A stretch of 64,000 nucleotides of DNA from Zygnema cylindricum (Eukaryota; Streptophyta; Zygnematophyceae; Zygnematales; Zygnemataceae). Location: positions 190,428 to 254,427 of the forward strand of contig JBBHKE010001856.1 of NCBI GenBank assembly GCA_037447655.1, in the 5' to 3' direction. Under the pieces are notes generated by a model. That model was not told the DNA's origin, did not search any database, and saw only the letters and a list, made by a program, of their open reading frames with translations. Position numbers and translations under genes: made by a program. Positions 1 through 64,000 of this stretch are shown piece by piece (within the stretch, counting starts at the first letter, position 1; each line of letters starts with the position of its first letter).

Positions 1-1559
1 TGTTGATTCAATGTCTTGTAATTTGAATGCTTCTGCTGTTGGAGTTTTTTCTTAGTGAACATTGAGATTTTTATCGATCCTTTCACTTTTTCCCCGAGGC
101 CAAATCCAAAGCCTCTGCGCATTCTGTTTTTATCATTCGCCTTAGACATCCCTCGAGATGTCTGACATGTTGGAATATTTGGTGAATGGCGGATTGGCCG
201 AAGTCACGTTTTTATTTCAGTTTATGTTAAAATGGTGTTCAGTTTCAATGTGTAGTCTACGGTGTATTCTTTGGTTTCCGTTTTTGGTATTTCAAATGGT
301 ATTCCCATTTCAGTGGACTCAGTGTGACAGTTTTTTGTTCGGCGTGTCAGTTTATATTTCGTCCGGTCTTGTACGGTTTTTATTGATTTTAGTGCGTTGA
401 TTTTTTCTATGTTTGTTTTGCGCGTCCGCGTGTGGACTCCGGCGCCATTATGTCAATTTTCTCTTGTGGAGTTAGTGGTAGTTTTTAGTCGGTCGTTGAG
501 GAGATTTTTAGGAAGTGGTAGGATCAGTGTTCAATGTGGAGAAAAAGGGAGTAAGAAACTTTGTAAAACTCTTCACCAATGACTTTTCTCCAAAGGTGCC
601 GAAGTACCAGTTGACCTTTTTTATACTTCTTCCAAGTTTGGTAGCTGGTCCGATTGGAAAGGACCATCTCGCGGGGTATCTGAAGGATTTTCTCATCTTT
701 TTTTATCACTTGCTTCATCTAAATCCGAATCTTCATCAACAATGAATTTTCCCTTTCCGATTCTCTCCTTTCTTCCTACTTCATCATCTCCTTCCGAATC
801 ACCGCCATCCGGATCAGGATTCGGATCTTCAAATACTACTACTTTCCCCTCTAAGGGGCAACCGAGAGGAAAGAGCGAAGAAGGCTATCCAACATAATCC
901 GAAGTTGCTCCTCAGTCAAGGTAACTCATACATTGTTTTCTTCCTCCTTTTACACGAACGGATCAGGAGGCAAAAGCTCATCATATTGCGCTCAACTGAA
1001 GCCTTTATAACTTGGTTCGGACGATGTGTTAGTGGAGGAGTAGGGCCAGAGCAGGTGACCAGACATGTTTTTTTTTTCTTCCCGCCCATGGCGGCAACAC
1101 TAGCAACTCTCAATTCACAAAAAAAAGGCTGAATTCGGCAGCAAAACTAGCTTTGTTACCAAGTGAAAGAATCGAAATAAACCTTCAATTTATCAGACAA
1201 AAGGAAATATGCAAGCTGAAGCATGAAGAACAAACCACAGTGAAAAGAAAAGTGTTCAGCCGAAGACAATATATTCAACTGGAGCTTTTCCTTACAAATG
1301 TTTCCTTCCCCCCTCTCAAATACTCTTTTAATCCATACTTAAAAGCAACTAAAACACCTCCTTCTATAGTGACACACTGAATAGACCTAGTATGCCTCCT
1401 CCCAACTCTATTAACACGCTATGGATACTTTGGCACCGAATTTATGCAAACAGACATGGCTAACAAGACAAAATTGCGCCAAAACTGAGTCGTGCACTAA
1501 ACCGTACATTGAATCCGGTCCTACGCACTAAATAACTAAATGACCGTACAGGACCAAAC
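1..1559. other. Region without a recognisable gene
   Basis: Only short reading frames of 60-90 codons are present, on both strands, and none shows a domain motif I recognise. Overlapping sense and antisense frames around 508-745 look like chance frames. The stretch ends at the CAAAC pentamer (1555-1559) that borders the copia-A LTR. No RNA gene or clear promoter is visible. Confidence 0.5.
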
Positions 1560-2146
1560 TGTTAAGATTTCTGTGTCCATTTTTTGTTAAGGATCAGAAG
1601 TCAAACTTAGTCAAAGTTTCGTGAGAATGAATCAACCGGAGTTTTGTTAGGAACATGTACGGTTGAATAGACGTTACGGTACATTTACGTAGACGTCAAA
1701 TTAACTTTGTTTAGACGTCAAGCATACTTTGCGTAGACGTCAAGTTTTGATGAAACGTAGACGTCTACTTGTATTGTACGACAAATTAAGTTGTTGCAGA
1801 TTTTTGAGTGTATGACACGTAGCGAATAAAGACGGTTGATTCGTTTACGTAAGTCACAAGTTAAGATATTTCTTTTACGTGAAACACAAGTAGCGTAGTA
1901 CCTACGTCAACCATATATATAAAATGTACTCATGGTAACATTGTAATCAATCATCAATCGATTGAATGATTCTCTTCAATTTCTCTTTACAACTATTTTT
2001 TGCATTGAGTGCTTATTTTGTCGTGTAATTAATCTATCTTTTTTGTTCAGAAATTAAGCTTGTCTTCTCATAAAGAGAGTTATTTTTCTTTAGCTTTCTG
2101 TCTTGTAATTGATCGATCTTATGGCTACTTTTTCTGAATCTCAACA
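1560..2146 (+). repeat. Copia-A 5' LTR
   Basis: This copy is nearly colinear with 6015-6601. It begins TGTTAAG and ends CAACA immediately before the primer-binding site. A TATA-like run (about 1913-1924) lies in the middle. A cluster of GTAGACGTC-type motifs lies upstream at about 1688-1770. The putative gag ATG at 2121 is inside the LTR. Confidence 0.88.
1912..1926 (+). promoter_or_regulatory. TATA-like element of the copia-A LTR
   Basis: The sequence CATATATATAAAATG sits about 235 bp before the LTR end and is conserved in the 3' LTR near 6367-6380. Position and composition fit the RNA polymerase II promoter of a copia LTR. This is inferred from sequence only. Confidence 0.5.
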
Positions 2147-3000
2147 TGGTATCGGAGCGTTAGGTAAAATTGCAGACATCTAGAAATTTAATGGAAGTAA
2201 TTATTTAACATGGAAAGCTAAGATGACCCGAATTTTAAAATATAAGAATTATTGGGGTATTGTAGCAGGCACTGAACATAAACCTACTAAAGCAAGCAGT
2301 AGCAGCAACAACAGGATATGAAGCCCTAAAGGCAGCATGATATGATAGAAGGGAAGAAGAGGCATCGACATTAATTGTAATAGCGGTGGAAGACATTTAA
2401 CTTTTACACATAGTTGAGTTAGAGAAACCTAAGGCTATGTGGGATAAACTAAGGACTGTACATGAGCGTACTAATCTGTCCAATATTATGCAATTAAAGA
2501 ACAAATTGTTAGACTTTAGTATGGAGAGTGGAGATACTATGGAAACCCATATCAATAGACTGAAAGAGCTTAAGCTAGAGTTAGCCGCGGTCGGCACAAA
2601 AGTGAATGATGATGATTTGATCCTCACACTGTTTAGGTCATCATTACCATCACAGTATGATATGATGATCACGGCTTTGAAAAGTCAATCTACTGTAGAC
2701 TTTGACGTAGTATATCATCATTTCATTCAAGAAAAAGTTGAAATCAAAAGTAAGGAAGAAAAAGAGTCAGATTTAACACTTTATGTCAAAGGCAAATAGT
2801 CAGCAAAACGCACCAAGTTAGTAATTGCTTGTGCAATATGTGGCAAAACTAATCATCAGACTGTTGACTCTAGATTCAAAAAAAAAGAGACTAAATACTT
2901 AAAGAAAACGATTGTTTGTTAAAATTGTGAAAAACCAGGTCATAAGTCGTCAGTTTGTCGTAGCAAAGACAAAAACAAACAGAACAAACAATCATTTGCC
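2121..3000 (+). pseudogene. Copia-A gag, broken
   Basis: The frame starting at 2121 (MATFSESQHG) leads into FNGSNYLTWKAKM, a signature of plant copia gag (DUF4219/UBN2-like). The best open piece is 2437-2799, which includes LSNIMQLKNKLLDF and an 'LFRSSLPSQYD' segment typical of UBN2 gag. Two CCHC zinc knuckles follow at about 2831-2965. In the first the last Cys is replaced (CAICGKTNHQTVDS). In the second, CX2CX4HX4C is retained but an internal TAA falls after the first Cys. In-frame stops also occur near 2180, 2320 and 2400. The nucleocapsid protein cannot be made intact. Confidence 0.8.
2147..2158 (+). other. Primer-binding site of copia-A
   Basis: TGGTATCGGAGC directly follows the LTR. 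It is one base away from the usual plant copia primer site TGGTATCAGAGC, which is complementary to the 3' end of initiator-Met tRNA. The site is also read as part of the gag frame that starts at 2121. Confidence 0.8.
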
Positions 3001-3219
3001 ATGATCATTCAAGATGAGACTAAAATCTTCCTCACACAGTCTAATGCTCAGAAAAGCAAATGGATTAAAGACTCTAGAGTGTCTTATCACATGTGTAATG
3101 ATAAGTCCATCTTTTCCTCTCTCACAATATTACAAAGTCCTCAACAGATTGTACAGGCAAATGATAAGATTATAGAGACCGATTTAATAGGCGAGGTTAA
3201 GTTACTGATTACATTATGA
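3001..3219 (+). pseudogene. Copia-A protease fragment
   Basis: A 72-codon piece contains KWIKDSRVSYHMC, matching the copia retropepsin motif W-x-x-DSGAS-x-HM. The catalytic context DSGAS is changed to DSRVS, so protease activity is unlikely. The frame stops at 3219, and the next 220 bases have no clear match before the solo LTR insertion. Confidence 0.7.
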
Positions 3220-3439
3220 TATACCTTTCATTTTCAAAGTCTAGATTACTTACAATGCAGATATTTCTTTCTCTGTTATTGTTTTAAATAGTGTTTTATA
3301 TGGCTTACTTTAATGTTTAATAAATTTGATACTGTGATACTAGTAGCAATGAAAGCCATCCAAAATAAGTTTTATACTTACAAGCTTTAAAGAATAACCT
3401 TTTCAGTGTTATGCATGCTGTAAATAGTTGACTTAAAGT

Positions 3440-4009
3440 TGTTAGGAAATTGTACTGAGCACTTACTTAGCGACGAGATACTCTCGTAGCTAAAGTAGCG
3501 ACGACTAGCGACGAAAGTTGTCTCGTCGCTAGATATTTGAAGTGACGTAGAAGTTAGCGACGAAGTAATTTTGTCGCTGGATATTTATAGTGACACAGAA
3601 ATTAAGTGTTTGTTTCCTTTCACGTATGTTTAAAAAGTACTATAGAAGTGACGTGGAAATTGCTTGGTAGTTTCGGTTCACGTAAGTTCAAGTCGTACCG
3701 TGTGATTCAAGTTGGTTTGCGGTTGACTTTTCTAGTCGTACAATGTTGTTCAAGTCGGTTCAACTTATTGGTCGTGCATTTTACCACGTTGATTCCTACA
3801 CGTTTCTAGTCGTGTACCTATATATATTAGTTGAGACTTTGTGGTATAATTATCTTTTTGGAGGCGTAGCTTGTTAAGGAGGCGTAGAAAGATCAAAAGT
3901 AAAAGGAAGGAAGAAAAGAAGTTGTATTTGCATTGTGCTTAATATATTGAATGTTTTTTGGAGGAACACCATTGTTGTGTGTGTAATTTATTAGGTTTGT
4001 AATCTTTCA
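3440..4009 (+). repeat. Solo LTR inserted in copia-A
   Basis: A 570-bp segment beginning TGTTAGG and ending TTTCA is flanked on both sides by AAAGT (3435-3439 and 4010-4014), a perfect 5-bp target duplication. Copia-A coding homology stops before it and resumes after it. It contains TATATATATT near 3819 and a cluster of AGCGACGA repeats at 3468-3580. It is unrelated to the other LTRs in this window. The strand is assigned from the TATA-like run and is tentative. Confidence 0.82.
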
Positions 4010-4014
4010 AAAGT

Positions 4015-5143
4015 CGAATTTGAGAAAAAGAAAAATGAACGTTGTGAAATCAGAAGTGAGGGAAAGTTAATCGCTCTTGGATATTCAGAAGGGAATCTTT
4101 TTGTTCTACGTTTGGATGATGAAGACACACAAATGAATTTCAGCAAAGAAGCACAAAGTTTCGAGCTATGGCATCAACGATATGGTCATCTGGGAGAGCA
4201 GAATCTTAAACAACTCATTGAAAAGAAGATGGTCAGAGGACCTTAAAGACATCAACGCGAAAGATAACCTGAAGGTGTGTGAAGGATGTGTTTAAGGTAA
4301 TCAAAGAAGTCTTCCTTTTCATAAATATGATAAATCTAAACATAGAACGAAGCTGGAGGTTATTTATTATGACTTGAGCGGTCCTCACATCTTAAGTCCT
4401 GGAGGTTATACATTTTTCATCACGTTTACGCATGAGTGCACAAGAAAAGTAAAGGTGTATTTTATGAAATCTAAGGGTGAAGCCCTAGAGATATTCAGAG
4501 AGTTTAAAACCATGGTAGAAAATCAGGTAGGAGAGCAGATCCAGATTTTAAGGTCGGATAATGGGTGGGAATATACCTCCATTGCTTTTAAAGAAAACTT
4601 TAAATCTTGGAGGATATAGCAAGAATTCACAGTAGCTTATAGTCCACAGTAAAACGGAGTATCAGAAAGACTTAACCGAACTTTGGTGCGGATCCAAATT
4701 TTAAGGTTGGATAATGGGTGGGAATATACCTCCATTGCTTTTAAAGAAAACTTAAAATCTTGGAGGATATAGCAAGAATTCACAGTAGCTTATAGTCCAC
4801 AGCAAAACGGAGTATCACAAAGACTTAACCGAACTTTGGTTGAATTGCACGTTGTTTAATACATAGTGCAAAATTGTATCAAAACCTATGGGCTGAAGCT
4901 ATCCTTACTGAAGTTTATTTGAAAAACCGTTCTCCAAGTACTTCTCTAAAATATATTACACTTGAAGAAGTTTCATTAGGATTGAAACCAAATGTTAAAC
5001 ATTTTAAAATGTTTGGAAGTAAAACCTTTGTTCACATCCCAACGCAGAATAGAAAGAAATTTGACAAGAAGAGTTGGATTGCTGTCTTTGTAGGTTATGA
5101 CATAAATAGAACAGCTTACAAAATTTATGACCCAGTTACATAA
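4015..5143 (+). pseudogene. Copia-A integrase, duplicated and broken
   Basis: The pre-integrase zinc region includes ELWHQRYGHLGEQNLKQL (from about 4157). The catalytic core begins near 4374 with 'SGPHILSPGGYTFFITF', and the second Asp appears in RSDNGWEYTS (about 4555). The Glu-bearing motif SERLNRTL follows after a stop. A segment of about 150 bp containing the second Asp and the Glu motif is tandemly duplicated (4538-4687 and 4691-4840). The integrase C-terminal region resumes at 4874-5143 with VKHFKMFGSKTFVHIP and VFVGYD. Stops within the core and the duplication make it inactive. Confidence 0.85.
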
Positions 5144-5923
5144 AAATTTAATGTTAATCGAGATGTGACTATGGATGAAGGGAAAGGACGTAGTTCAAAT
5201 GTGATAGATATTTTGACCCGTGGTATGAAGAACTAGAGATTGTCACTGTTCCCTTTAACAACAAAGAAGAATTGGAAACTGGGCTTCCACAGATGCCAGG
5301 AACTCCAAGTAGGGAACATGAAGTGGAGACCTTGTCATCCATGCTAATTTTTATTCCAATTCAAACTTCTATTATCCTGGTGGAATATCAACCTTTCAAT
5401 CTTTACCAGTGGAGAAGTTATCGGCACCACAACCTTCACAAATTACAACCTGTCTGAATCCAATTCAACAACCGAGATTGAAGGTAACTCCTCAAAGAGT
5501 TTCTAGTCGGATTCGGGCTAAACCAAAACACCTTATTTAAGAAACGGAAGATGTGGGTTTAGCTTATTGTTTTATGGCGGCAGAGAGGGAACCAAAAACC
5601 TTTCATGAAGCTTTGGAGAGTTCTAATTCTCAGAAATGGAGAAAGTGGAATACGAGGCGGCTACTCAAGCAGCAAAAGAAGCCATTTGGCTTTGCAACTT
5701 TTACTCTGAGATAGGGTTTGAACCCATAGAGGAGACGTTTATCTTCACAGATAATGTGAGTAGCATTATTTTGATAAAAAATCCAGTTTACCATGCAAGG
5801 ACAAAAGATAAAGATATTCAAATACATTTTGTGAGAGAACAAGTTGAAAAGAAAGTATTAAACTTTGAGTTTGTTAGTTCATCTCAACAATCACCAAATC
5901 ACTTGCCTAAGGCAGTTCCTTGA
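5144..5923 (+). pseudogene. Copia-A RNase H end joined to the pre-RT linker (RT deleted)
   Basis: The linker SSRIRAKPKH and the motif FHEALESSNSQKW, which normally introduce copia RT, run up to about 5640. Directly after comes VEYEAATQAAKEAIWL, the RNase H segment, followed by NPVYHARTKDKDIQIHFVRE. The whole RT (several hundred codons, including the YVDD site) is missing. The deletion joins the two domains with almost no extra sequence. This copy would need RT from another element. Confidence 0.82.
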
Positions 5924-6014
5924 GATAAAATTTTTGTTTGTAATCAGCTCCCAAGAGTTCGTCCAATTTAGTTTGGACAATTGATAGTTAGCAGAAAATG
6001 ACTCAGAGAGAGGG

Positions 6015-6601
6015 TGTTAAGATTTATGTGTCCAATTTCTATTAAGAACCAAAAGTCAAACTTAGTCAAATTGCAAGAGAATGAATCAACCGCAGTCCTG
6101 TTAGGTACATGTACAGTTGAATAGACGAAACGGTACATTTACGTAGACGTCAAGTTAACTTTGTTTAGAGGTAAAACATACTTTGCGTAGACATCAAGTT
6201 TTGATGAAACGTAGACGTCAACTTGTATTGTAAGACAAATTAAGTTGTTGCATATTTTTGAGTGTATGACACGTAGCGAATAGAGGCTGTTGATTCGTTT
6301 ACGTAAGTCACAAGTTAAGATATTTCTTTTACGTGAAACACAAGTAGCGTAGTACCTACGTCAACCATATATATAAAATGTACTCATGGTAACATTGTAA
6401 TCAATCATCAATCGAACTGAATGATTCTCTTCAATTTCTCTTTACAACTATTTTTTGCATTGAGTGCTTATTTTGTCGTGTAATTAATCTATCTTTTTTG
6501 TTCAGTAATTAAGCTTGCCTTCTCATATAGAGAGTTATTTTTCTTTAGCTTTCTATCTTGTAATTGATTGATCCTATGGCCACTATTTTTGAATCTCATT
6601 A
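6015..6601 (+). repeat. Copia-A 3' LTR
   Basis: Second copy of the 1560-2146 repeat, starting TGTTAAGATTTATG. It shows scattered single-base and short indel differences, for example a changed motif near 6180 and a different 3' end (TCATTA instead of TCAACA). CAAAC follows at 6602. An imperfect purine-rich stretch (AGAGAGAGGG, 6005-6014) directly precedes it and could be the polypurine tract. Confidence 0.85.
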
Positions 6602-6606
6602 CAAAC

Positions 6607-7700
6607 GACACAAAGGAAACTCTTAACTGAAATTGAATTGCGAATTGGGATTCACACATTGTAACCTTACATTTTTTGAAATCAAAAACCATAGATTTTT
6701 TTATAATAATCCTCTAGTCTTCCAAATTAAATTAAAACAGTGAAAAACACAAAAAAAAATTAATTTTCATGTACTTGACAAATTTTCGATTACCATGTGT
6801 CGATACATTATTATCTCCTAAAAACGTTATATTACGCAGGTTGATTTATTTACCAACTTTTTAGCGTAATTAGCAATAGATAATTCTCCATTGACAATTG
6901 CTTAGAAAACATCTGCAAACACAAGCTAATTGTATATTGGAGATTCATTAGGGGGCCGCAAAATTTTGTAAAACATATAAATAACAACAAAAAAATGTGA
7001 ACAATTATTTAGGAATCCAAATTTTGTTCACCATAATAGGACTCAATACATTGTTCTTCCCATTCGTCGATTTCCATGTCCAACTCCCGAAAACATAGTC
7101 TTCTGAAAGATTCAAAAAGTAAATTGGATTTTTGGTCATAGACTAAATTTGGTCTTAAGAATTAATTTTGTCTTGTTAAACTTCAGACATGACTCTCAAA
7201 TTGATATCTCTGCACGATAATTTTAACGTCTTTAGTGTTGTTTTTAGTGCGACTCTGGGCTATTATTCCGATTCGGTACAGTACCAATTTCGACTTCACA
7301 CAAAATCAAATCGTACCCACTTTGACCCGCGATATTTAGGGTACACTATTTTGGGTGGGTATGTGTGTGAACACCTCTACTGGTGCATTATTGTAAGTTG
7401 TCAGATTAGACACGTGGAATTTATTCATTGGACTGCCACTTAGATTCTTTGCTTGCTCTTAGGCTTAAGTAGTTCGTTTTTGCAAACATAGAATTATCAT
7501 TCAAAGAGGCAAAGAAAAGACAAGGCTTTATTGATTAGAACAAATTGTCTTAAGTTACATCTTTTGTTTTTACTCATATTTTATAATGGATTCTTGAAAG
7601 CTTTTCCTATCTTGTTTTACATGTGAATGCCTATTCCTCTCTCTCTCTTATCTTGTCTGATTCTTTGCACTTTGGGACAAATCTGAGCTTGGACTTGAGT
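6607..7700. other. AT-rich region without a recognisable gene
   Basis: Short frames only. The 84-codon frame at 7189-7443 has no motif I recognise. The 3' part (7620-7700) leads into copia-B gag and may hold a decayed LTR, but I could not find its partner in the window. Confidence 0.45.
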
Positions 7701-7705
7701 TTCCT

Positions 7706-8600
7706 TTGCTGGATTGGACATCCGTGGTCCCAAGTCTCTTATTGGTTACCCGAAATGGCCGATTTGGTTTTCAAGTTACGGGCCCCCATTCGAATCTCGA
7801 TAAGTTCGAAGGCACGAATTACGAACTCTGGAGTTGTCGGGCTGAAGCAGCCCTTGAGGAGAGAGGCTGTCTGGGTAACGTTACCCGAACAAAGCTGTGT
7901 CTTGTTCGTGCCGATGCAAAAAACATAAAAGCTGATGAGAAGAAAATAATGGCGGAATCGGAAACGAAGGAAATGAGAGCAAAGAATACTTTGATCAAAG
8001 GTCTCGCCGATAACCAGCTTCGCAATGTCACTCGCTGCAAATCTTATGTGGAAATTTGGAAGTCACTCGCGACGACTCACAAGCTTTTTGGAATGACTAC
8101 ACGAATCAAGCTAGGCAAATCACTCATGACCACTATCTACCAAGAAGGCACATCGATGGAGGCTTACACCTCACCATTACGTTAACCTCTTCGCCAAAGC
8201 CGACACTATCAGTTTCATTATTCCCATGGACACCAAGATCACACTCCTCATGCTGTTCCTGCCCGTTGAGTACAAATCCATACTCGCCTGGCTTGATCGA
8301 TTGGACTCCACGACTTAGAAATGGAATGAGGTTGTTGAAGCTCACTTGAAAGATAAGTTCAACACTAAAATCATATCCAATCGTGAGCTCAACAGAGAGA
8401 GCTCCACGTTCGCATTTGAAAAGAAGAGATTTCCTCACAAAGAGAAAGACAAACGAGAGAGTCAAAATCGAGACAAGAAAGACAAGAAGTGTTTCTAGTG
8501 CGAAAAGCCTAGACTTTCCTCTCTGCTTGCTGAAAATACACTTATGACAAGCAACAGAAAAAGGTTGACAAATCGAAGCTAAAAAAGGGGAAAGGAAAAC
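7706..8600 (+). pseudogene. Copia-B gag
   Basis: The frame 7706-8185 contains NLDKFEGTNYELWSCRAEAA, the N-terminal signature of plant copia gag, then ENQLRN/EIWKSLATTHKL-type UBN2 sequence. Homology continues in another frame after 8185 (ISFIIPMDTKITLLMLFLP). A degenerate zinc knuckle (KKCF-stop-CEKP) lies near 8488. The ATG at 7755 is in a different frame from the conserved core, so a frameshift has occurred near the start. Confidence 0.72.
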
Positions 8601-8626
8601 GGAAGGAGATTGTTCAGTCGCAAGCC

Positions 8627-9040
8627 ATGATGGCGTCCTCCCTTTCGATTAAAAACAACAATTGGATGGTGGACATTAGGGCGTCTGAACACATGTGCTA
8701 CTGCCGAGAGTGGTTATCCAACTTCAAGGAGATTCCTCCCTCCCACATATACATGGGAGACAATCCCACGTCACTCTGCACAGGAAAGGGAGACATTGAG
8801 ATCGAGGCGTTAGAAGTTGAAAGACTGGTCTCTCGCACAATCAAAAATGTGCTCTATGTTCCCAACTTCAAACGTAACCATTATTCTATTCCCCAAGCTG
8901 AAATTAGTGGAATCATCCCAATCTGCCAAAAAAAAGGAATGATAAAGCTGGTGAGTAACAAACTCACCATTGCGGAAGGGGAGAGAATGGCGGATCGCAT
9001 ATATTGGTTGAAGTGCAACCCAAAGACTCGATCCATAGCT
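8627..9040 (+). pseudogene. Copia-B protease and pre-integrase region
   Basis: The frame 8627-9136 contains NNNWMVDIRASEHMC, corresponding to the retropepsin motif WxxDSGASxHM with Gly-Ala altered to Arg-Ala. IKNVLYVPNFKRN follows, the usual post-protease segment of copia polyproteins. The frame ends near a poly-A run (9083-9095), which probably marks a frameshift into the integrase frame. Confidence 0.75.
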
Positions 9041-9041
9041 C

Positions 9042-10030
9042 TTGCAACCCAGGGTGTTCTTCCATCACACAAAGAGAACACCAAAAAAAAAAAAAATGAA
9101 AAAGAATGGCGTCAAAGATGTGCTTCAAGTGGCTGAAAAATCAACGCAACCATCATACAACGAACTTTTTTGGCATAGGCGACTTGGCCATCTACATAAT
9201 GAAGGAATAAATAAACTTGTCGCATGCAACATGGTTAATGGAATAAACCTTACCTTTGTCAAAGATTCCAAAGAACCATGCCACGGTTGCAAGATAGGGA
9301 AGTCCCATCGCCAGCCATTTCCGAAATCCGAAAGAACGAGAGCTACTCGCCCGCTCCAACTAATTCACTCTAACGTTTGGGGCCCAACAAGGGAGCCCTC
9401 ATGCAGTGGGAGAAGATACTTGGTCACCTTCATTGATGACTTCTCCCGGATGACTCGCACGTACCTGCTCTGACAGAAAAGCGAGTTGTTTGAGAGAATT
9501 AAAGCATTGAAAGCAATGGCTGAGAAAAAACACGATACAAAAATCAAGTGCTTAAGGACCAATAACGGAGGAGAATATTTGTCCGCTGAGTTAAAGAAAT
9601 TCCTCACCTCAGAAGGGATTGAACACCAGTTGACAGCACCAGGAACTCCGCAATAAAAAATGGTGTGGCAGAAGGCATGAACCGAACACTTTTGGAAAAG
9701 TCACAAAGCATGATGGCGACGCACACAGTCAGCTCCAACTTTTGGGGAGAAGCAGTCTTCACTACAACATACCTCAGAAAGTGATGCCCAACGAGGGCGT
9801 TAAACAACTCAACCCCATTCGAAAAGTGGCATGGTAGACCTCCTAATCTTTCACACCTCAAAGTCTTTGGTAGCAGAGTTTACGCATTCAACCACAACAT
9901 CGAAGAGGGAAGCTAGCACCTAAAGCAATTGAGGAGATATTTGTCGGATATAAAGAACAATGGAAGGCTTATCGCATTGCAAACAAAAAGACCAAAACAA
10001 TCAAAATTACCAGAAACATTAAGTTCAAAA
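9042..10030 (+). pseudogene. Copia-B integrase
   Basis: The frame 9042-9473 has the zinc-binding HHCC region (ELFWHRRLGHLHNEG ... CHGCKIGKSHRQPF) and the first catalytic segment QLIHSNVWGP with the catalytic Asp replaced by Asn. FIDDFSRMT follows. After a stop at 9472 the core continues with CLRTNNGGEYLS, where the usual Asp is also Asn, and then GVAEGMNRTLLEKS after another stop. NLSHLKVFGSRVYAF marks the C-terminal part. Loss of two catalytic Asp residues and several stops make it dead. Confidence 0.82.
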
Positions 10031-10425
10031 AATTGCTGCATACAGAAGACAATGGGAGCCACAAGAAATGAATTAACAACTCACCCTCAATATGGTCTTT
10101 AAGTGATAAAAAAATCGACCGTGATACTAAGGCAGCAGAGGATGCCAAATCAGAAAGCGAGGGAGAAGAAACACCCTCCCCACCAAAGACCCTTGAGGTA
10201 CATGCAATGGAAGAACAACTTGCCGGTAAAGAAGCCGTTGCAGGAGAAGAAGAGGACACCACTTTGACTGAAGGTATCGAAATTGAGGTAGGAACAGCTG
10301 CAGAAAAATCCGAGCTTGGTAAGCATAGAAAGAAAGGAAAGGAGACTAACCCCTCACCCATGACCAACGATGGAAGCAGCAGGTGAAGATGTCCTCCCCA
10401 AAGACTCGCTGAGTGGCAGGATACC

Positions 10426-11138
10426 TCAAAGGACCCAAGGAGAAAGTTCGCAGGGATGGCTTATGCTGAGGAGCCCACAAGCCTCAAAAAGAAATTCTTT
10501 GGAGAAAAGAGTGACAAGTAGAAAGCAACAGTAAATGAAGAGATGGCCTTCATTATGAAGAACAACACACGCACTCTCGAGGATCTGCCACAAGGAAGAA
10601 AAGCAATTGGCAATAAGTGGACATTCAAGATCAAGCAAAATGCAGACGACACAATTAAGCGTTATAAGTCGAGACTAGTTGCAAAGGGGTATATGCAAAA
10701 GGAAGGAATCGATTACCAAGATACTTTTGCTCGAGTCGTAAAGTTCACAACCGTTCGAGCTCTCTTTGCACTTGCAACCACCCTACAGATAGAGGTTGAG
10801 CAGATGGACATTAAAACCGCCTTTCTTCATTGCGAAATCGAAGAGGAACTTTACATGCAACAACCGAAGGGCTACGAAAATCCAATGGACCTAAACAAGG
10901 TTTGCAAGTTATCTAATGCTCTTTATGGGCTTAAGTAATCCCCGAGGTCTTGGAACTTGAAAATTGATCAGATGCTACAAAGCGAAGGTTTCTTATAATT
11001 CAGTCTGACCACTCTGTTTACTATCATGAGGAATTAAACGTCATCATGGCTATCTATCTAGACGATTTGATGATAGTTGGGGAAACAAAAGATGATATAT
11101 CAAAAATGAAAAAGATGTTTTCTAATTCATTCGACCTG
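10426..11138 (+). pseudogene. Copia-B reverse transcriptase, truncated
   Basis: The frame 10543-10938 carries AIGNKWTFKIKQNADDTIKR, SRLVAKGYMQKEGIDYQDTF and QMDIKTAFLHCEIEEELYM, diagnostic of copia RT fingers and palm. A stop follows LYGLK. The catalytic motif persists as MAIYLDDLMIVG at 11046 (YLDD). The thumb, connection and RNase H are missing because the sequence switches to copia-C at about 11139. Confidence 0.85.
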
Positions 11139-11216
11139 TTTTTCTTGCTGTCTTTTGCTACTTCTCCTTCCCCCCTCAAAATCAGAGGCCGGAATAGATG
11201 GTTCTCGTGGATTCTT

Positions 11217-12053
11217 TCAAACAAACTCGGCTTCTCCCCTATCCCTAGATTCCGAATCAATTTCCACCACGTCTTCCGCTTCGGGTAGAGTTGTCACTAC
11301 AGTTTCCACAACCAAGTTTTTTTTGGTGTGATTTGTACCTGCAAGAATGTCATCTTCTCTAAAACCTGGATAGTTAGGAAGCTCAAAGTAACCGGAATTT
11401 TCTGACTCAAATCTGATTTTTACTGACTTTGTATATTTGAAAGGATCCACAGACTTTCCTTCATCCATAACTACTAGATGCTTTACTAAGATTATATCTT
11501 CCCTTTTTAGATCATAAACTCTATATCCTTTAACATCCTCATCATATCCTAATAAGTATCCCGGTTTTCCTTTACGATCTAGCTTCTAATCAGACCGATC
11601 TGTATCTAGACTGAATACTTGACTGCCGAAAACCTTTAAGTGAGATAATTATGGTTTCTAGCCAGTCCATCTCTAATAAGGTGTTTGATCTTTTATAGCT
11701 GAAGTAAGAACTCTTTTTTTGAGGTAATTAGCACAGTTCATTGCTTCAGCCCAAAACCTTTTTCGTATCTTCTTATGTGACAACATACTTCTAGCACTAT
11801 CACTTAGTGTTCTATTTAACCTTTCAGCTTCCCCATTCTGTTCCAGGTTTTTTGGAATTGTCTTTTGGTGTTGAACCCCATCTTCCCTCAGAAAATCCTC
11901 AAACTGGTTAGAAGTATACTCTTCACCATTGTCACTCCTTATTCTCTTGATTGGAGTTTCATAGACTTTTTCGCTCCATGCTTTATATTGTCTAATACAA
12001 TCTTGAGCTTCGACTTGTTTTTCGAAAAATACACTCGGGAATACCGAGACCAA
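11217..12053 (-). pseudogene. Copia-C (truncated copy) integrase
   Basis: Minus-strand frames 11673-12053 and 11217-11468 match the integrase and following linker of the full copia-C. Visible motifs are IKRIRSDNGEEYTS (catalytic Asp, with GG changed to GE), EQNGEAERLNRTLSDSARSML (catalytic Glu) and AEAMNCANYLKKR. The first core Asp region, near 12100, is broken by indels. Confidence 0.83.
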
Positions 12054-12306
12054 TCATCAGTGATAGTCATCATAAATCTCTTCTCCCGGGTGAGGGCACT
12101 TTAGCCGGTCCCCAAATATTTGTGTGTACTAGATCTATAATTTTTTCTCCCTTATAGATGGCAGTTTTAGGAAAGGGTTATCTGTGTGATTAACCTTGAG
12201 CACATCCACTACAATCCTTATATTATCACTCTCATTGAACTTAATCCCTTCCACCACTCCCATCTTTTTCATCTCTCTTAACTTGTCTAGATTCACATGC
12301 CCAAGC

Positions 12307-13566
12307 CTATTGCCACATCATAATATCATGAACACCAGCATAATAGAGTTTCTTCGTTTCATTACTTAAAACAAGCCTAAACATCCCATGGCTACCTTTC
12401 TCAACAATGAAATAGACATCCTCCTCAAAACTAGCAATAAAGACTCCTTCCTTGGTGCTAGTAAAAAAACCCTTATCATCTAATACAGATGTAGAGATGA
12501 GGTTTTTGTTCAGCTCCGGCATAAACAATACATCGTAGAATGTTACTATGGATGTCATTCCTTCTACTAACACTTTGAAATCTACCGATCCTACAAGAGT
12601 AGTGGTAACTATCCTCCCATCACCGTACTCTATCTCTACACTGGGAATATATCTTATCTTAGTGAACAGGTGCCTATCTTTACACATGTGAATGGAGGCA
12701 CCTAAATCTACAATCCAACTTGATTCACCTTTCAATCCACCGTAAGCACATTTCTGCCTTCGTGGAATTTCGACCTCGTTTTTCGCCTCCAACTCCTCAT
12801 CTAAAAGGAGCTCATCGTCCTCGTCCTCGGAATCCGCCTCATGTACCTGTGTCACAAGGGCCTTTTTCTTTCCTCTCGGGGTACCAATGGTGTGCCCCTC
12901 CTTTAACCAAAGCTTGGTTAGCTTAGTGCACTCTGCCATATAGTGCCCAAGTTTCATAAAAAAATGACATAAACCTTTGGGAGCCCTTGGTTCGAACTCG
13001 TCGGTCTGATTTTTCTGCTCCCTCCCCCCATAGTTTCCGACTGGTTTCCAGGAAACCTTGTTCCTCCAATCGGTCGCAGTTGCTAAGGCTTGGCCACTCT
13101 TTCCTCTCTTTCGGATCTTAATCATATTCTTCCGAACGAGAATCATCCCTACCACTAAGTTCCATATCCACTTTGAGTCTGGCAAGTCCTACACAAGGTT
13201 GACTATGTTCTCGAACTCATCGGATAACTTCATCAGTAAACAGTTAACCTTTTGTTTTTCACTAAAATCTTTTCCCGCACTCTATAGCTCCATGAAGAGT
13301 GTAGCAAGCTCATTGCAAAAATCCAGCATCTTTCCCCCTTTGCACACATACTCCTTAACTTTCTCATCAGCCAACTGTTGTTGCTGAATCGTACCACTTC
13401 GGTACATCTCTATGAGAACCATCCAAAGATCGGATGCCTTTTCTACCTGCAAATGAGGGTATGGAAGTCCTTGAGTGAGATGGCGTAGGATAAAGTGCTT
13501 TGCCGCCATATTGTTGAAGTCCCTGATTTCAGTATCATTCTCCTCGTTCCTCGAAATAGGTGACAT
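12307..13566 (-). pseudogene. Copia-C (truncated copy) gag-protease
   Basis: Frame 13282-13566 is the gag core (NNMAAKHFILRHLTQGL, SGTIQQQQLADEKV). Frame 12307-13185 contains the zinc knuckle remnant CHFFMKLGHYMAECTKL, with the second Cys replaced by Phe, then the protease site WIVDLGASIHMC, where DSG is changed to DLG. The order matches the full copy at 40635-42266. Frameshifts separate the pieces. Confidence 0.83.
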
Positions 13567-13844
13567 GAATGCCGAACCAGTTGCTATTGGTGTGGTCGCC
13601 TCTTCTCCTTTCTTTTGTCCACCACCTCCCTTACTTTGTTTCCTCCGTTGAAGGTGGATCCTCTTTCCTAGTGAATCTACTTCCTCAAAACCCTAGAGGA
13701 ATTCCTAGACTTGATAAACGCCCTAACCGTCCACTCACTATCCCCCAAAATATTTTTTCACATAGAGCTCTAATCATCATACTTTCTTAGGATATGAAGC
13801 TAGTTCCATTAAAGATTGGTACCCTATAGGGTGGTCCCATAACC

Positions 13845-14889
13845 TGAAACTCAGAGACCTCCATAAGTCCTCAGAGTGGACAGCTTCTAAGAAGCCTCTA
13901 GGATAACCCTGACCCCTTTGTGTTTCAGCAAAAACAACTGCCACCTTGGCAGACAATAACTCGGACTAACTTCACCCTTATGAAGGCAAGACTCCCATGA
14001 GTCGATAGCTAAAAGAATCTCTGAATTTGCTCCCCTGAGCAGTAACTTATGGAGGGTCAAAGTTGACCTTTTGTACAGAAACTCTCTAGGAGAGAGGGTC
14101 CTATCTCCTAATTTTTCTAAGTCCTATCCCTCTCAAAGACTCTATCTACTAATGTAAAGAGCTAATTATAATACAGTTCTGTACACAAAAGTACAGCTGT
14201 CGGTGTACTTTTTGTACGGACACTTGACGACATGGCCTAAATGTCGACACGTGGTATGTCCGGATTCGCTCCTTTAATCCTCGAAGATGTCGCGATCCAA
14301 TGTAATTCCGCCACGTGTCATCCGATGTGGCGATGACCACAAACCGCCGAATTCCTCTTCCGTGATCTCGACATTAATTCCGGCCGTCTGATTAAATTCA
14401 TATTTAATCGTAGCCGTAATAAATACATTTGCGGTATTCTTTTCATCAAAGAAATAAATTCGCGGTATTGGTTTCTTATCCGCACCGCAATCGGTACTTT
14501 TACATTAATGGATATATGTCTCCCGTAAAAAGTTATAGTTAAATGAATTATCCTACTTGATAATGTTTAATTAAATTTCAAACCCTATAATACGTAACAC
14601 TAGTTAAAGACTTAATGGCTAAGGCTACTGGCTACCGGCTGTTTGCCGGCCGGTCGGTACCAGGATTAAATCCTGTGGCCGGCACATACCTTTTAGTAAA
14701 TAAACCCCTAACTAATATATATTTCTCGTAAACTTCTGGTAGCCATGGCCCTAGCTCCCTCTCCAATTTCTCAGTGACTGCGACAAGTTTAAGAGTTGGA
14801 GAGAGAAGTTAGAGGTAGACTGCCTCGGCTTCTTTCTATATTTCTATTTAGACTTAGAGAATACTTTAAATGGACCATTAATTTCTACA
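13845..14889 (-). repeat. Copia-C LTR (5' LTR of the truncated copy)
   Basis: This 1045-bp segment begins TGAAACTC and ends TTTCTACA on the + strand. It aligns along its length with 36992-38020 and 42373-43400 but is much more diverged. The sequence outside the gag-proximal end, GGTGGTCCCATAACC (13830-13844), corresponds to the primer-binding site of the full copy with one change. Confidence 0.85.
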
Positions 14890-15059
14890 ATTACAACCGA
14901 TAACTTCCGCTAAGTTGTCCTCTTTTTAAGAGGCCACTCCCCCCTACTCGAGAAACCCTCGCTTGTGAAATGTGATTATTTCTTCTTTCTCTCCCCCCCT
15001 CAGGCTGGAAAGTTGCTTGCAATGGAAACAATTGAGGAGCTTGAAGGTAACTATCTCGA

Positions 15060-16110
15060 GATACTAAAGACTGGGGACTAAAAAATGTAAGAGCATGCTT
15101 CAAAACCCATGTGAATGCATTTAAGTTCACTATTTGTCTTATTAAGCTGCACCTCTCGAGGTCTAAAATACCTGGTGCAGTTGTGGTGTCTGGATGGAAT
15201 CCCATGGCATGTTGTTGTTCTGCAATTGTTGGTGTTGTCGAGATTCCCGCTTCACCATCGAATATATTCGAGCTGCTCATTTCCGATATGCATGGCTGTG
15301 CGGAAAAGAAACCAAGGTTCGAAGTGCTCGGTGTGGAAATCCTGGCTTGTTACACCAGAAGAAAGGGGACCGGTCAGTTTTTGTCACGGGCATCGCCATT
15401 TGCTTTTTTCCCAAGGATTTGCTGCATATAGATTTGGGGGTGCAGGATTTAACTTTCTAAAAGTTGCTTGAGGACGAGAAGCGAGATCAAATTTGTCCAA
15501 AAAGCTCTAACTCTGTGAGCCCGGGATCCCATCTGTGCTGCATCGAAGACTAATGGAGCTCCTAAGATATGGGTGACCTGGTTCCTGCTATCGGCAATAT
15601 GTTCTCGTCGATTATCTCTCGGGTGGACATTTTCCAAAACGTACCCCACTAGTTTGTTCCGGAGTTGTTGTAACCATGAGATTAACTGTATCATTTTGAA
15701 AAAATGTTATACTTTTGCTGTCCTTATGCCCTTTTCCTTGTCATCCTAGGGAGTATCCTTGACAGGGCCATCGCGCCACTACCAGATCTACCCTTCCCAG
15801 ACTAGCTAAATGATAGGTCAATATGTTACCCACATTCTGGGGAAGACTCCGGGGAGCTTTGGAAATTTCGGAGATGGGTAGCTTCGAGGATATAGTTGGT
15901 GAAGTTGTTGCAAGCGGTGTTTGCTGACTGCTCGGGCTTTGAGGGATATCTCCACACCTGCATAAGCTTCCACTTTGTATGCTGCTTTGAAAATTGCTTC
16001 CAAATCAGAATTTATTCCCGAAAATAGAGATAAAGTCCTAAGTCTTGAATTAGGAATCATCAATGACCCCGCTTGTCGGTTGAGCTTCTTACTTTTGGAC
16101 ATGATCTTCG
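15060..16110 (-). pseudogene. Cytosine-5 DNA methyltransferase domain, old copy
   Basis: Read on the minus strand, motifs occur in canonical C5-methyltransferase order. Motif I is LSLFSGINSDLEAIFKAAY (SAM-binding FxGI). An acidic AGVEI segment follows (motif II). Motif IV is VDLVVARWPCQGYS with the catalytic Cys codon at 15762-15764. Motif VI is YVLENV. The arginine motif VIII is GSRAHRVRAFWTNL. A target-recognition-like part has ALRTLVSF and SHAYRK, and the C-terminal part is AEQQHAMGFHPDTT. The AHRxRxFWxN block resembles the DNMT3 family. Stops occur after motif IV (TGA) and after SHAYRK, and motifs I and IV are in different frames. It is a pseudogene but clearly recognisable. Confidence 0.85.
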
Positions 16111-16129
16111 AAGATTCTAACCGAAGGTG

Positions 16130-16885
16130 TGAAACAGTTTTGTTGGGTAATATAGCTCAAAAAATTCCGATCCACTCCCCGCCAAAGTGTCGTCATTTGT
16201 AATAATCGGTCATGTTATTATTTTTCCCATCGCTTCGAAATAGGAAGTTGCTAAATCTCCTTTACTTTATCTGTGGAGCTAGCAAAAAATTTTGCTGGAT
16301 AGGAGGTCGCATATACAAGGTAAGAGTCGGACACAAGGGCATTTGTCTTCCCCCTATTCCATAAATCCAAGGGATACACCACCTATGTCTTTTCAGGGTC
16401 TTCGGGGGCCCGAACAGTAAACTGCTCTTTCCACACACTTAACTCCATAGTCAGCCTGGTCCACTGGCCATCCCCAGCAGAATTTCAAATTGCTTACCTT
16501 CCACCACCAAGAATGGGAGCTGAATTCGAACTCCCTAGCGGAATATCAAATTGCTTACCTTCACCACCAAGAATGGGAGCTGAATTCGAACTCGTTGGCC
16601 CGCATCTTCGGAAAATTCAATTTCTATTGCCTTGATGATTCCATGGACCGGCAAAGTTCCTCTGCTGACCATGCTTAGGCTAATGTTGCTCGGGAAGATT
16701 TTTGGCCTGATTACCTTAGGCATCTGCTATAATGTAGAAGTGGTGATTAGGTTTGTAAGCGCCTCAGTATTGACCACTACGTACTGATATCCTCCGTATA
16801 CGTTAAGCTTGAAGTTTCCAGTTCGGATCAGAATGAGAGCCACCAATAACGCTTTATAATCCCCATCCGTCATAGGGGTTTTTGG
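16130..16885 (-). pseudogene. Retropepsin region, old DNMT-gypsy copy
   Basis: Homologous to the protease at 27886-28419. The minus strand reads LITTST-type sequence, 'RPKIFPSNISLSMVSRGTLP' and GIIKAIEIEF, but the catalytic DTG is altered (Asn-Thr-Glu in place of Asp-Thr-Gly) by G-to-A type changes. A local tandem duplication of about 60 bp (16481-16600) repeats the QLPFLVV-coding segment. The gene is inactive. Confidence 0.75.
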
Positions 16886-18082
16886 TGTTGTCCATAGCCA
16901 TTTTCACGCATGGATTAACCCTCGGAAGCACCACATACTACCCCAAAAACAGCCTAATCTGAGTCCACTAAGATCCCTACAGAATAACCAAAACAGACTC
17001 AAACTTCAAAAATGATAGTTTCTAGGCCACTTAGTATTCCCTCAAAATATCATTTAAAAATACCGAACAAAATGATCCCATCACTCATTCAAAGTTGTAG
17101 AAAAACAGTTTGCCAGAACTTTGATAAATATGACCAACTTCACAATGAAGTCCCAAGCAAACCAGAAATACAATAGATCTGCAAATTTTTCAAAATATTA
17201 CCAATACAAATAGGAACACACACGGAAAATTTTAAATAATTCTGCCTATACAATTGAGAGCAATCCTCAGTTAAAAATTACCAAAAAGGAGCAAAAACAG
17301 TTTTTGTCCAAAAAGTTCCTAAATCCGAAAAATGACTAAGTCCTACAAATATACACTAGAGCTCACAAGTGACTGTACGGAGGCATGCCAGCCATACGTT
17401 ATATATCAACTACCTCTATTAATTTTAGTATACCTGAATAGTTCGTGATATGTTAGAATGAATAGATCTACACTAATAATCAATACACATAAGAAAAAAC
17501 ATTGTTGTAAATATTTACAAAACTTACGAATTACGTCAAACGAATCTAGGCCGTCCAAAGTAAATTTCATGTGATGGACGCGATTTCGCGTCTCTCACCA
17601 AAATGACCAAACTGACGGCGCCGCCGTCCGTAGCTCTTTTTCGTCATCCTTGATGTCATGTAGCGTGGTTACAAAAATCCACTTGACAAAATGACGTCAT
17701 CTCATCCAAATTAATCCGTACCGACGGCATCTTTTTTCCATAAATGCCGCTCACGCCACTTTCACTTTGAAATCCGTTCGTCATCGTTTTGATTTATACC
17801 TTCGGCGTACCTTTTCAAAACATTCCAAATCGGATCGCTTCGTGATCCGGCGTACATTTGACTTACACATTCCATTCTTTTTCTTCTGCTTATTCGCGAC
17901 ACTCAAATAGTTCCGTACGTCCAAAAAAAAGGTAGTACCGTTACTCCCTAATCCGCAAATCAATTCAAACCTCCACAGGAAATCCAAATAGCATACGCAC
18001 TAAAATTGTGTCAAGTACTTAAGAAACATTGTGTATGCACGAAACGTCGCGTACGCACGAAACTAACTTTTCAAAAACAACA
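16886..18082 (-). repeat. Solo LTR-D inserted in the old DNMT-gypsy copy
   Basis: A 1197-bp segment begins TGTTGTCC and ends AAAACAACA on the + strand (TG...CA with short inverted ends). It interrupts homology between the old and young DNMT-gypsy copies. TTTGG precedes it and TTTGT follows, a near-match 5-bp duplication. The same sequence begins at 63078 next to a tRNA-Met-like primer site, which sets its sense strand as minus. No internal region is attached. Confidence 0.85.
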
Positions 18083-18479
18083 TTTGTTTCTCCGAATAAA
18101 AAGACGGTTCTCGGCTGATTTCCCCAAGCTAATTTTTCTCTCCCCGAGTGTATTTCCTCTCTTAGTGACTGAATGAGGATTTCTTCGGGCAGATTGTGGG
18201 ACGAGGCTAAGGTTTTGACGTGCGTGAGTGCGTAGGGCATAAAGTGCCTTACTAACATGACAACGGGTTTAGAGGAAGGAGGTGGAGTTCTAGGCGATGA
18301 AATTGTGGAACTTGGTTCCTCCTATTTCTTTGGTTCCCCCCCTTTCTTCCTCATAGTTAGCGTCAGTATCTTCAACGTTCCCCCCTTTTCTTCCTCACTA
18401 TTAGCGTCAATATCTTCTACGGGAGCAGTTCAGGGAGTGTCGTGTTCTAGGCGTTCTTCCATGTAATTTTCAAACTAGT

Positions 18480-18545
18480 CTTGATTGCTCTCTCTCTCTC
18501 TCTCCAGGGATTCGTTCTCTCTCTCCAGGGATTCGTTCCCCCGCA
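18480..18545. repeat. CT-rich microsatellite and 21-bp tandem
   Basis: A TCTCTC run is followed by two or more copies of a CTCTCTCCAGGGATTCGTT unit. It lies inside the old DNMT-gypsy copy where the younger copy has no such repeat, so it is a local expansion. Confidence 0.7.
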
Positions 18546-18759
18546 GTTGCTTCTTTGCTTGATAATTCTTGCAACCAGGAGGCAATTTCTGTTTAGTTGG
18601 GAGAGATGGTAGGTGAGTTAGTTTGAGTCTGAGACTCATGTTACTGTTTAGGCTGATTGCCTTGGGGGTGAAGGATAGAGGTCCCATGACTTTCCGGTTA
18701 TGATATATCAGGTCCATTTGCTACTTGTCCTTCCTTTGCTCCGAGGTGGAAGCACGAAG

Positions 18760-20640
18760 TTATCGGCGGGTATCTCCCACCCCCACATTCCAAGCTTTGG
18801 ACAAAAAGGTGCGTGCATGGTGGGCTTTTGGGGGTTCGAAATCCCAACCCATTACGTCATCATCATCCTCACCCACTGTAGTTTGCTCTTCAAGCTCTGC
18901 AATATTTTGTAATAACTCGTGTTTTTGTTTTTGGAGTCTTTTTGTTGTAGTGAGAGGAGGAGCCCTTGATGGCGATCCTAAGCAGAGGGCAGCCAGTTTT
19001 GCTGCCATTGCAGCCAATTGTTGACTTTGCTATTGGATGATCCTTTTTGGTGTAAGCATTGGCAGAATGACCGATGTCTTTTACGATTCCTTTGGTGTAG
19101 ACAGGACACGACGACCCCAAAGGTATAGGAGTTGAAGTGGGAGAGGATTTACTGCAATTTCTCCTTGACAGGTGAAAAGGCAAATTGCATCATTTCTTTT
19201 AGGACTACGTTTTGGCGAAAACACAGTTCCTCCCGGTGTCCCATGAAACCACGAGGGGCACTTTTCGAGCCTTTGGTGGTGAATTTTCCCCTAAACTCAT
19301 TTGACACTTGTGCATCATCGAATTTGGGAAGCTTAATTTGCATCAGCTGAGATTGGGATATCTTTGCGGTTTAGGCCCGAGGAGTTGAGCGGTAAGTTTC
19401 TTTATTCACTGAGGTTCTTCCTCCTCCCCCCTCTCCTTGTTTTTGTTCCATCTGTTTTCGAGTCCTCTCAACATGTTTCTTCTCAAATTCCTTTTGTTTG
19501 ATGGCGAGTTCACGTTTGAGTTTCATTGGGCAGCGTTTCCACCCATGGCCGGTTTGTTAACAATTTAGGCAATTATACAAAAATACTTTGTCATCTGCCC
19601 CCATTGTAGGTTCTGACCCGTTATCACCTATTTTCCCTTAAGCTTATGCAAAGCTAAGAGTTGAGCCTGTTTCTCATCGTTCAAGGATGTCTCCTTGGTG
19701 AATGTTGCAAAGTTCTGCCCCCATTGCAAGTTATGACCCACTATCACGTGTTTCCCCTTGAGCTTCGGCAAAGCTTAGAGTTTAGCCTATCCGTCATCGT
19801 TCAAGGACGTCTCCCCACTGAATCCCGCAAAGTTTGCTCTGGCCTTGCCAGTGACTGTTTTTTCACTAGCCTCACTGTGGACAAAGTGATCATACAACTT
19901 CATAGCAACCATGGAAATGTCTTTGGCAAAGGGGTTGATATCGTAGATCGCTTAACTTGCAAAATAATTATCTGGGGCAGCTTGCCCTGGTTGTCTGAAG
20001 AATTGCGGATAGCAATTAAGTATTTAGTAGCCATGGCTGGAAGATTTTTTGTGGAGAGTTTGAGTATTTAGTAGCCATGGCTGGGAGATTTTTTGTGGAG
20101 AGTTTGATTTTCTGGCATAAATTGGAAAGGCGGTTGAAGAGAGTTTGTGGAGTTTTGTTCTTCAAGCATTTGAAGTCTTTCAACTCTTTGATAGCAGACT
20201 CGGTTCTCTCGGTGTGGAGAAGTCTCCATGCTTTGAGAAGAGTGGAGCAAGGTGTTAGATTGGCCACCATCCGTGTGTCTGCCTGGTCGGCCCGTGTCGC
20301 GTGCAACAGATTCACCATGGCGCGCCCTTGTCCTCGCAATTCATATCGTCCGTGAAGGTAGTAGTTACAGGGGCGGCCGCAGCTATAGCCAGATCAGCCT
20401 TGGCTTGCACCAGAACTGCATCTAAAACTGGATTTGTGACTTTGATGATGGGGGGCATCAAGGCGTGCTGCCTCTCTTGTAATCTGCCAAAGAGCCTCTA
20501 GAAAGGTAATTGACCATCATGGGAAAAAGGGTGGTATCGAAGTCATCCGGAATGACTCCTCCCCTGTACTTGTTGATTTTCGATTGAGTGAAGGATTTCC
20601 ACAACAGTTCGAAACCTGTAAATATTCGTTTATCCCCCAT
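18760..20640 (-). pseudogene. Gag of the old DNMT-gypsy copy
   Basis: Pieces match the gag of the younger copy: KRIFTGFELLWKSFTQSKINKYRGG (20640 downward), LFNRLSNLCQKIKLSTK (about 20100) and a zinc knuckle reading CLNC-stop-QTGHGWKRC at about 19540-19580. The knuckle keeps the His that is Gln in the younger copy. The coiled-coil-like LQKQKHELLQNIAELEEQ lies near 18930. Two local tandem duplications (120 bp at 19595-19834 and 44 bp at 20021-20108) and numerous stops break it. Confidence 0.78.
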
Positions 20641-21661
20641 CTCTTTCTCCTCCTCTGAAAGGTTGGTGAATTCAGGGGAGTGTGGCTGAGCTCGACTGAC
20701 GAACTAAACCGGGGAGATGATTCGTGAGTCTTCTTTTTTCGAAGCAAATACCGCCTACTTCTCCAATATGAGCAGCTTGGGAAGCGGTCAATCCCTCCCC
20801 CCACTGAAGAATTGTGTGTTGCCAAAAATATAGTTGGAGGGTATGTATCCACAACAGGTATTGTCTCGGTTCACATAGGTGCGGAGGGTTTTCGGGTCCA
20901 ACAACTTCTTCTGTCTGGTGGAATTAGCAAATTGGGTTGTTTGGAGGAGTACCCCAGGAAGAGGAAGACGAAGGAGAAGGCCAAAGTCCTTGCTTGGGAT
21001 ACTGGGTATGTCCTCTAGTAGTACGTCATGATAGAGATGTAGGAGGACGTTCAGAACTAGAAGATGGGAAACGACAGTGAGGTGGAGAATAGGCAAGGAT
21101 AGTGGTTCCAGGAGGGGTGGAGGTAATAGAGGGTCCAGCCACTAGCTCGGTGAGTGTTCCGGGAATTTTTTGGGGGACTATTATATGTCCCGCAGATTGA
21201 GAGAAAGGAATTGGATGAGGAGAAGAGGGAGGATCGGGATATTTTTTCGGCGTTGACGAAGGCGGAGTGGGCTCTCTCTAAAGAATGTGAAACCTTTCGT
21301 CCGGTCGCAATTCCAACAAAGCCTCCATGGCTGAGGAGATCTCCACCGATACAAAAATAGGAAGCTCTTGAGATACGATAGCAAATGCAAAAGGTTGATC
21401 TGCACCCAAACCCTTTCCATTAGTTTCTGCGATCCCCCCTATTTCTCGCTCAACAAGAAGTTATTGTCGATTTCTTGGTGGAGTCTTTTTTGGGCTGAGT
21501 TATGGGGGAAGCAACGGTTTCCCGAATTGGCTCTTCGAAATAAGGATTTATTATTGGCAAAGTGGAAACGTGCCTACTAAAAAGCCCTCCGGACCTAAGC
21601 CATGCGTATTGTATCAAACGTAATTCTCATTCCCATACTTTCTTCCTTTCCTCCACTAAAG

Positions 21662-21851
21662 CTATCGAGCGTGCCTGGTAACCGAGAGGTCCAAGTTATA
21701 TGTCCAAGGAGGTGTGCATGTGAAACCTGCAATCCACCCCCAAATGCTGATGCTCCCTTGGATCCGTGATAATGCCCATCTCTGTTCATTACCCCTTCCC
21801 AGAGATATGCATAGATAGTAAGGAGGAATGGAGTGGAAAAGAAAGGTGCCT
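21662..21851 (-). repeat. Repeat A, outer copy
   Basis: A module of about 190 bp beginning CTATCGAGCGTGCC on the + strand. It is about 90% identical by eye to 23048-23244. It lies outside the left B repeat and immediately inside the target-site border, so it forms the 3' terminus of the inserted element. Confidence 0.85.
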
Positions 21852-23047
21852 TGTACTACTCCGCTACTCCGCTGGAAGGCCACTAAATGCCACACTCCCA
21901 GCTACTCTCCAAAGAATAGGAAGGAAATGAGAGCCGTCCGATCCTTTCCGTAAAAACTCCAGACAAACCCAAAGATGACCACAAGAGTGTGCAAATAACT
22001 CCCACGCAGAAATATAGAAATAACAAATATCAGCTTTTCAGATTAAACAATATAACCTTGCCCCAGAGAATGGAATTAAAGATAGAAATGAATGATAATG
22101 GTGAAGCAAATTCACATACCCCGGAGTACAACGATGACCAAACTCAACAGAAGAAAACCTCTCCCAAAATGGTCCCGAAGAGCGGTATGAATCTCCCTCA
22201 CCCCTCCCGGTTCCACCGCAAGGATCCGACAAAACTCTTCTTAGTTTCAAACAGCGAAAGTCGAAACCGCCCAAAGAGGAGATAGTGCCAACTACCCACC
22301 CGTGCTATGGTCTCCACAAAAGACAATCCAAAACAAAGATGGCAATAGAGTCAACGACATAATGCAACCGTTCTCCAACAGAAAGATTGATTTAATTCTC
22401 TGGGGGTTTTCTCAGGAGACAGTACTGAAAAAGCAACCTGTCTCCTTCAGCCCCAAGTGCCTTATACAACCAAAGTTTGTCCTACTGCAAGTTCCAAAGT
22501 CAAAGCAATGTGACAAGCCAATCAGCGCCAGCAATTGTTATCGTACGGACATAAGACAAAACAGACTGTACTACACTCAGGGAAAAAAATTAGACGACTG
22601 GTCCCGGCTAGATTAGCGGCCGATGGTCCTTCTATCACACACAAAATGAAACAAAGTTCTGACTCGACGTGAAACCGCCTAACTTTGTCCCAACGTCATT
22701 AATGCTTTGCATGGTGGTTGGGCCTGAACTAACATCATACTGACAGCTAACAGTAAGATCTACGGGATAATCCCAATTGTTACCTGACGTTCTCTAAGGT
22801 ATCCCTATACTAGAGCTACATAGAACACACACTGTAATGGATCACACACTTTGCACCGGAATAACTCCTCAGTTCGACCTTCGTTTAAGGTGAACTAAAT
22901 TGCGTGGTGTTCCAGGATGAAAATAGAAATATATGATCCGGCTGATTGTCCTCTTCCTTCTCCATACGCTACAGTCCGTACAAAGTGGAATGAAGCCCCG
23001 AAACTCCTGGGAGTGCAAATGTGCCGAAGATGCACACGCGCTTGACA
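21852..23047 (-). repeat. Repeat B (LTR-like), 3' copy
   Basis: A segment of about 1196 bp, TGTACTACTCC...GCGCTTGACA on the + strand, matching 32947-34134 over its whole length. It has an extra 8-bp duplication (CTACTCCG) near its left end. Read in the sense direction it starts TGTCAAGCG and ends in TACA, like an LTR. The two B copies differ at a few percent of positions by eye. Confidence 0.9.
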
Positions 23048-23244
23048 GCTGTCGAGCGTGCCTGGTAATCGAAAGGTCCAAGTTATATGTGTAAGGAGGT
23101 GTGCATGAGTAACCTGCAATCCACCCCCAAATGCTGATGCTCCCTTGGATCCGTGATAATGCCCATCTCTGTTCATTACCCCCCCCCCCAGGGATATGCA
23201 CAGATAGTAAAGAGGAATGGAGTGGAAAAGAAAGGTGTCCTGTA
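23048..23244 (-). repeat. Repeat A, inner copy
   Basis: Beginning GCTGTCGAGCGTGCC, this copy separates the end of the coding region from the 3' B repeat. It includes a C10-type run near 23180. On the coding side it is bordered by two G-tracts on the minus strand (23245-23271), which look like a polypurine tract but are separated from B by this module. Confidence 0.85.
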
Positions 23245-23272
23245 CCCCCCCCTAGATTTCCCCCCCCCCCCT
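23245..23272 (-). other. Candidate polypurine tract
   Basis: The minus strand reads a G12 run, then AAATCTA, then a G8 run. In LTR elements a polypurine tract primes plus-strand DNA synthesis directly before the 3' LTR. Here repeat A intervenes before repeat B, so either A belongs to the terminal repeat or the tract is not the true primer. Assignment is tentative. Confidence 0.4.
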
Positions 23273-23296
23273 CTTAGTCCCACGTGACTAAGAGGA

Positions 23297-23470
23297 TTAG
23301 ATAGATAAGCCGCCAAACTCGCAGTCCCCACAGAACCACGGATTTGCGGGTTGAGAGCGGGGCTCCCAATTCAAAGGTAGGAAGCAGTCATGCCACCCCT
23401 GGTGACAACGTTCACACACCAACAAGAGGTAGGGTACGGAGGACACATGGTAGGTAGAGGCACAAGTTGG
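23297..23470 (-). pseudogene. PHD-like cysteine/histidine cluster after the integrase
   Basis: The last 60 residues of the 309-residue frame 23297-24226 read YLLLVCERCHQGWHDCF, then NPWFCGDCEF. This matches the second half of a PHD finger (LLLCDxC...WHxxC...WxCPxC), with one residue fewer between the Trp-His and Cys. The first zinc-ligand pair is not complete: only one Cys (PPTCAST) is seen before it. PHD fingers bind histone H3 tails, so a chromatin-targeting role is conceivable but inferred. The frame stops normally after GGLSI. Confidence 0.6.
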
Positions 23471-24700
23471 AGGGTCTGCAAAATAAGTGAGGTGGAAAGT
23501 GGGTTCATCCTCTAACCCTCGCAGATGGCAAGGGGCCACATTGATCTTATTCTTTTTAATTTTGCGGCCATCCTTCCCTTCCAAGGTAAGAACCCCTTTG
23601 TTTGAGACCTCCACAACTTTCAGAATCACCCGTCCGGCCGAAATGTCCAAAGTATCCTTCTTCTGTTGCATGCGATACACAAAATCCCCGGGCACAAATC
23701 GACGTTGCCGGGGGACATAATTGCCACTCCGTCGTTGGGAATACCAGAGTTGATCTTTGTGCTGAGCAGCTTGTAAATTGCCCATGGCCAGAGGTATTTC
23801 CCGCTGAATTACCTTAGCCCGGTCGGCAACCAGTCTCTCTACAGTACCTCGGTTGTCCATCTCCGGAAGAACAACCGCCTGAGCCGACGCAGCCTTTGGT
23901 AGGATGGGATGTCGGCCGAAGAGAATGAAGTAAGGGCTATAGGAGTGGAGAGATGCCTGCCTGCTGAACCTGTACCCCATGGCAATCGAAGGCACTCGTG
24001 TGTCCCACTCCCCCAAATCCTCTTCAACTGTATATTTCCGTAGTGATTGCTTCACTGTCTGTACGCACCTCTCGGCCAAGCCGTCGGCTTCGGGGTGGTC
24101 TCGGCTGGTTAACCTATGGTCAATGAGGCACTTCTCCAGAAGGTTAGAAAATTCTCGAGCAAACTCAGACCCCTGATCCGTCAGAACTTCGGCCGGTGCT
24201 CCAAATTGAGACAACACTCTCTGCAAGAATGCGTCCGGGATTGCTTAGGACTCCTTTCGGGGAAGAACCACCAATTCAATCAACTTAGAGAAGTGTTCAA
24301 TCATGACCAACACAAAACGGTTCCCCCTCCGGCTAGTACGAAGTGGTCCTAGCAGATCCAGTGACCATCTGTAAAACATCCCCCGAATGGGGAGGGAGTG
24401 AAGCTCAGTCCCACCCTTTTTGTCAAAAGCTGCTTTTACCCGGTCACAGGAAGGGCACGTCTGCACCACACGATTGACTTGGGCGCGCAACCCATGCCAC
24501 CAATACGACCCCGTGACTAGCGAGGTGGTTCGTTTTTGTCCGAAGTGCCCGCATTGCTGGTGAAGCCGAACAATGAGCGTTTCGCGATTTGCCGGAGGGG
24601 GGACCACTTTCCTCGTCCCATCGGCCCATTTTCGGAGAAGGATGCCTTGGTCCCATTCATAAGCCGCCATTCGGTTCTGAACACGGGACAATTTACTTCC
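23471..24700 (-). pseudogene. Integrase of the young DNMT-gypsy
   Basis: The zinc-binding N-terminus has HQQCGHFGQKRT and CPSCDRVK (frame 24245-24691). The catalytic core shows WSLDLLGPL (first Asp), VLTDQGSEF (second Asp) and HPEADGLAERCVQT (Glu), the D,D-35-E arrangement of retroviral-type integrases. One in-frame stop (after LPRKES, about 24243) separates the two halves. The C-terminal segment KGVLTLEGKDGRKIKKNKINV with a following PCHL resembles the GPY/F-like end of metaviral integrases. The catalytic residues are all present, so only the stop inactivates this copy. Confidence 0.9.
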
Positions 24701-24889
24701 GGCAAGGTGGGATAGAGGAGAGCCCTTCTGGATAGATTGGAGGGAATCGCTCTCATTTCATATATCCTTCCGGCCGGCTCCAATGAGGCCTCCCCCTCTA
24801 CATCTGTAGCAAAAGTTGATAGTCCTCTTTCGGCCTGAGGTAGCCAAATAAAAGCATAGGAAGATCGAATAAGTCCCAAGCTAAGCTCA

Positions 24890-25281
24890 GGGTTTTCGTC
24901 ATGTCGCGCCCTAGTAGAGTCTCTAGTGGAAGGGTCCGGATTCCTGCTGAGTCCGTCGGCATTCCCATGAATCTCCCCGGCTCTATGGATGATGGTGAAA
25001 TCATATTCCTGCAAGATGAGAACCCATCTGGCTAGCTTTCCTGTCAACTTATTGTTCTACATGATCCACTTGAGGGGCTGGTGATCCGTAATAAGGGTGA
25101 AGTGTACTCCATAGAGGTAAGGCCGGAAGTGCTGGATGGCCCAAACCGCGGCGAGTAATTCCCCATGGTAACTGCTGTAATTCCCCTCGGCTCTGTTATT
25201 ACTCCGGCTTGCGTAGGCCACTACATACTCAGCCCCTGCATCGTCCAATTGAGCCAAAACTGCTCCTAATCCAAACCTGCT
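24890..25281 (-). pseudogene. RNase H of the young DNMT-gypsy
   Basis: Frame 25057-25257 has YVVAYASRSNNRAEGNYSSY and HGELLAAVWAIQHFRPYLYG, then LITDHQPLKWIM. After a stop the domain finishes with LARWVLILQEYDFTIIHRAG and NADGLSRNPD in 24517-25047. These are standard gypsy RNase H blocks, including the catalytic Glu (HGELLA) and Asp (TDHQ). Confidence 0.9.
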
Positions 25282-26230
25282 CTAATCTGTATAAAGGAGA
25301 AAAGGCCGCTGGTGATCGGGCATCCGGAGCACACGATGTTGTTTGAGGGAATCCTTCAGGAATTGGAACGCTATCTGCTGTTCTACCTTCCGCTGCCACT
25401 CCTGGTCCTTTCGCAACAATTGGTTCAATGGCTGAGCGTGGCTACTGAATTGAGGAATAAACCGCAGGTAATAGTTGGCAAGGCCTAAGAAAGTACGAAG
25501 AGCAGAAATGTCCTGCGGGGGTGGAAGAGCATCTCGGGCTGCCACCTTAACCATGTGGGGACCCACTGTCCCGGGAGTCACCTCATGACCCAGATAAATA
25601 ATTTTCTGAACCCCAAAGATGCCTTTCCCCAGGTGACACTTCAAGCCCGCTGCTTGGAGTGCCCGGAGAACGATCTGTATGTGCTCCAAGTGTTCTTCGA
25701 ATGTCTTGGAGAAAATGATAACATTGTCGATATAACACCGAGCGAAATGAATTCCCCGGAGAGCCTCGTCCATGGCCGGTAGGAATTTGGCCGGTGCATT
25801 CTTGAGGCCAAATGGCATGTACAGCCATTCATATAGACTGGATCCGGCCCAAAAAGTAGTCCTCTCTCGCTGTCTCGGCTCCATTGCAATCTGGTGGAAT
25901 CCATTTTTCATATCCAAAGTGGAGTAAATGGTGTCCCTAGCAAGAGAGTCGAAGATCTCTTCCGGGGTAGGCATAGGATAACGGTCGGAGACAGTTGCCG
26001 CGTTGAGCATCCGATAGTCCCCACACATCCGGAAATCTACAGTTTTCCCGAAGGAGTCTTTCTTAGGCGCGAGCACGATTGGTGAGGCAAACCCATGTAG
26101 TCTTGTACTCTCCTAAACCAGCCCAGCTTCCACCAAAGTCTGCACCTTTGAAATGATGAACTCCTTCTCCTTGAAACTGAGAGGGTACTGTTTCTGCCAA
26201 ACAGTAGCCGTCTCGTCGATCAAGTCAATT
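25282..26230 (-). pseudogene. Reverse transcriptase of the young DNMT-gypsy
   Basis: The minus strand reads ASPIVLAPKKD, FRMCGDYRMLNAATVSDRYP, STLDMKNGFHQIAM, YMPFGLKNAPAKF, then the catalytic box CYIDNVIIFSKTFEEH and IIYLGHEV. These are gypsy RT motifs 1-7. The catalytic YxDD is YIDN here: the second Asp codon has become Asn, a G-to-A change on the coding strand. A stop lies just upstream near 26100 in the VEAGLV-ESTRLHG region. This copy is therefore RT-defective. Confidence 0.92.
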
Positions 26231-26690
26231 TAAAGGAGTCCCTTTATAGATCCCTACATCGGTGTCAGACCAGGCGAACACCTGCCCGTTATTTTCTAAC
26301 AGCTTGGAGAGCCGGGCCTTCTACTGTGGGTCTAGCTGTTCACCTAGAGTCCAGTTCATCTTCCCGGGTTCCACTGCCGCCAATGCTTCCGGTGGTCTAC
26401 CCAAGAGGGAGATGTCGAAGGTCAGCTCTTCCTGTGGGTCGGTCCCTTGTTCGGCTGTTTAAACGCTGTTGCTGACAACTTCCTCTAAGCTATCATGTTC
26501 TGGGACTCCGCCCCCCCCCACTAAGGAAACTCCTGGGTCCAGTGTGGCATTGCTTCCCCCCACTGAGGAAGTTCCTAGGAATTTGGTGAATGTGAATTTT
26601 TCCCTCCTTGTTTCCCTCCTTGTTGTCTCTCTCCCCCCCTCGAGCTTTAGAGTTGCTTGCATGGCCAACAACTGTGGAGCTTGAAGGTAT
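26231..26690 (-). pseudogene. Linker between methyltransferase and RT
   Basis: The minus strand encodes LQAPQLLAMQATLKLEGGRE and then low-complexity Gly/Ser/Arg sequence (frame 26459-26746). The first part is conserved in the old copy (LQAPQLFPLQATFQPEGG, 14891-15280). No known domain is recognised. Conservation of the block in both copies suggests it was translated. Confidence 0.6.
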
Positions 26691-27720
26691 GTTGTCCGTG
26701 ATTTTAGAGACTGAATGCTTGAGAATGCAAGAAAATGTTTCAGCACCTAGGAAATTGAATTTAAATCCATGCTTTGTCCGATTAAATTGCACCTTTTTGA
26801 GGCTGATACCCCTGGCGCAGCTGTGGTTCCCTGTTGAAACCCCATTGCTAGTTCCCGTTCTGTAATATTCGGCGCTGTCCACGTGGCGGTTGTACTGTCA
26901 AAGATCATTCCTAGTGCGCCCTTCCGGTAAGCGTGGCTATTAGAAAAAGATACCAGAGTTCGGAGGGCTCTCCGTGGGGACCCATGCTTATTACAACAGA
27001 AGAAGGGTTCTTTGTCGCTTTGCTCACCGGTGTGGCCATTCGCCCCGGTCCGAGGATCTGTTGGACTGTGATGTTGGGATCTGTAGCTTGTGTTCTCAAC
27101 AGCTGTTGGAGGATTGGAAGAGGAACCTAGTTGGTCGAATATGCCCGAACTCTGTGGGCTCTTGATCCGATCTGAGCTGCATCAAAAATTATGGGAGTCC
27201 CTAGAACTTTGGTCACTTGGTTCCAGTTGTTGACCACCTGTTTTCTTTTATCATGTGTGGGGTGAATGTTTTCCAAGACGTAACCCACTGGTGTGTCCTG
27301 GCGTTCATGTAACCCTATTATTAGTCTGATCATCTGAAAGAAAGTTCTGCTACGAAGGTCCTGGTGTCCTCGGCCCTGTCGTGCTAACGAATACCTTTGG
27401 CATGGCCATCCAGCGACCACAAGGTCTACCCTTCCGAGCTTTTCCAGATGAGACTCCGTGATATTATCCACATTCTCGGGAAGCGTGCAATGAGAGTAAG
27501 ACATGGGGGACAGCGGTAGTTGCTGTGGGTAAAGTTGGTGCAGTAGTTGCAGACGGTACTCACTGACTACATGGGCGTCCGGGTCTATCTCGACTGCCGA
27601 GTAAGTTTCTTTTTGGTATCCAGCTTTCAGGACGGCTTCCACATCGGAACTAATGCCAAAAAATAAGGATAGAATCCTAAGTCCTGAAAGCGGGATTTAT
27701 AGTGACACCACTTGTCGATT
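26690..27720 (-). pseudogene. Cytosine-5 DNA methyltransferase domain, young copy
   Basis: C5-methyltransferases transfer a methyl group from SAM to cytosine in DNA. Minus-strand motifs in order: I, LSLFFGISSDVEAVLKAG (about 27680); II, YSAVEIDPDA; IV, VDLVVAGWPCQRYSLARQG with the catalytic Cys codon at 27410-27412; VI, GYVLENI; VIII, GSRAHRVRAYSTN; then VQQILGPGRMATPVSKAT, ALRTLVSFSNSHAYRKG, and ITERELAMGF with LIGQSMDLN (IX/X-like). The motif order is not permuted, and AHRxRxY and the GPGRMA block resemble DNMT3 rather than DNMT1. The domain is about 330 residues, near the family's catalytic size. Breaks: TAA before motif I, TAG near 27131, a frameshift between the GRMA and ALRT blocks, and TAG at 26747-26749. 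It sits between protease and RT in the same direction, with no sign of a separate promoter. Confidence 0.9.
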
Positions 27721-27885
27721 GAAGTCTTTCCCTTTGTTAGGAACCGTTGGAAGTTCCGACCGGGGGACTTTTGCTGCTCCGGGTGATATTGCAGCCAAGC
27801 TCCTGTCCACTTCCCGCCGAAGTGTGGCCATCTGTACCAATCGGTTCTGATACTCCCTTTTCCACCGCTTGGAAATAGGGAATTG

Positions 27886-28440
27886 CTAGATAGAATCAGC
27901 GATATCGTTAGAGTATTTGAACACCTCCGAGGGGGTTGAGGCAGAGTAGACGGGATAGCATCCAAACACCGGAACAGTCGTTTTTCCCCGGTTCCACAAA
28001 TCCAAGGGGACCACCACTTTTGTTCCTTTCTGATCCTCAGTGTCTGAGACTGTAACTTGTTCCTTCCATACGCTCAACTCCATGTTCAACCTTGTCCACG
28101 TCGCCATACCCAGCAAAATTTCAAATTGCTTACCTTCCACCACTAGGAAGGGAAGCCGAACCTGCACGTGCTGGCCTGCATTGTCCGCAAATTTGATTTC
28201 CATGGCTTTTATGATCCCATATACTGATTGGCTACCACTACTGACTGTGCTCAAGCATATGTCACTTGGACTGATTTTTGGCCGGAGTTCCTCGGGCATT
28301 TGTTGTAACGCTGATGTCGTTATTAAGTTTGGAAGAGCTCCGGTATCCACCACTGCATCCTGGTACCCGCCGTATCCATTAAGTTTAAAATTTCCCGTCC
28401 TGTTGAGGATAAGAGCCACCGAAAGGGCCTTATAATCCCT
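27886..28440 (-). pseudogene. Aspartic protease of the young DNMT-gypsy
   Basis: The 177-residue open frame contains YQDAVVDTGALPNLITTSAL, the retropepsin active site (D-T-G-A), and FEILLGMATWTRLNMEL, matching the hydrophobic-Gly flap/C-terminal segment of retropepsins. It would cleave the polyprotein. No stop lies in this part, so it is the best preserved domain of the copy. It lies directly upstream of the methyltransferase (frame 27627-27965 overlaps its end in another phase). Confidence 0.82.
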
Positions 28441-29240
28441 ATCTGCCCATAAAGGTTTTTGATTCTGCCGACATGAAGACTGTCTTGGGCGGTTCTGCCA
28501 ACGCGACCCTTTTCCTCCTAGTGTGAATTTCTTCCCCTAATGCCTGTATGAGGGTTTCTTTGGGCATATTGTGGGAGGAAGCCAGCGTTTTGACATGCGT
28601 CAAGGCGTAGGGCATTAAGTGTCGTACTAGCATGACTGCCGGTTTGGAGAAAGGAGGGAGAGCTTTGGGCGATGAAATGGGTGAGTCCTCGTCTTCCGAT
28701 TTCTCCTAGTCCCCCCATCTTCTTCCTTACTTTCTGCGTCAGATTTCCCCGTAGGAGGTGTAATTGGCGGATCTGTGGACGGTCTCTCTACCATGTATCT
28801 GTCAAACCATTCCTGATCTGTTTCAGTGGTTGAAGTATTTTCTTTCGGTTGTGTCTTCTTGTAATCTTCAAAACCGGGAGGAAGTTTCTTCGGAGCCGGA
28901 GGGGGCGGGTTAGTCGGCTTGAGTCCAGTCCAACGTCACTGTTTAGAAGTACTGCTCGCGGGGTCAAGGATAAGGGGCCGGTGGCTTTGCGACTGTGGTC
29001 CCTTTGTTCCATCGGTTGTTTGTCTTTTCTTTGGAAGGACGTTGTAGAGCGCAGTTGCCTGCGACTGTCCCCTACACCAACGTTCCATGCTCCGGACAGA
29101 AATGTCCTAGCATGCTGAGCCTTTGGAGGCTCCATATCCCAACCCATCGGGTCATCATCATCTCCACCCAACGTGGTTTGCTGCTCCAGCTCCGCTAGCT
29201 TTTGTAGCAGTTCTTGTTTTTGTTTCTGCAGTTTCTAAGC
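28441..29240 (-). pseudogene. Gag-protease spacer with conserved acidic block
   Basis: Three conserved blocks recur in both copies of the family: a Gln/Leu-rich coiled-coil-like stretch with QKQKQELLQKLAELEQQ (about 29170-29220), GGDDDDPMGWDMEPPKAQHA (29171 downward) and YALTHVKTLASSHN (28439-28633). I recognise none as a known domain. Their retention in the diverged old copy indicates past selection at protein level. Confidence 0.62.
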
Positions 29241-31764
29241 CGGCGTAAGAGGTTGAGGAGTGCGGGCAGAGGATCTCAGTCGGAGAGCGGCCAGTTCTGT
29301 TGCCAAAGCGGCCAACTGAGTGCTCTGTTGCTGAATGATATGTTCCGGTGTCAGTCTGCTGGGCCCCGGTTCATTTGGAGATCGTCCCCACGGATACAAA
29401 AGTTGCAGTGGCAGAGGATTAACGGCAGTTTCCCCTTCGCCTGTAAACAATGCATACTGCATCATCTCCTTCGGAACCCATATTTCCGAAAGCATTGCCC
29501 TTCTTTGTGGCACATGAACCCACAAGCTTCACATTTTGACCCTTCAGTAGTATACTTCCCCCTTAGCTCATTAGAGATTTGAGCGTCATTGAATTTTGGA
29601 AGTCGGATTTGCCCCAATTGGGATTGAGACATTTTGGCGGTTTCAGAGCGTGGAGTAGGTTTATAGGTTTCCTTAGTGACCGGGGTTCGGTCTCCTCCTC
29701 CGCCTCCTTGCTTGCGTTCTTGCTGTTTCCTTGTTCTTTCCGCACGCTCCCTTTCAAACTCCTTTTGCTTGATGGCGAGTTCTGGTTTGAGCTTTCGGGG
29801 GCACCTCTTCCATCCTTGACCTGTCTGGTTACAGTTTAGGCAGTTGTAAAGAAAAACTTTTTCATCTCCCCCCATTGCAGGTTCTGATCGGGCATCCGCT
29901 TCCTGTTTCCCCTTAAGCTTCCGCAAAGCTTGCAGTTCTGTCTGCTCGTCGTGGCTGAGCGATGTTTCCCAGGCGAAACCTGCAAAGTTGGCTCTGGATT
30001 TTCCGGTAACAACCTTTTCTCGTGCCTCGCTATTAACAAAATGATCATACAATTTCATAGCACCCAATGAAAATTCTTGAGCTGTGGGATTCCGATCGTG
30101 TATAGCCTGATTAGCGCTCCAATTGTCCAGAGCTGCCTGTCCTGTTGGCCCGAAGGAATTTCGAATAGCGACATAATATTTGGTGGCCATAGCCGGTGTA
30201 TCGATGGTGGACAGTTTGGTCTTCTGGCAGAGGCTGGAGAGACGGTTGAACAACGTCTAGGGAGTTTCATTCTTCAAACTGCGGAAGTCTGTGAACTCCT
30301 TGATGGCAGTTTCGTTCCTTTCTGTGTAAAGGAGTCTCCAAGCGTCCAGAAGAGTGGTACAAGGATTAGGATTGGCAACCATCCGGGTGGCTGCTTCGGC
30401 TGCTTGTACCGCAGGTGGTTGACATAGGCCCTACCTTGGGCCTAAAGTTTCATATCCATGGTGAAAGTGGCGGTGAGAGGAGCTCCGGCTGCGGCAGCCA
30501 AGTCGGCTGCTGCCTGAAGAGCCTCGACGTCCAAAACCGGATCTGATATTTTGATACAGGGAGCCATCAACAAAGGTTGACGCTCCTTATAATCGGCCAA
30601 AGCTCCTCCAGCTAGATAATTTACCATCATCGGGAACAAGGTTGTTTCAAAATCTGCTGGAATGGCCCCTCCCCTGTATTTGTTAATTTCGGACTGCTTC
30701 AAGGATTTCCACAGCAGTTCAAAATCAGAGAAGGCAACTCCCGAGTTGTCCCCGGTGAAGATCCGAATGTCTCCCATTTCTTTTTCCTCCTTTGCAAGGT
30801 TGGTGAACTGTGAAGAGGATGGTCCGGTTGGGCTAACAAACTGGACCGGTGAAATTACTCCTGGATCAGCGTTGTGTAGCTCCGGCTCGCCTCCTTCTTT
30901 GGTAGAGGGAGCGATCTGACGAGAGATGGCACTCCCCCCCAATGAGGAAGTTCTGGTTACGGGTGGGATAGTGAGATGACCAGTATCTCCCTGGAGTTGG
31001 CCCTTGGGAAACGAGGAGCTTATCACCTTGGGAAAAGCTGCCCGAAGTCCTGCTCCTCTATACCCAAGAGAGGCCCGTTCCTCCCGGTGAAGTGTTTCCA
31101 CCGAGGGAATGTGGAGAATGGGTTTAGTCACCGGTGGTCGTTGAGGGATTGGTGGGGAAGGGGATGGATATGACTGAGGCCTACGAGGGAAAGGTGTTAG
31201 TCTCCGTGTACGCCTTGTGGAGGTTTCTGGTGGAGGAGTTCCTCTGCTAGAACCGGGAGAACGTCGGTGGGGAGGAGAGTAAGCAGGAACGTCGTACTTG
31301 TAAGGTAAGACGGGTGGTCCCGATGACCCACAGACTGCAACGGCCTGAGAAACAGAAGGGGAAGAAGAACATGCCTGAGGTGGCGATGGAGGAGGAGTAG
31401 TAAGCCAGAGGGAAATGTGTAGTCTCTGGTCTGGTTGTAGCTGCACCACGGTCTCCACAGTAGAAGATCCCTCGACCGAGACAAGTGTAGGGAGATCTGT
31501 AGCCGCACCCACCGGATTACTCGGCAAATCTGCACCCAACCCATTTTTGTTAGGCCCTGTTGTTTCCTCCCGTTCCCGATGAAGAGGAGATTCTGGTCTC
31601 GCTTCTGGTGAAGTCCGGGGATCTCGCATGGGAGGAGGAGTTGTCTGATCCAGAAGTTGTTGTTCTATCGTGGGACCTGTTCTACGAGGAGGTACTACCT
31701 GTCCACTAAAGATTCCCCCAGATCTTTGTCTAGCCTCCTGTATCAGGATTAGCTCCTGTTCCAA
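29241..31764 (-). pseudogene. Gag of the young DNMT-gypsy
   Basis: The 440-residue frame 30442-31764 starts with a Pro/Ser/Arg-rich N-terminus and ends with a capsid-like part (FSDFELLWKSLKQSEINKYR, FPMMVNYLAGGALADY). Frame 29462-30253 continues with FNRLSSLCQKTKLS, FVNSEAREKVVTGKSRANF and two zinc knuckles. The first is CLNCNQTGQGWKRC, where the expected His is Gln (the old copy has His). The second is CEACGFMCHKEGQC, an intact CX2CX4HX4C. A frameshift or stop near 30257-30440 separates the halves. The product would form the virus-like particle. Confidence 0.8.
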
Positions 31765-32850
31765 TGCTCACTTCCTTTCCTCTTCAAGGGCATCCCAATC
31801 AATTGCAACGGGTCCGGCCCCCGCCGTAGCCTTATCTTGCGATCGCAGAATCTCAACCAATTTCTGGGTGCTGCTCACCACACCCGAGAGATCCGCAATC
31901 CCCAAACCGGGTACCTCAGGGTCCGTAGGCCTTGAACGCCATAGTCCTTCGGATGGTCGAACAACTGGTGCTGAAGGAGACATGGAACTTGGGCAAATTG
32001 AGGCAGAAGGAAAGAACAACTCTTCTTTGACTAGGGGAGCAAATCGACCTTTGCTATCCCTATGGTTGAATCGGAAATCTCTCTTACGCTCAGGTACCTT
32101 CCGCTTGCTACTCCCTTCCCTGATCTGGCCCCGAGAAGTTGCTCTGCCCCTAGAAGGTCTACTGGTAGCAGTTTCCTAAGATATGGTGGGCTGTTGTCGT
32201 GAAGTAGACGGCATCTCTGGTTGCTCTCGGGCAGAGGTGGGAGAGCCACTCTCGGACGAGCTACTCATGATCTCCACTACTCCTCCCACTGGGCGTATGA
32301 TCCGGGCTTTGTCGCGTCTGGCAACCCGCTGCACTAGCTCCTTCTTAACCTTCAGCTCATGAATATTGTGAAGGGCTAGAATCTCCTTACGACCAGATCG
32401 GTTAGGATCTCACAAGAGTTTAGGATCCAGGTATGTCTCCACTATTGGAGCCTTGGATCTGGTATAACGTACCACCTCAGGAGGGTGGCCTGGGACCGCT
32501 TCCTTGTATGCCAAACCCTTTATACGAGATCGGGGAGATAAAGGTTGTCTTTCTACCTTCCCCGTGGCCTAGCCCTGGCGGCCTAGGACAACGTCGGAAA
32601 GTTTTCAGGGGAAAAGACTGGAGGAGGTGGAGGTGAGGGTTGCCTCTCTGTCGGCCTCGGGGGAGTCTCGACGACAACCGGAATGGGCATCATCCCGTTA
32701 AGAAACTGTTTAATGTTCAAAGTAGAGGTGAAAGGGACCGATTCCTTAAGCACCTGGGACTCTCTCTCTTGTGCCACCCCTTCTTGTCTTTCCTGTTCTT
32801 CCGGACTAACACCGGAAGGATCCTTATCCGGAGCTTCTCCTCCGCCCATG
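31765..32850 (-). pseudogene. N-terminal extension of gag, young DNMT-gypsy
   Basis: A start at 32849 (MGGGEAPDKDPSGVS) leads to a proline-rich stretch and FSPENFPTLS. Sequence then continues across a few stops with LALHNIHELKVKKELVQR, RPVGGVVEIMSSSSES, and frame 31768-32019 (VEILRSQDKATAGAG). The same blocks appear in the old copy at 34140-34408 and 47700-48560. Function is unknown; the composition is mostly disordered. The region makes the gag of this family unusually long. Confidence 0.65.
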
Positions 32851-32946
32851 ACTTACACAAACAGATGAGCTGGATCTCTCAGATAAAATACACCACCCTA
32901 AGCGGTTATCCTCTTAAACAAAAGGGGACAATGGCTTTTTCAGTAC

Positions 32947-34134
32947 TGTGCTACTCCGCTAGAAGGCCACTAAATGCCACACTCCCAGCTACTCTCCAAA
33001 GAATAAGAAGGAAATGAGAGCCGTCCAATCCTTTCCGTAAAAACTCCAGACAAACCCAAAGATGACCACAAGAGTGTGCAAATAACTCCCACGCAGAAAT
33101 ATAGAAATAACAAATATCACCTTTTCAGATTAAACAATATCACCTTGCCCCAGAGAATGGAATTAAAGATAGAAATGAATGATAATGGTGAAGCGAATTC
33201 ACATACCCCGGAGTACAACGATGACCAAACTCAGCAGAAGAAAACCTCTCCTAAAATGGTCCCGAAGAGCAGTATGAATCTCCCTCACCCCTCCCGGTTC
33301 CACCGCAAGGATGCGACAAAACTCTTCTTAGTTTCAAACAGGGAAAGTCAAAACCGCCCAAAGAGGAGATAGTGCCAACTACCCACCTGTGCTACGGTCT
33401 CCACAAAAGACAATCCAAAAGAAAGATGGCAATAGAGTCAACGACACAATGCAACCGTTCTCCAACAGAATGATTGATTTAATTCTATGGGGGTTTTCTC
33501 AGGAGACAGTATTGAAAAAGCAACCTATCTTCTTCGGCCCCAAATGCCTTATACAACCAGAGTTTGTCCTACTACAAGTTCCAAAGTCAAAGCAATGTGA
33601 CAAGCCAATCAGCGACCAGCATTGTTATCGTACGGACATAAGACAAAACAGACTGTACTACACTCAAGGCTAAAAATTAGACGACTTGTCCCGGCTGGAT
33701 TAGCGGCCGAGGGTCCTTTTATCACACACAAAATAAAACAAAGTTCTGACTCGACGTGAAACCGCCTAACTATGTCCCAACGTCATTAATGCTTTGCCCG
33801 GTGGTCGGGCCTGAACTAACATCATACTGACAGCTAACAGTAAGATCTACGGGATAATCCCAATTGTTACCTGTCATTCTCTAAGGTATCCCTCTACTAG
33901 AGCTACATAGAACACACACTGTAATGGATCACACACTTTGCACCGGACTAACTCCTCAGTTCGACCTTCGTTTAAGGTGAACTAAATTGCGTGGTGTTCC
34001 AGGATGAAAATAGAAAGATATGATCTGGATGATTGTCCTCTTCCTTCTCCATACGCTAGAGTCCGTACAAAGTGGAATGAAGCCCCGGAACTCCTGGGAG
34101 TGCAAATGTGCCGAAGATGCACACGCGCTTGACA
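32947..34134 (-). repeat. Repeat B (LTR-like), 5' copy
   Basis: 1188 bp, beginning TGTGCTACTCC and ending GCGCTTGACA on the + strand. It is the partner of 21852-23047. In the sense direction it is followed by a leader reading GTACTGAAAAAGCC, and the same leader follows the old copy's repeat remnant at 48784. Unlike the 3' copy it has no repeat A beside it. Confidence 0.9.
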
Positions 34135-34408
34135 AAGTCTCCGAATCTATGGTGGCAGGTCCGGCCTCGTCGTAGCCCCACTTTGAGATTTTAGCTTGTT
34201 AACCAATTCTTAAGCACTGCTCAATACCCCTGTTAGATCTCCCTTATCTACACATGGTACTTATGGATTTGTAGACTAAAGCCTCTAGAGCCTTCCAGAA
34301 GGGCTAATTGACGGGGCTCTAGGAGAGGGTTTCTCTATGTATATAACCGAAACCTTTGGATTTGTTAATTTTGATCGCCAGATCCCTCCGGAAGGGTAAG
34401 TTGGAGGT
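34134..34408 (-). mobile_element. Old DNMT-gypsy copy, segment 3
   Basis: On the + strand the sequence from 34138 aligns with 31790-31960 of the young copy (shared GGTCCGGCC, TTTTAGCTTGTTAACCAATT-like and CCTGTTAGATCTCC positions). It resumes the old copy exactly where segment 2 stops at 21661. The chromovirus inserts at 34409, after AGGT. Confidence 0.8.
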
Positions 34409-34918
34409 TGTAACAGGGTTACAAAGTCTGGTACTTAGTAGTTAGCAACTAGGCTGCTATGGTTGCGATATTAGAGCAGCGCAACTGCGATTCCACACCA
34501 TCGCAACAAAGCAGTATTGCAGCTTAGCAGCATAGCTACTTAGTGGCATAGCAGCACAAAAGAGCAACGCAGCTTAGGAGTATAGCAACGCCGCGGAATG
34601 TAGATAAAACGGTATTGTTCTAGACGATATTTTGGGGAATTGTCTTGGTTGACCATGAAGGTCCACGTGTACAGTTATACAGTACTAGGTTGACTAGCTG
34701 CCAGCTAGTTAAAATAGTGAGGTAGGCCTAGTGGATAGGAGACTCTTTTAGTAGACCTTCGCAGCGAGCGCTGAAAATTGTAATCCTCTTTTGAGTAATA
34801 AAGCGCAACCTTCACTGTTAACTGCTGTGTGCGCCTACTTTTGATACAGGAAGATTCTTGGAGCTTTCCGCTGTGCATCGTGGTGGATTGTGGTGCTTAT
34901 ATTTCTTGTCCTTTTACA
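34409..34918 (+). repeat. Chromovirus 5' LTR (LTR-C)
   Basis: Begins TGTAACAGGGTTACA and ends TTTTACA. Positions 34465-34600 contain many degenerate CAGC/TAGCA-type 10-11 bp repeats. Homologous copies lie at 47195-47699 and 56470-56954. Confidence 0.9.
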
Positions 34919-34919
34919 C

Positions 34920-34931
34920 TGGTTTCGGAGC
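34920..34931 (+). other. Primer-binding site of the chromovirus
   Basis: TGGTTTCGGAGC starts one base after the LTR. It resembles TGGTATCAGAGC, the site complementary to initiator-Met tRNA, with two differences. Confidence 0.6.
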
Positions 34932-35076
34932 TTTTCCTCGTGACTCGACAGCATTGGCGCTCACGACGTGTCCACTACGGAAATCTTAGCGCAAGTTCTA
35001 AAGGAGTTAGAAACGTTAGATTATAGAACGCGCAGCTGAGCAACACCGTCGCAACTTTGGAATCTCCTCTTTTTGA

Positions 35077-35799
35077 GTGACCTCATGGAGGCATGGAGAG
35101 GGACTACAGGAGACCGAAATTACGTCTCTTGACGAGTTCGACCCTGCAAGACACCAAAACCTAGACACGTGGCTATTCTCTGTTGCGACTAATCACGAGA
35201 ATTTTCCTAGCCTGTCCGAGCGTGAGAAGATTCACTACGCGGGTGGTCTTCTTAAGGGGGCAGCGGGTGCATGGTGGAGGTCATTAGTGGAGAATGATGA
35301 GATACCGACTGTTTGGGCTCTCTTCAGTCAATTACTCTGTGACGCCTGACAGCATGTTAATACGGTGAAGGCTACAAGAGATAAGATCGTAGTGTTGATG
35401 CAACAAACTTCAGTGTTGGAGTTTACGCAACTATTTTTGGAATGCAAGGTGCAAATACCTACGATGACGGAGGATGAAGCTGTGGATCGCTACGTGAAGG
35501 GGCTCAAATCCTCCATTCGTACGGATGTGGAGCAATGGCTCGCTCAGGAAAGCACAACTCCTAGTCTCTCAGCGATCATTCAGTTTGCTGAGCAATCCGA
35601 TTCAGTCGTCTTCACCTTCCGACGATCTTTTCATTATGGGTCGAGTAGCTGTGGAGGGGGTCGTCGAGACGATGGTCCAACTCCCATGGATCTTCGAGCA
35701 ATTGATGAGGATAAGGAAGTGGTAAACGTTCTGCAGAAAAAGAAGAAAGATATCAAGACCAAGGCCAACAACTTGTCCTCGAGGAGCTCCAACGGATGA
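35077..35799 (+). pseudogene. Chromovirus gag
   Basis: Frames 35077-35349 and 35365-35799, in the same phase and separated by one TGA (35347), give a retrotransposon gag domain: NLDTWLFSVATNHENF, GAAGAWWRSLVEN, then EFTQLFLECKVQIPTM and DRYVKGLKSSIRTDVE. Near the end a frameshift moves the reading into the phase of the zinc-knuckle frame. Gag would form the capsid. Confidence 0.85.
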
Positions 35800-36288
35800 G
35801 GCAAAATGGCTTATGCTTCCAGTGCCGTTCCCCGGACCATATGGCCCACGAATGTCAAAAACGGAAAAATCCAAGGAAGGGGAAACTTACCGTCATTAGG
35901 TTAGCTGGTGAAGGAGCAGACACTTTGATATTTTGGGGTCAAATCGGAATGTGCGCAACCAGCTTCATGGTGGACTCCGGAGCATCGGGAAATTTCATCA
36001 ATGAGGCGAGGGTGAAAAAGTTGAAACTTCCTCTCGCGGTACTTAAAGATCATCAGTCGGTACAATTGGCAGACGAAAGTTCCTTATCTATTACCCATCG
36101 TACTTAGAGGTTACGCATCGCAATCGAGAAATTCCGATGGTACGACACTCTTAATGTGTTACCTCTTGGGGACCATGAGGTAATCTTCGGGAAGCCGTGG
36201 CTGCAAAAATGGAATCCGACAATCGATTGGAGAAGTGGGGCCATAAGAGTGAAGAAGGGTGAAGTAGAGTTTGAGGTAAAAGCGTGAG
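35796..36288 (+). pseudogene. Chromovirus zinc knuckle and protease
   Basis: GLCFQCRSPDHMAHEC is a complete CX2CX4HX4C nucleocapsid knuckle. FMVDSGASGNFINEARVKKL is the retropepsin active site (DSGAS). IFGKPWLQKWNPTIDW follows, typical of gypsy protease-RT linkers. A TAG occurs near 36105 and a TGA near 36286. Confidence 0.85.
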
Positions 36289-36399
36289 CGTCTGGTAAAG
36301 AAGCGGAAGAGGGACGCCTGCTTTCAACTTTACAGCTTAAGAGGGCACTCAGAAAAGGGGAAACTACTGGTGTAGCGGTCGTACTATTAGATGTACAAG

Positions 36400-36991
36400 A
36401 TGAGTTACACCGAATTAGACGAACTCAAATGCAACTAACGGAGTTGGTCGAAGCCGGAGCAATAGAACCCAGCAAGTCACCGTATGGAGCCCTCGTTCTC
36501 TTCGTGAACAAAAAAGATGCAAGTTTTCGTATGTGTGTGGACTACCGAGCGCTAAACAAGTTAACTGTGAAGAATGCTTACCCTTTATTAAGAATAAACA
36601 AATTGTTGGATCGACTTCGAGGTGCTAAATATTTCTCAAAAATAGATTTGTGGAGCAGTTATCACCAGAGTAGGAATGCCGAGGAGGATGTGGAAAAGAC
36701 GGCGTTTAGAACTCGGTATGGCTATTTCCAGTTTTGAGTAATGCCGTTCCGGTTAACTAATGCGCCGGCGACTTTTATGCATTTGATAAACTCCATCTTT
36801 CAGCAATATCTGGATGCGTTTGTAATCGTCTTTCTAGACGACATCTTGGTGTATAACCGAACGCTGGAGGATCACATGAAGCACCTACGAGTCCTACAAG
36901 TCCTTCGGGAAAATAAGTTGTATGCAAAGAGAAGTAAATGTGACTACTTGAAAGAGAAAATTGATTTTCAAGGCCATGTGGTGAGTTGAGA
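36400..36991 (+). pseudogene. Chromovirus reverse transcriptase, 5' part
   Basis: [49 protein letters not shown], a stop, then [17 protein letters not shown] and the catalytic [14 protein letters not shown] (xxDD intact). It runs to DFQGHVVS at 36986, where copia-C is inserted. The reading continues with RIAVDPNKT after 43405. Confidence 0.92.
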
Positions 36992-38020
36992 TGTAACTCA
37001 GAGACCTCCATAGGACCACAGAGTAGGCAGCTCACACGAAGCCTCTAAGATAACCCTGACCCCTTTGTGTTTCAGCAAGAATAACTGCCACCCGGGATTA
37101 CAAAAACTCAAACCACCTTCACCCCTGTAAAGACAAGACTCCCGTGAGTCTATAGCAAAAAGAATCTCTAAATTTGCTCCCCTGAGCAGTAAGTTATGAA
37201 GGGTTAAAGTTGACCTTTTGTACAGAAGCTCTCTAGGAGAGAGGGTCCAATCTATCAAATTTTCTAAGTCCTATCTCTCTCTAAACTCTATCTACTGAAG
37301 TACGGCACCAATCATAATAGTGTATCGTACATAAGGTACAAGTGCCGATGTACTTTATGTACGGATATTGTACAACATGGCCAACAAGTCGACACATGCC
37401 ATTTTTGGATTTGTTCTTGGAATCCCAAGAGATGTCGCAATCCAATGTGATTTTGCCACGTGGCAATTGACGTGACGTCAACCGCAAACCGCCGAAAACC
37501 TATTCCACGATCTCGGCATGCTTCGTGGCCGTCCGATTAAGCCGGATTACAATCGTGACCGTCATAAATACTTCCGCAGTATTTGTTTCGCTTTCTAAAC
37601 AAAATGCGCAGTATTCGTTTCGGATGTTTCGTACGCCGTACTTTACAAAGTGTGTCTATGTTTAAAGATCCGTTAATTGAAGTAGACTACGTGTTAACAT
37701 TTAAATACCTATCAAACTATATATCTCCAAGCATGATGGCAGACTAAATGGCTAAGGCTACAAGCTAAGTTGACGGGCGGTAGGTACCAGGTTCAAACCC
37801 TAGGTCCGTCAATTTACATTTTAGTAAATCTACCAAAATCTACAACCCGTAACTCTATCTCTAATCAGCATAGGCAGCCATTGCTCTAGCTCCCTCTTCA
37901 ACCTTCAGTGACTACGACAAGTGTGGGAGCTGTAGTGAGAAGTTAGAGGCAGACTGCCTCGGCTTCTTTTATGCATTTTGCAAAACCTAGAAAATACTAA
38001 AATAACCTTTTATTTCTACA
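36992..38020 (-). repeat. Copia-C 3' LTR
   Basis: TGTAACTC...TTTCTACA on the + strand, partner of 42373-43400. It belongs to the same family as 13845-14889, and its gag-distal end is also found as a fragment near 54320-54446. Confidence 0.93.
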
Positions 38021-38034
38021 CTCCCCTTATTTTC
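38021..38034 (-). other. Polypurine tract of copia-C
   Basis: The minus strand reads GAAAATAAGGGGAG directly before the 3' LTR start TGTAGAAA. This is the expected plus-strand DNA primer site and overlaps the end of the pol frame. Confidence 0.85.
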
Positions 38035-41000
38035 TAGTCACTCTTTATTTTAAGACCACACTTCTCCCGGCAGAAAATTAATTTAGGGGAAGGAACAGGT
38101 TTGGTCATCATATCAGCTACCATTTCACTATCTGGTTTATACTCCAAACTGATTATCTTGTTTTCTACTTTCTCCCTAACAAAGCTAAGCCTAATGTCCA
38201 TGTGTTTGGCTTTAAAGTGATGTTTAGGATTGGCAGAAATGGCAATGGCAGCCTGATTATTACAAAACACTTTTTGGACACCACTCTTAAGTTGACCAAG
38301 CTCACCTAGGAAAGACTTGACCCACATTAATTCTTTTACAGCAGAGCAAGAAGCCATGTACTCACCCTCCATGGTGGACTGAGAAATGACCTTTTGCTGC
38401 TTGCTGCTCCAGCAGCAAGCCCCATCACCCACATACAATACATATCCAGATGTGCATCTCCTCATAGGAGCATCCCCATAGCTGGCATCACTCCAAGTGG
38501 TGATGTCAGTATTTTTCCCACCCAAATGCAACCATAGATCCCTAGTTCATATGAGATATCTAAGGACTCTCTTAGCTGCCTCCCAATCTTTCTTAGTGGG
38601 AGCATTCAGACTCCTACTTAGTACTCCTACAGCTGCGGCTATGTCCGAACGGGTACAATTCATAAAATAAATTAGGCTGCCCACTACTTGTCTATAAGGG
38701 ATGGTCTGCATAAATCTTTTCTCTTCCGGGCTTACCTCATCATCTAATATTATAACTCCCTCTTCCTCACTCCCCTCACTTCCCTTCTTTAAATCCATAG
38801 GAGTGGTACAACTATTAGCCTTGTCCATTTGGAATTTTTCTAACATGTTTCCAATGGCCTCTTTTTGAGTTAATCTGATTATCTTTCTCTTTTTGTCCCT
38901 TTCTACCTGAATTCCCAAAATATACCTTGCTTCTCCCATATCGTTCATCTCAAATCTTCCTTTTAAATCATTTTTCAACTTATTTATTTTATCCATAGAT
39001 TTACTTAAAACAAGCAAATCATCGACATAAATTGCAATAAAAATAATTCCTTCCTCATCTTCAAACAAATATATAGAGTGATCTGAGCTGATCCAAATAT
39101 ATCCCAAACCTGTAAGAAACTCATCGAGCTTCTTTTTCCATTGCCAGGGCGCCTGTTTCGGCCCATACAAAGATTTGATCAATCGGCATACCTTGCTTTC
39201 CTCCCCTTGCTCCACAAATCCTTCGGGCTCTCGCATAAAAATTTCCTCTTCCAACTCTCCATGTAGGAAGGCCGTCTTGATGTCCATCTGATGCACTTCC
39301 ATGTCATCTGTTGCCGCCATACTGAGAAGTATCCGAACCAAAGGAAACCTAACGACCGGAGCAAAAGTCTCCTCGTAGTCAATTCCCTCTTTCTGGGTAA
39401 ATCCCTTCGCCACTAACCGAGCCTTGTTGCGCTCAATGTTGTTATCCGGGTTGAGTTTCAGCTTAAATACCCACTTACACCCAATTGGCTTCCAGTTAGG
39501 AGGACAATCCACCAATTCCCATGTATCGGCCGCCATAATTGAGGCCATCTCCTCGTTTATGGTTGTTTTCCACCGGTTTCTTTCAGGACAAGTCATTCCC
39601 TCATTATAAGTTTGAGGTTCATCAGGGTGAGACAGTTTGGTTACCTTATTGTTAACTTGTCTCTCTTGCAGTCTTTTGCTGCTTCTTCTTCCTCCCTCAA
39701 ACTCGGTTGCCGGAATAGATGGTTCTCTTGGATTTTTCTGAAAAGTTTCTACTTCTCCCCTATCCCTTGATTCCGGGTCGATTTCCACCACGTCTTCCAC
39801 TTCGGTTGGAGTTAATACAAGGGGTTCCACATTTGGGTCCTTCTCGATCTGATCCATACCTGCAAGATCATCATCTTCTTGAAATCCACGATAGTTAGGA
39901 AGCTCAAAGTCATCAAAATTTTCTGACTCAAATCTGATCTTGACTGTCCTTGTATGCTTAAAGGGATCAATAGATTTTCCTTCAACCATAACCACTAGAT
40001 GCTTCACTAGAATAATATCCTCTCTTTTGAGATCATAGACTCTATATCCTTTTACATCTTCATCATATCCTAGTAGATATCCTGGATTTCCTTTTGGGTC
40101 TAACTTCCAGTTTGACCGATCTGTGTCTAAACTGAACACTTGACTACCGAAAACCTTTAAGTGTGAAACATCTAGTTTTCGGCCTGTCCATCTCCCATAA
40201 GGTGTTTGGCCTTTTACTGCTGAAGTTAGAACTCTATTTTTGAGATAATTTGCACAGTTCATTGTTTCGGCCTAAAACTTCTTTCCTATCTTCTTATCGG
40301 ACAGCATACTCCTAGCACTATCACTCAGTGTTCTATTTAATCTTTCAGCTACACCATTCTGCTCAGTTTTTTCAGGAACTGTCTTTTGGTGTTGCACTCC
40401 ATCTTCTCTCAAAAAATCCTCAAACTGGTTAGAGGTATACTCGCCACCATTGTCACTCCTTACTCTCTTGATTGAGGTTTCATGGAGTTTTTCACTCCAT
40501 GCTTTATATTGTTTAAAACATTTCTGAGCCTCTGACTTATTTTTCAAAAAATACACTTTGGAATAACGAGACCAATCATCGGTGATAGTCATCATAAATC
40601 TCTTCCCCCCGGGTGATGGCACTCTGGCCGGCCCCTAAATATCTGTGTGTACTAAATCTAGAATCTTTTCTCCCTTATAGGTGGCAGTTTTTGGGAAGGG
40701 CAACCTGTGTGCTTTACCTTGAGCACATCCCCTACAATCACTTAGATTCTCAATTTCACCGAACTGAATCCCTTCCACTACTCCCATCTTTTTCATCTCT
40801 CTTAACTTATCTAGATTCACATGCCTAAGCTTCTTATGCCACAACATTATATCATGAACACGAGCATAATAAAGTTTCTTCTTTTCATTGCTTAAAATCA
40901 GCCTAAACATCCCTTGGCTACCTTTTTCAGCAGTGAAATAAACTTCCTCTTCAAAGCTAGCAGTAAAGACTCCTTTCCTAGTGCTAGTATCAAAACCCTT

Positions 41001-41465
41001 ATCATCTAAAACAGACGTAGAGATGAGGTTTTTGTTCAGCTCCGGAATAAACAACACATCGGAGAATGTAACTATAGATGTCTTTCCTTCTACTAACACT
41101 TTTAGATCTACCGATCCTACAAGAGTAGTAGTGACTATCCTCCCATCCGCGTACTCTATCTCTACGGTGGGAATCTTTCGTATCTTAGTGAACAGGTGTT
41201 TATCTTTACACATGTGCATGGATGCTCCTGAATCTACAATCCAGCCTGCTTCACCTTTCAAACCACCGAAAGCACATTTTTGTTTTCGTGGAATTTTGAC
41301 CTCGTTTTTCGTTTCCAACTCCTCATCCAATAGGAGTTCATCGTCCTCGTCCTCGGATTCGGCCTCATGTACCTGCGTCACAAGGGCCTTTTTCTTTCCT
41401 CTCGCAGGTCCACCAGTCTGCCCCTCCTTTAACCGCAGCTCGGTTAGCTTAGTGCATTCAGCCAT
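38034..41465 (-). pseudogene. Copia-C pol (protease, integrase, RT, RNase H)
   Basis: Order: protease GWIVDSGASMHMC (intact active site); pre-integrase LWHKKLRHVNLDKL and CRGCAQGKAHRLPF; integrase LVHTDI, RSDNGGEYTS and GVAERLNRTLSDS (D, D, E present); KVFGSQVFSL; RT WVFKLKLNPDNNIERNKARL, QMDIKTAFLHGELEEEIFM and the catalytic FIAIYVDDLLVLS; RNase H with TTWSDASYGD, STMEGEYMASCSAVKELMW and KHMDIRLSFVREKV. In-frame stops lie near 40632, 40269 and 38544. Two of them are TAG where a Trp is expected. All catalytic motifs survive. It shares one phase with gag. Confidence 0.93.
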
Positions 41466-41480
41466 ATAGTGCCTGGGTTT

Positions 41481-42266
41481 TTAACAAAAATGGCACAGTC
41501 CCTTAGGAGTCCTTCGTCCGAACTTCTCGGTCTGATTTTTCTGCCCCTCCCCTCGATAATTTCCAACCTGTTTTCTGGAATCATTGTTTCGCCAATCGGT
41601 CCTGGCTGCTAAAGCTTGCCCACTCTTTCTTCCCCTTCGGATCTCAATTGTATTCTCGCGAACGAGAATCATCCCTACCACTAAATTGTAAATCCACCTT
41701 GTGTCCGCCAAGTCGTGCACACGGTTGACTATGTTCTCGAACTCCTTGGGTAACTTCATCAGTAAACAGTTAACCTTTTCCTTTTCACTAAATACTTTTC
41801 CAGCACTTTCTAGTTCCATGAAAAGTGTAGCAAGCTCATTGCAAAAATCCAACATCTTCCCCCCTTTGTCCACATACTGTTTAATTTTCTGATCAGCCAA
41901 CTGTTGTTGCTGAATCGTACCACTTCGGTACATCTCTATGAGAGCCATCCAAAGATCAGATGCCCTCTCTACTTGCAAATGGGGAGATGCAAGCCCTTGA
42001 GTAAGATGGCGGAGGATGAAGTGCTTAGCCGCCATATTGTTGTAGTCCCACGTATCGATATCATTCTCCTCTTTCCTCGGAATATGTGACATGAATGCCG
42101 AACTGGCTGCTATTCGTGTGACCGTCTCCTTCTCCTTGCCTTTGTCCACCACCTCTCCTTCCTTTGTCTCCTCCGATGAAGATGAATCTGCATCTCTAGT
42201 GAATTTTCCTCCTGTAAACCCTGGAGGTATCCCAAGATTGGATGGACGCCTCACCCGTCCACTCAC
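41481..42266 (-). pseudogene. Copia-C gag
   Basis: 261-residue frame starting MSGRVRRPSNLGIPPG. The core reads NNMAAKHFILRHLTQGLA, WMALIEMYRSGTIQQQQLAD and LDFCNELATLFMELESAGK, a UBN2-type copia gag. It ends at a TAA (41481-41483) that falls inside the zinc knuckle (CHFC-stop-KPRHYMAEC). The frame then continues into pol, so the stop is probably a mutation of an original gag-pol fusion, not a designed boundary. Confidence 0.9.
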
Positions 42267-42357
42267 TATTCCCTAAAACCGTTTCTCACATAGAGCTCCT
42301 GTCATCATACTTTCCCAGTATATGAAGCCAGCTCCATTGAATATGGGCACCCTAGAT

Positions 42358-42372
42358 GGTGGGCCCATAACC
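42358..42372 (-). other. Primer-binding site of copia-C, anticodon-arm type
   Basis: The + strand reads GGTGGGCCCATAACC directly before the LTR. By my recollection of plant initiator-Met tRNA, this equals the anticodon arm (GGGCCCAUAACCC, with CAU as anticodon) and not the 3' end. The minus strand is thus complementary to an internal tRNA segment. Drosophila copia is known to be primed by such a half-tRNA. The truncated copy has the same site with one change (13830-13844). Confidence 0.8.
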
Positions 42373-43400
42373 TGTAACTCTGAGACCTCCATAGGACCTC
42401 AGAGTAGGCAGCTCACACGAAGCCTCTAGGATAACCCTGACCGCTTTGTGTTTCAGCAAGAATAACTGCCACCCTGGCAAAAAAAAACTCAGACCACCTT
42501 CACCCCTGTAAAGGCAAGACTCCCCTGAGTCTATAGCAAAAAGAATCTCTGAATTTAATCCCCTGAGCAGTAAGTTATGAAGGGTCAAAGTTGACCTTTT
42601 GTACAGAAGCTCTCTGGGAGAGAGGTCCAATCTATCAAATTTTCTAAGTCCTATCTCTCTCTAAACTCTATCTACTGAAGTACGGCACCAATCATAATAG
42701 TGTATCGTACATAAGGTACAAGTGTCGATGTACTTTATGTACGGATATTGTACAACATGGCCAACAAGTCGACACATGCCATTTTTGGATTCGTTCTTGG
42801 AATCCCAAGAGATGTCGCAATCCAATGTGATTTTGCCACGTGGCAATTGACGTGACGTCAACCGCAAACCGCCGAAAACCTATTCCACGATCTCGACATG
42901 CTTCGTGGCCGTCCGATTAAGCCGGATTACAATAGTGACCGTCATAAATACTTCCGCAGTATTTGTTTCGCTTTCTAAACAAAATGCGCAGTATTCGTTT
43001 CGGATGTTTCGTAAGCCGTACTTTACAAAGTGTGTCTATGTTTAAAGATCCGTTAAATGAAGTAGACTACGTGTTAACATTTAAATACCTATCAAACTAT
43101 ATATCTCCAAGCATGATGGCAGACTAAATGGCTAAGGCTACAGGCTAAGTCGACGGGCGGTAGGTACCAGGTTCAAACCCTAGGTCCGTCAATTTATATT
43201 TTAGTAAATCTACCAAAATCTACAACCCGTAACTCTATCTCTAATCAGCATAGGCAGCAATGGCTCTAGCTCCCTCTTCAACCTTCAGTGACTACGACAA
43301 GTGTGGGAGCTGAAGAGAGAAGTTAGAGGCAGACTGCCTCGGCTTCTTTTCTGCATTTTGCAAAACCTAGAAAATACTAAAATAACCTTTTATTTCTACA
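42373..43400 (-). repeat. Copia-C 5' LTR
   Basis: 1028 bp, partner of 36992-38020. On the minus strand it begins TGTAGAAATAAAAGG and ends GAGTTACA. The chromovirus resumes immediately to its right after CGGGA. Confidence 0.93.
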
Positions 43401-44068
43401 CGGGACAGAATCGCAGTGGATCCCAACAAAACAAGGGCAGTGAAGGAGTGGCCGCAGCCGATGAACATTACAAAATTACGGAGCTTTCTGTGGTTATGCT
43501 CCTACAATCAACGTTTTGTCAAAGGTTTCGCCAAAATTGCTACACCACTCACGGAATTACTTAAAAATGACGTGCCCTACGAGTGGAAATCGGCGCAAGG
43601 GGCTGCTTTTAACACGCTAAAGGAGCAGTTGGTTACCGCCCCTGTGTTAGCTGTTCCTGACCCGGACTTACCTTGGACGATAATTACAGACATTAGCGAA
43701 ACGGCTATTGGAGCGATCCTTATGCAGGATCAAGGAAAAGGCCTACAACCCATTGCCTACGACAGTCAAAAACTAAAGGCAGCGGAGCTTAACTGGGCCA
43801 CCCATGAAAAGGAGACAATTGTGATCATCAACGCGCTAGAATTTTGCAAATGTTACGTTCAGGGGAAGCGGATCACAATTATCAAGGATCACCACGCCCT
43901 ACAGTACCTACAAACAAAGCCGAAATTGTCCAAGAAACAAGTGGAATGGATGACGTTTCTTCAGACTTTCGCAACGGAACTGGTCATCGAGTATAAACCG
44001 GGCAAGACGAACCCGGAAAATGCGCTGTCAAGAAGACGCGGAGTCGCTGCACCACTAGCGCACAAATA
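43401..44068 (+). pseudogene. Chromovirus RT end and RNase H
   Basis: RIAVDPNKTRAVKEWPQPMN continues the interrupted RT. LRSFLWLCSYNQRFVKGFAK is the RT thumb. The RNase H shows IITDISETAIGAILMQDQ (catalytic Asp), THEKETIVIINALEF (Glu), IKDHHALQYL and PENALSRR. The 217-residue frame 43416-44069 is open throughout. Confidence 0.92.
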
Positions 44069-44179
44069 ACCGCAAGCATCGCAACATGTAAACGTACGCT
44101 CGGTGAAAGAGAACACCGCAACGGCGACCGGAGCGCAAGACCCGAAACTTAGCACAGTCATCAATACAATGCAAGTGGA

Positions 44180-45330
44180 CTAACAGTGATTAAGCATGAT
44201 AAAGGCCGCCTATGACGATGATGACACACTGAAGGAACTCAGTAAACGGAAGGTACTAATTTCAACACCCAATGGTATGTGGCGGCACAAACCGAGTAAA
44301 ACTACACGACTTTATGTTCTGACAAATACAGAGTTACGTCACGCGATTCTTAAACTAAGCCACGACTAGCCGCTTAGCGCACACTTTGGGCGGGATAAAA
44401 CAATCGCGCGTGTCGCCGAGGCATATTTTTGGCCAAAAGTGACTCGCGACATTGCGAAATATGTCTGGACGTGTGACTCTTGTAATAGGAACAAATCGGA
44501 TTCAGGGCAACAAGGTCTGTTACAACCCCTTCCCATACCATCTGTTCCTAAGGAGGCGATTTCAATGGATTTCATTATAGCCCTTCCGATGACTAAGGGG
44601 GGCTACGACTCAATCTTCGTTGTCAAGGATTATTTGACAAAAATGGCCCATTTCCTTCCAACGTCCACCACAACCACAGCACGAGATATCGCGGACTTAT
44701 TCTTTCGGGATATATTCCGCCATCACGGACTCCTGAAGAGGATCGTCAGCGACCGCGATCGCAAATTCGTGAGCCACTTTTGGAGAAATCTATTTGCACT
44801 GTGTGGTACGCAACTGGCCATGTCCACAGCTTACCACCCTCAAACTGATGGTCAGACTGAAAGGGTGAATCGTACTCTGGAGGAAGCGTTGCGGGCTTAT
44901 GTTTAGGTGCACCAAACGGATTGGGTGGACCATTTAACAGCGAATGAGGTGGCGTACAACAGTGCAGTGCGCTCGTCTACAAATGCTACGCCATTCTCCC
45001 TAAATAGACGACAGCCCACTCTTCCCCAAAACTTATTGGTAGCGAACTGCCATACGCCAGCAGCTCATGATTTTGCCAAAATGTTGCAAGGAAACCTGGA
45101 AAAGGCGGCCAGGGCACTACTGTTAGCAAAGGATCGCCAAAAGTCGCAGGCCGACGCTCACCGGAGGGACGCCGTCTTTAGCGTGGGGGATAAAGTTCGC
45201 CTTAATATGGCAAACCTCTCCTTGTCGGGTGCCCTCTCTAAGAAGTTGGCAGCGAAATTCACGCGCCTATTTATAGTTCTCTCCCCTGTGGGCGAAGTGG
45301 CTTATAAGTTGGATATTCCGAAAAACTGGC
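44180..45330 (+). pseudogene. Chromovirus integrase
   Basis: The zinc region has LRHAILKLSH, a stop, AHFGRDKTIARVAEAYFWPK and CDSCNRNKSDSG (HHCC). The core has ISMDFIIALP (Asp), RIVSDRDRKFVSHFW (Asp) and STAYHPQTDGQTERVNRTLE (Glu). A TAG at 44905 follows ALRAYV. The GPY/F-type C-terminus begins around AVFSVGDKVRLNMANL, with the SVFHVSLLQRF block after it. Confidence 0.92.
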
Positions 45331-45429
45331 ATATCCATAGTGTCTTCCATGTTTCACTCCTTCAACGATTCCGCAACCTTGATTCGATGTTTCTTAATCG
45401 ACGACAGAATACTCTTTTACCGCTCGTTC

Positions 45430-45584
45430 GGGGTACTTCGGACGAGTATGAGGTGGAAGAGATCCTTCAATCGCGCCACTCTCGGAATTCCAACTCAAAC
45501 CAATATTTGGTGCGTTGGAAGGGTTACGGTGCTATGGATAACTCTTGGGTGGACGAGGAGGATCTGCATTCCCTAGAGTTGTAG
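45430..45584 (+). pseudogene. Chromodomain at the integrase C-terminus
   Basis: DEYEVEEILQSRHSRNSNSN, then YLVRWKGYGAMDNSWVDEEDL, a typical chromodomain with the conserved YxVExIL, YLVKWKGY and WE-type blocks (W-V here). Chromodomains of plant chromoviruses direct integration to heterochromatin by reading methylated histone tails. It is part of the 225-residue frame 44907-45584, which ends in a normal stop. Confidence 0.93.
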
Positions 45585-47194
45585 CGCCAGTTTCAGCAGA
45601 GTGAGGACACTCAGCTTCGCCGGAGGGGAAATCGCAGCAGCCGCAATAAAGGAAAGAATCGGAGTGTCACAACCATCGCAATTATATTTGGGACGCGGCA
45701 AAGAAACGCAATGGCGATGTTACCGCACCGCAACGCTATAGCAGAGCAGCCACCGCAGCGCAACATGGTCGCGGTGCCGTCAAAGGGACGCAACACTCCC
45801 GCTGTGCTGATAAGAAAGCGCAACGGCGTAATTGGGTTTCACCACGTTGGTAACAACGAACCCTTGGTTTCGCCGCAGCAGCGCAGTCTTATGAATGTTG
45901 GACATTGCAATACCTTCGCACGCTGCGACGCTTCGCCGAATCCAAAAATGAAACCCTCAACCCTTGTTGATAAAGCCGCCATCCGCCCTCGCGACCAACC
46001 GAGTCTCGGCAGCTTAGATATTGCTTGTCTCGGCGCGGTCAGTTTAAAGAAGATGTGACGCGTCCCAAGAGAATATTAATGGCGGCGGAGGCCATGGTAG
46101 AGGCATATGGGAGAGGAGAGGTAGAAGCGGAGCCACAACCACAAGAAACCGCCAGAAGCAAGGCAGGGTCGGCAGAAACTATTGGAGGGGAGGGGTCGGA
46201 AAACTCATAGGACCCCGAATACACCCCAACCCGAGAAGGGGATAAGGAATATAACGTGGATCATGAGCTCTCGGAGGCGGAGGAACCAGAACAAGAACAA
46301 ACGCCTCCGCCAATTGAGGAGCGCGCCTCAGATTTGGAGGTGATGAGAGACCCCAACAAAGAGAGTACCGCAGACGAGCAGTCCTCCGAAAGCGCGGAAA
46401 AGAAAGCAGAAGCACAATACCGTAGTGGAGACGAGGTGTTTCTCCTTCGAGAAAGCCAAAGGGAGATAACCTAGGAGAGGGAACAGGGAGAGGAAATTCC
46501 ATATTAATTCTTCCCACTTCCTGCCGACACACAACATCCAAATCTCGCGTTAGCTTCATGAAGCGCTTGTATTGGGATCCCAAGGAATGGCCCGAGGAGT
46601 GGCGTAGGGGAAAACCTCGGGATCCTATCTTTATCCGTGCCAGCGTACCGTCACACCCGGCTTGGAATTTTATGAGAACAAAGGACCTCGGGAACAACCA
46701 CAAGGGTTATGTGCAGCTAAACCCCCATGTCCTACCGTTTGTGGAAGTAGTTGAGGATAACTACCGGTACAAGGTGGATGTTCCCGAGTTACTCCGCCGT
46801 TATCACCCGTGGGATGTTCCTATGCATCATTGCTCGGGTAGAGGTCCGCGAATCGAAAAGCTGGCCTAAAGAACGAAGCAGCGGGCCCGAGGACCGAATC
46901 ACGCCCTTCAAGCTAAAAAGAACAGGTGGGAACCGGAAGAAAGGCTAAGAGGCAAACAACTTGCGTGTTGACTTAAAGGCTCATGACAATGGCTCCGGTT
47001 ATCCACAAGAATCCATAAAAGGTATGGAAGGGGAGTGACCGCGTCGAGGGAGGGTTTTGGCAACCGCATATCCATGAGGGAGACCGTGGGGGCCAAACAA
47101 CGACCTCGGACAGGAAATGAAATCACAAAAGCATCGGCATAACAGTTAATTCCATAGACAAAGGTTTAGCGGATTAAAGCCCTAGTGGGAGCAC
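45585..47194 (+). other. Long 3' region of the chromovirus with additional reading frames
   Basis: 1.6 kb separates the chromodomain from the 3' LTR. The first 440 bases are GCAAC-rich. Frames 46025-46210, 46256-46474 and 46558-46869 follow. The first two give a Glu/Pro-rich acidic protein (DHELSEAEEPEQEQTPPPI). The third reads RLYWDPKEWPEEWRRGKP, FIRASVPSHPAWNFMRTKD and YVQLNPHVLPFVEVV. I recognise no family. A single gene broken by two or three stops is possible. Chromoviruses normally have little coding sequence here. Confidence 0.55.
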
Positions 47195-47699
47195 TATAAC
47201 AAGGTTCAGAATGGGTACTTAGTAGTTAGCAACTAGGTGCTATGGTTGCGATGTGGACTCACAGCTGCGATTCCAATAGCGCAACATAGCGATACAACTT
47301 AGCAGCATAGTACTGGTGGCGTATCAACATAGCAGCACAGCAAAGCAACGCAGCTTAGCAGTATAGCAACGACGCGGAATGTAGATAAAACGCTATTGTT
47401 ATAAAAGATATTTTGAAGAATTGTCTCGGTTAACCGTGAAGGTCCACGTGTATAATTGTAAAGTACTAGGTTGACTAGCAGCTAGCTAGTTTACATAGTC
47501 AGGTAGGCCTAGTGGTTAGGAGACTCTTTGAGTAGACCTTCGCAGCGAGCGCTGAATATTGTAATCCTCTTTTGAGTAATAAAGCGCAACCTTGACTGTT
47601 AATTGATGTGTGCGCCTGCTGTTGCTACAGGAAGATCCTTGGAGCTTTCCGTTGTGCATCGTGGTGGATTGTGGTGCTTATATTTTTTGTCCTTTTACA
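47195..47699 (+). repeat. Chromovirus 3' LTR (LTR-C)
   Basis: Starts TATAACAAGG (TG changed to TA) and ends CTTTTACA. It aligns throughout with 34409-34918, with several short deletions in the CAGC/TAGCA repeats. AGGT follows at 47700-47703. Confidence 0.88.
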
Positions 47700-48815
47700 A
47701 AGGTGCTCCTGTTGAAGGTCCCCTGGTTGAGGCTAACACAGGAGGTGGAGATGTTTCCTCCTTGGGAATAGAAGCGAATCTCCCCTTGCTATCACGATGG
47801 GTGAACCTCTTCCCTTTCCAAGGATCTTGCAATTCCCTCTTGCTAATTTCTTCTCCTTGACGAGACCGAGAAGTGGTGCGTCCCTACGACTGCCTGCTGG
47901 TAGAGGTGTCCTGGGAGAAAGATTGCAGAGGGCGGGGAGCTAGATCCCTCATGGCTTGGGATAACCTCTTGGTAATTTGTTCTCCTTGACGAGATCGAGA
48001 AGTGGTGCGTCCCCAAGATTGCCTGCTGGTAGAGGTGTCCTGGGAGAAAGATTGCAGCGGGCAGGGAGCTGGAGCCTTGTGGGCTAGTCATGGACTGACT
48101 GGGAAGAACTACTCTTAGAGAAACTGCTCAAAATTTACACTACCCCTCCCACTGGTCGAACCACCCAAGCTCGATCGGCCCAGGCCCCTCTTTGCTCCAA
48201 CTCTTTTTTCACCTTTAACTCATGGAGGTCGTGAAGAACAAGGAGTTTTTATCGACCAGGACGACAAAGATGCGCTAACACCACGGGGTCCATCGGAATT
48301 TCGGCCTTGGGAATCTTCAATCTAGTATGGAATCCAACCTCCAGAGGATGGCCAGGAACTAGCTCCCGATGAGCCAATCTCTTTTGTCGGGAAGTGGGAG
48401 TCACTTTCATCTTTTCCTTGGCTTGGGCCCGTGCAGCCTCGGCCAAAGATGGGAATTGCTCACGTGTGAGTACGGGTGGAGGTGGAGGAACCGTTTCATT
48501 GGTTGGTTCCTTGAATGGCGAATCAAATATGGAGGCCCTTTGGACCGATTCCTTGGGCATGTGAGAATCTCCCCCCTGTGCAAAACCCTCCGGACTACCT
48601 TTCTCTTCAGACAGGATGCTTGAAGTTCCCGTATTTGAGGCTCTCCTCCCCCCATCGGATGATGGTAGCGAGAAAGATGAAAGAAATCTAAAATGGGAAC
48701 CCTAACTCTATTCCGCAAAGTGATATTCCAACTCAAAGCTCCTATTCACTCTAGTCTAAGGAGACAAGTGGCTTTTTCAGTTTTGTGTTATACCACTAGA
48801 AGTCTTAACAAATGC
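47700..48815 (-). mobile_element. Old DNMT-gypsy copy, segment 4 (gag N-terminus and repeat remnant)
   Basis: Continues segment 3 on the far side of the chromovirus. The minus strand reads ELVPGHPLEVGFHTRLKIPK, HDLHELKVKKELEQRGA and VLTREQFPSLAEAARAQAK (48249-48560), homologous to the young copy's gag N-terminal extension. The leader CTGAAAAAGCC and the first 30 or so bases of repeat B (48784-48815) end it. A tandem duplication of about 129 bp spans 47840-48090. The rest of the repeat is lost or too diverged to see. Confidence 0.78.
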
Positions 48816-50642
48816 TCCCTCAAAACCCATTGTCCTTATCAAAGGGATCGAGTAGCCTGCTCGGGCAAAACTTTTTATATTTGCTTTTTATAGTAATTCG
48901 TAGGTGTTTGTGTCCCAGAACACGTTCCAATTTTTTTTTTGTAGTTTTTAGAGTAATTTTTTTAGTTTTCTCTCACATTATTTTTCAAAAATGTGATTTG
49001 CGAAATAACAGACAAGTGCTATTGCCATTTTTTTTTCTTTTTCTCAAATTGAGTATGATTTTTTTTAAAGTTAATTTTTTGATAATGAATGGATTGTTCT
49101 TACTATTTCTGTACTAGTGCTAATGCTTGTAATATTAAAACTACTGCCGCTGTGCTTGTAATATTGTACTAGTGTAATTGCTAGTATTGCTAGTGTTACT
49201 ACTTCTGCTACTAGTATTAGTACTACAGCTTTTGATAGTAATACTATAAAACTTAGGTTAGATCATCATTTGACTAAATTGTTGTGATTTTTTTGTTTAA
49301 AAATTTAAAGTTTTGAACGCAAATACGTACTTATTATAGTGAATTGACCATGGTAGTGACTATTTTGGATGCGCACAATCACTTAAGTCACCTGGTCATT
49401 TGAAGTGCATAGTGGTAGAAGTAAAGTACTGTTGAGTTTCAATTTGAAGGTCAATCAGTTGAACAGCTTTGACTTTCAAACTATTGTAACACCTGGTTAA
49501 AATTTTGTCGCGCATCTGAAACTCGACTATCATAATAAAATCAACAATTCACACGGCCGGCAAAGGTTTATAATAACAAAACTGCGGCAACCACATGTAA
49601 AAAAAAGTGTTGCGCACAATCACTTTCTCATTTTACGTGAGCTCCATTGTGAGAGTACATGTTGGCTTTTAACTTAGCCGCAAAATTGAAATTTAATCGC
49701 CAATGTTTACATTAAACTTAGGGTGGCGTAACATCAAGAAATTATGTCATCGTACGACGAACATTACAAGATGCTACATTTTGAACGATATTTTATCAGG
49801 CAAAGTTTGTAATCCACATGCTCAAAATTGAATGGTACAACGTAAGACAAAATCGTATATTAAAAATCATCAAATATTTTTCTCACCAACCAACATCAAC
49901 TTGAAATCTTCATTTGCATACAATGTTTGTGTGGACTAATTCATCGTACGACATAATTTTTGTACTCTTTGCACACGCTTTGTCACATACTAGTTTATTT
50001 ATTTTTGGATTTTTGACTTTCTGCTTTTCCGCGTGACGGATGAGGGCTGCCACAAATAGTGTGATGAATGGGCGCTAACTAAAATAGCGTGACAAAAGTT
50101 CGTTAGGAGATTACTTTTGTGATTTAAGTTAGGATTTTTGAATGGATGTATCATAAGCAAAATTTTACAATTTCTGTTGGTTGTTATTTTAACACGTATG
50201 TAAATTCTCGAAAGTGTTACGGCTCAATTTTTTTTTGTAAATAATGATGTACCTCAACAAAGTACATCACCATTTACGAAAATTTTCTTAGAGAATGCTT
50301 CGCGAAAAAAAAATACAATGGTCATTGTTACATCTTAGAACTTTGTAGAATATTGGCAAGATTATTGTAATAATGTTCGTGCATAAAAAAAAAAAAACGG
50401 TACGGCCTGGTACGGATAGGCACCGATTTTTGTAAACTACCCCACTTTTCGCTTGATGGAACGCCACCTTTAGACGCAAATTGAAGAACGACGCGAAATG
50501 AAACTTCTCATTACTAAAGTACTAAAAGTTTGGTACAGAAATAGAAAATCGCACGAAACAAATAAACTTTGTACACTATGATAAAACGGACTGGCGCAAA
50601 ATTATCAAAGTTAGGGTCTAAGTTCTATCAAACGTTTATGTA

Positions 50643-50812
50643 ATTGTACGGCCAATTCTACAAGACGGGTTGATTGAGGGTGGACTTCTATTAGGCGTCA
50701 TTGTGCGGCCAATTTTACGAGACAGGTTGATTGAGGGTGGACTTCTATTAGGCGTCTTTGTAATTGTACGGAAAATTTAATTGAAGGGTGTCGTGTCTTC
50801 CATTAGGTTGCA
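50643..50812. repeat. Tandem repeat, 57-63 bp unit, nearly three copies
   Basis: Units starting at about 50643, 50700 and 50763 share TTGTACGGCCAATT, GGTTGATTGAGGGTGG and ACTTCTATTAGGCGTC. The third is partial and diverged. Confidence 0.85.
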
Positions 50813-52195
50813 TCAGTAAACAACTTTTTATTTGCGTGGTTTATTTTGGTTGGTAACATGTACGTTAATATTAGATGGTTAAAATCTTGAAAGAATCTTA
50901 GAATGCAAATTATGAATGCAATATCTGTACGAGTGGAGGTAATATCTATACTAGCGGAAAAAACATCTCTACCAGCGAAGGTAATTAATGATCGTTCATA
51001 GGGCATTAAATGTACTACCCAAAATTTCAAAATGCAACAAAAAAAAAGGCGGCGGCAAACTTTGATGGTGGGAGCGTGACAGGATCACTTCGGCGGATTT
51101 GTAGCCACCCGGACGGAAGGCACATGGCCTTTGTGATGTGTACGCAAATACGAGCGCACTCGTCGTGGATTTTTTTTCCCTTTTCCACGCGGCCCATTTT
51201 TACACATTCAGTCTCAGAGAAATATCCTCCTTGTGCACATTTGTTAAAGGCTACATGGTTGGTAACATGGCTTTTTGGATAAAAAATGTAATGGCATCCG
51301 ACAACCATAATTAACGCCTACAATCTTGGACATTTTTCCGTGATGATATTTTTCTTGGAAAAAAAAAATACACACCTGTACGAAATGGTACGGCACTTAG
51401 TAAACAACCTCACTCTTTCGCTAATGGAATTTCACACTGAGTCAATGTTCCATCACGAACAATCTGTAAACCACGTGTTACACATTTTGTGGCACCACGT
51501 AAACTACGATCCGATATTCAATATCCTAAAAAAAAATGACACCGACAAATTTCACTTCAAATCTTCACTTACGTACCATGTACCTTTGTAACCAAGTCAT
51601 AATACGATTGAACGCTTGTGCTTTTTGCAGACGCCAATCTTCTACGCCAACGCATTTTATAGAGTTATTGTTTTCAAACATGATGAAAATCCTTTGCTGG
51701 GAATAGTGTGACGAAAGAGCTTTGCAAGAAATAACGCGACGAAGGACCCTTTCAAGATTATTATTATTTTTAGGTGCATTTTGAAAGGTTACATACCATC
51801 TGCAAATCTTGTGATTTTTCGTTAATTGTCAATCGTGACACATAGTTTAATCGTCCAACGTGTCGCGATTCTTTTTTTTCTGTAGCTGTCAACCAACCTT
51901 TTAAAGCAACGTTGTCAAATGCAGATGTTTGAAGCTAACGCCAGCGAATGAATATCCAAAGCAGTGTTACTCTGACCTTCGAGTATTGGCATTTTAATGT
52001 TGCCTTAAAAATAAGTTTACGGTTTGGTACTTATATGGGATTTCCGTAAATTACCCCACTTTTCAACCGATGGAACTTGACCTTGAATGAAAAAAATGCG
52101 AGTCGTCACGCGCTACCAAATCAAGCTACACTATTTAAGATTTGCTATTAAATTTCAATTTTGCATTTGTAGTCTACATTGAAATTACAAAACAA

Positions 52196-52432
52196 AATTC
52201 ACGTCATACGTGGCATACCAGACAATTTGTCGTTTTCAATTAAATACTATATTATATAAAGTGTTAAATTGAAATAGTGTTATATATCGCAAAATATATC
52301 GCGGTTTTTTTTGTTATTCTCGGTACGATATATTGTGTCCTCTTACCGATCAATTTTCGATATCTTGAATATCGAATTATACTGTATGATTTTATCCGAT
52401 ACCCTACATCGGCGATAGTGCCTTCACAAGTG
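52196..52432. repeat. Dispersed repeat E, copy 1
   Basis: Shares TTCACGTCATACGTGGC, TATATCGC-type palindromic runs, CTCGGTACGATATAT and CCGATACCC with 54772-55008. The element class is unknown. Confidence 0.75.
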
Positions 52433-54067
52433 TGCGAACCATCTCTGCGCGTTACAAGGGAGACTAGGGAGACTAGGGAGACTGGAAGCCTTCACTGCTT
52501 TTTTTTTTGAATGCCTTACTATTAGAATGTCATACTATTTCAACGCCGTGCTATTTCAATGTTATTCTATTTTAATGCCGTACTATTTTAGTGCCAAACT
52601 ACACCGGTAATCGCTATTAGCGTTAATAAATTATTTGTGTAAAAAACAATTTAGTGTTATTAACTCTAATTTTGGTTCAAAGCCATTCGACAACTTTTTT
52701 TTACTCTAAATTATTCATAATTGTAAGTTGGGTATATTTCCCCCATAATGTAGCTACCGTAGCCAATGTTCACACTGAACATGTGAGAACAGAATCTCGT
52801 GATTTCTCCCAGTTTTTATTACGCGGATTCAAATCCGAAAACAATTTTTAGTGTCGACGCACTCACTTTCGCTTATTGACGCCTTCTTCTACCACTCTTA
52901 ATAAAGGATTGTACCAAATAATGAGCAATTCTAGTACGGACTGACTCGTTTCATACACTACATCGTGAATCATTATTATCGTATTGAACGCTAATTCGGT
53001 TCCCCCAATTTTTTTCCAAATTCTCAAATAGAATTATCCATACTTTAAAAAAAAATCCTAATTTCTAATTAGAGTAAGTGATTTCTTTGAAATTTCCAAA
53101 TTCCCAATTAGTGTTAATAACGGTAATTATTTTTATAGGCTAATTAAACTTGTACGTTAGTAACGATTCGTTGTGTACTGTACGACTGTATAAATTAGAG
53201 TTATTAATGCTAATTCGATAATACCTTAATTAACGTAAAAATACAATTACAGTTATTAATTCTATTTCATGTTCCAGGATAAAAATTTGGGGGTACCAAA
53301 TTAGCGTTTTTTCTATTTTTATCGGTACACAGTGAATTGCTATTAGCGTTCATGACTCTAATTCAGGTACCCTGTTTTTTTCGGCAAATTCTTAAATAGA
53401 ATTAATCATTCTAAATGTTCCTAAACGTTATTTGAGGTACCCTATTAAATAGGGTACATAACTCTTATATAGTGCCATTTTAAATAGTGTGGTGTACGAT
53501 CTGTCATATCCGTACCATTGTATACTTTTTGAAATAGAAAAGTACAGAAACAATATTGACGTTGTCACGCTGACATGTAACTGCGTGAAAATTATCCGGC
53601 ACGTGCGGATGTCATAATTACGCAACGGTGTACGATTTCAGCGATATTGTACATGAACATATTTTAGTGTGAAGATATAATGCGCCGACAATTATTACAA
53701 AGCTGTGTGCAAATTAAAGTTAACGATAAATTAGAATAAACCTTTTCCCTTAAAAAATGAGATTCTCAAATAGCGTAGATGATGCTAATTGTTTCATTAC
53801 GCTATCTATTTCTTTAAGCTAATAGCGATTCACGGTGTAATAGCCATTCAAGGTGTACACCGCAAATCGTAATTAGGGTTATGTACTCTAATTCCGTCGC
53901 CCCAAATTTTGACTCTATCACCCTAAATAAAAGTGTTGTGTATCAGTAAAAAATTATCGCGATAACACCGATACCGATAGTTATCGGTTATCGAACGGTC
54001 AGCGGTCCCGATATATTTGTACTTTCTGTACTTTCTGTCCGGAGTGCTTTCTGTCCGGTAAACTGAA

Positions 54068-54077
54068 NNNNNNNNNN
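54068..54077. other. Assembly gap (10 N)
   Basis: Ten N between AAACTGAA and GTATCC. Sequence continuity across this point is not guaranteed. Confidence 0.99.
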
Positions 54078-54317
54078 GTATCCTGAGGTAATGTACCGCA
54101 TTGCAAACATTTGTTCAAAAATGTATGCACAAAACTAAACTCACCAAGAAACATTCAACTTCTAGTTTAGAAATTTTAGCAGTTTTTAAACTCTTGGGTA
54201 GTAATAGCATACCTTTAGGCATGAACGCATAATACATGCACATGAAGTGTTCACATGGCGCAGTTACATGGAGTTTCTAGAGAAAGTCCAAACAAGACGC
54301 AATCCGCCAGGGTCATT

Positions 54318-54446
54318 CTTCCTCTCCAATTTCTCAGTGACTGCGACAAGTTTGAGAGTTGGAGAGAGAAGTTAGAGGTAGACTGCCTCGGCTTCTTTGT
54401 TTCTATTTAGACCTAGAAAATACTTAAAACCATTAATTCCTACATT
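54318..54446 (-). repeat. Copia-C LTR end fragment
   Basis: TCTCCAATTTCTCAGTGACT through CTTCTTTGTTTC and TAATTCCTACA match the gag-distal end of LTR 13845-14889 (about 14760-14889). Only about 130 bp is present. Confidence 0.78.
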
Positions 54447-54771
54447 ACTGGGACCGCCTAACGCAGAACAAACCTGAAAGAGATCTTTGAGGTACATTGA
54501 CGCGGTACACTTGTGAAGTACACGTACATAATACGCAAGTACGGATTTCCATACGATAATGATGGGTTCTCAAATTTTTGACGATTTTAAAGATTTGATC
54601 TTCAACTTACAAAGAACCACTCAAATCAAAACACGTATGTAAAAACTTGTTTACAAACGTTACGCCATGTAATGGAGTCCTATGTAATACATAAATTTTG
54701 TTGTCCATACTATTACATAATTGGTACTTTTTTGTCGGTTACATTTTGCGGGGTCTACCGTTAAATCACGG

Positions 54772-55008
54772 AACAAAAATCACGTCGTACGTGGCGTATC
54801 AGACAATATGTCTTTTTCGCTAAAATAACATATTATATCAAAATACAAATTATTAAATTTAAAAAATATTATATATCGCGATATATATCGCTAAACTTTA
54901 TGTTGGTCTCGGTACGATATATCGAGGATTTTGCTCGATCAATATTCCATATATCGAATATCGAAATTATCGCGATGTGAATTTACCCGATACCCAGCAC
55001 TACTATTT
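54772..55008. repeat. Dispersed repeat E, copy 2
   Basis: Partner of 52196-52432, in the same orientation, with frequent substitutions. Its centre, TATATATCGCGATATATATCGC, is palindromic. Confidence 0.75.
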
Positions 55009-55361
55009 CCCGTGAAATCATAGATGTCTCATGCGCATAAAACGCAAGCATGAAACGCCAAAAAAATAATGAATATGCGCATGAAACAAAATCAAATATT
55101 TTTACTAAAAATAATAATTTAAACATTTAATCAATAACTAAAAATACGACGACAACATCAAAATTATAGAAGTTCTAAACGAAAACCAACGACGACATTG
55201 TCTCTTCGGTGGACGTTGAACCGGCAACCAGCGATCAGACTGTCTCGTCGCCAACGACCAGACTCCCTCGGCGCTGAGCTCGTCGCCAGCGCCGAGGCAG
55301 TGAAAGCCCTGTCAGCGTCGACGTCTTCCCAGCACCATGCCGGCGCTTACCCCTATTACAA

Positions 55362-55637
55362 CATGTCAACATTCAAAATTTTACAATTGAAGAAAAAATA
55401 ATCATTTTTTAATGTCAAAATTGAATAATGACAAAATCACAATTAAAAAAAAATCCATTTCTATATGTCAACATATAATAATGATCAATTCAGAATTGAA
55501 GTAAAAAAAAAAACCATTTTTGTATGTCAACATTGAATAATGACAAAATCATAATTGAAAAACAAAAACAATTTTTGTATATCAACATCAAATAATGGCA
55601 CATCCACAACTTAAGCAAAATAAAACCATTTTTTAAT
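55362..55637. repeat. Minisatellite, unit about 55-65 bp, five copies
   Basis: Units share TGTCAACATTGAATAATGAC, an AATTGAA segment, a poly-A run and CCATTTTT. They lie just beyond the 3' end of the hAT transposase remnant and could belong to its subterminal region. Confidence 0.8.
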
Positions 55638-55814
55638 TCATGGGAAAGAAATAGCTTAGTTTACACATAAAAAGTAACTAATTGACAACCTCGAATAGGT
55701 TTATTTCCTCTATCACTCTAGATCATCCATGTCTTCGTCAGCATCCTCTTCCACTATCTCCCCTTCCTCTTCCTCTTATGCTATCATAGACTCTTCATAG
55801 TTGACATCTCTAGT

Positions 55815-56469
55815 CTAATGTGTTAATCTGAGATTGCTAAAAACCCACACTAGGTAATTGGCCCTCTTAGGTGTTATCCTGTTCCGTTTTTTAGAGTGAA
55901 TATGGTCATAAGTTGACCAATTCCTCTCGCATGAGCTGGCAACCGAGCATTGATCAAAGACCCTAATTGTCACCTTCTGCAAGAGAAGGATGACAACCCC
56001 AAAGTATTGTCACCACTTCCACTCAGACATCTTCTTCGCACAGCTTTTATTTCCTCCCTCCCAAAGATTTCTTCAGAACCCCTGTACTTAGTCAACTCAA
56101 TGTAAGTACACACTCAATGTATGTTTCAGTCTGACATTTGGTAACATCCTCTCAAGCATTTTATAGAAGCCTTCCATGACTTTCAAATTTGAATGTTGCC
56201 CATAGGCAACACTTTCGTACTCGGGATCGAGTACGAAGCCGGCTGCATACATGGGGCTATATGTCATTTCCCATTTGGCCAACCACGATTTCTTCAACTC
56301 CTCCAAAATATGCATCCATTCGCAAAATCTCACTCCTCCATTGTTAGATATACTATGCAAGAATTGACTAATCATGTATAACCCATGATAAACCTCCCCC
56401 GCATTCGGTGCCCTTTTATCACACTCCCTCATAAGTCGTACCACACGCTCTCAAAAGTCACACCCTCCC
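55815..56469 (-). pseudogene. hAT-family transposase, C-terminal part
   Basis: Frame 56097-56444 contains CDKRAPNAGEVYHGLYMI and WEMTYSPMYAAGFVLDPEY, the RNase H-like end of plant hAT transposases (DUF659-type proteins have 'LHAAAYYLNP' here). After a frame change the dimerisation domain reads LLLQKVTIRVFDQCSVASSC, ERNWSTYDHIHSKKRNRI and ANYLVWVFSNLRLTH, ending at the TAG 55815-55817. The N-terminal BED zinc finger and most catalytic residues are absent. A TGA lies where a conserved Trp is expected (about 56453). LTR-C begins at 56470 on the upstream side. Confidence 0.88.
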
Positions 56470-56954
56470 TGTAATAGGGTTACAGGATTCGGGTACTTAG
56501 TGGCTAGGGCTAGGCTGTTATAGTTGCGATTCCAGAGCAGCGCAGCTGCGATTCCAGACCAGCGCAGCGTAGCAGCATAGCAACTTAGCAGCGTAGCAAT
56601 TTGGTAGCGCCGCAACATAGCAGCGCAGCATAGCAACGCCGCAGAATGTAGATGGAACTGTATAGTTCTAGAAGGAAGTTTTAGATAGATCTCGGTTGAC
56701 CGTGAAGGTCCACTGTACAGCTGTACAGTACTAGGATGACTAGCAGTTAGTTAGTTTAAATAGTCGAGTAGACCTTGTGAATAGAGTACCTCAAACAGAC
56801 CTACGCATCGAGCGCAGCCTTGTACTTTCTTCCACGTAATATAGCGCAACCTTGTTTGTCAGTACTGTGTGCTCCTACTGTTGCTACGGGAAGATCCTTG
56901 GTGTTTTCCGCTGTGCATTGTGACGTGTTGTGGTGTATCGTTGCCTCTTTTACA
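56470..56954 (+). repeat. Isolated LTR-C
   Basis: TGTAATAGGGTTACA...TTTTACA, 485 bp, homologous to both chromovirus LTRs and holding the same CAGC/TAGCA repeats (56530-56645). CTCCC precedes it and ACGGG follows, so no target duplication is visible. It may be a solo LTR with a decayed or deleted flank. Confidence 0.85.
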
Positions 56955-57167
56955 ACGGGTCAAACGTTTTCAAAAAAGTTGAACGACTGAGAGTACACTA
57001 TATTTTTTCCCCTGCTCGTCACGCGCATGTACATACGGAAATGACAAGCATGTACGGAAAACAAATCATTTGAGTCTCGAACTTCTACTTTCATTCATGG
57101 GTCCAAATTTGATGTCGTCTTCGTCTCTCCCCCTCTTTCTCACTAGACCTCTCATCTTTCTCTCTTA

Positions 57168-57949
57168 GGGTACGTCTCCATGTACTTCAAACTTAGAGAA
57201 TATACTTTGTTTTTAGCGTAGATCCGGCGGACCCGGATTATAGATGTCCCTATGTATAACAACGAAACTGTTACTTAAGGGTGTGACGATTGTATACGCT
57301 GACAATGCCCCTGTTACTTAAGGGCGTGACGATTGTAAACGCTGAAAATGCCCGTGACGGCTATTAACGTCTACAATCTGTGATTACGCATGTTATTTTT
57401 GTAACTGCTTGTGACGTCGCATGCCTTTTCGTGACATTGTAGACGTATCGCCATCGAGTCTATGCCATTTCACGGTTCAAGAAGATGCACTTTGCCATTG
57501 CGTCGCCTGTTCGCTCGACGTGAAATGGCATCAGAATCTTGAGACCCCTAGCAAAACAAAATCCGTATCAGGCGCAAACGGACAAAACTAACCAAATTGT
57601 ATACTTTACTTATTCGTACCTGAACTCAAACGAACAAATCATAGCGGATCGTGCACTTTTCGTCGTCGCTTGAATTCTTTTGATTTTTTTTGAAATTTTT
57701 TTACACGTGCGAATACGTGTTTTTTTTTTTTTTAAACATCTCATGTTTTAAAGAAAGTTGAAGATTACATTTTGGCATGGCGGTGGTTGGAAGAACCAAA
57801 GCGACAACATGTAGAAATCCCGGTCGTGATGGTATAGATGTGCTTCTGTTTTCACTGTTACCCGGGTTGCAACTTACGCGGTACGGCTCTAAGTTTTAAA
57901 GGAAAACGACAGAAAAAAAACCCTTACTTAGGCACATGGAGACGCACCT
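57168..57949 (+). mobile_element. PIF/Harbinger-like non-autonomous element 1
   Basis: 782 bp with inverted ends GGGTACGTCTCCATGT and ACATGGAGACGCACCT, flanked by TTA (57165-57167 and 57950-57952). No coding capacity is seen. A short internal duplication (GTTACTTAAGGGYGTGACG) lies at 57270-57340. TTA/TAA duplications are characteristic of PIF/Harbinger elements. Confidence 0.8.
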
Positions 57950-57956
57950 TTATTTA

Positions 57957-58736
57957 GGATATGTTCCTATGTACTTGTATCTTAGCGAACTTACTTTGTA
58001 TTTTAGCGCGGATCCGCGGGACCTGGTTTTCAATTGTCCCTATGCCTAAAAACGAAATCATAACTTACTTTTGTGACTATTATATACGTCGACAATACTT
58101 GTGACGGATGTCAACGTCTACAATATGTGTTGTCGCACGTTATTTTTTTGAAACTGTTTGTGACGTCGCATTTCTTACCGTAACATAGTAGACGTTCCGC
58201 ATTCCAGCCTGTGCAGTTTCACGGTTGAAGAAGATGCGCTTTGCCTTTGCGTCTCCTGTCCGGTCGACGTGAAATGGCATCAAAATTTTAAGACCCCTAC
58301 AAAAAAAGGGAATCCGTAATTAAGGAAAGGGACAAAACCAAACAAATTGTGTACTTTTCTTTGTCACATTGAACGCAAACGGACAAAACATAGCGAATTG
58401 TGTATTTTTTGTTGTCCTTGAAAATTGTATGAAAATTTTCGAAAATCACGGCACGTGCGGATATTTGTTCCTATAAGTTAATCAAAAATACCTAGTTTTA
58501 AAGCACATCGCGCATGTGCTTTAAACATAAGTTTGAAGATGACGTTTTGTGTTGTGGAAGTGGGTCGAAAAACATAAGACGACTAATTTTCGTATATCCT
58601 AAGTTCGAGGATGACGCAAACTGTACTCTACAAATTTGCGATTCCTTTGTAAAGTAGCAACTTAGGCAGTACGCCGCTAAGTTTTACAGGAAAACGACAG
58701 AAAAAAACCCTTACTTATGCACATAGGGACATACAC
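57957..58736 (+). mobile_element. PIF/Harbinger-like non-autonomous element 2
   Basis: 780 bp, related to element 1 along its length. The ends GGATATGTTCCTATGT and ACATAGGGACATACAC are more diverged. TTA lies on both sides (57954-57956 and 58737-58739). Only 7 bp separates it from element 1, in the same orientation. Confidence 0.78.
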
Positions 58737-59187
58737 TTACTTGAGATGCTACATTAATATCAAATGAAAGATTTTTTTTCATTATTTAAAAAAAAAATGG
58801 TTTGAGCTTTATAGCATATCGAATGATAAAAGATAAGAAAACGAAATCGGGAAGTCATGGCGGAAAATCTACGTACAGATGACGTCACATAGGAGTATGA
58901 CTTCGCTTTGTCACAAATCCCTGAACATCACAATGTCGCAAAAACCTCGACGTCTACAACCGTCCTCGTTTTTGTTGATGTCACCAATTTTAGGAAGTTT
59001 CGTAGCTTCTACATTTCGTTTTGTATACTGTCGCACATTTTGTGAACGTCTACAAACGTCACATATTTGAAGTAATGAAGGTACAAGCAATGATCGACAT
59101 GAAACACTTTGAAAATTGCACCATAAAACTTGCGCTAAAATCCAAAGTAACATTTCAAAGTCTCGGTTACATGGGCACACAACCTTA

Positions 59188-60147
59188 GGGTACGTCCGCA
59201 TGTAATCGATATTTTGAAAAGGTATTTTGGACTAAAGTGAAGTGCTCTGTACTACTTTGAAGAGCGCCCCAAATGCAAAAAAGAAATCAAAACTTTGGTA
59301 TGTGACAGTTGCAGACGTACGGGCAACTTTGTGACAGTTGACGACGACTACGAAATTGGTGACGCCAACAAAAAAAGCGACAGGTATAGACATCTAGATT
59401 TTTGTAATTTTGTGACATGGTAGATGTTAAGGGTTTTGTGACATTGTGATGTTAAGCTCACTTTTGACAATGTCGACATCAAATATTCAAGAACTTTTGG
59501 CCATGGCTACCCGATTTCGTTTTCTCGACTTTTTTCGCTCTACTTGCCATAAAAATATGCATAGAGGTAGTCGAAAGAAATAATTTTTAAATATCTTTTT
59601 TATACCAGCTTTGTCGTGCCTCATTCTATAAAGTGTGAGATAAAAGCGTTATAGTGAGAGGGAGTGGGAAGAGGCGACGACGACAAAAAATTATACCGAG
59701 GACCCATAAATGAAAGTGGAGGTCCGAGACCCCTGCAGATTTTTTTCCGTACATGTTTGTCTTTTACGTACATGCGCGTGACAGGGAGGGAGAAAAATAA
59801 CGAGCACTCTCCCTCGTCTTAAATTTTCCCACTCGTGTGTCACGTGCGTGGGTCATTTTTTTATTTGTTGTTTAGGTGATACTTTCCATGAATTCCAATC
59901 GTGAGGCGATATTTGATGAAGTTTTTTGACGGGTAGGATTCTCTTGCCAAGGGGTCGAAAAAAAGAAAACGCCAAAATGCGTTCACATGACGACAAACAT
60001 CAAGTACATTCAAAGTATCGACTTAACGTTTGCTGTACTTTTAAAGAATTGATTTTTTTGTACGTCTAAAGATTTTCTCGTACGGAACGGCGTTTTAGGT
60101 GAAAACGACAAATTAAAGTCGATACTTTAATACATGGGGACGTACCC
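59188..60147 (+). mobile_element. PIF/Harbinger-like non-autonomous element 3
   Basis: 960 bp with ends GGGTACGTCCGCATGT and ACATGGGGACGTACCC, and perfect TTA on both sides (59185-59187 and 60148-60150). No transposase frame is visible. The interior differs from elements 1, 2 and 4 but matches element 5 in inverted orientation. Confidence 0.85.
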
Positions 60148-62131
60148 TTAGTTCTTATATGTTAAACGAGTTGTTAACTCTTAATTTCGTCTTTGGCCTC
60201 GCCATTTCACTTCTTTTAGGTGATTTGAATTCTATTCACGGTTTCAAGGAGATTTTCGGGGAAAATAGGGTATTTTAAGGCTTTTGGGATTTATTAATGG
60301 TTTTTTGGTTGTTAGCTTTCAAGTTCTATTCTTTTTTTAGCTTTTTTGCATGTCGTAGATTTTTCGTTTTGTGTCACTCCAACACACTTAAATTAGGAGC
60401 ATTTCTATGAAACCTAAACTATAGAGTACTCTAAAAATCAACAGTTTAACTCAAACTGGTAGCACAATGAACCCTATAATTCTACCGGTACCCTATAATT
60501 CTACCGGTTACGAAAAACTGAAAACTGGCGGTGAATAGAAATGCAACTATAGATGACGTTGTTTTCTATTTGTTGTTCTAAGAGAGGCTTTTAAACCATA
60601 ACATTTCAGACTGTTACACCAAAGCAAACAAAACAACCTAGAACCACAACTAAAACTGAATAAAAAATGTCATAATTCATTTCATGTAGAACAGTATTAT
60701 ATAATAAGTAGGGCACTGTAAAGAAGTTGTAATTAGCCCTTTTAATTCGATATGTAACTCTAAAAAATACGTCTATGAAAACTCAAAAATTGCAAAAGAG
60801 ACCCAGAAACATTAAACCTAAAAACCACAAAAATGACATCAAAAATACTTGACTCTCCAAAAATGACAAAGGAACAATAAACCAATTAACAATACACTCA
60901 CAAAACATGTAAATCCTATTTTTTTTTTCAAAAAGCTACTTTTTTTTTAAAGAAATTTCGTCACTTACCTTGTTGGTTTTTTCCCGTTCATATCAAGGAA
61001 ACCTAACATGTGGCATGGCGTCGATCCCACACTTTTGATCTCCATCCAAAACAAATCGTACAAAATGACTACTCTAGCACTTTCACCTCCACCTGCTACA
61101 AAATGTGTGAACAAAGTTGCTACAAAATGTGTGAACTAGCAAAATGTGTGAACAAAGTTGCTACAAAATGTGTGAACAAAGTTATAACAGGAGCAAACAT
61201 ATTCTCATACAAGTTTTCTAATGTAGCGGAGGCTTCAAGCCACTTGATGCTCATATTTTGGAGTTATTTTCTATTATTGCCGTCACTAACTAGCCCGCAT
61301 TCTCAATCTAAGTTTTGTTTTTTATATCTCATACTTCTCTTCCGAACGATACATTTTCAAATCGATTCTGTTCGTGGACCTTTCTTTATGTCCCTTGGCG
61401 CTATCCCCAAAATTGTATACTGTGTTTTGTGAAAAAACACGAATGTTTTTATTAACGCAGATAGGAAACCCATTGGCTGAAAAAGAAAAAACAAAACAAC
61501 TAATGATGTTGTTTAGATTAAAACATCACAAAATAAATGTTAAAATGTAAAAAGACATCATAAATATTTTGCAAACAAAATAAATTGAATAAACATGTAC
61601 AAAAACTTAGTAACCAAATCCATGCACAACCTCAATGGAATTATTTTCTTATGTTTTATTATTTTTTACTCTCTATCTTTTTTTCCTTCTCTTTATTTTT
61701 CTCTCTATATATATCTTTCTCTTTCAATTTGTATTTATAAATTTATTTGCTTTTTACATAAGTAATTTGTATGTCTATATAAAAACCACATGTCTACACA
61801 CCAGTTAAAGAAATCAACGGGCAAAAAAATGTGTCGTCCCGCGATTCCCTTTGTTCAACGGATTGTTGCAGTATTTTTGCGGCATTTGCAGCTAACGATG
61901 CGGCTCGTGGAGCAAGGCGTCGTTACTCGAAAAATGAGGGAGGGCGACGTGGACGCCTCCACGACGGGTGCCGCGAGCCTCATGGGTCCCACGAGGCCGA
62001 TAAGTTGCAAGATTCCAAAAGTACAGTACAACATAGACGCCTAAAATGGTGTTACCACTTACACAACGTCCTGGTTACAAAATCGACACACAAATTGGCG
62101 TTGAATGCCAAATCTACACCCTACATCGCTA
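60148..62131. other. AT-rich region without a recognisable gene
   Basis: The longest frame (61010-61432, 140 codons) contains Cys/Lys repeats that simply reflect a 22-24 bp DNA tandem at 61095-61186. I see no domain in it. Two overlapping frames at 61790-62160 have no motif I recognise. Confidence 0.45.
61095..61186. repeat. Tandem repeat, unit 22-24 bp
   Basis: About four copies of GCTACAAAATGTGTGAACAA with a slightly altered unit (CTAGCAAAATG) in the middle. Confidence 0.88.
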
Positions 62132-62134
62132 TAA

Positions 62135-63041
62135 GGGTGCGTCTCTATGTGATAACGTAAGGGTTTTTTTTTTGTCGTTTTTTTGTTAATCTTAGAGTTG
62201 TACCGCGTAAGTTTCAACCGTACAAAAAAATAGACAAAAAGAGAAGTACATTTTACGTCATTATTGAATTTAATATGTACTGCATGTTGTTGTCTTATGT
62301 TGTTCGAGCCACGTCCACGCCAAAAAACGTCATTTTCAACCTTTTCTATAAAACACAAGGACGATTTTTTTTAAACACAGTATTTTCGAAAAACAAATTT
62401 AAACACGTATTCGCACAAGTTTTTGACAAAATTTCAAACGAATCTAAGCGACGACATTTCTGTTCAGGTATGACAAAGTAAAGTACACAATTTGTTTTGT
62501 TTTGTCAGTTTGTGTTTGGTACGGATTTTATTTTGCCAGGGGTCTCAAGATTCTGATGCCATTTCACGTCAAGCGTACAGGCGACGCAAAGGCAAAGTGC
62601 ATCTTCTTCAACGGTGAAAGGGCACGAAGTAAAGTACACAATTCGTTTTGTTTTGTCAGTTTGCGTTTGGTACGGATTTTATTTCGCCAAGGGTCTCAAG
62701 ATTCCGATGCCATTTCCGATGCCATTTCACGTTGAGCAGACAGGCGACGCAAAGGCAAAGTGCATCTTCTTCAACCGTGAAAGGGCACAGGTTGGAAAGC
62801 GGAACGTCTACAATGTTATAAAAACTCATGCGACGTCGTAATCAGTTACAAAAAATAACGTGCGTCATCACGGATTGTAGACGTTGACAGCCATCACGGG
62901 CATTGTCAGCGTATATAATCTTCACACCCTTTAGTAACTATTTCGTTGTTACACATTGGGACGCCCGAAATCCGAGTTCGCCGGGTCTGCTCTAAAAAAC
63001 AAACTAAATTCTCTAAGTTTGAAGTACATAGAGACGCACCC
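62135..63041 (-). mobile_element. PIF/Harbinger-like non-autonomous element 4
   Basis: 907 bp with ends GGGTGCGTCTCTATGT and ACATAGAGACGCACCC (perfect over 16 bp), flanked by TAA (62132-62134 and 63042-63044). It is related to element 1 in the opposite orientation. Its interior holds a tandem duplication of about 155-160 bp (roughly 62475-62790) with GTAAAGTACACAATT and GCATCTTCTTCAAC in each unit. No transposase is seen. Confidence 0.88.
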
Positions 63042-63065
63042 TAAAAGACTATATGGTATCAACAT

Positions 63066-63077
63066 GCTTTGATACCA
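63066..63077 (-). other. Primer-binding site of the LTR-D element
   Basis: The + strand GCTTTGATACCA is one base from GCTCTGATACCA, the 3' end of plant initiator-Met tRNA, so the minus strand is a canonical primer site directly inside LTR-D. It shows that the 63078 repeat is a 5' LTR of a minus-strand element whose interior is missing: element 4 ends only 24 bases away. Confidence 0.78.
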
Positions 63078-64000
63078 TGTTGTCCATAGCCATTTCCAGC
63101 CATGGACTCTTCCTCGGAAGCACCACAAACTACCTATTTAAAAACAACCTATTTTGAATCCACTCAGAATTCTACAAAATAATCAAAACAGGCTGAAACT
63201 ACATGAACAGATATTTTCTAGGCAAATTAGTATTCTCACAAATTTTCATATAAAAATACCAAGCAGAATTATCACATCACTCATTTAAAGTTGCAGAAAA
63301 ACAGTTTGCCAGAATTTTGATAAATTTAATTAACTTCACAATGAAGCCCCAAGCAAACGAGAGACACAATAGGTCTGAATATTTATAAAAATATTTCCAG
63401 TTTAAGTGGGAACGCACATGCAAAATTTCAGATAAATTTGCTGATAGGTTTGAGAGAAATCCTTAGATGAAATTACCAAAAAATGACCAAAAACAGATTT
63501 GGTACAAAAATTTCCTAAGTCCAAAAATGACTAAGTCCTACATATTTACACTGGAGCTCACTACTGACTGTGTGGAGGCATACCAGCCGTACGTAATCTA
63601 TCAACTACCTCTATTAATTTGAGTATACCCGAATACTTCATGATATGTCAGAATGAATAGATCTACACTAATAATTAATACACATAGGACAAAACATTGT
63701 TGAAAATATTTACAAACCTTAGGAATTTCATCAAACGAATTTTGACCGTTCAATATAAATATCATGTGATGGACGGGATTTCGTGTCCCTCACCAAAATG
63801 ACCAAACTGACGGCGTTGCCGTCCGTAGCTCCGGCGGCGTCCAATTCATCTAATGTCGCCCGTCACATTTCGTTTCGTACGTGAGACGTACAATTCCAAC
63901 CTCGTCGATTATTTAACGTTGGATCGCTTCACGATCCGCCGTCCATTTCCCTTTACGCAAACCGTACTTTCGCCTATGTTTCTTCCGGTCACTCAAAGTC
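63078..64000 (-). repeat. LTR-D, truncated by the window edge
   Basis: Begins TGTTGTCCATAGCC and matches 16886-17990 for the 923 bases visible, including TGATGGACG, CACCAAAATGACCAAACTGA and CCGTCCGTAGCT. If full length (about 1197 bp) it would end about 270 bases beyond the window. Confidence 0.88.

What the first reader, a model, noticed from the sequence alone, without database searches (positions are those of the whole stretch)
21662..34134. Ty3/gypsy-type retrotransposon carrying a DNMT3-like cytosine methyltransferase
The reading direction, the order protease (27886-28440), methyltransferase (26690-27720), RT (25282-26230), and the target-site context show that the methyltransferase is inside the element, not next to it. 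Motifs I, IV (Pro-Cys), VI (ENI), VIII (AHRxR) and IX/X-like are all visible. Capture of cytosine methyltransferases by retrotransposons has, as I recall, been reported in a dinoflagellate and a charophyte; whether this family is the same lineage is unknown. Self-encoded methylation would let an element mark its own copies or manipulate host silencing.
Basis: partly seen in the sequence, partly recalled or inferred. Interest (0 to 1): 0.93.

Follow-up and report, generated by a model that had tools for sequence, protein, structure and literature searches.

The report
Jumping element with its own DNA-methylating enzyme
This stretch of a eukaryotic genome, perhaps that of a green alga, holds a virus-like jumping element that carries its own DNA-methylating enzyme and whose ends hint at an unusual way of copying itself and inserting into the chromosome.

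Summary
The window copy is broken. The MT is no local accident: at 8 of 8 genomic places chosen by RT alone, MT sequence lies upstream (two keep only its C-terminal half); ten copies chosen by MT all continue into RT and integrase. It is under purifying selection.

New detail: (1) TG...CA ends with 4-bp target duplications (7 of 15 insertions exact, 11 of 15 at least 3/4), pointing to the DDE integrase; (2) the internal B-A joint is a palindrome, GACA-GC-TGTC, whose GC is missing at 20 of 22 outer right ends, as if integrase cuts a closed circle there; (3) 15-21 nt at the end of the 5' repeat are complementary to a site inside that repeat in 6 of 7 copies, kept by covariation: self-priming; (4) the integrase of one subfamily ends in a PHD finger; (5) that subfamily has Glu for the motif-IV Pro of the MT. 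The mechanism is inferred.

The parts
21659..21662 (.). target-site duplication, left (AAGC); right partner AAGT
   Evidence: 3 of 4 bases agree; in element orientation the base pair next to the end is GC, so a retained GC is the other reading
21663..21856 (-). repeat B2 (3' end of the element, ...GATA where most copies have ...GACA)
   Evidence: 92% to B1
21857..23047 (-). repeat A2
   Evidence: 95.8% to A1
23044..23053 (.). internal B1-A2 joint, palindrome GACAGCTGTC, central GC at 23048-23049
23050..23245 (-). repeat B1
23246..23271 (-). G-run tract just before B1, likely plus-strand primer (PPT)
   Evidence: G run at this place in 7 of 7 copies printed
23297..24757 (-). integrase: H2C2 zinc-binding + rve core; PHD-like tail at about 23300-23470
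   Evidence: PHD in the window only E 0.48, 3.7e-3 in copy C1374, 3.5e-10 in copy C1344
24917..26180 (-). reverse transcriptase and RNase H (approximate bounds)
   Evidence: RVT_1 in 25282-26112; continuing frame
26735..27696 (-). DNMT3-like cytosine-5 methyltransferase, motifs I-X in two frames, broken by stops and a frameshift
27886..28450 (-). aspartyl protease
28451..32852 (-). gag region (approximate; ORFs 29462-30256 and 30442-31767 conserved in copies C1374 and C544, 83-93% aa)
32934..32949 (-). self-primer binding zone at the end of A1
   Evidence: 15 of 16 nt complementary to 33506-33521; longest exact run only 9
33506..33521 (-). complement of the primer binding zone, inside A1 (predicted 5' end of the RNA)
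32944..34134 (-). repeat A1 (5' end of the element, TGTCA...)
34135..34138 (.). target-site duplication, right (AAGT)
14980..20614 (-). older, interrupted relative (65-75% DNA identity by piece) with MT pieces at about 15101-16057

Best explanation
A Ty3/gypsy-type element: Gag-protease-DNMT3-like MT-RT-RNase H-integrase(-PHD), flanked by split repeats A...B-A-B. SHOWN by sequence: the domain order and its recurrence in other copies, the repeats, TG...CA ends with 4-bp duplications, the GACA-GC-TGTC joint, the G-run before B1, and complementarity between the 3' edge of A1 and a site inside A. INFERRED: (1) the RNA starts at the site inside A1 and its own 5' end primes minus-strand synthesis (Tf1-like); (2) the G-run primes the plus strand, so the linear cDNA is B-A-coding-B-A; (3) its ends join (the A|B joint) into a circle; (4) the DDE integrase cuts one palindromic B-GC-A joint 3' of each CA, leaving 2-nt 5' GC overhangs, and inserts with a 4-bp stagger, which yields A-coding-B-A-B with the GC kept inside and lost outside; (5) the MT, translated as part of Pol, methylates the element's own DNA (CG is my guess), so that new copies arrive methylated; (6) the PHD finger steers integration to a histone mark. 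My confidence: identity 0.95, self-priming 0.75, circle-joint integration 0.5, self-methylation 0.45, PHD targeting 0.5.
For: Domains. MT belongs to the element: in 10 of 10 copies chosen by MT matches RT and integrase follow in order (protease query found in 2 of 10); at 8 of 8 RT places with no listed MT, MT sequence lies upstream; 35 of 137 listed RT rows have a listed MT upstream on the same strand, 34 at 1.0-1.27 kb and one at 2.6 kb, and one pair lies within 6 kb in another arrangement; both lists are truncated. Purifying selection: 18 MT pairs with finite dS of at least 0.09 give dN/dS 0.11-0.41. A-coding-B-A-B: window plus C1344, C829, C1915, C2602, C449, C1374. Joint: 14 of 20 B-A-B units exact GACAGCTGTC, 6 of 20 with one change. 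Duplications: 7 of 15 exact, 4 with 3/4, 3 with 2/4, 1 with 1/4; chance expects 0.06 exact and 0.76 at 3/4 or better. Self-primer: longest exact run 15-21 nt to own A in 6 of 7 copies, 6-9 to A of other sequence groups. Precedent: foamy-virus integrase cuts the palindromic 2-LTR joint after CA leaving 2-nt 5' overhangs in vitro (PMC1180852 section 8).
Against: No RNA, circle or enzyme was observed; circle-joint integration is deduced from end structure only. Four of 15 insertions show no clear duplication. At 2 of 22 outer right ends read (window, C449) the two bases after GACA/GATA are GC, as in the joint, and at 1 of 15 left ends (C1836) GC precedes TGTC, so there the GC may have been kept. 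The window's own self-primer run is 9 exact (15 of 16 with one mismatch). In subfamily 2 motif-IV Pro is Glu in 9 of 9 loci read, which may abolish methylation, yet the MT stays conserved. CpG o/e over the MT-IN stretch is 0.61-0.66 in 3 subfamily-1 copies and 0.85-0.94 in 8 subfamily-2 copies, which fits self-methylation by the Pro form, but this is two lineages, TpG+CpA does not rise to match, and a Copia element without MT in the window is as depleted (0.62).
Confidence: 0.6

Rival explanations
1. The same element, but integration follows the usual linear route and the A-coding-B-A-B form comes from recombination between tandem or neighbouring copies.
For: Repeat recombination occurs: two solo A-B copies read out of four A-B matches (C1527, C706). 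C1374 has extra B-A-B pieces and no clear duplication.
Against: The same form with near-identical repeats (A 99.5-100%, B 99.5-99.6%) and exact 4-bp duplications outside stands at three separate sites, C1344, C829 and C1915; recombinants would not be expected to carry a duplication at the outer ends each time. Among the seven copies whose repeats I mapped none had B-A-coding-B-A ends.
Confidence: 0.15
2. The MT is kept as a DNA-binding or structural part of Pol, not for methylation.
For: Subfamily 2 has ECQ instead of PCQ in 9 of 9 loci read while dN stays low. The K. nitens MT showed no activity in yeast, which its authors call inconclusive (PMC5890265).
Against: Motif-IV Cys, motif-VI Glu and motif-VIII Arg are kept in both subfamilies; the window's subfamily has PCQ (10 of 10 read). 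Symbiodinium DIRS-Dnmt3 MTs are active in yeast.
Confidence: 0.3
3. A DIRS-type element with a tyrosine recombinase.
For: Repeat order A-coding-B-A-B.
Against: DDE integrase domains (H2C2, rve), and no tyrosine recombinase among the families at E<=0.05 in the C1344 and C1374 frames; 4-bp duplications, which DIRS elements lack (recalled).
Confidence: 0.02
4. A host MT gene that an element landed beside.
For: None beyond the broken reading frame in the window.
Against: MT at the same place at 8 of 8 RT-chosen sites and, in the window, in an older relative; a one-ORF MT-RT fusion in a metagenome (P0145).
Confidence: 0.01

Closest known systems
KnitGypsy-Dnmt3, Klebsormidium nitens (de Mendoza et al. 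2018, PMC5890265; parts 1-3 of 7 read, rest by term search; figures and supplements not seen)
   Same: Gypsy domain set, unrearranged DNMT3-class MT in the Pol ORF, repeats as in DIRS (A-coding-B-A-B), MT under purifying selection.
   Different: Term searches of its main text: 'target site', 'circular', 'chromodomain', 'PHD', 'primer binding', 'palindrom', 'self-prim' 0 each, 'TSD' once for another element. Sequences could not be compared here, so real differences are unknown.
SymbioDIRS-Dnmt3 (Symbiodinium; same paper)
   Same: DNMT3 in Pol, split repeats.
   Different: Tyrosine recombinase instead of DDE integrase.
Tf1/sushi-type self-priming LTR elements (recalled)
   Same: Primer-binding site complementary to a site inside the 5' repeat rather than to a tRNA.
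   Different: Longer complement (15-21 nt against about 11, recalled); split repeats; MT.
Foamy virus integrase on 2-LTR circles (PMC1180852, outline and section 8 read)
   Same: Palindromic joint, predicted cut 3' of CA with 2-nt 5' overhang.
   Different: There the joint arises from blunt LTR ends in circles; here a B-A joint is built into the integrated copy. Its role in integration is inferred here.
DNMT3A/DNMT3B (PDB)
   Same: Motif order and fold; best profile and structure match.
   Different: PCQ or ECQ where DNMT3A reads PCN in the alignment; inside Pol.

Membership tests
KnitGypsy-Dnmt3 type | DNMT3-class MT in Pol ORF | tested here: met
KnitGypsy-Dnmt3 type | Gypsy domains with DDE integrase | tested here: met
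KnitGypsy-Dnmt3 type | A-coding-B-A-B repeats | tested here: met
KnitGypsy-Dnmt3 type | purifying selection on MT | tested here: met
   18 pairs 0.11-0.41; only open frames used, and C1374 enters through two overlapping loci
KnitGypsy-Dnmt3 type | sequence descent from the K. nitens element | not testable with these tools
   no K. nitens element sequence at hand; the best-scoring RT hit that carries an organism name was Closterium sp. NIES-68, 54% over 53%
DIRS / tyrosine-recombinase elements | tyrosine recombinase | tested here: not met
   rve + H2C2 found, PF00589 not among families at E<=0.05 in the C1344 frame (1439 aa) and the C1374 frame (1358 aa); upstream frames were not scanned
DIRS / tyrosine-recombinase elements | no target-site duplication (recalled) | tested here: not met
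   4-bp duplications
DNMT3 class | motif order I to X without DRM-type rearrangement | tested here: met
DNMT3 class | fold nearest to DNMT3 | tested here: met
   relative P0118; families not listed there are not excluded
DNMT3 class | clade position in a DNMT tree | not tested
   no reference set of DNMT classes at hand; profile and fold ranking only
Self-priming LTR elements (Tf1 type) | PBS complementary to a site in the 5' repeat | tested here: met
   6 of 7 copies 15-21 nt exact, window 9 exact or 15 of 16
Self-priming LTR elements (Tf1 type) | that site is the 5' end of the RNA | not testable with these tools
   no transcript data

The most novel reading that the evidence does not exclude
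A Ty3/gypsy lineage that has to pass through a closed DNA circle: it primes its own reverse transcription, ligates its cDNA ends, and its DDE integrase inserts by cutting a palindromic B-GC-A joint that integrated copies carry as a built-in template, while an element-encoded DNMT3-like enzyme methylates that cDNA. The circle joint, widely held to be a dead end in retroviruses (recalled), would be the normal substrate.
Probability: 0.4. Interest if true: 0.82.

Novelty: new variant of a known kind. Interest (0 to 1): 0.66.

Why it matters
More than a hundred scored MT matches in one genome, with at least two long-separated subfamilies among the copies opened, make a natural experiment on why a parasite carries the kind of enzyme that hosts use to silence it: one subfamily has the standard catalytic loop, the other has Glu for Pro. 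The end structure turns an old question, whether integrase can use the circle joint, into one that a simple oligonucleotide assay can answer, and would explain how DIRS-like repeats can coexist with a DDE integrase.

Tried and rejected
Host: the best-scoring RT hit with an organism name is Closterium, but the own genome's matches to that protein reach only 59%, so it is not that strain; Zygnema cf. cylindricum SAG 698-1a (360 Mb, 73.3% repeats; PMC9915684, passages) is a guess from size and repeats only. That the host is an alga is itself not established.

Viral contigs: no family member; with profile A2 five weak matches to C5-MTs (29-48% identity), not pursued.

CpG depletion as proof of self-methylation: not decisive. 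A1/A2 differences of the window (28 transitions: 12 at CG, 9 at CHG, 7 at CHH; 20 transversions; K2P 0.042) suggest methylated cytosines but not by which enzyme; in C2602, C1374, C829 and C1915 CG shares were 7 of 18, 2 of 12, 0 of 3 and 3 of 6.

The ten copies were chosen because they had MT matches, so they cannot test for absence of the MT; the eight RT-chosen places do. C961, with a 5743-aa frame, proved to have an N run read as X upstream. C370 keeps only the MT C-terminal part with stop-rich, AT-rich DNA before it.

Left out of the duplication count: C783 and C2577 (no A2-B2 found; C783 flanks agree 1/4; C2577 has GC after its last GACA and was not scored), C544 (no B-A-B found), C1407 (left end not in the stretch). 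Right ends of C539, C1769, C1701, C1508, C953, C2595 and C1407 were read without a left partner.

tRNA primer: no TGG-type site right after A1 in the seven copies printed, by eye; ARAGORN found no tRNA in the DNA held, so host tRNAs were not compared.

First passes by regular expression missed several ends and one search aligned them; the counts use where they differ. One search tested only sequence downstream of A1; searches added the last bases of A1. In one search the ungapped scorer missed the site in C449 and C1374, which the exact-run search found. Of 2100 random windows, 2081 had runs of 5-12, one 14 and 18 had 21-23; I take the 18 for windows that overlap A itself on the other strand, without having checked.

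The Foldseek search of the PDB was not run; only the VIA second look.

Claims of 'not in print' rest on library searches and term searches; open-licence papers only.
Full report
WHAT IS THERE. The element runs from 34134 down to 21663 on the minus strand. Pfam finds PF00145 in 27127-27696 (E 1.2e-10), RVT_1 in 25282-26112 (1e-24), Integrase_H2C2 in 24245-24757 (3.3e-16), and, under their cut-offs, rve in 23297-24244 (6e-5) and an aspartyl protease in 27886-28536 (6.9e-5). Protease, MT core and RT share a frame, interrupted by stops; the MT C-terminal part lies in another frame. The window copy is broken; long open frames exist elsewhere in the genome.

REPEATS. Self-comparison gives two repeat pairs: A, 1191 bp, 95.8% alike, and B, about 199 bp, 92%. 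In element orientation the order is A-coding-B-A-B, the split-repeat form that PMC5890265 calls typical of DIRS elements. The window's B-A-B unit has 44 matches in its own genome, among them full B-A-B units, A alone and four A-B matches.

THE GENOME. The window lies in a 352.8-Mb assembly (G000, 2689 contigs). PF00145 gives 123 scored matches out of 782 loose candidates; some may be host genes. I opened ten copies chosen from these matches for long frames. RT and integrase follow the MT in order in 10 of 10; my protease query was found in 2 of 10, the two close relatives. They form two groups: subfamily 1, C1374 and C544 (83-100% aa to the window by matched piece), and subfamily 2, eight others (35-55%). 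Of 137 listed RT rows, 35 have a listed MT upstream; both lists are truncated.

RELATIVES. The MT piece found four proteins; a profile of these found 51, 46 of one family by my reading and five general C5-MTs. P0145 has MT then RVT_1 in one ORF; P0156 has the MT C-part directly before H2C2 and rve, that is, the MT sits at another place in a relative with a similar integrase (44% over 236 residues).

SELECTION AND A CATALYTIC VARIANT. Eighteen pairs of open MT frames with finite dS of at least 0.09 give dN/dS 0.11-0.41; among more distant members of subfamily 2 dS is saturated at dN 0.11-0.22. RT is more constrained (dN 0.04-0.07 among the same group). I scanned 36 host loci and the window for motif IV: 19 were readable; subfamily 2 reads G(W/S)ECQG in 9 of 9, subfamily 1 with the window GWPCQ in 10 of 10. 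The Cys, the motif-VI Glu and motif-VIII Arg stay. CpG o/e over the MT-IN stretch is 0.61-0.66 in three subfamily-1 copies and 0.85-0.94 in eight subfamily-2 copies (GpC 0.80-0.83 and 0.92-0.98). This is what one expects if only the Pro form methylates its own DNA, but it is two lineages, TpG+CpA does not follow, and a Copia element is depleted too.

ENDS. The copies with readable ends begin TGTCA and end GACA, apart from single changes in older ones. Flanks, left/right in element orientation: C1344 TTGG/TTGG, C829 AAGG/AAGG, C1915 CCCT/CCCT, C2602 CCCC/CCCC, C2015 TGGA/TGGA, C2458 ACTC/ACTC, solo C1527 AAGG/AAGG; 3 of 4 in the window, C449, C519 and solo C706; 2 of 4 in C2183, C1836 and C1120; 1 of 4 in C1374. 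Thus 7 of 15 exact and 11 of 15 at 3/4 or better; by chance 0.06 and 0.76.

THE JOINT. Inside the element B1 and A2 meet as GACA-GC-TGTC. Of 20 B-A-B units read, 14 are exact and 6 differ by one base. At the outer right end GC does not follow in 20 of 22 ends read; it does in the window and C449, where it can be read either as part of a duplication with one mismatch or as a kept GC; on the left GC precedes TGTC in 1 of 15 (C1836). The dyad extends with CT..AG in subfamily 1 and CA..TG in subfamily 2, after one mismatched position. If integrase cuts 3' of CA on both strands the ends have a 2-nt 5' overhang, as after retroviral 3' processing. Foamy-virus integrase does this on the palindromic 2-LTR joint in vitro (PMC1180852, section 8), and HIV-1 integrase cleaves its own joint (PMC1905944, abstract).

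PRIMING. A G-run lies before B1 in 7 of 7 copies printed, and no TGG-type site follows A1 (by eye). Instead the last bases of A1 plus what follows are complementary to a site inside A: longest exact runs 18 (C1344), 21 (C829, C1915), 16 (C2602), 15 (C449, C1374), and in the decayed window 9, or 15 of 16 with one mismatch. Against A of other sequence groups the same zones reach 6-9; within the group window/C1374 the cross matches are 10 and 6. The seven copies make four sequence groups, each pairing with its own A: covariation. This is the logic of Tf1 self-priming (recalled).

MODEL. LTR-type synthesis from these primers would make B-A-coding-B-A. If that is closed at A|B and reopened at one B-GC-A joint, A-coding-B-A-B results, with GC inside and a 4-bp duplication outside. 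Each step after the sequence anatomy is inference.

PHD. In copy C1344 one open frame within a single fetched stretch holds MT, RT, RNase H, H2C2, rve and a PHD finger (PF00628, 3.5e-10). In the window's subfamily it is weak (3.7e-3 in C1374; 0.48 in the window). Other copies were not scanned.

KNOWN OR NEW. DNMT3 in a Gypsy Pol with DIRS-like repeats is KnitGypsy-Dnmt3 (PMC5890265, parts 1-3 of 7 and term searches). A 2025 survey says that some DNMT3s are embedded in 'LTR Copia and DIRS' retrotransposons and cites that work (PMC12344493, passages). The name KnitGypsy-Dnmt3 occurs in one paper of the library. I found no account of duplications, joint, self-primer or PHD for this group in searches; figures and supplements were not seen. 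So: known kind, quite possibly the same lineage, with anatomy that suggests an unusual route of integration.

I separated copies chosen by MT from places chosen by RT, added the two right ends with GC, and corrected the DRM value. These leave the odds as they were.

Noticed in passing
window 34409-47700: Another Gypsy element with a chromodomain-like end (near 45500, by eye) and terminal repeats 34430-34918 / 47214-47699 (86%) is split by a Copia element with LTRs 36992-38021 / 42373-43401 (96.9%).
   Followed up: no
window 11134-14889, 1560-6598: Further Copia pieces; 11134-14889 is 81% alike to 39655-43400, and 1560-2143 / 6015-6598 look like LTRs (93%).
   Followed up: no
window 16886-17636: Insertion in the older MT-element relative, 83% alike to 63078-63831.
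   Followed up: no
P0156: MT C-part directly before integrase, without RT between: a second position of the MT in a relative.
   Followed up: partly
L010, L015, L016, L022, L024, L026, L031, L033, L059: Motif IV of the MT reads ECQ instead of PCQ in a subfamily whose MT stays under purifying selection.
   Followed up: partly
L052, L053 (C1527, C706): Solo A-B copies with 4-bp duplications (4/4 and 3/4), the expected product of A1-A2 recombination.
   Followed up: yes
alignment A3: Metagenomic relatives read EHV at motif VI in 17 of the 19 that cover it; P0150 and P0151 read ENV.
   Followed up: no
L033, contig C2577 near 35891: A copy whose last B ends GACA-GC and then runs into other DNA without A2-B2.
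   Followed up: no
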